Assembly (NCBI GenBank): GCA_017411405.1
Contig: JAFQQE010000009.1
Coordinates: forward strand, 1 to 36,570
Direction: 5' to 3'
Source of the DNA: Bacilli bacterium
GTDB taxonomy: Bacteria > Bacillota_I > Bacilli_A > RF39 > UBA660
DNA: 36,570 nucleotides
A program made the position numbers and the translations under genes. This document shows positions 1 through 36,570 of this stretch, one piece after another. Positions within the stretch are counted from its first letter, which is position 1. Every line of letters starts with the position of its first letter. Below the pieces are notes generated by a model. The model ran no database searches, had not been told where the DNA came from, and was given only the letters and a program-made list of their open reading frames with translations.

Positions 1-267
1 ACTAAGTAATCCTAAATCTATAGCAACAGACCATACTGATTCTCCGTTTATTAATACTCTATCGATTGCTTCTTGTTTTTCGAATATTGTATGAACTTTA
101 TTTTGTCTTGTTCGTAAAATATCATATCCATGCTTTTCTATTAATGCAGTTAAATAATTAATAACGCATTTTCTTACCTTATATTTACTTGATAGACTTC
201 CTATTGATATTCCTTCCTTTTTCTTATTATATATATTAATTTTATCTTCATAACTTAATTTACTCAT
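1..267 (-). CDS. IS3-family transposase OrfA, cut by window edge
   Basis: The minus strand reads an open frame from an ATG at 267 to the window edge (89 codons, beginning MSKLSYEDKINIYNKKKEGI). It continues with an SLSSKYKV-type helix-turn-helix, and later the GESVWSVAIDLGL segment typical of IS3/IS150-group OrfA proteins, which bind the IS ends and are frameshifted to OrfB to give the full transposase. It lies directly inside an IS3-like end at 291-309. The rest of the element is outside the window, so whether it is intact cannot be judged. The family call rests on recognition of the N-terminal HTH pattern. Confidence 0.72.
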   Translation of the reverse strand, partial: MSKLSYEDKINIYNKKKEGISIGSLSSKYKVRKCVINYLTALIEKHGYDILRTRQNKVHTIFEKQEAIDRVLINGESVWSVAIDLGLLS

Positions 268-290
268 ATAAAAAACCTCGTTTCTATTTT

Positions 291-309
291 GTCCAAGAAA
301 CGGGGTTCA
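291..309 (-). repeat. Terminal inverted repeat (left end) of the IS3-like element
   Basis: On the minus strand the segment starts TGAACCCCGTTTCTTGGAC, about 24 bases before the transposase start. IS3-family ends begin with TG and often carry a CCCCG..CTTGGAC-type core. The matching other end is outside the window. The neighbouring gttcat/atgaac pair at 305-323 could instead be a weak hairpin ending the PBP gene transcript. Confidence 0.5.
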
Positions 310-330
310 TATCAAAAATGAACTATTTTT

Positions 331-2235
331 TTATGGTTCTGTTCCTTTTAAAAAATAAAATAAAGTTCCACTAGTATCATCTACGTAATTCCCGCTGACT
401 GGATCTAAATAAACTGCTTCAATATTTTGAGGTTTTTGATACCAATTATTTTCTTTATCAATCAATACATTTTCTACTGTATCTGCCCATATATTTTTTG
501 TGATTTTAGAATAATTGGATTCTACTTCTTTATTATTATCTTCACCTGTCCAAACCATCATTAAAAGATCCGGATTATATCCAACTAACCAATAATCATT
601 ATCTGTTGAACCACTCTTTATTGCATATTTTTTAGTTAGTTTATTTTTTATAGATAAAGCGGTAGGTGAATTATAACTGATAAAATCAGTATTATAAGTG
701 TTACTCATCATTTCATTTAATATATATAAATAATTTGTATTTAAAACCAATTCACGTTTTTGTTTATGTTTATATAAAATATTACCTTGCAAATCTTCTA
801 TTTTTTCTATTAAATAAGTATCTTGATTATAGCCGCCATTTGCTAAAGTATTATATGCGTTAGCATAATCTAACATATTAATTTCTTTACTTCCTAATGC
901 TAAAGACGGTATTTCTTCTAATTCTTCCTCTAATCCTACTAATTTCATCATATTCACTAATTTATCTTCACCTAAAAACAAATGTGTCTTAACCGCATAA
1001 ACATTATCAGAATATGCTAATGCAGCAGCCATTGTTATATCAGTATTTGCATATTTATTAGCATAATTAGTAGGACTATAAGTTTGATTGTTAGAAAATA
1101 CAAAATCAGTTTTTTCGCTGATAAAAGTAGATGCGCTAGTCATATTATTTTCTAATGCTGTATAGTATAAAAAAGGCTTAATAGTAGACCCAACTTGTCT
1201 TTTTGATTTAGTTACTCTATTAAATTGACTAACCTTATAATCTTTACCACCAGTAAGAGCAATAATTTTACCACTATCAGGCTCTATTATGACACTTGCG
1301 ACTTGTACTTCATCATCCTGCATATTATTTATTATAGAATTTTCTAAGGCAGTCTGCGCTTTTATATCTAAATTAGTATAAATCTTTAACCCACCTGATT
1401 CTATCAAACTGTTAGGAACATTATCTAATGTTTTTAATTCATCCATTACGGCATCTTGATAATACATTAAAGTTTGTAAGTTATTTAAATCTCTTTTACC
1501 GTGAAGAATAATTTCATCTTCAAATAAAGTATTATAAGTTTTTATATCAATTTTTTCATTATTTAACATACTTTGAGCAACTATTTTAGCTCTATCTATA
1601 GATTTATCATAATTTGATATAGGATTATAATTATTTGGTGATTTTGGTATACCTGCAAGAATAATAGCTTCTTCTAAAGATAATTCATTAGGTTTTTTAT
1701 TAAAATAGTATTTGCTAGCCTCACTTACTCCATAACAACCTTGACCAAAATTTATAGTATTAATGTAACCCTCTAAAATATCATCTTTGGTATAATGAGT
1801 TTCTAGCTTTATTGTTAGAAATGCTTCTTGAATTTTTCTTTCCCAAGTTTGATCAAAATCTAAATACATATTTTTAACATATTGTTGACTTATAGTACTT
1901 CCACCCTGAGTAATATATCCATTTTTCAAATTAGTATATAAAGACTTTGCTATTCTTAAATAATCAAAACCAATATGCTTATAAAAATATTTATCCTCAG
2001 TACTTATTATAGCATCTAAAAAATAATCGCTTACGTCTTCCAAATTCACCCATTCGTTATTTCCAGAACCCTGATATACAATTTCATTTTTATTATCATA
2101 TATATAAAAAGAGTTACTAGTTTTAATATCAATACCATCTGATAAATAAGCATAAACATATAGAGCACTTAAGCATACAATACAACTGATTAGAACAAAT
2201 ATAGAAGTTTTAAATAACAATTTTAAACGTTTCAA
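331..2235 (-). CDS. Class A penicillin-binding protein (bifunctional transglycosylase/transpeptidase)
   Basis: This membrane-anchored enzyme polymerises lipid II and cross-links peptidoglycan. Numbering from the longest frame (GTG at 2244), a signal-anchor helix spans about residues 12-34. The GT51 transglycosylase domain follows with catalytic E83 in EDKYFYKH and QGGSTISQQ at 113-121. The transpeptidase domain has STIK (Ser353, Lys356), SDN at 412-414 and KSG at 543-545, where KTG is the more usual form. At about 637 residues it has the normal PBP1A-type size, with no extra C-terminal repeats. I place the start at TTG 2235 because AGGTGA sits five bases before it, whereas GTG 2244 lies inside that Shine-Dalgarno and has none of its own. 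It is transcribed divergently from the DUF1934-like gene. Confidence 0.93.
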   Translation of the reverse strand: MKRLKLLFKTSIFVLISCIVCLSALYVYAYLSDGIDIKTSNSFYIYDNKNEIVYQGSGNNEWVNLEDVSDYFLDAIISTEDKYFYKHIGFDYLRIAKSLYTNLKNGYITQGGSTISQQYVKNMYLDFDQTWERKIQEAFLTIKLETHYTKDDILEGYINTINFGQGCYGVSEASKYYFNKKPNELSLEEAIILAGIPKSPNNYNPISNYDKSIDRAKIVAQSMLNNEKIDIKTYNTLFEDEIILHGKRDLNNLQTLMYYQDAVMDELKTLDNVPNSLIESGGLKIYTNLDIKAQTALENSIINNMQDDEVQVASVIIEPDSGKIIALTGGKDYKVSQFNRVTKSKRQVGSTIKPFLYYTALENNMTSASTFISEKTDFVFSNNQTYSPTNYANKYANTDITMAAALAYSDNVYAVKTHLFLGEDKLVNMMKLVGLEEELEEIPSLALGSKEINMLDYANAYNTLANGGYNQDTYLIEKIEDLQGNILYKHKQKRELVLNTNYLYILNEMMSNTYNTDFISYNSPTALSIKNKLTKKYAIKSGSTDNDYWLVGYNPDLLMMVWTGEDNNKEVESNYSKITKNIWADTVENVLIDKENNWYQKPQNIEAVYLDPVSGNYVDDTSGTLFYFLKGTEP

Positions 2236-2280
2236 AAAAATCACCTAAAAGTATTATGTGTAAATTAAAACTAAATATAA

Positions 2281-2309
2281 GTGAAATAATTAGAAAAGTA
2301 TGATAAAAT
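2281..2309 (+). promoter_or_regulatory. Sigma-A type promoter for the DUF1934-like gene
   Basis: A GTGAAA -35-like box (2281-2286), a 17-base spacer and an extended -10 reading TGATAAAAT (2301-2309) precede the gene. The ATG at 2300 falls inside this promoter, which argues that the real start is the next in-frame ATG at 2330. Confidence 0.55.
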
Positions 2310-2329
2310 CTTTCTCGAAGGAAGATATT

Positions 2330-2668
2330 ATGAAAAAATTAAATTTTAAATTTTTAAAGAATGATAAAACAATAATAGAAGAAGATAAAATTAACTGTAT
2401 ATTAAATAACAATAAAGTATACTTTAATTTAGATGGTATAAAATATTCATATACTAATAATATATTTACTAAAGAAACTAAAGAAGAAATAATAAGTTTT
2501 AATTTTAAAGAAGAGGAATGTAAAATAACATTAAAAGAAAATAATCTCTCAATTATATTAAGTATTAAAGTTATAGAATGTAATATTAAAGAAGAAAATA
2601 TTCATATTAAATATAGTATAGAAACAGAAGAAGAAACTACAAATGAAATTATATTAGAAATATATTAA
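2330..2668 (+). CDS. DUF1934 (YwiB-like) beta-barrel protein
   Basis: This 112-residue cytoplasmic protein has alternating beta-strand segments and highly charged composition. It resembles the YwiB/DUF1934 family, small lipocalin-like barrels of unknown function that in Bacillus sit close to argS and rpoE. The position immediately upstream of rpoE supports this, but sequence similarity as read by eye is modest. The start at 2330 is chosen because AAGGAAG precedes it at good spacing; a longer in-frame ATG at 2300 overlaps the -10 box. No catalytic motif is visible. Confidence 0.6.
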   Translation: MKKLNFKFLKNDKTIIEEDKINCILNNNKVYFNLDGIKYSYTNNIFTKETKEEIISFNFKEEECKITLKENNLSIILSIKVIECNIKEENIHIKYSIETEEETTNEIILEIY

Positions 2669-2676
2669 GAAAATAG

Positions 2677-2704
2677 TTGACAATCATAATTGTTATGATA
2701 AAAT
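2677..2704 (+). promoter_or_regulatory. Promoter of rpoE
   Basis: A perfect TTGACA (2677-2682), a 16-base spacer and an extended -10 TGATAAAAT (2696-2704) lie about 45 bases upstream of the rpoE start, just after the previous gene ends. Its extended -10 matches the one before the DUF1934-like gene. Confidence 0.75.
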
Positions 2705-2748
2705 TATATTTGTTTTGAATACATATAAGTTTAAATGGAGGAAAAAAG

Positions 2749-3186
2749 ATGAAATCGATTAATTTAACTGAAGAAGAATTAGAAAGCTTATCTTATGATG
2801 ATGTGGCTGAAATAATTTTAGAAAATGTAGGAAAAAAAATGAAAACTCAAGATTTATTCAAAGAAGTTATTAAAGTTATGAACTTAAGTGAAAGTGCTTT
2901 TGAAGAACACTTATTAGACTTTTTTGAATTATTATCTACTGATAAAAGATTTATTATGATAGAAAAAGGTTATTGGGATTTAAAAATAAACCATTCTACA
3001 AAACTTATAATTGATGAAGAAGATGAAGAAGAAGAAATAATAGAAGAAGAATTAGAAGAAGATAACGAAGAAGAACTAGAAGAAGAAATCAATTATGATG
3101 AAGAAATACTAGATGATGATGAAGATGAAGATGAATTAAAAGATTTAGTAATAATGGATGAAAACGAAGAAAACGAATTAATGTAA
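2749..3186 (+). CDS. rpoE: RNA polymerase delta subunit RpoE
   Basis: The delta subunit of Gram-positive RNA polymerase increases promoter selectivity and helps recycle the enzyme. Residues 1 to about 80 form the HARE-HTH fold (helix-rich, ending in FIMIEKGYWDLK), and from about residue 88 the protein is an almost continuous acidic tail of Glu and Asp, the characteristic disordered nucleic-acid-mimicking C-terminus. The length of 145 residues is close to the family norm of about 170. A good GGAGG-type Shine-Dalgarno precedes the ATG. It begins a tight plus-strand run with prfA (18-base gap) and prmC. Confidence 0.9.
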   Translation: MKSINLTEEELESLSYDDVAEIILENVGKKMKTQDLFKEVIKVMNLSESAFEEHLLDFFELLSTDKRFIMIEKGYWDLKINHSTKLIIDEEDEEEEIIEEELEEDNEEELEEEINYDEEILDDDEDEDELKDLVIMDENEENELM

Positions 3187-3204
3187 ATTAAGGAAGGTAT
3201 TAAA

Positions 3205-4260
3205 ATGATAGAAAGATTAGAATTAACAAAGAAGAGATATGAAGAATTATCTGACTTACTAACTAATCCAGAAATAATATCTGATTATAATAAGATGAAA
3301 CAATTATCTAAAGAACGCAGTGATTTAGAAGAAACAGTAAAGAAATATGATGAGTTACTAAAAGTAACAGAAGAAATAGAAGGTTTAAAAAGTATGTTAA
3401 ATGATTCTGAAATGGCTGAAATAGCAAAATCAGAATTAGAACTAAATGAACAAAAAAAAGAAGAATTAATTAAAGAGTTAGAAATACTTCTTATACCTAA
3501 AGATGAAAATGATGGTAAAGATATTATAATGGAAATAAGAGGAGCAGCAGGTGGCGATGAAGCTAATATCTTTGCGGGAGATTTATTTAGAATGTATTCT
3601 AAATATGCAGAAAAAAACAATTGGAAAATTGAAGTTAATAATGCAGAAGAAGGAACAAGCGGCGGATATTCACAAATTGAGTTTTCAATAAAAGGAGAAA
3701 ATGTATATTCAAAACTTAAATTTGAAAGTGGATCTCATAGAGTGCAAAGAGTACCTGCTACTGAAACGCAAGGTAGAGTACATACATCAACTGCAACAGT
3801 ATTAGTTATGCCAGAAGCAGATGAATTTGATTTTGAATTAGATATGAACGAAGTAAGAGTTGATATTACAAGAAGTAGTGGATGTGGAGGACAAGGCGTA
3901 AATACAACCGATTCAGCAGTAAGATTAACTCACATACCTACAGGAATAATAGTTTATTCTCAAACAGAAAGAAGTCAAATAAAAAATAAAGAAAAAGCAA
4001 TAAAAATATTAAAAACTAGATTATATGATAAAAAATTACAAGAACAATTAGAAGCAGAAGGTGCAGAAAGAAGAAGTAAAATAGGTACTGGAGATAGATC
4101 GGAAAAAATAAGAACATATAATTATCCACAAAATAGAGTAACTGATCATAGAATAAATTTCTCAGTAATGAATCTAGATAGAGTAATGGAAGGTAATATG
4201 GAAGAAATAATTACTGCTCTAATTACTGAAGATCAAAGAGCAAAATTAGAAGGTAATTAA
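3205..4260 (+). CDS. prfA: Peptide chain release factor 1
   Basis: RF1 recognises UAA and UAG stop codons and triggers hydrolysis of the peptidyl-tRNA on the ribosome. The codon-recognition tripeptide is PAT at residues 184-186 (the PxT of RF1, not the SPF of RF2), and the catalytic GGQ is at 228-230 within [17 protein letters not shown]. The 351-residue length is standard. An AAGGAAGG Shine-Dalgarno precedes the ATG. The stop codon overlaps the prmC start by one base (TAATG), so the two are translationally coupled; PrmC methylates the Gln of this GGQ. Confidence 0.97.
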
Positions 4261-4994
4261 TGGAAAAACCAGAATCAGTAACAAATAATGATTGGAAATT
4301 ACTAAAAGTAAAGTATTCTAATTTAAAAAAAATAATAAAAAAAATAGAACAAAAATATCCAGTACAATATTTAATAGGTCATGTAGACTTCTTTGGATAT
4401 AAAATAAATGTAAATAAAAATGTTTTAATACCAAGATTTGAAACAGAAACATTAGTAGAAAAAACTATTGATTATATAAAAAAATTAAAACTAGAAAAGG
4501 CATCATTACTGGAATTAGGCACTGGCTCAGGATGTATTAGTATAGTTTTAAAAAAAGAAATAGAAGATTTAAACATATCTACATTAGATATAAGTAAAAA
4601 AGCATTAAGAGTAGCAAGAAAAAATGCAAAATTAAATAAGGCGGATATAACTTTTATAAATAATGATATATTTAAATTTAATCCAGTAAATAAATATGAT
4701 ATTCTTATATCAAATCCTCCATATATAACAGATAAAGATGAAACAGATTATTCTATTAAATATGAACCCAAATTAGCAATATTTGCAAAAGATGATGGTT
4801 TAGAATATTATAAACATATACTTTCTACATGTGATAAGTATTTAAACAAAAAGAATTTAATTGCATTTGAAATAGGAGATAAACAAGGTAATAAGTTATC
4901 TAAATTAGCAAAAAAACACTTTCCAAATGCTAAAATTTCTTTAGAAAAAGATTTATGTGATAGAGATAGATTTTTATTCATAATAAATGAATAA
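4260..4994 (+). CDS. prmC: Release factor glutamine methyltransferase PrmC
   Basis: PrmC transfers a methyl group from S-adenosylmethionine to the Gln side chain of the GGQ motif of release factors. The SAM-binding motif GTGSG is at residues 87-91 and the catalytic NPPY at 152-155, preceded by the family signatures VQYLIG and IPRFETE. At 244 residues it is shorter than usual (about 280); the missing part is the N-terminal helical substrate-binding domain. It overlaps the end of prfA by one base and is followed by an intrinsic terminator. Confidence 0.95.
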   Translation: MEKPESVTNNDWKLLKVKYSNLKKIIKKIEQKYPVQYLIGHVDFFGYKINVNKNVLIPRFETETLVEKTIDYIKKLKLEKASLLELGTGSGCISIVLKKEIEDLNISTLDISKKALRVARKNAKLNKADITFINNDIFKFNPVNKYDILISNPPYITDKDETDYSIKYEPKLAIFAKDDGLEYYKHILSTCDKYLNKKNLIAFEIGDKQGNKLSKLAKKHFPNAKISLEKDLCDRDRFLFIINE

Positions 4995-5001
4995 AATAAT
5001 T

Positions 5002-5041
5002 AAACACAACCCAAATAATTATTGAAAGGTTGTGTTTTTTT
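5002..5041 (+). terminator. Intrinsic terminator that runs into the spoIIR start
   Basis: Ten-base arms AAACACAACC (5002-5011) and GGTTGTGTTT (5028-5037) enclose a 16-base loop and are followed by a T run to 5041. The spoIIR ATG is the next base, and its likely Shine-Dalgarno (GAAAGG, 5024-5029) lies in the loop and first stem bases. The element therefore ends the rpoE-prfA-prmC transcript and could also mask spoIIR translation in read-through RNA. Confidence 0.75.
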
Positions 5042-5554
5042 ATGAAAAAAGTACTTATAGCACTTAGTATAATTATATTATTATTAATATCAAATAAAGA
5101 ATACGAAAAGATAATGATACCAGAAGATTCGATAAGAATAAGAGTTATTGCCAACAGCAATAATATAGATGACCAATTAATGAAATTAAAAGTAAAAAAT
5201 AATATAGAAAATATTTTATATAAAAAATTAGATAATACAAAAACTATAGAAGAAGCAAGAGAAAATATAAATAATAGTATAGAAGAAATAAATGGAGTAG
5301 TAAAAAAAACATTAAATAATGATAACTTTACAATAAACTATGGTAAAAATTATTTTCCTAAAAAAGAATTATACGGAATAAATTATAAAGAAGGAGAATA
5401 TGAATCTTTAGTAGTTAATATTGGAGAAAGTAAAGGAAATAATTGGTGGTGTGTACTTTTTCCTCCATTATGTATGATAGAAGTAAGTAATAATGATACT
5501 AATTTTGTCGAATATAAATCAAAAGTTTTAGAAATATTAAATGAGTATAAATAA
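5042..5554 (+). CDS. spoIIR: Stage II sporulation protein R
   Basis: SpoIIR is made in the forespore and secreted into the intermembrane space, where it triggers SpoIIGA to process pro-sigma-E in the mother cell. The protein has an N-terminal hydrophobic segment (about residues 4-17), then the family signatures IRIRVIANSN, DQLMKLKVKN and, near the C-terminus, NWWCVLFPPLC. The length of 170 residues matches the family core. The ATG at 5042 is preferred over an in-frame TTG at 5030 that is part of the hairpin arm. In B. subtilis spoIIR also follows prfA-prmC. A sigma-F promoter would be expected upstream, but I could not identify one with confidence. Confidence 0.93.
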   Translation: MKKVLIALSIIILLLISNKEYEKIMIPEDSIRIRVIANSNNIDDQLMKLKVKNNIENILYKKLDNTKTIEEARENINNSIEEINGVVKKTLNNDNFTINYGKNYFPKKELYGINYKEGEYESLVVNIGESKGNNWWCVLFPPLCMIEVSNNDTNFVEYKSKVLEILNEYK

Positions 5555-5575
5555 TAAAATTAGTATGGTGATCAA

Positions 5576-6118
5576 ATGAAAGAATTAATTATGCTACTTA
5601 TTATTGGAATAGGTCTAAGTTTAGATGCTTTTTCAGTATCAACTTGTATAGGAATGAGTAATTTATCTATGAAAAAAATACTAAATACAAGTCTAACAGT
5701 AGGATTATTTCATTTCGTTATGCCTATATTAGGATTTTTTATATCTAATCAAATAACAAAATATATGTTAATAAATACAGATATTATACTAGGAATTATT
5801 TTGTTACTAATATCTACACAAATGTTTATAGAGTATATTAAACCATCAACAAAAGAAATTAATTTAAAAAGATATGGAGTATTTCTTTTTGCATTAGGAG
5901 TATCTTTAGATAGTTTTTCAGTAGGTATAGGATTAAAAGCTATTACGGATAATTTACTATTATCTTCAACTGTTTTCTCAATATGTAGTTTTTCTTTTAC
6001 ATTTTTAGGATTATCTTTAGGTAAATACATTAATAAATTATGTAAACAATATTCCTATTTAATAGGTGCTATACTTTTATTTTTTATAGGAATTGTCTTT
6101 TTACTTAAAATATTTTAG
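5576..6118 (+). CDS. mntP: MntP-family manganese efflux protein
   Basis: This is a small six-helix inner-membrane protein of the MntP/UPF0059 family, which exports Mn2+. It shows the internal duplication of the family, each half carrying a membrane-embedded Asp in a conserved motif: LSLDAFSVS (Asp17) and VSLDSFSVGIG (Asp112). The 180-residue length is typical. In B. subtilis the homologue (ywlD) also lies near spoIIR. The 21-base gap after spoIIR suggests cotranscription. No Mn riboswitch (yybP-ykoY type) is seen upstream, so expression is probably tied to spoIIR or to a local promoter. Confidence 0.88.
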   Translation: MKELIMLLIIGIGLSLDAFSVSTCIGMSNLSMKKILNTSLTVGLFHFVMPILGFFISNQITKYMLINTDIILGIILLLISTQMFIEYIKPSTKEINLKRYGVFLFALGVSLDSFSVGIGLKAITDNLLLSSTVFSICSFSFTFLGLSLGKYINKLCKQYSYLIGAILLFFIGIVFLLKIF

Positions 6119-6148
6119 AGAAATATTGCTAATATTTATTTTATAAAT

Positions 6149-6207
6149 TATAATTTAAGTAGGAAAATGTGGAAGAAATATTAGTTATTAACATTTTTCT
6201 ACATTTT
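6149..6207 (+). promoter_or_regulatory. murA promoter -10 and imperfect leader hairpin
   Basis: A TATAAT box at 6149-6154 would start RNA near 6161. The RNA would open with a long imperfect hairpin: AAAATGT (6164-6170) pairs with ACATTTT (6201-6207), with partial pairing inside, ending just before the AGGAG Shine-Dalgarno of murA. There is no T run, so this is not a terminator. It could stabilise the message or affect murA translation; no known riboswitch is recognised. Confidence 0.4.
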
Positions 6208-6220
6208 AGGAGTTGATAGT

Positions 6221-7474
6221 ATGAAAAAATTAATAATAAACGGAGGAAATGAATTATCCGGTACAATAAAAATAGGAGGTGCAAAAAATAGTGTAGTTGC
6301 GCTAATACCAGCAGCTATGTTATCAGATGAGGTAGTAATAATAGATAATGTACCGAATATAAGTGATGTACAAAAATTAATAGAAATGGTGAAATTGTTA
6401 GGAGCTGAGGTAACTTATGAAAACGATACCCTAATAATTGATAATAGAAAATCAAAAAATGCAGAAATATCAGAAGAATATTCAACAAGTATAAGAGCAT
6501 CTTATTACTTTATGGGAGTTTTATTATCTAAATATAAAAAAGCTAAAATTTCTTACCCAGGAGGGTGTGTTATAGGAAGTAGACCAATTGATTTTCATTT
6601 GAAAGGATTTGAAAAATTAGGAGCAAAAATAAAAATAGAAGATAATAGTTATACTATAACTGCAGAAGAATTAAAAGGTACTGAAATTTATCTTGATTTT
6701 GCAAGTGTGGGAGCAACTATAAATATAATGTTTGCAGCTATTTACGCAGAAGGAACTACAAAAATATATAATGCAGCCAAAGAACCTGAAATTGTTAATA
6801 TTGTATCTTTATTAAATTCAATGGGAGCAAGAGTATCAGGAGCTGGTACAGATGTTATTACAATAAAAGGAGTAAAAAAATTAGAAAGAGGAAGAATAGA
6901 AGTAATTCCAGATAGAATAGAAGCAGGTACTTATATTATGCTAGGTACATTACTAGGAAATAATTTAAAAATAGAGGGAGTAATTAAAGAACATTTAGGA
7001 GCAGTAATAGCAAAATTACAAGAAACAGGTGCAGATTTAAAATTTGTTGAAAACTATGTGATTGTTAACAAAGTAGAAAAATTAAAATCTGTAAACATTA
7101 TAACCAAAACATACCCTGGATTTCCTACAGACTTAGGGCAACCTATGAGTACTCTTTTAACACAATGTGAAGGAATATCAAAGTTTGAAGAAACTATTTA
7201 TGAAAATAGAATGAGACATATTCCTCATTTAAATGAAATGGGAGCAAATATAGAAGCAGATAATTGTAATGCAAAAATAATAGGAAAAACAAATTTAGTT
7301 GGAAGAGAAGTTATTGCAACAGATTTAAGAGCTGGAGCTGCAATGATGGTTGCAGGAATGATAGCAAAAGGAACTACAATAATTACTAATATTGAACATA
7401 TTTTAAGAGGATATGAAAACATTGTTGATAAATTATCTAATGTTGGAGCAGATATAAAATTAATAGAAGATTAG
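6221..7474 (+). CDS. murA: UDP-N-acetylglucosamine 1-carboxyvinyltransferase MurA
   Basis: MurA catalyses the first committed cytoplasmic step of peptidoglycan synthesis, transfer of enolpyruvate from PEP to UDP-GlcNAc. The active-site Cys is C116 in YPGGCVIGSRPID (Cys form, hence expected fosfomycin-sensitive), and the substrate-binding GGAKNS motif with Lys22 and Asn23 is near the N-terminus. The length of 417 residues is standard for the two-domain inverse alpha-beta barrel. A TAGGAG Shine-Dalgarno precedes the ATG. In B. subtilis murAA lies next to spoIID and spoIIQ, which occur here about 2.4 kb downstream. Confidence 0.97.
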   Translation: MKKLIINGGNELSGTIKIGGAKNSVVALIPAAMLSDEVVIIDNVPNISDVQKLIEMVKLLGAEVTYENDTLIIDNRKSKNAEISEEYSTSIRASYYFMGVLLSKYKKAKISYPGGCVIGSRPIDFHLKGFEKLGAKIKIEDNSYTITAEELKGTEIYLDFASVGATINIMFAAIYAEGTTKIYNAAKEPEIVNIVSLLNSMGARVSGAGTDVITIKGVKKLERGRIEVIPDRIEAGTYIMLGTLLGNNLKIEGVIKEHLGAVIAKLQETGADLKFVENYVIVNKVEKLKSVNIITKTYPGFPTDLGQPMSTLLTQCEGISKFEETIYENRMRHIPHLNEMGANIEADNCNAKIIGKTNLVGREVIATDLRAGAAMMVAGMIAKGTTIITNIEHILRGYENIVDKLSNVGADIKLIED

Positions 7475-7495
7475 CAATATATTTGCTTTTTTTTT
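7473..7495 (+). terminator. murA terminator
   Basis: AGCAA (7473-7477) and TTGCT (7483-7487) form a short stem over a five-base loop, followed by a run of T to 7495. The stem starts in the murA stop codon. The right arm doubles as the -35 box of the next gene. Confidence 0.65.
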
Positions 7496-7511
7496 AATTT
7501 GTGTGTATAAT
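7483..7511 (+). promoter_or_regulatory. Promoter of the MraZ-like gene
   Basis: TTGCTT (7483-7488), a 17-base spacer and a perfect TATAAT (7506-7511) lie about 30 bases upstream of the coding start. The -35 overlaps the murA terminator stem. Confidence 0.65.
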
Positions 7512-7540
7512 AATAACTCATAAAGAAAGGGGGACTCAAT

Positions 7541-7924
7541 ATGTTTGGTGATAAGCCAATGTTAGGAAGTCAAGAAATAACAGTTGATGAAAAACACAGA
7601 GTAATAGTTCCAGCATCTACTAATGTAGAAAAAGGAGAAGAATTGGTATTATTATATGATGAAGAATTTGTAATATATAGAATATATACTTATGCTCAAA
7701 TTATTTCTAAATTTGAAGAAATAAATAGAAAAATAAAAAATGCAACAAACGACAAAGAAGAAAGAAGATATAAAGAACAATTATTAAAATTAAGTAAATC
7801 TATTATAAATGCATCAACTGTAGATGGTAACAGAAGATTTAACATCTCTAATAAATTTACAAAAGGCGATAAATTAAATTGTATAGGAGCTAATGATCAT
7901 TTGATTTTAGAATTAAAAATATAA
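7541..7924 (+). CDS. MraZ-like / AbrB-fold DNA-binding protein
   Basis: This 127-residue protein appears to contain two copies of the swapped-hairpin (AbrB/MraZ) half-domain: residues about 11-50 with VDEKHRVIVPAST..LVLLYDEEF, and about 94-127 with VDGNRRFNISNKF..IGANDHLILEL, separated by a charged helical linker. MraZ proteins are ring-forming transcription regulators that bind repeats upstream of the division/cell-wall cluster. The gene stands alone with its own promoter and a strong AAAGGGGG Shine-Dalgarno, not at the head of a dcw cluster, so it may be a divergent paralogue. The MraZ assignment is by pattern, not alignment. Confidence 0.6.
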   Translation: MFGDKPMLGSQEITVDEKHRVIVPASTNVEKGEELVLLYDEEFVIYRIYTYAQIISKFEEINRKIKNATNDKEERRYKEQLLKLSKSIINASTVDGNRRFNISNKFTKGDKLNCIGANDHLILELKI

Positions 7925-7940
7925 TTAGACAATATTTTAC

Positions 7941-7968
7941 TTGCATTTTATTAGTTTTATGCTATACT
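7941..7968 (+). promoter_or_regulatory. Promoter of rpmE
   Basis: TTGCAT (7941-7946), a 16-base spacer and an extended -10 TGCTATACT (7960-7968) lie about 55 bases upstream of the L31 start codon, giving an untranslated leader of about 48 bases. Confidence 0.68.
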
Positions 7969-7984
7969 ATTTAAGTACGAATTT

Positions 7985-8006
7985 CTATAACTAAATATAG
8001 TTATGG
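7985..8006 (+). promoter_or_regulatory. Leader hairpin upstream of rpmE
   Basis: ATAACT (7987-7992) pairs with AGTTAT (7999-8004), extendable by a T-G and a C-G pair to 7985/8006. It ends just before the GGAAGGAG Shine-Dalgarno. Autoregulatory L31 leaders are known in Firmicutes, in which L31 binds its own mRNA; this short stem is a candidate, but I cannot match it to a defined family. Confidence 0.4.
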
Positions 8007-8022
8007 CGGAAGGAGAAAAGAA

Positions 8023-8226
8023 ATGAAAAAAGGAATACATCCAGAAATGGTAGATTGTACTTTCAAATGTGTATGTGGAGCAACATTCGTAGCAAAATCA
8101 AATAAAGAAACTTGTAATGTTGAAGTTTGTAGTGAATGTCATCCATATTTTACTGGAAAACAAAATAACGCAAAGAGAAGTACTAAGATAGAAAAATTCA
8201 AATCAAAATATAATTTAAATAAATAG
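8023..8226 (+). CDS. rpmE: Ribosomal protein bL31 (zinc-binding form)
   Basis: bL31 is a large-subunit ribosomal protein at the intersubunit bridge. The protein starts MKKGIHPEMVDCTFKC and carries the four Cys zinc ligands of the C+ form: C16, C18, C36 and C39. The length of 67 residues is normal. A strong AAGGAG Shine-Dalgarno precedes the ATG. It is monocistronic, with its own promoter and terminator. In zinc limitation C+ L31 is usually replaced by a Cys-free paralogue; none is in this window. Confidence 0.96.
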   Translation: MKKGIHPEMVDCTFKCVCGATFVAKSNKETCNVEVCSECHPYFTGKQNNAKRSTKIEKFKSKYNLNK

Positions 8227-8251
8227 GCTGTAAAGTCTATTTTATTTTTTT
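8221..8251 (+). terminator. rpmE terminator with GUAA loop
   Basis: AAATAGGCT (8221-8229) and AGTCTATTT (8234-8242) form a nine-pair stem with one G-U around a GUAA tetraloop, followed by a T-rich tract to 8251. The stem begins in the last codons of rpmE. Confidence 0.72.
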
Positions 8252-8295
8252 ATAAAAACAAAATGAATTATGATATACTGTAAACGAGGGATACT

Positions 8296-9309
8296 ATGGG
8301 AAAAATTAAATATTTAATAAAAAGAATAGTTAAAATGAATTATATACAGTTTTTTGATACAATTGAAAAAGTACATAAAAAAACTAAGAAAAATAAACTA
8401 AGTATATTTATAGATATAATAAATTGTGGAATAAAATATCAAGCTGGTTATATAGATTATAACTTATTTGAAATGTATAATTTAACTAATGATGAAAGAA
8501 AAACAATTATAACAAGAGGTATTAATAATGAGATATTAAAAAAATATAACGATCAATCAAAATCATATATATTTGAAGATAAATCAGTATTTAACAAAAT
8601 ATATGATAAGTATTTAAATAGAGAATGGATATTTTTAAAAGATAATTTAAATGAGTTTAAAGAATATTTAAAAAATAAAAAAGAAATTATTGTTAAACCA
8701 TTATCTTTATCTTGTGGTAAAGGTGTAGAAAAAATAAATGTCAATGATTATAAAGTAGAAGAATTATATAATTATTTAATAAAAAATGATAAATTATTAG
8801 TAGAAGATGTAGCAATACAACATAAAGAAATATCTAAAATTTATCCAAACTCTGTTAATACAATACGAATTGTTACATTAAATAAAAAAGTTGTTGCAGC
8901 ATTTATTAGATTTGGTAATAAAGGTAATATAGTAGATAATTTTAATCATGATGGTATGGTTACAACAATTAATTTAGACTCTGGTATAATAGAATTTCCT
9001 GCATTAGATAAAAAAGGAAATATATATGAAACACATCCATTCACAAAAGAAAACATCATTGGTTTAAAAATACCTATGTGGGAAGAAGTAAAAAAATTAT
9101 GTGTTGATGCATGTGAAATAACTCCTGAAATAGGCTATATAGGATGGGATGTTTGTGTAGGCGAAGATAAACCATTTTTGATAGAAGGAAATGATTTTCC
9201 AGGACATGATCTATATCAATTACCTGTACATAGAAAAGAGGGAATAGGCTTATTGCCATTATTTAAAAAAGCAATGGAGGAAAAAAATGAAAATAGTAAT
9301 AGCAACTGA
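8296..9309 (+). CDS. Sugar-transfer-associated ATP-grasp family protein
   Basis: This is a soluble 337-residue ATP-grasp ligase of the type often annotated sugar-transfer associated ATP-grasp (PF14397). Visible features are the ATP-binding lysine/glycine loop IIVKPLSLSCGKGVEKI (about residues 131-147), NSVNTIRIVTL, FRFGNKG-like segment and the metal-binding C-terminal FLIEGNDFPGHDLYQ. The family is linked to exopolysaccharide or cell-surface glycan synthesis, but the substrate is unknown. An extended -10 (TGATATACT, 8271-8279) provides a promoter. Its 3' end overlaps rpiB by 23 bases, with the rpiB Shine-Dalgarno inside it, indicating coupling. Confidence 0.8.
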   Translation: MGKIKYLIKRIVKMNYIQFFDTIEKVHKKTKKNKLSIFIDIINCGIKYQAGYIDYNLFEMYNLTNDERKTIITRGINNEILKKYNDQSKSYIFEDKSVFNKIYDKYLNREWIFLKDNLNEFKEYLKNKKEIIVKPLSLSCGKGVEKINVNDYKVEELYNYLIKNDKLLVEDVAIQHKEISKIYPNSVNTIRIVTLNKKVVAAFIRFGNKGNIVDNFNHDGMVTTINLDSGIIEFPALDKKGNIYETHPFTKENIIGLKIPMWEEVKKLCVDACEITPEIGYIGWDVCVGEDKPFLIEGNDFPGHDLYQLPVHRKEGIGLLPLFKKAMEEKNENSNSN

Positions 9310-9724
9310 TCATAATGGAGTAGAACAAAAAAAAATAATCATAAATAGTTTAATAAATGAATATGAAATAATAGATATGAGTCAAGAAAATTACGATACC
9401 GACGACTATCCTGATTTTGCTATAAATGTTGCAGAATACGTAAGAGATAATGAAAATACATTAGGTATATTACTTTGTGGAACAGGAATAGGAATGTCTA
9501 TAGCTGCAAACAAAGTAAAAGACATAAGATGCGCTCACGTTTCTAATTTAGCAGAGGCTAAGTTAGCTAGAATGCACAACAATGCAAATATAATTGCAAT
9601 GAGTTATAGAAATAATATAAATGATTTAATAGATTGCATTAAAGCATTTGTAAAAACTAATTTTGCAAACGAAGAAAGACATATAAGAAGAATTAATAAA
9701 ATAAGTGAATATGAAAAGAGATAA
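9287..9724 (+). CDS. rpiB: Ribose-5-phosphate isomerase B
   Basis: RpiB interconverts ribose 5-phosphate and ribulose 5-phosphate in the non-oxidative pentose phosphate pathway. The RpiB/LacAB fold is clear: N-terminal IVIATDHNGVEQKK, active-site Cys64 in GILLCGTGIGMSIAANK, and RCAHVSNLAEAKLARMHNNANI. The length of 145 residues is typical. A GGAGG site before the ATG lies inside the preceding ATP-grasp gene. In B. subtilis the homologue (ywlF) also sits in the prfA-spoIIR-mntP neighbourhood. Confidence 0.93.
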   Translation: MKIVIATDHNGVEQKKIIINSLINEYEIIDMSQENYDTDDYPDFAINVAEYVRDNENTLGILLCGTGIGMSIAANKVKDIRCAHVSNLAEAKLARMHNNANIIAMSYRNNINDLIDCIKAFVKTNFANEERHIRRINKISEYEKR

Positions 9725-9727
9725 AAT

Positions 9728-9925
9728 ATGAATATAAAAGTTTATATCTATATAATAACTACATTACTATCTGCTTATACTTTAACTGGAATTAATTTTA
9801 ATAAGTTTTGGAATTCGAAAAAAACTACAGAAGCAAGAATATTTATTATATTATTAAGTTTAATTATGTCATATCTATTAACTAATTTTATAACAGATTT
9901 CTTATCTTCTAGTAAAATTTTATGA
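9728..9925 (+). CDS. DUF1146 small membrane protein (YwzB-like)
   Basis: This 65-residue protein has two predicted transmembrane helices (about residues 5-22 and 38-58) separated by the family segment NFNKFWNSKKTTEARIFIILLSLIMSYL. DUF1146 proteins such as B. subtilis YwzB lie near murAA and spoIID, as here. Function is unknown. It starts three bases after rpiB and its TGA stop overlaps the spoIID ATG (ATGA), so rpiB, this gene and spoIID form one translationally coupled unit. Confidence 0.82.
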   Translation: MNIKVYIYIITTLLSAYTLTGINFNKFWNSKKTTEARIFIILLSLIMSYLLTNFITDFLSSSKIL

Positions 9926-10830
9926 ATAAAAAAAATGTATTATATTTTGCAGTACTAATATTAATTCCATTATTTGTAGTAAGCATATTATATAAAACAT
10001 TAATAAATGAAAATAAAAAAAATAGTAAAGAATATTTAATAAAAATAAGTAAAAATAATGAAGTATTAGAAATACCATTAGAAAATTATATAATTGGAGT
10101 AGTTGCGGGAGAAATGCCTGCATCTTTTGAGGTGGAGGCATTAAAAGCTCAAGCTGTTGCTTCAAGAACTTATGCGATGTATAAAATAGAACTAAATAAA
10201 GAACTTGAAGCAACAACAGATGATCAAGTATATATAACGCAAAATGAAATGAAAGAAAAATGGGGTAATGATTATAATAAATATTATAATAAAATAAAAA
10301 ATGCAGTAAATGAAACAAAAAACTTAGTAATGATAAAAGATAATAGCTTATTTAAATCATTTTATTTTTCAATGAGCAATGGATACACAGAAGATTCAAT
10401 AACTGTATTTAATGAAGGAAATATTAAAAGTGTAACATCACCATGGGATAATTCATCTATAAATAAATTTATTGTTACAACAGAATTTAAATTAGATGAT
10501 ATAAAAACTAAATTAAAATTAAAAGAAGATATTAAAAATATTAATATATTAAAAAGAGATAAAAATAATAGAGTAGAAGAAGTAAAAGTAAATAATAAAA
10601 CATATACAGGAATAAATTTTAGACATCTCCTCTCTTTACGTTCAACAGACTTTGAAATAAAAATAAAAGATAATGTGTGTTTAATAACGACTAAAGGATA
10701 TGGACATGGAGTAGGTATGAGTCAATATGGTGCAAATGGTATGGCTAAAGAAAAATATACATATGATGAAATATTAAAATATTATTATCAAGATATCAAA
10801 CTAAAAAATATAGAAGAAATTTTTGTATAA
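9922..10830 (+). CDS. spoIID: Stage II sporulation protein D (lytic transglycosylase)
   Basis: SpoIID is a membrane-anchored mother-cell peptidoglycan lytic transglycosylase that drives engulfment with SpoIIP and SpoIIM. The protein has an N-terminal membrane helix (about residues 7-25), then the SpoIID domain with VPLENY-like IPLENYIIGVVAGEMPASFEVEALKAQAVASRTYA containing the catalytic Glu64. The C-terminal GYGHGVGMSQYGANGMA motif is intact. The length of 302 residues is normal. It overlaps the DUF1146 gene by four bases and ends in a weak hairpin before the spoIIQ-like gene. Confidence 0.94.
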   Translation: MNKKNVLYFAVLILIPLFVVSILYKTLINENKKNSKEYLIKISKNNEVLEIPLENYIIGVVAGEMPASFEVEALKAQAVASRTYAMYKIELNKELEATTDDQVYITQNEMKEKWGNDYNKYYNKIKNAVNETKNLVMIKDNSLFKSFYFSMSNGYTEDSITVFNEGNIKSVTSPWDNSSINKFIVTTEFKLDDIKTKLKLKEDIKNINILKRDKNNRVEEVKVNNKTYTGINFRHLLSLRSTDFEIKIKDNVCLITTKGYGHGVGMSQYGANGMAKEKYTYDEILKYYYQDIKLKNIEEIFV

Positions 10831-10843
10831 TTTCTTTTTTTTT
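10815..10843 (+). terminator. Weak terminator or attenuator after spoIID
   Basis: AGAAATT (10815-10821) pairs with AATTTCT (10829-10835) over a seven-base loop, followed by eight T. The stem overlaps the end of spoIID and is all A-T except one pair, so termination is probably partial, lowering expression of the following gene. Confidence 0.5.
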
Positions 10844-10871
10844 GCCCATAATTCTATTAGGAAGGTGAAAT

Positions 10872-11513
10872 ATGAAAACGAAAAGATTAAAGTTAAAAAG
10901 ATGGGCATCAGTAGCAATATATTTATATTTAGTTTCAATTATAGTAATTAGTATGATATTTGTAGGCGATTTATTAAATAAAAATTATGGAGAACCTTAC
11001 AATATATCCTATATTTTAAAAAACTTTATAGATAATGATATACCGGTTATTAATTATAAAGAAGAAATTATAATAAAACCTTATACTACAGAAAATATAA
11101 ATATTGATATAGATTTTTATGATAAAGATTCAGATGAATCAACACAACAAAAATCACTAATACTTTATGAAAATACTTATATGCCTAATACAGGAATATT
11201 ATATAGCAGTGATGAACAATTTGAAGTAGTAGCAACATTGGATGGTACAATAACTAAACTTTCAACAGATGAGCTATTAGGTACAGTAATAGAAATTACA
11301 CATTCTTCTTCTTTAATAACTACTTATTATAGTGTAGATAATATTAATGTTAAAGAGGGACAAACAATAAAAAAAGGTGATATAATTGGTACTAGCGGTA
11401 AAAATAATATAAGCTCAACTAGCGATAATATGTTACTATTCGAAGTAAGCCTAAATGGAAATAATATAGATCCTAAAAAATATTATGAAACAAAATTAGA
11501 AGACTTAAATTAA
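10872..11513 (+). CDS. spoIIQ: SpoIIQ-like membrane-anchored LytM (M23-fold) protein
   Basis: SpoIIQ is made in the forespore and forms a zipper with mother-cell SpoIIIAH across the septum. This 213-residue protein has one N-terminal transmembrane helix (about residues 13-31) and a C-terminal LytM fold (about 105-205: VVATLDGTITKL, GTVIEITH, VKEGQTIKKGDIIGTSG). The zinc ligands of an active M23 peptidase are missing: the first motif reads TGILYSS instead of HxGID, and the usual HLHFE reads MLLFE. It should therefore be structural, like B. subtilis SpoIIQ. The place right after spoIID is the conserved spoIIQ position. AGGAAGG precedes the ATG. Confidence 0.82.
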   Translation: MKTKRLKLKRWASVAIYLYLVSIIVISMIFVGDLLNKNYGEPYNISYILKNFIDNDIPVINYKEEIIIKPYTTENINIDIDFYDKDSDESTQQKSLILYENTYMPNTGILYSSDEQFEVVATLDGTITKLSTDELLGTVIEITHSSSLITTYYSVDNINVKEGQTIKKGDIIGTSGKNNISSTSDNMLLFEVSLNGNNIDPKKYYETKLEDLN

Positions 11514-11534
11514 GAATTCTTTTTATAAGATACT

Positions 11535-12059
11535 ATGAAGAATAAAATTATTATAAAAATATTAGATAATGAAATATGGTTATATAAAGATAATATTCTA
11601 TATAAAGAAGAAACATTAAATATAATGGATAATAATTATATTACTGACTATAAAGTATTATCTGATTCTTTAAAAGAAACTATAGATAAATATAAATTAT
11701 CAAATATGTTTATACAAAATAAAATATATATATTAATAAATAAATTATATTGTGAAACTAATCTCTATATATTAAAAATGGTATTATATAATTTAGGATT
11801 TTCTAACTATAAAACTATCTATGAAGAAGATTTATACAAATCTTTATATGATAATATTATTTGTATATGGACTAACAATGGAATATATTTGAGTGAAGGT
11901 AAAGAAGAATATATAGAAATAAAAGAATTTAATTTAAATAATATAGATAAAAAAACCTTGTTAATTACGTCTAATAAAGATATATTAGAAAACATAAATG
12001 ATAATCTTTTGTTATATGAAAACACAAAAGATCCAATATTTAAAATGATTGTAACTTAA
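11535..12059 (+). CDS. Unrecognised protein at the position of mbl (possible degenerate actin-like)
   Basis: I do not recognise this 174-residue protein with confidence. It has no signal peptide or membrane helix. It begins with two beta-strand segments (KIIIKILDNEIWLYKDNILYKEETL), then IYILINKLYCETNLYILKMVLYNLGF followed by an acidic segment and WTNNGIYLSEG. The order loosely resembles the first half of MreB/Mbl (nucleotide-free), and in B. subtilis mbl follows spoIIQ-spoIIID. No phosphate-binding Gly motif is present. It lies 21 bases after the SpoIIQ-like gene with a poor Shine-Dalgarno and ends in a clear terminator. Confidence 0.55.
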   Translation: MKNKIIIKILDNEIWLYKDNILYKEETLNIMDNNYITDYKVLSDSLKETIDKYKLSNMFIQNKIYILINKLYCETNLYILKMVLYNLGFSNYKTIYEEDLYKSLYDNIICIWTNNGIYLSEGKEEYIEIKEFNLNNIDKKTLLITSNKDILENINDNLLLYENTKDPIFKMIVT

Positions 12060-12078
12060 AAAGTTACTTTTTATTTTG
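12051..12078 (+). terminator. Terminator ending the spoIID-spoIIQ transcript
   Basis: GTAACTT (12051-12057) and AAGTTAC (12061-12067) form a perfect seven-pair stem on a three-base loop, followed by TTTTTATTTT. The stem overlaps the last codons of the preceding gene. Confidence 0.75.
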
Positions 12079-12107
12079 TTGTTTTTTAACTAATAAAATA
12101 TTATAAT
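12079..12107 (+). promoter_or_regulatory. Promoter of the PFOR gene
   Basis: TTGTTT (12079-12084), a 17-base spacer and perfect TATAAT (12102-12107) lie 24 bases upstream of the PFOR start codon. Confidence 0.65.
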
Positions 12108-12130
12108 TATTTTAGAAAGAAAGTGATTAT

Positions 12131-15100
12131 ATGTATAAAATTAAAGATGGTAATACTGCTTGTGCAGATATAGCATATAAATTTAGTGAATTGAGTTTTA
12201 TTTATCCGATAACACCTTCTAGTCCTATGGCAAGTGAATTAGATGAATTAAAAAATCAAGGAGAAAAAAACTTTTATAATAAAATAACAGATGTTATCGA
12301 AATGCAAAGTGAAGCAGGAGCAGCAGGAGCTTTACATGGTGCTCTATTAAGCGGTAGTATTGCTACAACATTTACTGCAAGTCAAGGATTATTGCTTATG
12401 ATTCCTAATATGTATAAAATAGCAGGAGAAATGTTACCGTGTGTTATTCATGTTGCTTCAAGAAGTCTTGCCACACATGCACTAAGTATACAAGGAGACC
12501 ATCAAGATATTTATGCAACAAGACAAACTGGTTTTTGTATTTTAGCTTCTTCTAATGTACAAGAAGCACAAGATTTGTCAGCAGTTGCTCATTTATCTAC
12601 ATTAAAAACATCTTTACCATTTGTTCACTTTTTCGATGGATTCAGAACTAGCCATGAAGTAAATAAAATAAAAGAAATAGATTTTGATGAATTAAAAAAA
12701 CTATTACCTAAAAATGAAATAGAAAAATTCAAGAGTAATGCCTTAAAACCTAATAATATAATAACTAGAGGTACTGCACAAAATGAGGATATATACTTTC
12801 AATGTACAGAAGCAAGAAATGCTTATTATAAAAATGTAGCAAGTACTGTTGAAAACTATATGAATGAAATTAATAAACTACAAGAAACAAATTATAAACC
12901 ATTTAATTATTATGGAAGTAAAAATGCAGAAAATGTGATTGTAGCATTGGGCTCTGTTACAAATACAATAAAATTAGTAGTAGAAGATTTAAAAAATGTT
13001 GGATTAGTTGAAGTGCATTTATATAGACCTTTTAGTAAAGAATACTTACAAAGTATTTTACCCAATACAGTAAAAAATATAGCAGTACTAGATAGAACTA
13101 ATGAAGCTGGAAGTATTGGAGAACCATTATATTTAGATGTTCTTTCTGCTTTAAAAGATAAAAATATCAATATTGTTGGTGGAAGGTATGGATTATCAGG
13201 AAAAAATACAACACCGCAAGACATTTATAATGTATTTAAAATGTTAGAAACCAACATTAAAGAAAACTTTACAATAGGTATAAACGACGACCTTAATAAA
13301 ACTTCATTAGAACAATACGAATATAAATATGATTTAAAATGTGATGAAGTAAAAATTTATGGCTTTGGTTCTGATGGTAGTGTAGGTGCTAGTAAAGATT
13401 TGTTAAAAATATTAGGTGATGATAAATTTGTACAAGGATATTTTGAATATGATTCAAAAAAAAGTGGTGGATTAACAATATCACATTTACGTTTCAGTGA
13501 TAAAAAAATAGAAGCTCCATATTATTTAGAAAATCCAAAAATAATAGTAGTTACAAAAGATAATTACTTATATAAATACGATATCCTAAAACATATAAAA
13601 AATAATGGAATATTAATTGTTAACACAAACAAAGAAGATAAAATACTTAATAAACTTATTCCTACAAAAATAAAAGAAATACTAAAAGAAAAAAACATTA
13701 CTTTATATAAAGTAGATGCTAATAAAATATCAGAAAATAATAATATACCAGGTAAAATAGGTATAATAATAGAAAGTATAATATTAAATAAATTAAATAT
13801 AATTGATTATGAAAATAAGCTAATTAATTTAATAGAAAAAAGATTTAGAATAAAAGGTAATGACATAGTTATATCAAATATAAATGCTATTAAAAATATT
13901 ATATTAGAAAAAATCTATATTAATGATGAAAATAATGAAGAACTAAATAAAAATTTAAATATTATAGATAAATTAAATTGTGGAAAAGGTAATGAGTTAT
14001 CCACAAAAGAAGTATTAACACTTAGTACAGGAATACTAAAAGGAGGAAATACAAAATATGAAAAAAGAGCATTATTTAACAAAAATGTTAAATGGATTAG
14101 TGAAAACTGTATACAGTGTGGTAAGTGTTCTTTAATATGCCCACACTCAGTAATTAGGCCAATAATTGATGGGCCAGATGAGTTAGAACATATTAAATGT
14201 TTTGGAAGTGAAAAAAATTGGACAATATCAATTAGTAAAGAAGATTGTACAGGTTGTGGATTATGTACTAAAATTTGTCCAGGTAAATTAGGTGAAAAAG
14301 CATTAGTACTAGAAGATAAAGAAAAGACAACTGAATTAGAAAGAAATGTATTTGATAATCATATTAATGAAAATCAATTCCCATTAAATACAATAAAAGG
14401 AAGTCAATTAAATAAAAGTTTATTTGAATTTTCAGGAGCGTGTGCAGGTTGTGGAGAAACTCCTTATTTAAAACTTTTAACTCAATTATTTGGACATAAA
14501 CTAATAATAGCAAATGCAACAGGATGTTCTAGTATATATGGAGCATCATGTCCAAGTACACCATATAACATTCCGTGGGCGAATAGTTTATTTGAAGATA
14601 ATGCAGAATTTGGATATGGAATGTACATGACATACAAACAAAAAAGAAATGAAATAGAAGAAATAATGAAACAAGATGAGAACAATATTCTTTATAAAAA
14701 ATGGTTAGAAAATAAAAATAATTATGCTATAACACATGATATTAAAACAAACTTAGTTAATACAGATTTTGATAAAAATTTAATTGATTATATAGAATCA
14801 AGAAGTGTCTGGTGCATAGGTGGAGATGGATGGGCTTATGATATAGGATTTAGTGGAATAGACCATATATTATCATCCAATGAAAATATAAATATTTTAG
14901 TGTTAGATACTGAAGTATATTCTAATACTGGAGGACAATCATCTAAGGCTACAAAAAAAGGAGCAATTGCAAAATTCGCAACACTTGGAAAAAGAACAAA
15001 TAAAAAAGATTTATTCAAAATAGCCACAACCTATGAAAACGTTTATGCAGCAACAATATGTTTGGGAGCAAATGAAAATCACGCAATAAAAACATTTATA

Positions 15101-15424
15101 GAAGCAGAAGAACATGAAGGACCATCAATCATTATTGCTTATGCTCCTTGTATAGAACATGGTATAAAAGGTGGATTATCAAATTCATTAGAAGAAGAAA
15201 GATTATCTGTAGAATGCGGATATAATATACTTATGAGATATAACAACGGAAAAATAACAATCGATTCTAAAGAACCAGATTATAATAAATATGAAGAATT
15301 CCTAAATAATGAAATAAGATTTAATTCATTAAAATTAAAAGATAAATCATTAGCAGAAGAACTATTACAAGAACAAAAAAATAACGCTATAGAACGTTAT
15401 AACTATTACAAAAAATTTATATAA
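12131..15424 (+). CDS. nifJ: Pyruvate:ferredoxin (flavodoxin) oxidoreductase
   Basis: This single-chain enzyme oxidatively decarboxylates pyruvate to acetyl-CoA and CO2, reducing ferredoxin, the key step of anaerobic pyruvate metabolism. Domains in order are the pyrimidine-binding domain I (YPITPSSPMAS, residues 25-35), domain II/III, two 4Fe-4S clusters (C660/663/666/670 and C706/709/712/716), the third-cluster cysteines C771 and C774 with C799, and the TPP-binding motif GDGWAYDIGF..NTGGQSSKA at about 898-940. At 1097 residues it is shorter than typical (about 1170-1200), the reduction lying in the divergent stretch about 480-640 and the C-terminus. All cofactor motifs are intact. It is a single-gene transcript. 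Confidence 0.96.
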   Translation: MYKIKDGNTACADIAYKFSELSFIYPITPSSPMASELDELKNQGEKNFYNKITDVIEMQSEAGAAGALHGALLSGSIATTFTASQGLLLMIPNMYKIAGEMLPCVIHVASRSLATHALSIQGDHQDIYATRQTGFCILASSNVQEAQDLSAVAHLSTLKTSLPFVHFFDGFRTSHEVNKIKEIDFDELKKLLPKNEIEKFKSNALKPNNIITRGTAQNEDIYFQCTEARNAYYKNVASTVENYMNEINKLQETNYKPFNYYGSKNAENVIVALGSVTNTIKLVVEDLKNVGLVEVHLYRPFSKEYLQSILPNTVKNIAVLDRTNEAGSIGEPLYLDVLSALKDKNINIVGGRYGLSGKNTTPQDIYNVFKMLETNIKENFTIGINDDLNKTSLEQYEYKYDLKCDEVKIYGFGSDGSVGASKDLLKILGDDKFVQGYFEYDSKKSGGLTISHLRFSDKKIEAPYYLENPKIIVVTKDNYLYKYDILKHIKNNGILIVNTNKEDKILNKLIPTKIKEILKEKNITLYKVDANKISENNNIPGKIGIIIESIILNKLNIIDYENKLINLIEKRFRIKGNDIVISNINAIKNIILEKIYINDENNEELNKNLNIIDKLNCGKGNELSTKEVLTLSTGILKGGNTKYEKRALFNKNVKWISENCIQCGKCSLICPHSVIRPIIDGPDELEHIKCFGSEKNWTISISKEDCTGCGLCTKICPGKLGEKALVLEDKEKTTELERNVFDNHINENQFPLNTIKGSQLNKSLFEFSGACAGCGETPYLKLLTQLFGHKLIIANATGCSSIYGASCPSTPYNIPWANSLFEDNAEFGYGMYMTYKQKRNEIEEIMKQDENNILYKKWLENKNNYAITHDIKTNLVNTDFDKNLIDYIESRSVWCIGGDGWAYDIGFSGIDHILSSNENINILVLDTEVYSNTGGQSSKATKKGAIAKFATLGKRTNKKDLFKIATTYENVYAATICLGANENHAIKTFIEAEEHEGPSIIIAYAPCIEHGIKGGLSNSLEEERLSVECGYNILMRYNNGKITIDSKEPDYNKYEEFLNNEIRFNSLKLKDKSLAEELLQEQKNNAIERYNYYKKFI

Positions 15425-15520
15425 AAAAAGAAGCTGTCCCCCTGAGAACAGCTTCAAAGAATAAAAAGGGGTTGGCTAGTGTGATACTAGCACCAATTCG
15501 CTCTTAAAGTGAATTGGTAC
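15423..15520 (-). ncRNA. Candidate small RNA antisense to the PFOR 3' end
   Basis: On the minus strand a good promoter (15554 to 15526) would start RNA near 15520 and an intrinsic terminator would end it at 15423. The roughly 100-base RNA folds into three hairpins: ACCAATTC/GAATTGGT, GCTAGT/ACTAGC, and the terminator stem GAAGCTGT/ACAGCTTC (15454-15430) followed by seven T. The loop of the last hairpin contains UCAGGGGG, and a CCCC in the linker before it could pair with the loop as a pseudoknot. No reading frame fits. The end overlaps the PFOR stop codon. Existence is inferred from promoter, structure and terminator; I know no named family for it. Confidence 0.6.
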
Positions 15521-15525
15521 TTCAT

Positions 15526-15554
15526 ATACTAATGTAAAAAGGTTGATTTGTCAA
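15526..15554 (-). promoter_or_regulatory. Minus-strand promoter of the candidate small RNA
   Basis: Reading the minus strand, TTGACA occupies 15554-15549 and TAGTAT 15531-15526, separated by 17 bases. There is no minus-strand gene downstream other than the hairpin-rich segment, which is why I read it as a small-RNA promoter. Confidence 0.6.
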
Positions 15555-15563
15555 CACTTTTTT
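15535..15563 (+). terminator. Plus-strand terminator after PFOR
   Basis: AAAAAGGTTGA and TCAAC-a-CTTTTTT form a bulged stem on a TTTG loop ending in a T run at 15563. It would terminate PFOR transcription before recG. Its stem contains the -35 box of the minus-strand promoter. Confidence 0.5.
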
Positions 15564-15609
15564 CTAAAAAAATCAAAAAAAGTTTAAATTATTATATAGG
15601 AGGGTAAAT

Positions 15610-17595
15610 ATGGATTTAACAAGCATTAATGGTATAGGTGATAAAACAATAAAAATACTAAATAACATGAATATTTTTAGTGTAGAAGACCTAATAAATT
15701 ATTACCCATATAAATATAATTTTTATAAACCTGAAAACATAAACAACTATATAAATGAAACAATTACTATAAACGGAATAGTTGAATCTATACCTAAAGC
15801 AATATATATAAAAAAGAATTTTAACTACCTCTCTTTTAGAGTAGTAACATCAAATAAAATAATCAATGTTACTATATTTAATAGAAACTTCTTAAAAAAT
15901 AATTTAACTATAGGTAAAGAAATCTGTTTAATAGGTAAATATAATAAAGAAAAAAATACTTTTACAGCAAATAATATATTATTAACTCCATTATTAGAAT
16001 CTATAATAGAACCAATATATCATATAAAGAATAATTTAAAAAATAAACAATTAAACAATCTAATATGTAATACATTAAATAATATAGAACAGGAAAATAC
16101 TTTACCAGAATATATAATAGAAAGATATAACTTTATAAATGAACATAATGCTTTAAAAGAAATACACAATCCAAAAAATATTAATAATCTAAAACAAGCA
16201 AAAATATATTTAAAATATAAAGAGTTATTTGAATTTATGTTTAAAATAAATTATTTAAAAATAAAAAGAAACATAAATTTAAACAATATAAAAAAAGAAT
16301 TTGATAAAGAAAAAATAAAAGAACTTATAAATAGTTTACCTTTTGATTTAACTCAAGATCAAAATAAAGCAATAGAAGACATACTAAATGATTTTAATTC
16401 AAATAAAAGAATGAATAGATTAGTTATAGGAGATGTAGGAAGCGGAAAGACAATAGTTGCTTTTATAGCAATATATGCAAACATATTATCAAAATATCAA
16501 TCAGCATTCTTAGCACCTACAGAAATATTGGCAAACCAACATTTTATCAATATCCAAAAAACAATACCAAATATAAATGTAGAGTTATTAACAAGTACTA
16601 CATCTAAAACAAAAAGAAAAGAAATATTAACAAAGCTAAAAAATAATGAATTAGATTGTATTATAGGTACACATTCATTAATAAATGAAGAAGTACAATT
16701 TAATAATTTAGGATTAGTAATAACAGATGAACAACATAGATTTGGTGTAAACCAAAGAAAGAATTTACAAAATAAGGGAGATGCAGTAGATGTATTATAT
16801 ATGTCAGCAACTCCTATACCAAGAACATATGCATTAACAATATATGGAGATATGGATATATCTGAAATAAAAACAAAACCAAGTGGTAGAAAAGAAGTAA
16901 TTACTAAATTATATAAAGAATCAGATATAAAAGAATGTTTAAATATAATGTTAGATGAAATAAAAAAAGGACATCAAATATATGTAGTATCACCATTAGT
17001 AGAAGAACAAGATGAAGAAGGAACATTATATGATGTAGAAAAATTATATGATAAACTTAATATTGCTTTTAATAATAAAATTGATATAGGAATATTACAC
17101 GGTAAATTAAAAACCAAGGAAAAAGAAACAATTATGGATAATTTTAAACAAGGGAAAATCAAAATACTTGTATCTACAACAGTAATTGAAGTTGGTGTCG
17201 ATGTAAAAAATGCAACTTGTATGGTAATATTTAATGCAGAAAGATTTGGATTATCTACATTACACCAATTAAGAGGTAGAGTAGGTAGAAATGATTTAAC
17301 TTCTTATTGCTTATTAGTAAGTAATTATGATAAAGAAAGACTTAATGTATTATGCTCATCTACAGATGGATTTTATATATCAGAAAAAGACTTTGAATTA
17401 AGAGGTAGTGGAAATCTATTCGGAACAGAACAAAGTGGAGAAATGTCTTTTAAATTAGCAAATATAAAAGAAGATATAAAAATATTAAATCAAACTAATA
17501 TAGATTCAAAAGAATTTATAGAAAAAAATATTAATAACTTTAGTGAATACCCATATTATCAAAGAATAATAGATTCAATAAGTTTTATAGATTAA
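15610..17595 (+). CDS. recG: ATP-dependent DNA helicase RecG
   Basis: RecG is a double-stranded DNA translocase that remodels stalled replication forks and Holliday junctions. The N-terminal wedge/OB domain covers about residues 1-140 (helix-hairpin-helix-like start LTSINGIGDKTIKIL), followed by superfamily 2 helicase motifs: Walker A GDVGSGKT (274-281), DEQH (373-376), SAT (399-401), and the C-terminal motif VI QLRGRVGRN plus the RecG-specific tail. The length of 661 residues is normal. An ATAGGAGGG Shine-Dalgarno sets the start. It is followed by a hairpin terminator shared with the convergent peptidase gene. Confidence 0.96.
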   Translation: MDLTSINGIGDKTIKILNNMNIFSVEDLINYYPYKYNFYKPENINNYINETITINGIVESIPKAIYIKKNFNYLSFRVVTSNKIINVTIFNRNFLKNNLTIGKEICLIGKYNKEKNTFTANNILLTPLLESIIEPIYHIKNNLKNKQLNNLICNTLNNIEQENTLPEYIIERYNFINEHNALKEIHNPKNINNLKQAKIYLKYKELFEFMFKINYLKIKRNINLNNIKKEFDKEKIKELINSLPFDLTQDQNKAIEDILNDFNSNKRMNRLVIGDVGSGKTIVAFIAIYANILSKYQSAFLAPTEILANQHFINIQKTIPNINVELLTSTTSKTKRKEILTKLKNNELDCIIGTHSLINEEVQFNNLGLVITDEQHRFGVNQRKNLQNKGDAVDVLYMSATPIPRTYALTIYGDMDISEIKTKPSGRKEVITKLYKESDIKECLNIMLDEIKKGHQIYVVSPLVEEQDEEGTLYDVEKLYDKLNIAFNNKIDIGILHGKLKTKEKETIMDNFKQGKIKILVSTTVIEVGVDVKNATCMVIFNAERFGLSTLHQLRGRVGRNDLTSYCLLVSNYDKERLNVLCSSTDGFYISEKDFELRGSGNLFGTEQSGEMSFKLANIKEDIKILNQTNIDSKEFIEKNINNFSEYPYYQRIIDSISFID

Positions 17596-17596
17596 A

Positions 17597-17618
17597 AAAG
17601 TATGGAATGCCATACTTT
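17597..17618. terminator. Bidirectional terminator between recG and the C39-like gene
   Basis: AAAGTATGG (17597-17605) and CCATACTTT (17610-17618) form a nine-pair stem on a four-base loop. T runs follow on both strands (better on the minus strand). It overlaps the stop codon of the convergent gene. The core stem AGTATGG/CCATACT recurs at 18619-18637. Confidence 0.75.
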
Positions 17619-18195
17619 ATTTATTATCAACACTTATAAACCATTTCCCAATTCTAGTATTCATAAATTGTTCTAAGTCATAACCTGTTTTTTCTTGTTT
17701 TTTCTTATATAGAGGGTCACAAACAACATAGATGTCATTATCCTTCTCAGCAATCAAAATAGCATGAAAAAAGCCATTAATTTCACCAGCTAAAATAATT
17801 AATTTATCATTATCTAATTCTTTTTTTATTAATTCAATATTTATATCTATACCATTAATAATATTAGTTCCAAGCTTTTTAGCGAGTTCTATATATTCTT
17901 TATATTCATTTATTACTAAATTAAAATCTACATCGTTAAAAACTTTATTTTTATTAGTAAAAAAATCTTTTTCAGAATGATACATTTTTGTGTTTAAACC
18001 TTTTTTTGATAAAATGTATGCAATTGCAGAAAACGGAGTTCCTACTATATACCTTGAAGCATATTGTTTATATAATTTTCTTTCATCATACCAATTTGCT
18101 TTTTCTATTTTTCCATAATATTCTAAAGCAATCATTAGACAAACGATTGCACAAGTATTTCCTCTTTGTTTATAAGGAGTAACACTTTTTGTCAT
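17617..18195 (-). CDS. C39-like papain-fold cysteine peptidase
   Basis: This 192-residue protein looks like a stand-alone peptidase_C39-like domain. The N-terminal QRGNTCAIVCLMIALEYYG gives the oxyanion Gln10 and nucleophile Cys15; His144 (GFFHAILIAE) and Asp160 (VVCDPLY) complete a plausible catalytic triad. Such domains cleave at Gly-Gly sites or act as small transglutaminase-like enzymes. There is no signal peptide and no ABC transporter, so bacteriocin export is not indicated. Its ATG overlaps the preceding unknown gene by four bases, so the two are coupled and probably act together. Confidence 0.72.
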   Translation of the reverse strand: MTKSVTPYKQRGNTCAIVCLMIALEYYGKIEKANWYDERKLYKQYASRYIVGTPFSAIAYILSKKGLNTKMYHSEKDFFTNKNKVFNDVDFNLVINEYKEYIELAKKLGTNIINGIDINIELIKKELDNDKLIILAGEINGFFHAILIAEKDNDIYVVCDPLYKKKQEKTGYDLEQFMNTRIGKWFISVDNK

Positions 18196-18554
18196 TTTTT
18201 CACCACTTTTTTTAATTTTTTATAATCTTTTTTTAGATTAATCATTCTAAGTAAATGAGCCATACTGGCTCTACTAAAACCTTTTATAAATATACACCTA
18301 TTTTGATTCTCTAATATGAAATCGATTAAATCTTTATATTCTCCAATAAAGTGATTTTTTATTACTATACTATTATTAATTTTTACATCCAAATAAATTT
18401 TAGGTAGCACACTTGAACCTAATTGTTTTATACAAAAACAATTTATTAATTTATTATCAAACTTTGAATTAGAAGTAGTATATAAGTTATTATTCTTTAT
18501 AATATAATATCTATCAAGTTTGTACTTTTTATATTTATAATCATTTAAATTCAT
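18192..18554 (-). CDS. Unknown protein coupled to the C39-like peptidase
   Basis: I do not recognise this 120-residue protein. It is basic and rich in Lys, Asn and Tyr, with no signal peptide or membrane helix. Visible features are YYIIKNNNLYTTSNSKFDNK, a central strand-rich part, KDLIDFILENQNRCIFIKGFSRASMAHLLRMINL, and a lysine-rich C-terminus. It overlaps the peptidase by four bases (ATGA), and an AGGGTG site precedes its ATG. The pair stands between recG and the restriction-modification genes, so it could be substrate, partner or immunity protein of the peptidase; none of these is proven. Confidence 0.6.
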   Translation of the reverse strand: MNLNDYKYKKYKLDRYYIIKNNNLYTTSNSKFDNKLINCFCIKQLGSSVLPKIYLDVKINNSIVIKNHFIGEYKDLIDFILENQNRCIFIKGFSRASMAHLLRMINLKKDYKKLKKVVKK

Positions 18555-18612
18555 AACAAAAACACCCTAATCATATAAATATTATATCATGTCTATCATA
18601 TTAATTAAATAT

Positions 18613-18637
18613 AAAAAAAGTATGGATAAACCATACT
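18613..18637 (-). terminator. Minus-strand intrinsic terminator
   Basis: CCATACT and AGTATGG (18619-18625 with 18631-18637) form a seven-pair stem on a five-base loop, followed on the minus strand by seven T (18619-18613). It insulates the C39-like pair from the restriction-modification operon. The 18638-18754 stretch between the two terminators shows nothing I can identify. Confidence 0.65.
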
Positions 18638-18754
18638 ATGAACCTATACTATTATATCTTTTTAAACCAACTTTAAAAGAATATAAACACGGTATTAAAT
18701 ATATAAATATTAATAATAGAACTATTTAGTCTCTTCAGGTTGTGTTGTTAGTTG

Positions 18755-18782
18755 AAAAAAAAGAACGTTTCTACATGTTCTT
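18755..18782 (-). terminator. Terminator of the restriction-modification operon
   Basis: On the minus strand AAGAAC (18782-18777) and GTTCTT (18766-18761) enclose a ten-base loop and are followed by eight T (18762-18755). The stem begins in the methyltransferase stop codon. Confidence 0.7.
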
Positions 18783-19872
18783 ATAATTTAATAAAATCAT
18801 AATCATTAATATCAAATTGTTTTTTTATCGTTTCAATTGATACATTCGAACTATCCATACCTATCCATTTTCTTCCTAATTTTTCAGCACATTTCAGAGT
18901 TGTACCTCCGCCTGCAAAACAATCAAGAATTATACTATTTTCTTCTGAAGACTGTAAAATTATTTGTTCTATCATTTTACTATTTTTTTGGGTCGGATAT
19001 AATGGCTTTTGTGGATCTTTAAATCTCCATATATCTTGTATTTTTTTACCTTTATGTTCATCTGCGTATTTTTTTATTCTTGGATTTCCAGTTGAGCTCC
19101 ATTCAATCAAACCAAGACTATCAAGTTTATCAAATTCAGATGGGTCTGTTCTCCAATGTCTTCCCTCAGGAACAGGAATTCCTCTCCATGGTTTTGAGGT
19201 ATTTCCATTTTTTGTACTTCCAGGTGCATGTAACGGAATAGTTGTGTAATGTCTTCCATCACTATCAACTTTAGAAAATCTCTCTTCTATTTCATTAATA
19301 TCTAAAGGAATTTTTATATCATTCCAAATATTTTCAGAATATTTTTTTGCATAGAATAAAATCAAATCTTTTTCATTTCCATATGCTTTACGATAAAAAT
19401 TCTTAGGATTAGACTTAATGCGAGTTATATCATTCTTAAAATTGCTAAAACCAAAAACTTCGTCCATAATTATTTTTACATAGTGCCCTACTTTATAATC
19501 AATATGTAAATATATTGATCCTTTATCCGAAAGAAGCTCTCTCATAATAATTAATCTTTCTCTCAAAAATTCCAAATATGTTTCTAGATTCATTTTATCG
19601 CTATAAGCCACAATCCCATGTTTTCCTTTACTTATTGAATTGCTTCTACTCTCCGTAACATAAAATATTTGATCTGTATTAAAAGGTGGATCAATGTATA
19701 TTAAATCTATTTTACCTATATATTTTTCTAATAATAATCCTAAACCAACAAAATTATCTCCATAAATAAGTATATTGTCCTTTTCAAAATTATTAATAGA
19801 ACATTTTTTTACCATTTTTTTTGATAATTCAATAATATCTGTTTTGCTTTTTCCATTATAAATTAATTCCAT
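18781..19872 (-). CDS. Type II DNA methyltransferase (beta class, probable N6-adenine)
   Basis: The protein modifies a DNA site to protect it from the neighbouring endonuclease. The catalytic motif IV is DPPF (residues 61-64) and precedes the SAM-binding motif I (ILDCFAGGGTTLKCAE, about 315-330), the order of beta-class amino-methyltransferases; PTQKNSKMIEQII just before motif I is also typical. The target-recognition region lies between (about 150-290). At 363 residues it is of ordinary type II size. AAAGGA precedes the ATG, 11 bases after the endonuclease gene. Adenine over cytosine is the likelier target with DPPF but is not certain. Specificity cannot be read from sequence. Confidence 0.88.
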   Translation of the reverse strand: MELIYNGKSKTDIIELSKKMVKKCSINNFEKDNILIYGDNFVGLGLLLEKYIGKIDLIYIDPPFNTDQIFYVTESRSNSISKGKHGIVAYSDKMNLETYLEFLRERLIIMRELLSDKGSIYLHIDYKVGHYVKIIMDEVFGFSNFKNDITRIKSNPKNFYRKAYGNEKDLILFYAKKYSENIWNDIKIPLDINEIEERFSKVDSDGRHYTTIPLHAPGSTKNGNTSKPWRGIPVPEGRHWRTDPSEFDKLDSLGLIEWSSTGNPRIKKYADEHKGKKIQDIWRFKDPQKPLYPTQKNSKMIEQIILQSSEENSIILDCFAGGGTTLKCAEKLGRKWIGMDSSNVSIETIKKQFDINDYDFIKL

Positions 19873-19883
19873 AGCATTTTCCT

Positions 19884-20684
19884 TTAAATTGAAAATAAAA
19901 ATTCTCTTAATAAAAGTGAAGATATTATTATTTGGTTTGGATGATTCATTAAATAAGTGTATAATTTATTATTTCCTTTTATAAATAACACACCATCCAT
20001 TATTGCTATAGATACAACTTCATTATCTACTTTTTTATTAACAAAATCAGATTGCATTGTTCTAACCGCATCATCAAATTGAGCATTTTGATGCCCACCA
20101 AAATCTGTTAAAAATTTTGCTTCTGCAATAATATATTTATTATTAAACTTAGCTATAAAATCAATACCTTTTTCCCTTTCAAACCCTAAATACCTTTTAG
20201 CAAAATTTTTCATTTCAGCATCTGATACATTATAAATACAATTTTCCTGGCAATTTAAAAAATCAGATTCATTTTTATAAACTGGCACTCCTAAAACACC
20301 CTTATCAACCCATTGTTTAAACATTGGCCCAATTTGACGATTAGTCTCTTTTGGTTCTGTACATTTTTCAATAATTTCATCAAAACCCATTTGAAATAAA
20401 TTACCTGCAATTCTATTAATAGTTTGTGGATTTCTTTCTATCGAACTCCTATCTCTTTTCAAATAAGCAACATAAGAATCTTTAATAGGAAAAAGTTCTA
20501 AATCTAATAATTGTTTTACTAAATCTATATTATTTCCTGCAATAAAAGCATTTCTTATATTTTCTTCTTTATCTTTAGATATTTCTCTTCTCAAATTTGG
20601 AGTAATTGGATATACTTTATATAATTCATCCAAATAATTTCTTTGAGATGCAAATTCAACACTTAATTTTGTCCAATAATTCAT
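19884..20684 (-). CDS. Type II restriction endonuclease (PD-(D/E)XK type)
   Basis: This 266-residue protein precedes the methyltransferase in the same operon and fits its cognate restriction enzyme. A PD-(D/E)XK-like core is visible: KGIDFIAKFNNKYIIAEAKFL with Asp175, Glu188 and Lys190. The N-terminal half (NPQTINRIAGNLFQMGF, EPKETNRQIGPMFKQW) resembles several annotated type II restriction enzymes, but I cannot name the prototype. An AGGAGG site precedes the ATG. The operon is minus-strand, endonuclease first, with no controller gene. It adjoins the integrative-element region. Confidence 0.78.
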   Translation of the reverse strand: MNYWTKLSVEFASQRNYLDELYKVYPITPNLRREISKDKEENIRNAFIAGNNIDLVKQLLDLELFPIKDSYVAYLKRDRSSIERNPQTINRIAGNLFQMGFDEIIEKCTEPKETNRQIGPMFKQWVDKGVLGVPVYKNESDFLNCQENCIYNVSDAEMKNFAKRYLGFEREKGIDFIAKFNNKYIIAEAKFLTDFGGHQNAQFDDAVRTMQSDFVNKKVDNEVVSIAIMDGVLFIKGNNKLYTYLMNHPNQIIISSLLLREFLFSI

Positions 20685-20833
20685 AGTATTACCTCCTATA
20701 TAATTATAACATATTTATAACATTATATTGTATTTAATAATAAATAATTGTAATTTTATTGATTATTTGTTATCATATAGAACCGTAAACTTAAATGTGT
20801 TTGTAAAAAAATAACATAAATTCATTTAATTTA

Positions 20834-20842
20834 TGCTATAAT
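20834..20842 (+). promoter_or_regulatory. Extended -10 promoter of the convergent small RNA
   Basis: TGCTATAAT (20834-20842) is a perfect extended -10. The -35 is poor, as is allowed for extended -10 promoters. Initiation would be near 20849. Confidence 0.6.
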
Positions 20843-20848
20843 ATTAAT

Positions 20849-20926
20849 ATAAGAATAGGAGATAGCGTAGAGAACTTCCTTCTGTTCTATTTAAGCAATG
20901 CCATTAACTAAGTTAATGGCTTTTTT
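20849..20926 (+). ncRNA. Candidate antisense small RNA facing the DUF1508 gene
   Basis: A perfect extended -10 starts an RNA of about 78 bases that ends at a strong terminator, GCCATTAAC (20900-20908) with GTTAATGGC (20912-20920), followed by six T. It ends exactly at the 3' end of the convergent DUF1508 gene. It has no start codon after its AGGAG. Its 5' part (20855-20887) repeats the 5' leader of the DUF1508 message almost exactly, including AACTTCCTTCTGTTC, the arm that masks the DUF1508 Shine-Dalgarno. It could thus base-pair with that Shine-Dalgarno in trans. Confidence 0.65.
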
Positions 20927-21098
20927 ATTTGTTATAAACAGGACAATTTGCCGAATACAACTTGATTAGATTTAATGCGTGAATGCAACTTTGTTTTGTT
21001 GTATACCCATCTCCGCTAGTAGCTAATATTTGGCCATTAGAACTAACGAATCTGAAGTAATAAAGGAAATTTCTTCCTAAAAAAACTTCTGCTCTCAT
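20925..21098 (-). CDS. Small DUF1508 (YegP-like) protein
   Basis: This short gene encodes 57 residues (from ATG 21098; an adjacent ATG at 21101 adds one Met). The core FRFVSSNGQILATS followed by DGYTTKQSCIHALNLIK matches one DUF1508/YegP repeat, a small alpha-beta unit usually found in tandem and of unknown function. The second ATG is favoured because it lies seven bases after a strong GGAGG (21110-21106), whereas the first is only four away. The leader hairpin at 21105-21134 buries this site. It is cytoplasmic with no membrane helix. The stop codon overlaps the T run of the convergent small RNA. Confidence 0.78.
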   Translation of the reverse strand: MRAEVFLGRNFLYYFRFVSSNGQILATSGDGYTTKQSCIHALNLIKLYSANCPVYNK

Positions 21099-21104
21099 CA
21101 TATC

Positions 21105-21134
21105 ACCTCCTTGTTCACGTGAACAAAAGGAAGT
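21105..21134 (-). promoter_or_regulatory. Hairpin sequestering the DUF1508 Shine-Dalgarno
   Basis: In the minus-strand RNA, ACUUCC (21134-21129) pairs with GGAGGU (21110-21105), and UUGUUC (21126-21121) pairs with GAACAA (21116-21111) around an ACGU loop, with a two-U bulge. The entire Shine-Dalgarno is in the stem. At DNA level TTGTTCACGTGAACAA (21111-21126) is also a perfect 16-base palindrome, so a protein operator is an alternative reading. Confidence 0.65.
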
Positions 21135-21152
21135 GTTCTATCTCCTATAAGC

Positions 21153-21161
21153 ATTATACCA
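21153..21161 (-). promoter_or_regulatory. Promoter of the DUF1508 gene
   Basis: On the minus strand TGGTATAAT (21161-21153) is a perfect extended -10. The transcript would start close to 21147 and open with ATAGGAGATAG, the same sequence that opens the convergent small RNA. Confidence 0.65.
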
Positions 21162-21297
21162 TATTTCATTGATAACTTCTAACAAAAAAATTAAAATTTC
21201 TATAAAATCAATCAAAACCTCCTGAAGAGAATAAAGATTGTCCTTTTTTCTATTTTACCCCAATATTTATAAGGGTTTATTTTTCTGTAAATTAAAA

Positions 21298-21447
21298 TTA
21301 GGTACGATTTAAACAATGAATTTTTATCTAACTCGTACCTAAATTGTACCTATTGCAACTGTAGTGTAACCACTAAAATCCTTATAAACCTTGATAATAC
21401 AAGGCATAAACAAAAAATGTGGACCATCTCTGGTCCACTTCAGGGGG
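21298..21447. repeat. Integrative-element end A: GTACCT arm repeats, TCCTTATAAAC and GAGA-loop hairpin
   Basis: TTAGGTACG (21298-21306) is inverted against CGTACCTAA (21334-21342), and a second GTACCT follows at 21346-21351. Then come TCCTTATAAAC (21379-21389), a small CCTTG/CAAGG stem (21389-21404), and an eight-pair hairpin GTGGACCA/TGGTCCAC (21419-21438) with TCTC loop (GAGA on the minus strand) followed by TTCAGGGGG (21439-21447). The same parts in the same order occur at 31986-32075 after the integrase gene. Element A thus looks like the right-hand end of a related integrated element that has lost its integrase. Confidence 0.6.
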
Positions 21448-21554
21448 AAAAATTAAAGGGCAATTCTATTACCTCGTAACCTCTTTTATTCCCTTAAAAT
21501 ACGTCATATTGCCATTTTATACACTTGCTTCACCATCCTAGAATTTGGAAAATT

Positions 21555-21582
21555 CGTAGATAAAAGTGTAGATAAAATTACA
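21555..21582. repeat. GTAGATAAA direct-repeat pair, copy 1
   Basis: Two GTAGATAAAA units begin at 21556 and 21568, followed by TTACA. A nearly identical pair occurs at 22808-22836 in the same orientation. Short spaced repeats of this kind are typical integrase arm-binding sites. The two copies bracket the DUF5655 gene. Confidence 0.55.
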
Positions 21583-21594
21583 TTTTAAAGAATC

Positions 21595-21617
21595 AAAAAA
21601 CTAGCTTCTTGCTAGTT
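21595..21617 (-). terminator. Terminator of the DUF5655 gene
   Basis: AACTAGC and GCTAGTT (21599-21605 with 21611-21617) form a seven-pair stem on a five-base loop, with six T following on the minus strand. The stem overlaps the stop codon. Confidence 0.75.
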
Positions 21618-22509
21618 ATTTTTTATTTACTTCTAATGATTGTTTTATTAAAGGAATTAGATTATCAATCATATCTATATTTGTAATATCTACACAATAA
21701 TCTCCATTACCATGATGACCACAATTAGATAAATCTATCGTAATATTTAATGGATCATTTAATGTTCCTTTCTTCATATTTATAAACATTGTTATTTTAC
21801 TTTTATAAAATTCTAAATCTATGATATTTCTAGAACCCTTAAATGCAATATACATTTTTTTAACATCTATATCAATATCATCTAATTCTAAAACTCTTTC
21901 TTTTAATTTTTCATATATATCTTTTATTAATTCTGATCTATGATTTAAATGATCTTCTTCCGTATATACTTTTACTTCCCTAGTCACTTGATCTGTAAAG
22001 CTTTCAACTTTTATTTCTTCTATTTTAGTATTACTAACTTTTTGAATTAATTCAACATCTATAATATTGTCTTCATATTTAGATACTTTATATAAATCGA
22101 TTGGAATATTTTTAAAATCAGTCGCATTTAATTGGTACGGTGTAAATACTGGTGATACGAATATAATTCTTGATTGACTCCAATCTATATCATTAATCAT
22201 TAATTGTTTACTAGTCTTTTCATTATATTTAAGTACAAAATCTGCTTTTCTTTCTAACAATAATTTTAAATATGTATATCCTTGATCAACCAAACTATGA
22301 TTTTTAACATTTTTATACTCAACAATCTTAAATGATTTTGTTTCTTCATCAAATGCTAAAGTATCTATTCTAAAACTACCAACTGTAAATTCAGTTTCTA
22401 TAAAATCATATCCTATTATTTCTTTAATATTTTTTTCAAAGTATGTTTGTAATTCTTTTTCATTTTTAAAATCTTCTTGTTTTAATTTTCTATTATTTTT
22501 AAGAATCAT
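21616..22509 (-). CDS. PD-(D/E)XK nuclease-like protein with DUF5655 C-terminal domain
   Basis: This 297-residue protein has an N-terminal endonuclease-like fold: ETEFTVGSFRIDTLAFDEETKSFKIVEYKN supplies Glu40, Asp49, Glu64 and Lys66 of a PD-(D/E)XK site. The C-terminal region (about 180-297: SELIKDIYEKLKERVLELDDIDIDVKKMYIAFK..NIIDLEFYKSKITMFINMKKGTLNDP) matches the DUF5655 domain. Such proteins are common, uncharacterised companions of restriction systems and mobile elements. It has its own terminator and sits between two GTAGATAAA repeat pairs, like a cassette. A defence role is inference from context. Confidence 0.75.
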   Translation of the reverse strand: MILKNNRKLKQEDFKNEKELQTYFEKNIKEIIGYDFIETEFTVGSFRIDTLAFDEETKSFKIVEYKNVKNHSLVDQGYTYLKLLLERKADFVLKYNEKTSKQLMINDIDWSQSRIIFVSPVFTPYQLNATDFKNIPIDLYKVSKYEDNIIDVELIQKVSNTKIEEIKVESFTDQVTREVKVYTEEDHLNHRSELIKDIYEKLKERVLELDDIDIDVKKMYIAFKGSRNIIDLEFYKSKITMFINMKKGTLNDPLNITIDLSNCGHHGNGDYCVDITNIDMIDNLIPLIKQSLEVNKK

Positions 22510-22807
22510 ATTAAAATACCTCCGAACTTCTAATATTATTATAACATATTTTTATCGTTTCTTTCTAATTTCAATTAACAATTTAATTACATTTTTAGTA
22601 TCGTGCTACTTCAAGGGGCAACCAAAATTTAATTTTTTTATTCATGAACCCAGATAAATAAAGGGTTTTAATTTTTAGAATTATCGAAAAATCCCCTTAA
22701 ACTACTTAGTAAAATGCATTTTTAAATTTTAAGGGCTCTAATATGAAGTTTTCCTAGGTTTTATAAAGATTTGCGAGATTTTGGGTTTAAAAATTTAGGT
22801 CAAAAAA
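22510..22807. other. Non-coding stretch upstream of the DUF5655 gene, degenerate element-end copy
   Basis: I see no gene here. A short stem TAGTA/TGCTA (22596-22608) followed by CTTCAAGGGG resembles a decayed version of the hairpin plus TTCAGGGGG module found at three other sites. The rest is A/T-rich with several short inverted repeats, and it should contain the DUF5655 promoter. Confidence 0.35.
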
Positions 22808-22836
22808 GTGTAGATAAATTGTAGATAAAATTACAC
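22808..22836. repeat. GTAGATAAA direct-repeat pair, copy 2
   Basis: Units start at 22810 and 22821 and are followed by ATTACAC. The pair matches copy 1 (21555-21582) across about 26 bases with few differences and has the same orientation, about 1.25 kb apart. Confidence 0.55.
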
Positions 22837-22871
22837 TTTGGGCTACTTCAATCTTCGCAAGCCCTTGATTT

Positions 22872-22919
22872 TCCTTAGAAAAACAAAAATGCTAGGTCTC
22901 TCGACCTAGCTTCAGGGGG
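22872..22919. repeat. Element end B: GAGA-loop hairpin with TTCAGGGGG
   Basis: TCCTTAGAAAAAC (22872-22884) is followed by GCTAGGTC/GACCTAGC (22891-22898 with 22903-22910) on a TCTC loop and then TTCAGGGGG (22911-22919). Compared with copies A and C the loop and 3' flank are identical while both stem arms differ in a compensating way, the sign of a conserved structure. On the minus strand it reads as a terminator with GAGA tetraloop and a T-rich tail. This is the probable left boundary of the CBASS-carrying element. Confidence 0.55.
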
Positions 22920-23036
22920 CCAAAATCTTTCATATATGAAATAAATTATTGCTAATTAAATCCTTATATTTTAAGCAATTATAGATTAAGTCTAATTATA
23001 AAAATTTATATAATTTTAAGAGTTTTTAGTGATTGA

Positions 23037-23054
23037 GTACCTAAATGGGTACCT
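23037..23054. repeat. Left-arm GTACCT repeat pair
   Basis: GTACCTAAATGGGTACCT places two GTACCT units 12 bases apart. The right-end copy is GTACCTATTTGGGTACCT with the same spacing. They are probable integrase arm-type binding sites. Confidence 0.6.
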
Positions 23055-23107
23055 AAAATTAAAAACAATACTACTAATATTCTTCACAAAAGAAAGGATT
23101 TGAAATT

Positions 23108-23470
23108 ATGAAAATAAATTATAAAAAATATGGAGATTATTACTTACCTGATTTAGCACTTGTTGAAAAAGAAAATAAACAATTAAATAAATATGGATTA
23201 TTAAGATTAGAATATTTAAGGTATCATAAGAAAGCATTATATCAAGAATTACTAATGAAAGATAAATTAAACGAACATCTTTTTTCAGTAAGTATAGAAG
23301 CAGAAAATAAACTTAACTATTTAATAAATGAACTAATAGAATTTGATGGTACTATTACTGAAAAATTAAAAGCTAAAAATCAAATGTTATGGATTCAAAA
23401 AATGAATACTTGTAAAAACATTGCTGAAGATATAGTTTTAAGAGAAATTGTATATGGAGATGAAATATGA
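23108..23470 (+). CDS. TnpV-like transposon-encoded protein
   Basis: This 120-residue protein matches the TnpV pattern seen in clostridial transposons and mobilisable elements: INYKKYGDYYLPDL, LNKYGLLRLEYLRYHKKALYQELLMKDKLNEHL, and C-terminal MLWIQKMNTCKNIAEDIVLREIVYG. The molecular role of TnpV is not established. AAAGAAAGGA precedes the ATG. Its TGA overlaps the next ATG (ATGA), so the two are coupled. Confidence 0.82.
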   Translation: MKINYKKYGDYYLPDLALVEKENKQLNKYGLLRLEYLRYHKKALYQELLMKDKLNEHLFSVSIEAENKLNYLINELIEFDGTITEKLKAKNQMLWIQKMNTCKNIAEDIVLREIVYGDEI

Positions 23471-23784
23471 TTAAAGGTAAAGAAGATATAACTGATAAAG
23501 AATTTGAAGAAATATTATTACCGTTCTATAACAATTATAACGAATATCTTATTAACTTTGTCATACCTGATACAATAGCATTTTATCTAGCAAATGGACA
23601 TAGTAGAAATTGTTTATCAGATTGTCCACTTCGTAATCATATTAACTCTGCAATAGATGTATTTAATGTTAAATGCGATATTAATAAGTTAATACCACAA
23701 ATAGAACTGATTTTAAGAATAAAATACAATTTAAAAATAATAAGTAAAAACAAATTAGCATTTAAAAATTGGGAGAACGATTAA
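23467..23784 (+). CDS. Unknown small element-encoded protein
   Basis: I do not recognise this 105-residue protein. It is acidic in the N-terminal third, and has a cysteine pair in HSRNCLSDCPLRNHINSAIDVF that could bind a metal or be structural. There is no signal peptide or membrane helix. It is translationally coupled to tnpV by a four-base overlap and is followed by the oriT-like region, so a role in element maintenance or mobilisation is likely but unproven. Confidence 0.6.
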   Translation: MIKGKEDITDKEFEEILLPFYNNYNEYLINFVIPDTIAFYLANGHSRNCLSDCPLRNHINSAIDVFNVKCDINKLIPQIELILRIKYNLKIISKNKLAFKNWEND

Positions 23785-23849
23785 GTTTTTATGCATTAGC
23801 CAGCACTGCATTTGTTCTCCTCCCAAATGCTTTTATGGGAAATCCCATA
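23771..23849. other. oriT-like cluster of inverted repeats upstream of mobC
   Basis: Three inverted repeats are packed here: GGAGAAC/GTTCTCC (23772-23778 with 23814-23820), GCATTTG/CAAATGC (23808-23814 with 23824-23830) and TATGGGA/TCCCATA (23834-23840 with 23843-23849). They are followed by CCCTCT and the mobC start. Origins of transfer typically lie just upstream of mobC in small mobilisable elements. There is no T run after these stems that would make them ordinary terminators. The nic site cannot be assigned. Confidence 0.45.
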
Positions 23850-23878
23850 CCCTCTAAAAAAAGAAAGGAATGATTATA

Positions 23879-24226
23879 TTGAGAAAAAGAAATTGGAAAT
23901 TAAATGTATATTTAAGTCACGAAGAAAGAGATAGATTAATGGAATTATCTTCAAAAGTTGGACTACCTTATGCTGTTGTAATAAGAGAATTAATAATGAG
24001 CTTTGAGCCAAAAGAAAAGCCACCTGCCGAGTTTTATGAATTACTTAATTATGTTAGAAGAACAGGAAATATTTTAAATCAAATAGCTACTAAAATGCAT
24101 TATTGGGGTTATGTTGAAGATGTTAATTTTTTAAGAAAAACTGTTAATAATCTTCAACAATTAGTTATAGATATTAGAGAACATTATTTACTTGCTGAAA
24201 AAAAAGATAAAGACAATGTGATTTAG
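23879..24226 (+). CDS. MobC-like relaxosome accessory protein
   Basis: MobC proteins bind oriT and assist the relaxase in plasmid or element mobilisation. This 115-residue protein has an N-terminal ribbon-helix-helix-like region (RKRNWKLNVYLSHEERDRLMELSSKVGLPYAVVIRELIM) and the C-terminal signature LNYVRRTGNILNQIATKMHYWG of MobC. The TTG at 23879 is preferred: the upstream in-frame ATG at 23870 touches the AAAGGA Shine-Dalgarno, while TTG gives nine-base spacing and the usual MRKRN start. No relaxase follows; the next gene is convergent CBASS cargo. Confidence 0.8.
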   Translation: MRKRNWKLNVYLSHEERDRLMELSSKVGLPYAVVIRELIMSFEPKEKPPAEFYELLNYVRRTGNILNQIATKMHYWGYVEDVNFLRKTVNNLQQLVIDIREHYLLAEKKDKDNVI

Positions 24227-24236
24227 CATTGTCTTT
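24209..24236. terminator. Bidirectional terminator between mobC and the CBASS operon
   Basis: AAAGACAATG (24209-24218) and CATTGTCTTT (24227-24236) form a ten-pair stem on an eight-base loop, with T on both sides. It overlaps the mobC stop and abuts the CD-NTase stop. Confidence 0.75.
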
Positions 24237-25585
24237 TAAACTATTTTAACATTAAATCTTTTTATAGCTACACATTCATTATCTTTAATTAAATAACATT
24301 CTACGTAATGATTCCCTTCAAAATTTATTTTTTCAAATCTACAATCACTACTTATGTCATCTTCATAATTGTGTAGATGATTTCCATAATGGAGATCGCC
24401 TCTTAACATATTTTTTTCGATAGCTTTACTTCCATTATTCCTTACTTTCCATAATACTGTATATGGTTTAGAAATGTTTGTTTCAATCGTAAAACAAATT
24501 TGTTCATCTTTGTTTTCAATCAAAGAAAATGGTTGATCATCAAAACAATTTATTTGTGTGCACCTATTAAAATTATCTTTAGATACATATCTTTGGCATT
24601 TCAATTCTAATTTGACTGGACATATTGCAAATGGATACAAATTTCCAATAAACATTTCATTATCTTCGCAAACATTTCTAGCTTCCTTAGTTTCATTATT
24701 AAAGTAATCTGTTTTAAAGAAACTATTCCATGCATTATATATTTCATCAATATTTTCGTTTTTATATGCAGTATTTAACTTTTCTACAAACATACTTAAT
24801 TTTTCAAATAAATTATTTAATTTTTCTTTATGTTCATCACTCGTGATTAACTCTTGACCATTAACAGGATTACATACAGATTTATTATAATTAATTCGGT
24901 CTATTAATTTATTAATTATGTCCAACAAAAGTTTATCTAAATTTATATTTATATCAATATTTGATAGTTGTTCCTCTACTAAAACAGTAATAATAAGGCC
25001 ACCACAAACATTCCATTCTTTTCTAGTTTTAGCGAAATATTTTATAAGCCTAGTAATTTCTCTTAGTTTATTATCATATAAATGATTTTTTTCATAAAAC
25101 CAATTAGTTATACTTCTCGGATTTCTTTCAGTCCAAGATTCTCCACAATGTTCATAATATTCATTTTCCGTTCTATATATAGCAAAATCAATATGATAAT
25201 CGTCTTGGTATTCTATTCTTATACAATTTTTCTTTTTTGTTGGATTTTTCTTAAATAAATAATTATATGGTTTTAAAAATTCAATTATCAAATCCTTAAC
25301 ATCATCCGTATTGTTTGGAATATTAGACTTTTCAAATATTATTGCTACATCTATATCAAAGTCATCATATTCTGGATTGATTGCTGTTGACATGGCAATA
25401 CTACCTTGTTCAACAGAATCGTATAATTTATAACTCTTTTCATTTTCCTCATTATATTGTTTTATACCATCTTTTAATCTGTCTATATTTTTTCTTTTTT
25501 TATCTCTTATATCTTGAACTTTTTCACCTGGAAGGATAACTTTTTCATTATAAAAGTTATTCATTCTAGTTGTTACTTTTTCCAT
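24236..25585 (-). CDS. CBASS CD-NTase (cGAS/DncV-like nucleotidyltransferase) with AGS-C sensor domain
   Basis: CD-NTases make cyclic oligonucleotides on phage infection and so activate a CBASS effector. Numbering from the longer frame (ATG 25591), the nucleotidyltransferase core has GS at 63-64 and DID at 79-81 in DDFDIDVAIIF, with the third catalytic Asp135 in YHIDFAIY. The C-terminal part (about 325-451) is an AGS-C domain, with WKVRNNGSKA, RGDLHYG and EGNHYVECYLIKDNECVA. ATG 25585 is chosen because GGGGG lies six bases before it. The start overlaps the end of the SAVED gene by 20 bases, so the two are coupled. Confidence 0.9.
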   Translation of the reverse strand: MEKVTTRMNNFYNEKVILPGEKVQDIRDKKRKNIDRLKDGIKQYNEENEKSYKLYDSVEQGSIAMSTAINPEYDDFDIDVAIIFEKSNIPNNTDDVKDLIIEFLKPYNYLFKKNPTKKKNCIRIEYQDDYHIDFAIYRTENEYYEHCGESWTERNPRSITNWFYEKNHLYDNKLREITRLIKYFAKTRKEWNVCGGLIITVLVEEQLSNIDININLDKLLLDIINKLIDRINYNKSVCNPVNGQELITSDEHKEKLNNLFEKLSMFVEKLNTAYKNENIDEIYNAWNSFFKTDYFNNETKEARNVCEDNEMFIGNLYPFAICPVKLELKCQRYVSKDNFNRCTQINCFDDQPFSLIENKDEQICFTIETNISKPYTVLWKVRNNGSKAIEKNMLRGDLHYGNHLHNYEDDISSDCRFEKINFEGNHYVECYLIKDNECVAIKRFNVKIV

Positions 25586-26531
25586 CCACATCCCCCAATT
25601 CTACATATTTACCAACTGAATTACCACTAGCATATATTCCCCAATTGTATTTATATCGAGCAGTTCTTAAATAGTTGCACACTATTATATCTATAACTCT
25701 ATTTTTATTAATTTTCCTAAAAATTTCGAACATTAATGAACTCTGACAGGCACCTAATACATATATTTTTTCAGATGTAGTTTTAGAAATTTTATATATT
25801 TCATCAGCTATTTTTTCAGAATATGCCTCTAATTGTTTTTCACTAATTATTGCATTTGTTTTAGGTTTTTCCAATTGAAATCTATATAAATTACAATTTT
25901 TAAATTGTTCTAAATCCATTTCATTCATTATGCAAGTTGTCTCAATAGTAACTACAGCAATTTTACTATCTTTACATAATGAAGTATTTAACAATAACTT
26001 TGGTAACACCAATGCAGGGATGTAGTTTAAAGTTTTTATTTTGTCATTTTTTTGAAAATATTCATAGTGAGAGTATATCTTTTCTTTTCTATAAGCATTA
26101 CCTGCTAAGGCAATAAAAGGCAATGGTGCTATTCCAAAATATGAAACATTATAATCAGAATAATTTTTTAAACATTTATCAACATCGCCTATATAATCTG
26201 TTATTATATTTTTAGAATTTGTCTTTTTTAATTTTTTTACACTATCAATAATATTGATTATATTAGAATTTTTGAATTTTTTTGTGGATTTTATTGTATC
26301 CAGTCCTATTACAGCAAGTACTTTTTCTTTTTTTATGTCTAATATATGCAATCCAATGGCAACTATGATTAAAGCAATCCCACCCCAAAATGCTATGCTG
26401 GTATTTATTTCTTCATATGGTATATGTAAAAGGTTATAAAGTGCTTTTAATAATAAATCTGGAAGTGAAACCATTCCTGCACCAACTAAAGTCATCCCTA
26501 ACTCTAATAATTTTTTTATTTCTTTTTCCAT
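25566..26531 (-). CDS. CBASS effector: two-transmembrane SAVED protein (Cap14-like)
   Basis: SAVED domains bind the cyclic nucleotide made by the CD-NTase. This 321-residue protein has two N-terminal hydrophobic segments (about residues 9-35 and 44-64) and a SAVED domain from about 125 to 300, shown by VSYFGIAPLPFIALAGNAYRKE, HYEYFQ, and EKIYVLGACQSSLMFEIFRKI. The TM-SAVED arrangement fits Cap14 effectors, thought to damage the inner membrane on activation. GGGGG precedes the ATG. It lies 18 bases after the SDR gene and overlaps the CD-NTase start. No Cap2/Cap3 or HORMA/TRIP13 genes are present, so the system is of the minimal (type I) kind. Confidence 0.85.
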   Translation of the reverse strand: MEKEIKKLLELGMTLVGAGMVSLPDLLLKALYNLLHIPYEEINTSIAFWGGIALIIVAIGLHILDIKKEKVLAVIGLDTIKSTKKFKNSNIINIIDSVKKLKKTNSKNIITDYIGDVDKCLKNYSDYNVSYFGIAPLPFIALAGNAYRKEKIYSHYEYFQKNDKIKTLNYIPALVLPKLLLNTSLCKDSKIAVVTIETTCIMNEMDLEQFKNCNLYRFQLEKPKTNAIISEKQLEAYSEKIADEIYKISKTTSEKIYVLGACQSSLMFEIFRKINKNRVIDIIVCNYLRTARYKYNWGIYASGNSVGKYVELGDVDGKSNN

Positions 26532-26549
26532 GTAGCCCCCTTAAAATAT

Positions 26550-27230
26550 TTAATTGTTTATATTTTTAATTCCGACCTCAGGTATCATAACATCGCTTGG
26601 TGTATCTATAATAAATTGAATTAGTCTAGCAACTTCTTTTGTATCTAATCCATTTGACATATTCTTACTAATATTCATTTTATTAAACATATCCGTTTTC
26701 ATCATACCTGGCATTACATCAGTAACTCTTATTCCATATTTAGCTACTTCATCTTGTAGTGATTTTGAGAAACCTGTTACACCCCATTTAGAAGCATTGT
26801 ACACAACTCTTTCTGCTTTATGATTTATTCCAGCTTGTGAGTTAATATTAATGATTAAACCATCTTTATTTTCTTTCATAGATGGTATTACTGCTTTCGA
26901 AACATTTATTGTTCCGAGTAAATTAACTTCTATTACTGATTTAATTCTATCACTATCATTTGTATCTAATTCTTCTTGAATCCATAGTCCCGCATTATTT
27001 ATAAGAACATCAATTTTATTATATTCTTCTATGATTTCACTTATTGCTTTTTCCACCATTTTATAATTGCTTACATCACATACTTTGTAGAAACAATTAT
27101 TTTCTTCTGCAACAAATTTCATTTTTTCTTCATTTGTAGCAAGTATTATTACATTATTTCCCTTCGCTAATGTTTCAGTCAATGTTTTTCCTAAACCGTC
27201 ACTACCACCTGTAATTACTATTGTTTTCAT
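26550..27230 (-). CDS. Short-chain dehydrogenase/reductase
   Basis: This classical SDR of 226 residues uses NAD(P)H on an unknown alcohol or carbonyl substrate. Visible motifs are TGGSDGLG (7-14, cofactor loop), NNAG (78-81), catalytic Asn103, Ser131 and YNASK (Tyr144, Lys148). It is cytoplasmic. An AAGGAGG Shine-Dalgarno precedes the ATG. It lies ten bases after the methyltransferase gene and 18 bases before the SAVED gene in one minus-strand operon. Whether it serves CBASS or is unrelated cargo is unknown. Confidence 0.85.
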   Translation of the reverse strand: MKTIVITGGSDGLGKTLTETLAKGNNVIILATNEEKMKFVAEENNCFYKVCDVSNYKMVEKAISEIIEEYNKIDVLINNAGLWIQEELDTNDSDRIKSVIEVNLLGTINVSKAVIPSMKENKDGLIININSQAGINHKAERVVYNASKWGVTGFSKSLQDEVAKYGIRVTDVMPGMMKTDMFNKMNISKNMSNGLDTKEVARLIQFIIDTPSDVMIPEVGIKNINN

Positions 27231-27240
27231 TTTTTCCTCC

Positions 27241-27921
27241 TTATATTTTTTTCTTATTACTAGAAAGATCTAGTTTTTTACTATTACTTGATAATACTAT
27301 TAGTTTTCCATTTCCTAATTCAAACTCGTTAGGAGATTCTTCTTTTGCTAAATAATTAATTTCAAAACCATATTCATATAATAATTCTTGAATTTGTTCT
27401 GTTGAAAAATAATTCATATAAATATGAACACCAGGTCTATATGGTTCTTCTACCATCATTTCTCCTGTTCCTTCTTGTAAAATTAATAACAATTTCCCAT
27501 TGGGTTTTAGTATTCTTCTAAAAGATTCTAATGTTTTTGGTAATTCCTCAACTGGTATATGAAATAAAGAGCAATTTGAAATAATGCCATCATAACTATC
27601 TTCGGGATAAGTTATATCAGTAATATCCATTATTTCAAATTTTCCGTTTGGAACTTTTTCTTTAGCAATATTTAACATCCCAACTGATAAATCTATACCA
27701 TTTATATCAAATCCTTTTTCTGATATATATTTACAATCTTTACCGTTACCGCATCCAGCATCTAAAATTTTTATTCCTTCTAAACTTTCTAGAAAAGCGT
27801 CGATATATTTATTATCTGAAGCATCTTCAAAGAATTCCTCAGCATATTCTTTAGCTATGTCGTCATAATCATTTATTACACCTTTCTTTTTTTGTTCAGC
27901 TGTTAAATTATTCATACTCAT
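27241..27921 (-). CDS. Class I SAM-dependent methyltransferase
   Basis: This 226-residue small-molecule-type methyltransferase has the Rossmann motif I ILDAGCGNGKD (52-62), acidic motif II GIDLSVGML, and a motif IV-like YDGIISNCSLFHIP. The C-terminal part (FRRILKPNGKLLLILQEG) is typical of methyltransf_11/25 family members. The substrate is unknown. AGGAGG precedes the ATG. It is three bases downstream of the EEP gene and ten bases upstream of the SDR. Confidence 0.85.
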   Translation of the reverse strand: MSMNNLTAEQKKKGVINDYDDIAKEYAEEFFEDASDNKYIDAFLESLEGIKILDAGCGNGKDCKYISEKGFDINGIDLSVGMLNIAKEKVPNGKFEIMDITDITYPEDSYDGIISNCSLFHIPVEELPKTLESFRRILKPNGKLLLILQEGTGEMMVEEPYRPGVHIYMNYFSTEQIQELLYEYGFEINYLAKEESPNEFELGNGKLIVLSSNSKKLDLSSNKKKI

Positions 27922-27924
27922 ATT

Positions 27925-28713
27925 TTAATCCTCCTTTATATCAAAATCTAATAATAATGGTAAATGGTCTGAAATATCTGTATTAATAACTTTAAAACTA
28001 TTTACTTTAACTTTATCGTTAACAAATATATAATCACATACGATATTACCATTATCTAATCCATCATCAAAATTAGGTCTTGTTGATTTTATATCATATT
28101 TATCAATTAAGTTAATCAATTCATTATTTAATATTTTTATACTTTCTGTACTAGGTAATAAATTAAAGTCACCTACTACGATAACAGGAATATCTTTTCT
28201 TATTTTGCTTAATATAAATTTTGACTGATTTATTGTTCTTTCATCACCAATTTTATCTTTATTCCATATTCCATGAACGTTTATTATTTGAATTTCTTTA
28301 CCATCTATTTCTAATATTGCATTTTGTATAGATCTACACCAATCTTTTTCTCTAAAATATGTTGCATCATACTCATACTTATAATCGTTGTAATAGAATT
28401 GATTATAATGTTCTTTAATTTTATACTTTGATACAATTAATGAACCTTGTTCTGCTTTGCCACCAAAATCTCTAACTACAACATTATTTTTAGTAATACC
28501 GTCTGCTATAAATAGTGGAGCAAATTCATTGTATTTATATTCTTCTAATTTAACAATGTCGTTTTTAGATTTGAAGACCTCAAAGCAGCTATCATCAACC
28601 GCATTCATTGCTTCTTGAAATGTACAAATTTCTGCATTTTCACTTTTTATAAAATCTAATACTTGTTTAGTATTATCTAATTTAATACCTACATTTAAAT
28701 CTAGTAATTTCAT
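27925..28713 (-). CDS. Endonuclease/exonuclease/phosphatase (EEP) family protein
   Basis: EEP enzymes are Mg2+-dependent phosphodiesterases or phosphatases acting on DNA, RNA, nucleotides or phospholipids. This 262-residue protein keeps the family signatures: LNVG near the start, Gln33-Glu34 (metal ligand), NVHG (His147), GDFN (Asp182, Asn184), a CDYIF motif (Asp227) and SDHLPL (Asp249, His250). There is no signal peptide, so it acts in the cytoplasm. It is the first gene of the minus-strand cargo operon, four genes upstream of the CD-NTase. Degradation of cyclic nucleotides or nucleic acids would fit, but the substrate cannot be read from sequence. Confidence 0.84.
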   Translation of the reverse strand: MKLLDLNVGIKLDNTKQVLDFIKSENAEICTFQEAMNAVDDSCFEVFKSKNDIVKLEEYKYNEFAPLFIADGITKNNVVVRDFGGKAEQGSLIVSKYKIKEHYNQFYYNDYKYEYDATYFREKDWCRSIQNAILEIDGKEIQIINVHGIWNKDKIGDERTINQSKFILSKIRKDIPVIVVGDFNLLPSTESIKILNNELINLIDKYDIKSTRPNFDDGLDNGNIVCDYIFVNDKVKVNSFKVINTDISDHLPLLLDFDIKED

Positions 28714-28807
28714 ATTTCTTTCCTTTCTTTAATAAGGGTTTGGGATAGTTTCCACGATAGAATTTCGTACAGGAGTAGAAATTCATTGCTTGCTAGACAA
28801 TAACTTT

Positions 28808-28869
28808 ATGACAGAGTGACAAAAGTACGAGAGCCACATGCAGTATCTATATAGATGTCATACTGTCAT
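28808..28869. promoter_or_regulatory. Long inverted repeat with inner palindrome upstream of the cargo operon
   Basis: ATGACAGAGTGACA (28808-28821) is inverted against TGTCATACTGTCAT (28856-28869) with 12 of 14 bases matching, and the perfect palindrome ATCTATATAGAT (28845-28856) lies inside. A further stem GAATTTC/GAAATTC is found nearer the EEP start. The segment between the XRE gene and the EEP gene (28714-28887) must contain the cargo promoter, but I could not pick a convincing -35/-10 pair. Operator for the XRE regulator or single-strand structure of the element are both possible. Confidence 0.4.
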
Positions 28870-28887
28870 TACTTACTGAAAAAAACA

Positions 28888-29403
28888 TTAACCTATATCA
28901 TTTACGTTTTCTATATTTGACTCTAGACCATCAATATCTTCCATAAACGATTCTATATAACCTTCAAATACTTCATCAACTTTTTTCTTTTCAGCCGGTG
29001 TTAAATTTTTATATTCTTCATAATTTTTAAACTCTTTTTTCTTAATAAATTCAACCATAATTTTTCTTGCACATACATCATATTTAAATGCATCAATGAA
29101 TTTATTAATTAACTCTCCAGCCATAGTAGAAGTATCAATATTTTCCTTATTAATAATTTTATTAGAAATTATATTAAACTCGCTTTCATCATAATTTGCT
29201 AATTTCATTAATTCATCTAAAGATAAATCAAGAATAAGTGCTAACTTTCTTAAAGAGAGAACATTAGGTTTCTTTCTTTCACCTTTTTCTATTTTAGCAA
29301 GAGTATTATTATCAATACCTGTTCTTCTAGAAAGTTCTCTTTGAGATATTCCTAATTTTTCTCTAGCATCTTTAACAACGCTAGCCAAAGTTTTATCTTT
29401 CAT
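28888..29403 (-). CDS. XRE-family transcriptional regulator of the element
   Basis: The 171-residue protein has an N-terminal HTH_3 domain: LASVVKDAREKLGISQRELSRRTGIDNNTLAKIEKGERKKP then LRKLALILDLSLDELMKLA. The C-terminal half is helical, charged and of unknown role. The ATG at 29403 is chosen as AGAGGTG lies before it; a longer frame from 29463 would overlap the operator region. It is divergent from the DUF3173-RepA-integrase genes, with two inverted repeats in between, so it probably represses integration and replication genes. Immunity-type control as in phages and ICEs is inferred. Confidence 0.84.
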   Translation of the reverse strand: MKDKTLASVVKDAREKLGISQRELSRRTGIDNNTLAKIEKGERKKPNVLSLRKLALILDLSLDELMKLANYDESEFNIISNKIINKENIDTSTMAGELINKFIDAFKYDVCARKIMVEFIKKKEFKNYEEYKNLTPAEKKKVDEVFEGYIESFMEDIDGLESNIENVNDIG

Positions 29404-29460
29404 CAAACTACACCTCTTTTTGTTTTCTATATCCATTTTACCATAAATATGATTATTCAA

Positions 29461-29545
29461 CAATATTTTTGTGAGTTTTAATCACAAAAATATTGACATA
29501 AATTATTTCTATATGATAATATATAGTTGTGAGCATAACTCACAA
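29461..29545. promoter_or_regulatory. Paired operators and promoter in the XRE/DUF3173 divergent region
   Basis: Operator 1 is a perfect 14-base inverted repeat, CAATATTTTTGTGA (29461-29474) against TCACAAAAATATTG (29482-29495). Operator 2 is TTGTGAG/CTCACAA (29527-29533 with 29539-29545). Both share TTGTGA/TCACAA half sites. Between them a plus-strand promoter reads TTGACA (29493-29498), 16 bases, GATAAT (29515-29520), its -35 overlapping operator 1 and its start site lying in operator 2. This is a typical repressor switch. Confidence 0.7.
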
Positions 29546-29636
29546 TATAATTTCTTTCTTTAGTTGGTAATCGTATACATAGATAAAAGGTTATCATTTT
29601 TATCTAGAGTTTAAACGAAAGGAGGAACAATTTTAT

Positions 29637-29873
29637 ATGAACGCTAGAGAAACTTTAAAATTAATTAGCAAGCAATGGTGTGATATAAATGATTTGATGA
29701 AGCTTGCAGAGATTGGTAAGAATAATGCTGTTAAGTTAAGACGCGAAATAAAAGATGAACTTATACTTAAAGGCTACACTCTACCAAACAACAGATTACC
29801 AATGATTGAAGTCGTTAATAAATTAAAAATAAATATTAATTATTTAGAAAAGATGGCTAAAGAAAATTTATAG
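29637..29873 (+). CDS. DUF3173-like small DNA-binding protein (possible excisionase or regulator)
   Basis: This 78-residue basic helical protein resembles DUF3173 proteins encoded next to integrases of streptococcal and other Firmicute integrative elements: ISKQWCDINDLMKLAEIGKNNAVKLRREIKDELILKGY, then LPNNRLPMIEVVNKLKI. The position directly before the RepA-like and integrase genes suggests a recombination-directionality or replication role. AAAGGAGG precedes the ATG at 11 bases. It is controlled by the operator pair upstream. Confidence 0.65.
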   Translation: MNARETLKLISKQWCDINDLMKLAEIGKNNAVKLRREIKDELILKGYTLPNNRLPMIEVVNKLKININYLEKMAKENL

Positions 29874-29885
29874 GAAGGAAATTAT

Positions 29886-30875
29886 ATGAAAACAATTGAA
29901 GAATTAAAATGTAGTATTGTCGATATTAATTATATTATTGAAGATATGATTAGAGAAAATGGTTTATATTGTTTACTTGGAGAGGCTAAAGTTGGTAAAT
30001 CTGCGATTGCTCTTCAAATAGCAAACTCTGTTGCTAATGGATTTCCTTTTTTAAATTTAAAGACTAATAAAACTCCTGTTTTATATTTAAGTACAGAAAT
30101 GAATCCATCAGAGACTATTAGTAGAATCAAGTTTATGGAATTAAGTTTAAATAATAAGGATTTCTTTTATACTTTTCCTGAAGATAATTTAACTCAAATA
30201 AGTATCTTAAAAGTTGAAAAAGAAATTGCAGAATTTAGTGAAAAATATAATGGTAAATTAGTATTTATTGATATGTTTAATGGAATTAATTTTGGTAATA
30301 ATTATGATTTAAATAATTATCAAGATATGAGTCAAAATATATTTCCACAATTAAGAAAACTTTGTAATAACTATAATGTTGCTATTATTATAGTTCATCA
30401 TTTAAATCGTAAAGGTAAATCTTTAGGAAGTACTGCTATTGACACTTGTGTAGATGGTAAAATTGCTTTAAAACAAGATGAGAATATTAAATCTACTTTC
30501 TACTTAAAGTATGAAAGCAGAGATTACCCTAGTAAAGATTACGTACTGAAAAGAAATGAAAACTTAATACTTAAAATTGATAACTTTACTGATGAAGTAT
30601 GGAATGAAAACATTATGACTTTCTTTAGATATTCAATTAATATGAAAGAATTTACTTTTACTGCATCTGATATGGTTAGTAAATTAAAATTAAATGTTAT
30701 TCCATCAACTTTCGGTAAGTTACTTGCAAATCATAAAGAAGAACTAGAAAGAAATGGTCTTGTAATAGAAAGTAAACGAACTGCAACAGAAAGATTATAT
30801 ACTGCTAAATATAAGGAACCTTTAGAATTTGATAGCGATGATTTAGATTCAAAGGAGGAATACTATGGCAGTTAA
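29886..30875 (+). CDS. RepA-like RecA-fold ATPase
   Basis: This 329-residue AAA_25-type protein (hexameric RepA helicase family) probably supports element replication or stabilisation. Walker A is GEAKVGKS (32-39), Walker B is LVFIDM with Asp129, and a conserved VHHLNRKGKSLGSTAI sensor segment follows. A C-terminal winged-helix-like part begins about residue 255. AGGAAGG precedes the ATG, 12 bases after the previous gene. Its 3' end overlaps the integrase start by 11 bases, indicating coupled translation. Confidence 0.8.
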   Translation: MKTIEELKCSIVDINYIIEDMIRENGLYCLLGEAKVGKSAIALQIANSVANGFPFLNLKTNKTPVLYLSTEMNPSETISRIKFMELSLNNKDFFYTFPEDNLTQISILKVEKEIAEFSEKYNGKLVFIDMFNGINFGNNYDLNNYQDMSQNIFPQLRKLCNNYNVAIIIVHHLNRKGKSLGSTAIDTCVDGKIALKQDENIKSTFYLKYESRDYPSKDYVLKRNENLILKIDNFTDEVWNENIMTFFRYSINMKEFTFTASDMVSKLKLNVIPSTFGKLLANHKEELERNGLVIESKRTATERLYTAKYKEPLEFDSDDLDSKEEYYGS

Positions 30876-31980
30876 ACTATTAGATAAATCAGAATGGACA
30901 AAAGATGGCCGTAAATGGATATTTTATGACTATGTAAATAATTTAGATGGAACAAGAAGAAAATATAAGTCAAAGAAGTTTTTCACTAAAACAGAGGCTT
31001 TAAATGCAGAAAGAGAGTTTCTAACTCTTAATACAGAAAGAGCTGATAATAATCGTAATATGACTTTTAAAGATTTATACACTTTGTTCTATGCTTATAA
31101 AGAAGATAAAGTTAAATTTACTACTTTAAAAACTTATAGAGATAGACAAAAGTTCTTTAAAAATTTAGAGAATGTAAAATTAAAAGATTTTAATATAGAA
31201 CATTTTGAGAAATGGAAGAAAGAAATTAATACTTATGGTTATTCAACTAATCATAAAAATCATATATTTAAATTCTTTAAAGAATTATTAAACTATGCTA
31301 GCAAATGGTATAACTTTAACTTTACTACTACTTACAATAAAATGACTAATTTTACTAATCCAAATGAAATGCCTAAAGAAATGTTATTCTTTACTTACGA
31401 AGAATTTAAAAGTTTTATATCTGTAGAAGAAGATATTTTATATAAGACAATGTATGAAACTTTATATTATTGTGGTCTTCGTAGAGGTGAACTAAGAGGT
31501 CTTACTTGGAATGATATAGATTTTGGTAATAGTTATTTAAGAGTTAATAAAAATGTAGTTGCTACTCAAGGTGATGAAAATAAACCTTATATGGTAACTA
31601 CACCTAAAACAAAATCTAGTATAAGAGAAATACCTATACCTAAAGTATTACTTGGTGATTTAAAAGAATTATATAAAGTTTGCGAAAAACATTACGGATT
31701 TAATAATAAGTGGTATGTATTTGGAGATACTGATCCAATTACTAGCGGTAGAATTAGGAGTCGTAAAAATAGAAATTGTAAACTAGCAGGAGTTAAACAA
31801 ATAAGAATTCACGATTTTAGACATAGTTGTGCATCATTACTAATCAATAGTAATGCAAGTATAAATGTAGTTGCAAAATATCTAGGGCATACAAAAATAG
31901 ATGAGACATTAAATACTTATTCCCATCTATTTAAAAATAAAATGAATGAAATTATAGACATTATCGACAAACTAAATTAA
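30865..31980 (+). CDS. int: Tyrosine integrase of the element
   Basis: This 371-residue phage/Tn916-type integrase catalyses integration and excision. An N-terminal arm-binding domain (about 1-60) and a SAM-like core-binding domain (about 65-150) precede the catalytic domain with Arg206 (YYCGLRRGELRGL), His316 and Arg319 (HDFRHSCASLL), His342 (LGHTKID) and nucleophile Tyr352 (TLNTYSHLF). All catalytic residues are present, so it should be active. AAAGGAGG precedes the ATG inside the RepA-like gene. The stop is followed at once by arm repeats and the right end module, the usual arrangement. Confidence 0.95.
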   Translation: MAVKLLDKSEWTKDGRKWIFYDYVNNLDGTRRKYKSKKFFTKTEALNAEREFLTLNTERADNNRNMTFKDLYTLFYAYKEDKVKFTTLKTYRDRQKFFKNLENVKLKDFNIEHFEKWKKEINTYGYSTNHKNHIFKFFKELLNYASKWYNFNFTTTYNKMTNFTNPNEMPKEMLFFTYEEFKSFISVEEDILYKTMYETLYYCGLRRGELRGLTWNDIDFGNSYLRVNKNVVATQGDENKPYMVTTPKTKSSIREIPIPKVLLGDLKELYKVCEKHYGFNNKWYVFGDTDPITSGRIRSRKNRNCKLAGVKQIRIHDFRHSCASLLINSNASINVVAKYLGHTKIDETLNTYSHLFKNKMNEIIDIIDKLN

Positions 31981-31985
31981 AATAG

Positions 31986-32003
31986 GTACCTATTTGGGTA
32001 CCT
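31986..32003. repeat. Right-arm GTACCT repeat pair
   Basis: GTACCTATTTGGGTACCT lies six bases after the integrase stop, with the two GTACCT units 12 bases apart. It matches the left-arm pair at 23037-23054 except for the central bases. Confidence 0.6.
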
Positions 32004-32028
32004 GATACATATATGAAAAGGCTTGGAG

Positions 32029-32075
32029 TCCTTATAAACAAAGTATCCCAGCCTCTCGGCTGGGATTTCAGGGGG
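32029..32075. repeat. Element end C (right): TCCTTATAAAC plus GAGA-loop hairpin
   Basis: TCCTTATAAAC (32029-32039) is identical to the copy at 21379-21389. It is followed by ATCCCAGCC/GGCTGGGAT (32045-32053 with 32058-32066) on a TCTC loop and TTCAGGGGG (32067-32075). It is the presumed attR region and, on the minus strand, the 3' end of the candidate small RNA transcribed from 32174. Confidence 0.6.
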
Positions 32076-32139
32076 TTTTGGTTGATACACTAACTTTATA
32101 AAATCGTTAGTGATATCTGCATGATATAATATCATGCCT
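32040..32139 (-). ncRNA. Candidate three-hairpin small RNA at the integration site
   Basis: A strong minus-strand promoter (32174-32146) would start RNA near 32139. The RNA folds as GCATGAT/ATCATGC (32137-32119), then CACTAAC/GTTAGTG with flanking pairs (32117-32084), then an unpaired CAACCAAAACCCCCTGAA, and finally the GGCTGGGAT/ATCCCAGCC stem with GAGA loop and a U-rich tail. No reading frame fits it. The same plan (two hairpins, C-rich linker, GAGA terminator hairpin) can be drawn at end B. C-rich unpaired motifs in Gram-positive small RNAs often pair with Shine-Dalgarno sequences. Confidence 0.55.
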
Positions 32140-32145
32140 ATATTC

Positions 32146-32174
32146 ATTCTATAATTAAAATAATTTTTTGTCAA
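32146..32174 (-). promoter_or_regulatory. Minus-strand promoter of the candidate small RNA at end C
   Basis: On the minus strand TTGACA (32174-32169), exactly 17 bases and TAGAAT (32151-32146) form a near-consensus sigma-A promoter. It is divergent from the lipoprotein operon promoter. Confidence 0.65.
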
Positions 32175-32219
32175 TTAGATTTTTTAAATTTGTAAATAAT
32201 TTTATTTTATATATACTTG

Positions 32220-32228
32220 TGATATAAT
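32220..32228 (+). promoter_or_regulatory. Promoter of the lipoprotein-MBOAT-DHHW operon
   Basis: TGATATAAT (32220-32228) is a perfect extended -10, placed 20 bases before the lipoprotein ATG. The -35 region is weak. Confidence 0.55.
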
Positions 32229-32247
32229 TTTTTAGGAGGAATGAATT

Positions 32248-32706
32248 ATGAAAAAAATAATAAATTTATGCATAATAGGATTTATAAGTCTATTTGTTTT
32301 AACTGGATGTTCTAATAAAAATATAGAAGGTTCTTTAGAAGATTTAATGACTAAAGTATATGAAAATATTCCAGATGATGAAAAACCAATGATGTTATCT
32401 AACATAGAAGTTAACGAAGAAAATGTTGAATATTATTTAGGTGTTAAAGATATAAAAATTAAAGAAGCACTTGCTTCAGAATCTATGACAGGCTCTATAG
32501 CTCATTCTATAGTTTTATTAAGAGTAGCTAATACTAAAGACATCGAAGATATAAAAGTGAATATAAAAGAAAATATAAATCCAAGAAAATGGATATGTGT
32601 AGAAGCAGAAAATGTTATAGTAAAAAATAAAGGAGATTTAATAATCCTTATAATGACATCTAATGCTCTATCAGAAAAAATAGAAAACAATTTTGATAAT
32701 TTATAA
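32248..32706 (+). CDS. DUF4358-like lipoprotein
   Basis: This 152-residue protein has a lipoprotein signal peptide with lipobox LTGC (Cys21), so it is anchored to the outer face of the membrane. The mature part ends in a segment (HSIVLLRVANTKDIEDIKVNIKENI...VENVIVKNKGDLIILIMTSN style) that resembles DUF4358 proteins, which occur beside MBOAT and DHHW genes in Firmicutes. Function is unknown; a role in surface-polymer acylation follows from context. TAGGAGGA precedes the ATG. It is 35 bases upstream of the MBOAT gene. Confidence 0.7.
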   Translation: MKKIINLCIIGFISLFVLTGCSNKNIEGSLEDLMTKVYENIPDDEKPMMLSNIEVNEENVEYYLGVKDIKIKEALASESMTGSIAHSIVLLRVANTKDIEDIKVNIKENINPRKWICVEAENVIVKNKGDLIILIMTSNALSEKIENNFDNL

Positions 32707-32741
32707 AGATCTTTATATAAGGTCTTTTTTGAGGTGATACA

Positions 32742-34121
32742 ATGTTATTTTCGAGCATATCTTTTATATATTATTTTTTACCTTTACTACTAATAATATA
32801 TTTTATTATCCCAAAAAAGCATAAAAATAAAGTACTATTACTATTTAGTTTGCTCTTTTATTTTTTAGGAGAACCTAAATATATAATAATACTTATTTTA
32901 TCTTGTTTAATAAATTATATAATAGGTAATTTAATATATAAAAATAAATATAAAAAAGTATATTTAATAATAGGGATACTTTATAATGTAATACAATTAT
33001 TAATATTTAAATATACTAATTTTTTTATAGAAAATATAAATAATATATTTAATTCTAATATATCTTATTTATATATAATTATGCCTATAGGAATAAGTTT
33101 TTTTACATTTCAAGCATTAGGTTATATTATAGATATATATAGAATAAAACATAAACCAGCTAAAAATATAATAGATTTTATGACATATATTTGTTTATTT
33201 CCACAATTAATTGCAGGACCTATAGTAAGATACTATGATATAGAAAAAGATCTAATTAGTAGAGAAACAAGTTATGAAAAATTTAGTGAAGGAATAAAAA
33301 GATTCACAATAGGTCTATCAAAGAAAGTATTAATTGCCAATGTAATAGGGGAATTATTAAAAAATTTAATTGATGTAAATTTATTATCTTCTTGGCTAAA
33401 ACCAATACTTTATACTTTGCAATTATATTTTGATTTTTCAGGATATTCAGATATGGCAATAGGGTTAGGTTTAATGTTGGGATTTAGATTCTTAGAAAAC
33501 TTTAATTATCCATTAATATCAGCTACTATAACAGAATTTTGGAGAAGATGGCATATATCTTTGTCAAGTTGGTTTAAAGATTATATTTATATACCACTAG
33601 GAGGGAATAGAGTAGGTAAGTTAAAGAATCTTAGAAACATATTTATAGTATGGTGTTTAACGGGCTTCTGGCACGGAGCCAGTAGGAATTTTATTATATG
33701 GGGACTATATTTTGCAATTTTACTTTCTATAGAAAAATTATTTTTAAAAAAATATTTAGATAAAACCAAAATAATAAAATATTTATATACATCCGTACTT
33801 ATAATTATAAGTTTTTTAATATTTAATACAACAAAAGCTTCTAACATTATTATAGAAATAAAAAATATGTTTTTATTAAATAATATACCATTATATAGTA
33901 AAGAAACTTTATATCATATAAAAAGTAATTTTATATTAATATTTATTTCTATAATATCAGCAACACCTATATGTAAAAATATTATAAATAAACTAAATAA
34001 AACAAAATGGAAAAAAACAATAAATATATTAGAACCAATAACATATGTTATTTTACTAATATTATGTACAGCATTCTTGATAGATGAATCATTCAATCCA
34101 TTCTTGTATTTTAGATTTTAG
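32742..34121 (+). CDS. MBOAT family membrane O-acyltransferase (AlgI/DltB type)
   Basis: MBOAT proteins move acyl groups across the membrane for transfer to extracellular polymers such as alginate, teichoic acid or other glycans. This 459-residue protein is polytopic (about ten or more helices) with the catalytic motifs TEFWRRWHISLSSWF (His271) and LTGFWHGASRNFIIWG (His311), and the AGPIVRY segment. The length is normal. A GAGGTG site precedes the ATG. The next gene (DHHW) starts eight bases after it, a common pairing. It is not DltB: no dltACD neighbours. Confidence 0.92.
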   Translation: MLFSSISFIYYFLPLLLIIYFIIPKKHKNKVLLLFSLLFYFLGEPKYIIILILSCLINYIIGNLIYKNKYKKVYLIIGILYNVIQLLIFKYTNFFIENINNIFNSNISYLYIIMPIGISFFTFQALGYIIDIYRIKHKPAKNIIDFMTYICLFPQLIAGPIVRYYDIEKDLISRETSYEKFSEGIKRFTIGLSKKVLIANVIGELLKNLIDVNLLSSWLKPILYTLQLYFDFSGYSDMAIGLGLMLGFRFLENFNYPLISATITEFWRRWHISLSSWFKDYIYIPLGGNRVGKLKNLRNIFIVWCLTGFWHGASRNFIIWGLYFAILLSIEKLFLKKYLDKTKIIKYLYTSVLIIISFLIFNTTKASNIIIEIKNMFLLNNIPLYSKETLYHIKSNFILIFISIISATPICKNIINKLNKTKWKKTINILEPITYVILLILCTAFLIDESFNPFLYFRF

Positions 34122-34129
34122 GAGGCTAC

Positions 34130-35194
34130 ATGAAAGATAAAATAATCACATATATATTTGTAGGATATATTTTAATATTTTCAATACTAGGTATAATAAT
34201 TCCAGATAAAGAAATAAGTATAAACGAAAGAAGAAAATTATCAATATTTCCACAATTTAAAATTAGTAATGAATATATAACAAAATTAGATACATACTTA
34301 GTAGAGCACTTTCCTTTAAGAGAAAATTATAGAACAATAAAAGCTTTTTATAATTATAAAGTATTAAATAAACTAGACAATAATAACATATATTTAAAAG
34401 ATAATAAAATATATAAATCTAATTATCCAACTAATTATAATTCAATAGATTATTTCAAAGAACATATTTATAAAATTAATTCTTTATTAAATACATCAAA
34501 TAATACTTATATAGCAATAATACCTGATAAAAATTATTATATAAAAGATAAAAATTTTTTACAAATAGATTACGATTATATATATAATGAAATAAATAAT
34601 ATCGGATTAAATAATATTGATTTAAGAACCGTGTTAAATGAAAATGATTATTATGAAACGGATACTCATTGGAAACAAGAAAATTTAAGTAAAATAGTTA
34701 AAGTACTTAATGAGAATATGAGCTTTGGTTATAAAGATACATATTATAAAGAAAACATATATAATAATTTTTATGGAGTTTATTATGGAGAATCTGCAAT
34801 TAAAAGAAAACCAGAAAATATAACATATTTAACAAATGAAATGATAGATAATGTAGAAGTAAAATACTTAGAAAATAAAAATTTAAATAAAATTTATAAT
34901 ATAGAAAACTTAAATAGTTTTGATCCATATGAAGTATATTTAGATGGAGCAAGCTCATATATAGAATTATATAATAACTATTCAACTTCTGATAAAGAGT
35001 TAATAATATTTAGAGACTCATTTGCAAGCTCTATTACACCTTTACTTATAAAGTACTATAAAAAAATAACTTTAATTGATAATAGGTATATAAATTCAAA
35101 TAATTTTATGAATTTAATAGAGTTTAATAATCAAGATGTTTTATTTTTATATAGCACATTAATAGTAAATAATAGTTTAAGTTTAAAAAACTAA
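34130..35194 (+). CDS. DHHW family (AlgX/SGNH-like) extracellular acylation protein
   Basis: This 354-residue protein has an N-terminal membrane helix (about 6-25) and an extracytoplasmic domain of the DHHW/AlgX-like SGNH superfamily. The name motif reads DTHW (178-181, in YYETDTHWKQENL), and the Ser block is FRDSFASS (294-301). Such proteins take the acyl group delivered by the MBOAT partner and pass it to the polymer. TAGGAGG precedes the ATG. It ends the operon; a separate promoter follows. Confidence 0.85.
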   Translation: MKDKIITYIFVGYILIFSILGIIIPDKEISINERRKLSIFPQFKISNEYITKLDTYLVEHFPLRENYRTIKAFYNYKVLNKLDNNNIYLKDNKIYKSNYPTNYNSIDYFKEHIYKINSLLNTSNNTYIAIIPDKNYYIKDKNFLQIDYDYIYNEINNIGLNNIDLRTVLNENDYYETDTHWKQENLSKIVKVLNENMSFGYKDTYYKENIYNNFYGVYYGESAIKRKPENITYLTNEMIDNVEVKYLENKNLNKIYNIENLNSFDPYEVYLDGASSYIELYNNYSTSDKELIIFRDSFASSITPLLIKYYKKITLIDNRYINSNNFMNLIEFNNQDVLFLYSTLIVNNSLSLKN

Positions 35195-35200
35195 AAAATA

Positions 35201-35209
35201 TGTTATAAT
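35201..35209 (+). promoter_or_regulatory. Extended -10 promoter of the 262-residue membrane protein gene
   Basis: TGTTATAAT (35201-35209) is a perfect extended -10, 25 bases upstream of the start codon, after the DHHW gene. Confidence 0.5.
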
Positions 35210-35233
35210 TATTATTATAGAGGAATGATATAA

Positions 35234-36022
35234 ATGAAAAAAACAAAAACTATTGTAATAACAATGACTATACTTACCTTAATTACAATTACTTTAGGAA
35301 GCATATATATTTATAAAATAATGAATATAGAAAAAGACCCTAGAGAATTATTATATCTAGAGGCAAAATCTTTATTTAAAGAATCAGAAATAAATTATAA
35401 TTTTTATAGTGAAGAAGTAATTAAGGCGATAAATATATTAAATGATATTAAAGGATATAAAGATTCTACAAACATATTAAATGAAAAATATAATTTTTAT
35501 AAAAAAGAAATAGAATTACAAAAGAATAATAAATCTATTAATAAAGAATATGATATAAAATATCTTATAGAGTTTATAGAAAAAATAAATATAGATAAAA
35601 TAAATAACGAAAAAAAAGAATATATTTGTAATTTTGCTATCGAAGCATATAACGAAGGATTCGTTTCTAATTATTATATAAATTTACTAAACTCTAATTG
35701 TAAAAACGCTTCATATATTGATGAAAAATATAATAATTTAAATATATTAATTAATAATAATTGGAGTTTGGATATTCAACAAGATAAAGATACATTAATG
35801 AGCTATTTTATAGAATTTAAAGATGAAGAAATTAGTATAAAAGAAGAAATAATTTCATCAAATTCTGTACCTGCTAATATAACAACGGGAAAATATAAAA
35901 TTTTGGATAATATAATATATATTAAAGAAAGAGAAGAATATAAAAAATTATATACTATAGAAGAAATTACATCAGAATCATTAAAATTATCAGAATTTAA
36001 TTTTAATTTTGATAAAATGTAA
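35234..36022 (+). CDS. Unknown single-pass membrane-anchored protein
   Basis: I do not recognise a family for this 262-residue protein. It has one N-terminal transmembrane helix (about 7-29) followed by an extracytoplasmic part: a helical region (about 35-160) with TPR-like short helices (ELLYLEAKSLFKESE, AINILNDIKGYKDSTNIL), and a beta-rich C-terminal third with NNWSLDIQQDKDTLMSYFIEF and a DNIIYIKERE strand. The segment IKGYKDS is common in repeat proteins of this kind. AGAGGAATG precedes the ATG. It may belong functionally to the acylation genes upstream. Confidence 0.65.
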   Translation: MKKTKTIVITMTILTLITITLGSIYIYKIMNIEKDPRELLYLEAKSLFKESEINYNFYSEEVIKAINILNDIKGYKDSTNILNEKYNFYKKEIELQKNNKSINKEYDIKYLIEFIEKINIDKINNEKKEYICNFAIEAYNEGFVSNYYINLLNSNCKNASYIDEKYNNLNILINNNWSLDIQQDKDTLMSYFIEFKDEEISIKEEIISSNSVPANITTGKYKILDNIIYIKEREEYKKLYTIEEITSESLKLSEFNFNFDKM

Positions 36023-36024
36023 AT

Positions 36025-36118
36025 GTTTGAAAAGTCTGTTTTTGGCGTTTAAATAGCATAAATATTTAAAATATTACAAAAAAATATAAATTTAGACAAA
36101 AAATAAAGACTTTCAAAC
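36025..36118. repeat. Inverted repeat GTTTGAAA(A)GTCT / AGACTTTCAAAC
   Basis: GTTTGAAAAGTCT (36025-36037) is inverted against AGACTTTCAAAC (36107-36118), twelve pairs with one bulged A, enclosing 69 A/T-rich bases. A 13-base direct repeat TTAAATAGCATAA (one copy inside, one about 100 bases downstream) is also seen. The flanking arrangement could be a small non-autonomous element or a decayed IS; no gene is present. Confidence 0.4.
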
Positions 36119-36242
36119 AATAAAGAAACAAAAATATATAAATAGAAGTATAATTAAATAGCATAATATAAATGAGTAAAGAGAAAGGTATTTAAATTAT
36201 GTTGTATTATGTTTTTGGTGTCGAACAAAAACATTAGAATTA

Positions 36243-36265
36243 GAGTGATTTATCACTCTTTTTTT
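36243..36265 (+). terminator. Orphan intrinsic terminator
   Basis: GAGTGA (36243-36248) and TCACTC (36253-36258) form a six-pair stem on a TTTA loop followed by a T run to 36265. No gene is recognised between 36023 and here, so it ends either the 262-residue protein message or a small RNA of the 36150-36265 stretch. Confidence 0.65.
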
Positions 36266-36429
36266 ATTGTGCAAAACAAAAAAACACATGAAATTAAATT
36301 TTTGAAATGTTATAATAAAAACATAAGCAGGTGAGGTTATGTTTAAAATAAATGATTATTTTAATTGTAATTTCAACCGCACCATTTAATATAAGTTTAT
36401 CAAATATTATTTTTTAGTCAATTTTTTTA

Positions 36430-36542
36430 TTTCGTTTGTTATAGTTTTTGAAATTTTATTCTGTTTTTTTGTCAATGACACTTGTGTTTATTTTATCATT
36501 GACAAAAAAATAGAATATATTATAATTTTTAAACAAACGAAA
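36430..36542. repeat. Large inverted repeat at the right edge
   Basis: The inner arms (36458-36478 and 36496-36516) match at 20 of 21 positions around a 17-base centre. The outer arms TTTCGTTTGTT (36430-36440) and AACAAACGAAA (36532-36542) match perfectly, with partial similarity between. The full foldback is about 113 bases. Each inner arm carries a TTGACA facing outward. It may be a MITE-like insertion or a double operator. Confidence 0.55.
36499..36526 (+). promoter_or_regulatory. Strong promoter reading out of the window
   Basis: TTGACA (36499-36504), a 16-base spacer and TATAAT (36521-36526) are both perfect boxes, within the right arm of the large inverted repeat. The gene it serves is outside the window. 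Confidence 0.65.
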
Positions 36543-36570
36543 AAATCAATAGTTCATTTCTATTTCATAT

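Follow-up and report, generated by a model that had tools for sequence, protein, structure and literature searches.

A small RNA gene beside recG as a probable docking site for arrays of defence modules in uncultured gut Bacilli

The sRNA1 gene and its chromosomal setting

We analysed a stretch of 36,570 nucleotides from a Bacilli bacterium, referred to here as the window. Towards its right end lies a candidate small RNA gene, which we call sRNA1, with an integrase gene running towards it and recG far to its left:

32146 to 32174, minus strand: sRNA1 promoter, TTGACA (32174-32169), 17 nt, TAGAAT (32151-32146), read from the sequence and conserved across loci
32119 to 32137, minus strand: sRNA1 hairpin 1, GCAUGAUA...UAUCAUGC, from fold and covariation
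32084 to 32117, minus strand: sRNA1 hairpin 2, from fold and covariation
32067 to 32083, minus strand: single-stranded C-rich linker of sRNA1, with the near-invariant ACCAAAACCCCCUGAA at 32067-32082, from locus alignments
32067 to 32075, minus strand: putative crossover core CCCCCTGAA, the last 9 nt of the linker, from locus comparison
32045 to 32066, minus strand: GAGA-loop terminator hairpin, apparently element-supplied, as near-identical terminators stand behind unrelated sRNA bodies
31990 to 32044, no strand assigned: element end with the CCTTATAAA motif and repeated GGTACC-type sites, candidate integrase arm sites by inferred role
30865 to 31980, plus strand: tyrosine integrase converging on sRNA1 (Pfam PF00589, E 2e-26; PDB match 'Int protein' 6emy)
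29886 to 30875, plus strand: AAA_25 (RepA-like) ATPase
29637 to 29873, plus strand: small protein, a possible excisionase from its position and recurrence
15610 to 17595, plus strand: recG (NCBIfam RecG)

Folding of sRNA1 from position 32140 gave -38.4 kcal/mol (z -7.2), and none of 200 shuffled sequences folded as low. An alignment of 90 sequences had 97.7% of its pair cells paired, compared to 71.0% after shuffling and 30-57% in slid alignments, and showed both-sided changes in all 20 modelled pairs; this alignment was fitted to the covariance model and therefore leans towards it, and a MAFFT alignment that preceded the model already had both-sided changes in 16 of the 20 pairs. The pattern TTGAC[AT]-(15..19)-TAnnnT occurred at the promoter place in 148 of 158 related loci, with a spacing of 17 in 138, whereas 0 of 580 control windows taken upstream contained it, so that the promoter is not a chance match. 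An earlier note on this DNA had described a near-consensus minus-strand promoter (TTGACA-17-TAGAAT), two hairpins, a C-rich linker and a GAGA terminator, and these parts were borne out. No Rfam 15 family matched sRNA1, or a second RNA described below (RNA2), at gathering or relaxed thresholds, and a search of the window for tRNA and tmRNA genes found none. An ordinary L31-Firmicutes ribosomal protein leader (Rfam RF03156) is present at 7985-8015 on the plus strand.

DNA searches detected the sRNA1 body in 61 of 145 family genomes, and also in congeners. With a covariance model built from 31 sequences, 212 of the 288 genomes searched in the order gave a match, in nearly every case a single one, and the matches listed all came from one family, which we take to be RF39-like uncultured gut Bacilli; Candidatus Caccenecus avistercoris is among its carriers. 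A class sample yielded sRNA1 in 38 of 54 family genomes and in one other genome (G442), and a phylum sample yielded none outside the one family. G442 is assigned to a different family, and its locus (L239), a contig with recG and sRNA1, may reflect mis-binning or transfer.

The usual chromosomal neighbour of sRNA1 is recG: it precedes the gene in 104 of 159 loci, for the most part by less than 240 nt. The earlier note had instead named a lipoprotein-MBOAT operon, and a search of four congeners did not turn up the lipoprotein. In the congeners G002, G003 and G004, sRNA1 comes after recG and in the same orientation, with a converging integrase in G004. In the window recG stands at the opposite end of the island, indicating an inversion of sRNA1 together with the island with respect to recG; in comparison with the congeners, the inverted stretch spans 17595-32248. 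Since the genomes are nearly all MAGs, some breaks and rearrangements, including this inversion, may be assembly effects.

Where host DNA ends and mobile DNA begins

Comparison of 93 loci by Mantel test showed that similarity of the sRNA1 body followed that of recG (r 0.26, with 0 of 500 permutations as high), and that of the downstream DNA did not (r 0.00, with 279 of 500 as high). In 63 pairs of loci whose recG C-termini were at least 85% identical, median identity was 0.90 for the sRNA1 body and 0.62 downstream, and the downstream DNA reached 0.9 in a single pair. Conversely, 100 locus pairs were at least 90% identical downstream yet less than 70% identical in the sRNA1 body. Many different terminators were found behind near-identical bodies, and unrelated bodies preceded near-identical terminators and flanks. 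As bodies track recG while downstream DNA does not, and as terminators and flanks are common to unrelated bodies, insertion probably takes place at CCCCCTGAA within the linker; the mismatch of body and terminator between loci assigns the stretch from promoter to core to the host and everything from the terminator onward to the insert. Judged from these comparisons, the terminator of sRNA1 is not host sequence, and each element brings its own.

Several genomes carry sRNA1 next to recG in contigs with no integrase gene within 2.5 kb downstream, and in genomes without a nearby integrase the sequence past the linker was unrelated. In 14 of 38 loci the contig broke off no more than 350 nt to the 3' side of the motif, and in 2 of 38 it did so on the 5' side. 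The earlier note had proposed that the element targets the 3' end of an unnamed chromosomal small RNA gene, and that genomes lacking the element should be inspected. The promoter, hairpins and linker indeed persist beside recG where no integrase lies within 2.5 kb, and the targeting of such a gene, whose body tracks recG and is absent from Rfam, stood after corrections. Integration would affect the 3' part of the gene, though not the end of the terminator, since the insertion appears to lie inside the linker at the core. The GAGA terminator had been counted as part of the small RNA gene, a view contradicted by the occurrence of the same terminators behind unrelated bodies.

It is extremely unlikely that promoter, hairpins and linker belong to the end of the mobile element and travel with it: they directly adjoin the integrase in the window, but body similarity tracks recG and downstream similarity does not, no sRNA body precedes the cores inside arrays, and sRNA1 stands beside recG in the integrase-free contigs described above. 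A role of the structure as a leader or attenuator acting in cis on downstream genes is also very improbable. An intrinsic terminator at its end would suit an attenuator, but the genes downstream vary by locus, which makes a leader unlikely, and in the window and in G004 the next gene is an antisense integrase. The results favour a stand-alone small RNA encoded by the host, with its own promoter, its transcription being deduced from the sequence; this forms part of the overall explanation given below.

Relatives of the integrase, always antisense to sRNA1, were found 105-325 nt downstream of the core in 38 loci. A site-specific recombinase gene (Phage_integrase) is thus present on the element in these 38 loci, though many modules are without one. 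Only 10 of 30 integrase loci fetched from the family sample had a core and terminator at the 3' end, suggesting that this integrase family also uses other sites. A TCCTTATAAAC motif lies just past the GAGA terminator, from 32029, and related short repeats occur near other element ends. The small protein at 29637-29873 had no Pfam or NCBIfam match and recurs beside integrases.

We propose that CCCCCTGAA in the linker serves as the attachment core for tyrosine integrases. A circular element carrying the identical 9 bp would recombine there with the host core, by a crossover whose chemistry we infer, while promoter, hairpins and linker stay in place. The element's terminator hairpin would then sit directly after the core, rebuilding sRNA1 with a new terminator, and the displaced core and old terminator would mark the far end of the insert.

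A second RNA and a possible role of the linker

A further candidate RNA gene lies on the other side of recG:

15425 to 15554, minus strand: RNA2, upstream of recG, with TTGACA (15554-15549), 17 nt and TAGTAT (15531-15526)

RNA2 sits between a POR gene and recG, and comprises two hairpins, a strongly conserved C-rich linker CAACCCCUUUUUAUUCUUU and a terminator with the loop UCAGGGGG (opposite 15438-15445). In the class sample, 49 of the 54 genomes that belong to the family carried it and no other genome did. At two loci, L354 (G075) and L048 (G097), sRNA1 adjoins RNA2 with no recG between them.

The terminator loop of RNA2 is complementary to the core of sRNA1. Among 40 loci with both RNAs, 31 have UCAGGGGG as the loop sequence, one of the other nine (L196) ending at a contig end before the terminator; the same sequence is present in 22 of 30 loci from the class search, a set that includes the window and some genomes already counted. 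The duplex of UCAGGGGG with the sRNA1 linker was calculated at about -17 to -19 kcal/mol, compared to shuffled means of -5.5 to -9, in energies that leave out the cost of opening the RNA2 terminator hairpin. Two exceptions were seen: L045 has a normal sRNA1 core and no complementary RNA2 loop, and L354 has its core changed to CCCCCTGTG and an RNA2 loop without UCAGGGGG. The frequency of the loop and the duplex energy make regulatory pairing of sRNA1 with RNA2 a reasonable proposal. Pairing of the linker with the RNA2 terminator loop is the most likely mechanism for sRNA1, and we put it forward tentatively, at somewhat less than even odds.

The earlier note had likened the C-rich linker to Shine-Dalgarno-binding motifs known from Gram-positive regulatory RNAs. 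On such a reading, sRNA1 would act on mRNAs in the manner of RsaE/RoxS. The architecture and the single-stranded C-rich linker fit such a role, but the pattern AGGGGGTTN{1,9}ATG had 0 matches in the genome analysed and, in relatives, was not clearly commoner than its reversed control, and 15-nt complementary sites in the genus showed no clear excess either; these searches covered long perfect or near-perfect sites, short seeds being outside their scope. Both RNAs fell below the Rfam threshold for RsaE/RoxS (RF01820, gathering score 79), with no match for sRNA1 and 17.5 bits for RNA2, and sRNA1 reached 18.9 bits (E 2.7) against csRNA (RF02379, gathering score 57). Shine-Dalgarno binding is therefore an unlikely function of the linker.

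Module arrays at the probable docking site and comparison with known systems

Three sites with a core followed by a terminator, at 32067, 22911 and 21439, divide the island in the window:

24236 to 26531, minus strand: CBASS-like pair of a DncV-like cyclase and a SAVED effector with predicted 2TM
23870 to 24226, plus strand: NikA-like mobilisation protein
22911 to 22919, minus strand: second core CCCCCTGAA, then terminator hairpin GCTAGGTCGAGAGACCTAGC, 35.5 bits
22610 to 22618, minus strand: degenerate core CCCCTTGAA, within a non-coding end of ~320 nt common to L137, from sequence comparison
21616 to 22509, minus strand: PDC-S18 / DUF5655 gene, sole gene of a 1.47-kb module
21439 to 21447, minus strand: third core CCCCCTGAA, then terminator hairpin GTGGACCAGAGATGGTCCAC, 29.9 bits
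18781 to 20684, minus strand: Type II restriction-modification system of an N6/N4 methylase and a Tsp45I-like endonuclease

The first module holds the integrase, the AAA ATPase, a regulator, the CBASS-like pair and the NikA-like protein; the second, of 1.47 kb, has PDC-S18 as its single gene and no integrase; and the region past the third core carries the Tsp45I-like restriction system. A weak sRNA1-like match with ATCAATCAAAACCTCCTGAA (21150-21254, plus strand, 25 bits) may be a remnant or due to chance.

Across loci, the modules bounded by tandemly recurring cores measured 0.2–11 kb; many had no integrase, and defence genes were frequent among their cargo. In the loci compared, the sRNA strand downstream of sRNA1 had 15 cores with a terminator behind them, and 0 were present upstream or on the other strand; where they close an insert, such copies (22911 and 21439 in the window) represent the displaced attachment fragment. 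Twelve of the 13 closed modules, in twelve loci examined, were without an integrase, and those outside the window encoded HinP1I-like and NgoFVII-like restriction-modification systems, AbiEii, YhcG, Fic and DUF3800 proteins. Among the 89 loci that extend for 1.2 kb or more past sRNA1, no integrase was detectable in 61; some of these are empty sites, some hold integrase-less modules, and others may carry other integrases. At L204 two cores stand 244 bp apart, with a gene-less interval between the attachment sites. Among 14 pattern matches in IMG/VR, only L226 was a clear sRNA1 (65.7 bits, the others at most 32 bits); this contig carries sRNA1, a related integrase and phage-like genes, and is probably a prophage arm at the sRNA1 site. 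Phage and plasmid collections gave no match.

Newer insertions at the same core would build an array that reads outward from sRNA1, newest first; the members of such arrays comprise elements that carry an integrase, short modules without one and at least one probable prophage. An integrase supplied in trans probably mobilised the short modules that share a non-coding end. Alternatively, they may be decayed remnants at an ordinary gene-restoring hotspot, a real possibility that falls a little short of an even chance. The L204 interval and the degenerate core in the window fit decay, and short closed modules are easier to see because most loci end at 8 kb, but nearly all the closed modules lack an integrase and often hold intact, complete systems, and the second module of the window and L137 have the ~320-nt non-coding end in common with different cargo. 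Taken together, the gene, its conservation, the boundary between host and mobile DNA and the arrays were established by sequence comparison, and we give a probability of about 0.85 to the whole explanation of an sRNA1 gene with CCCCCTGAA as its attachment core, a terminator supplied by the element and repeated insertions that produce arrays.

The analysis adds an RNA family outside Rfam 15 and a second conserved RNA beside recG, and points to an exactly placed hotspot for defence genes on the chromosomes of uncultured gut Bacilli. The exchange of terminators is a simple sequence signature by which defence modules can be excised exactly from MAGs, and it raises the testable question whether integrase-less modules of 0.2-5 kb move in trans. 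It is also conceivable, though rather unlikely, that the sRNA gene is the fixed anchor of a cassette platform, on which integrases shuffle integrase-less modules, and that the core doubles as the RNA2 pairing site. In that case the pairing role would keep the docking site conserved, and each shuffled defence module would bring core and terminator, the integrases coming from some members of the array.

Islander-type islands in tRNA and tmRNA genes (PMC4383910) likewise have a tyrosine integrase, an attB inside an RNA gene, a restored 3' part, a displaced fragment at the far end and tandem arrays. Unlike in those islands, the target here is an unlisted small RNA, and the restored part is any terminator and not a copy of the host 3' end, so that the 3' hairpin of sRNA1 would change with each insertion. 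In Salmonella enterica, sRNA genes make up 17% of prophage integration sites (as cited in PMC5502288); an sRNA gene is the target there too, although taxon and RNA differ and the present site serves integrase-bearing elements, the probable prophage L226 and integrase-less modules. Integrons resemble the present arrays in their tyrosine recombinase, short modules and cargo genes mostly in one orientation, in a comparison of sites confined to core and terminator hairpin; unlike in integrons, integrases here ride on some of the modules, and the window integrase scored 44.3 bits against the integron integrase model (NCBIfam TIGR02249, cut-off 265). RsaE/RoxS, csRNA and similar C-rich sRNAs of Gram-positive bacteria share hairpins, an unpaired C-rich stretch and an intrinsic terminator with sRNA1, which differs from them in having neither an Rfam match at threshold nor target enrichment. 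Among the results listed from the literature searched, which included few subscription papers, none described the sRNA1 docking site. An sRNA gene as an integration site is already known; the unlisted RNA, the exchange of terminators and the arrays of short defence modules, as read from these genomes, give it a new form here.
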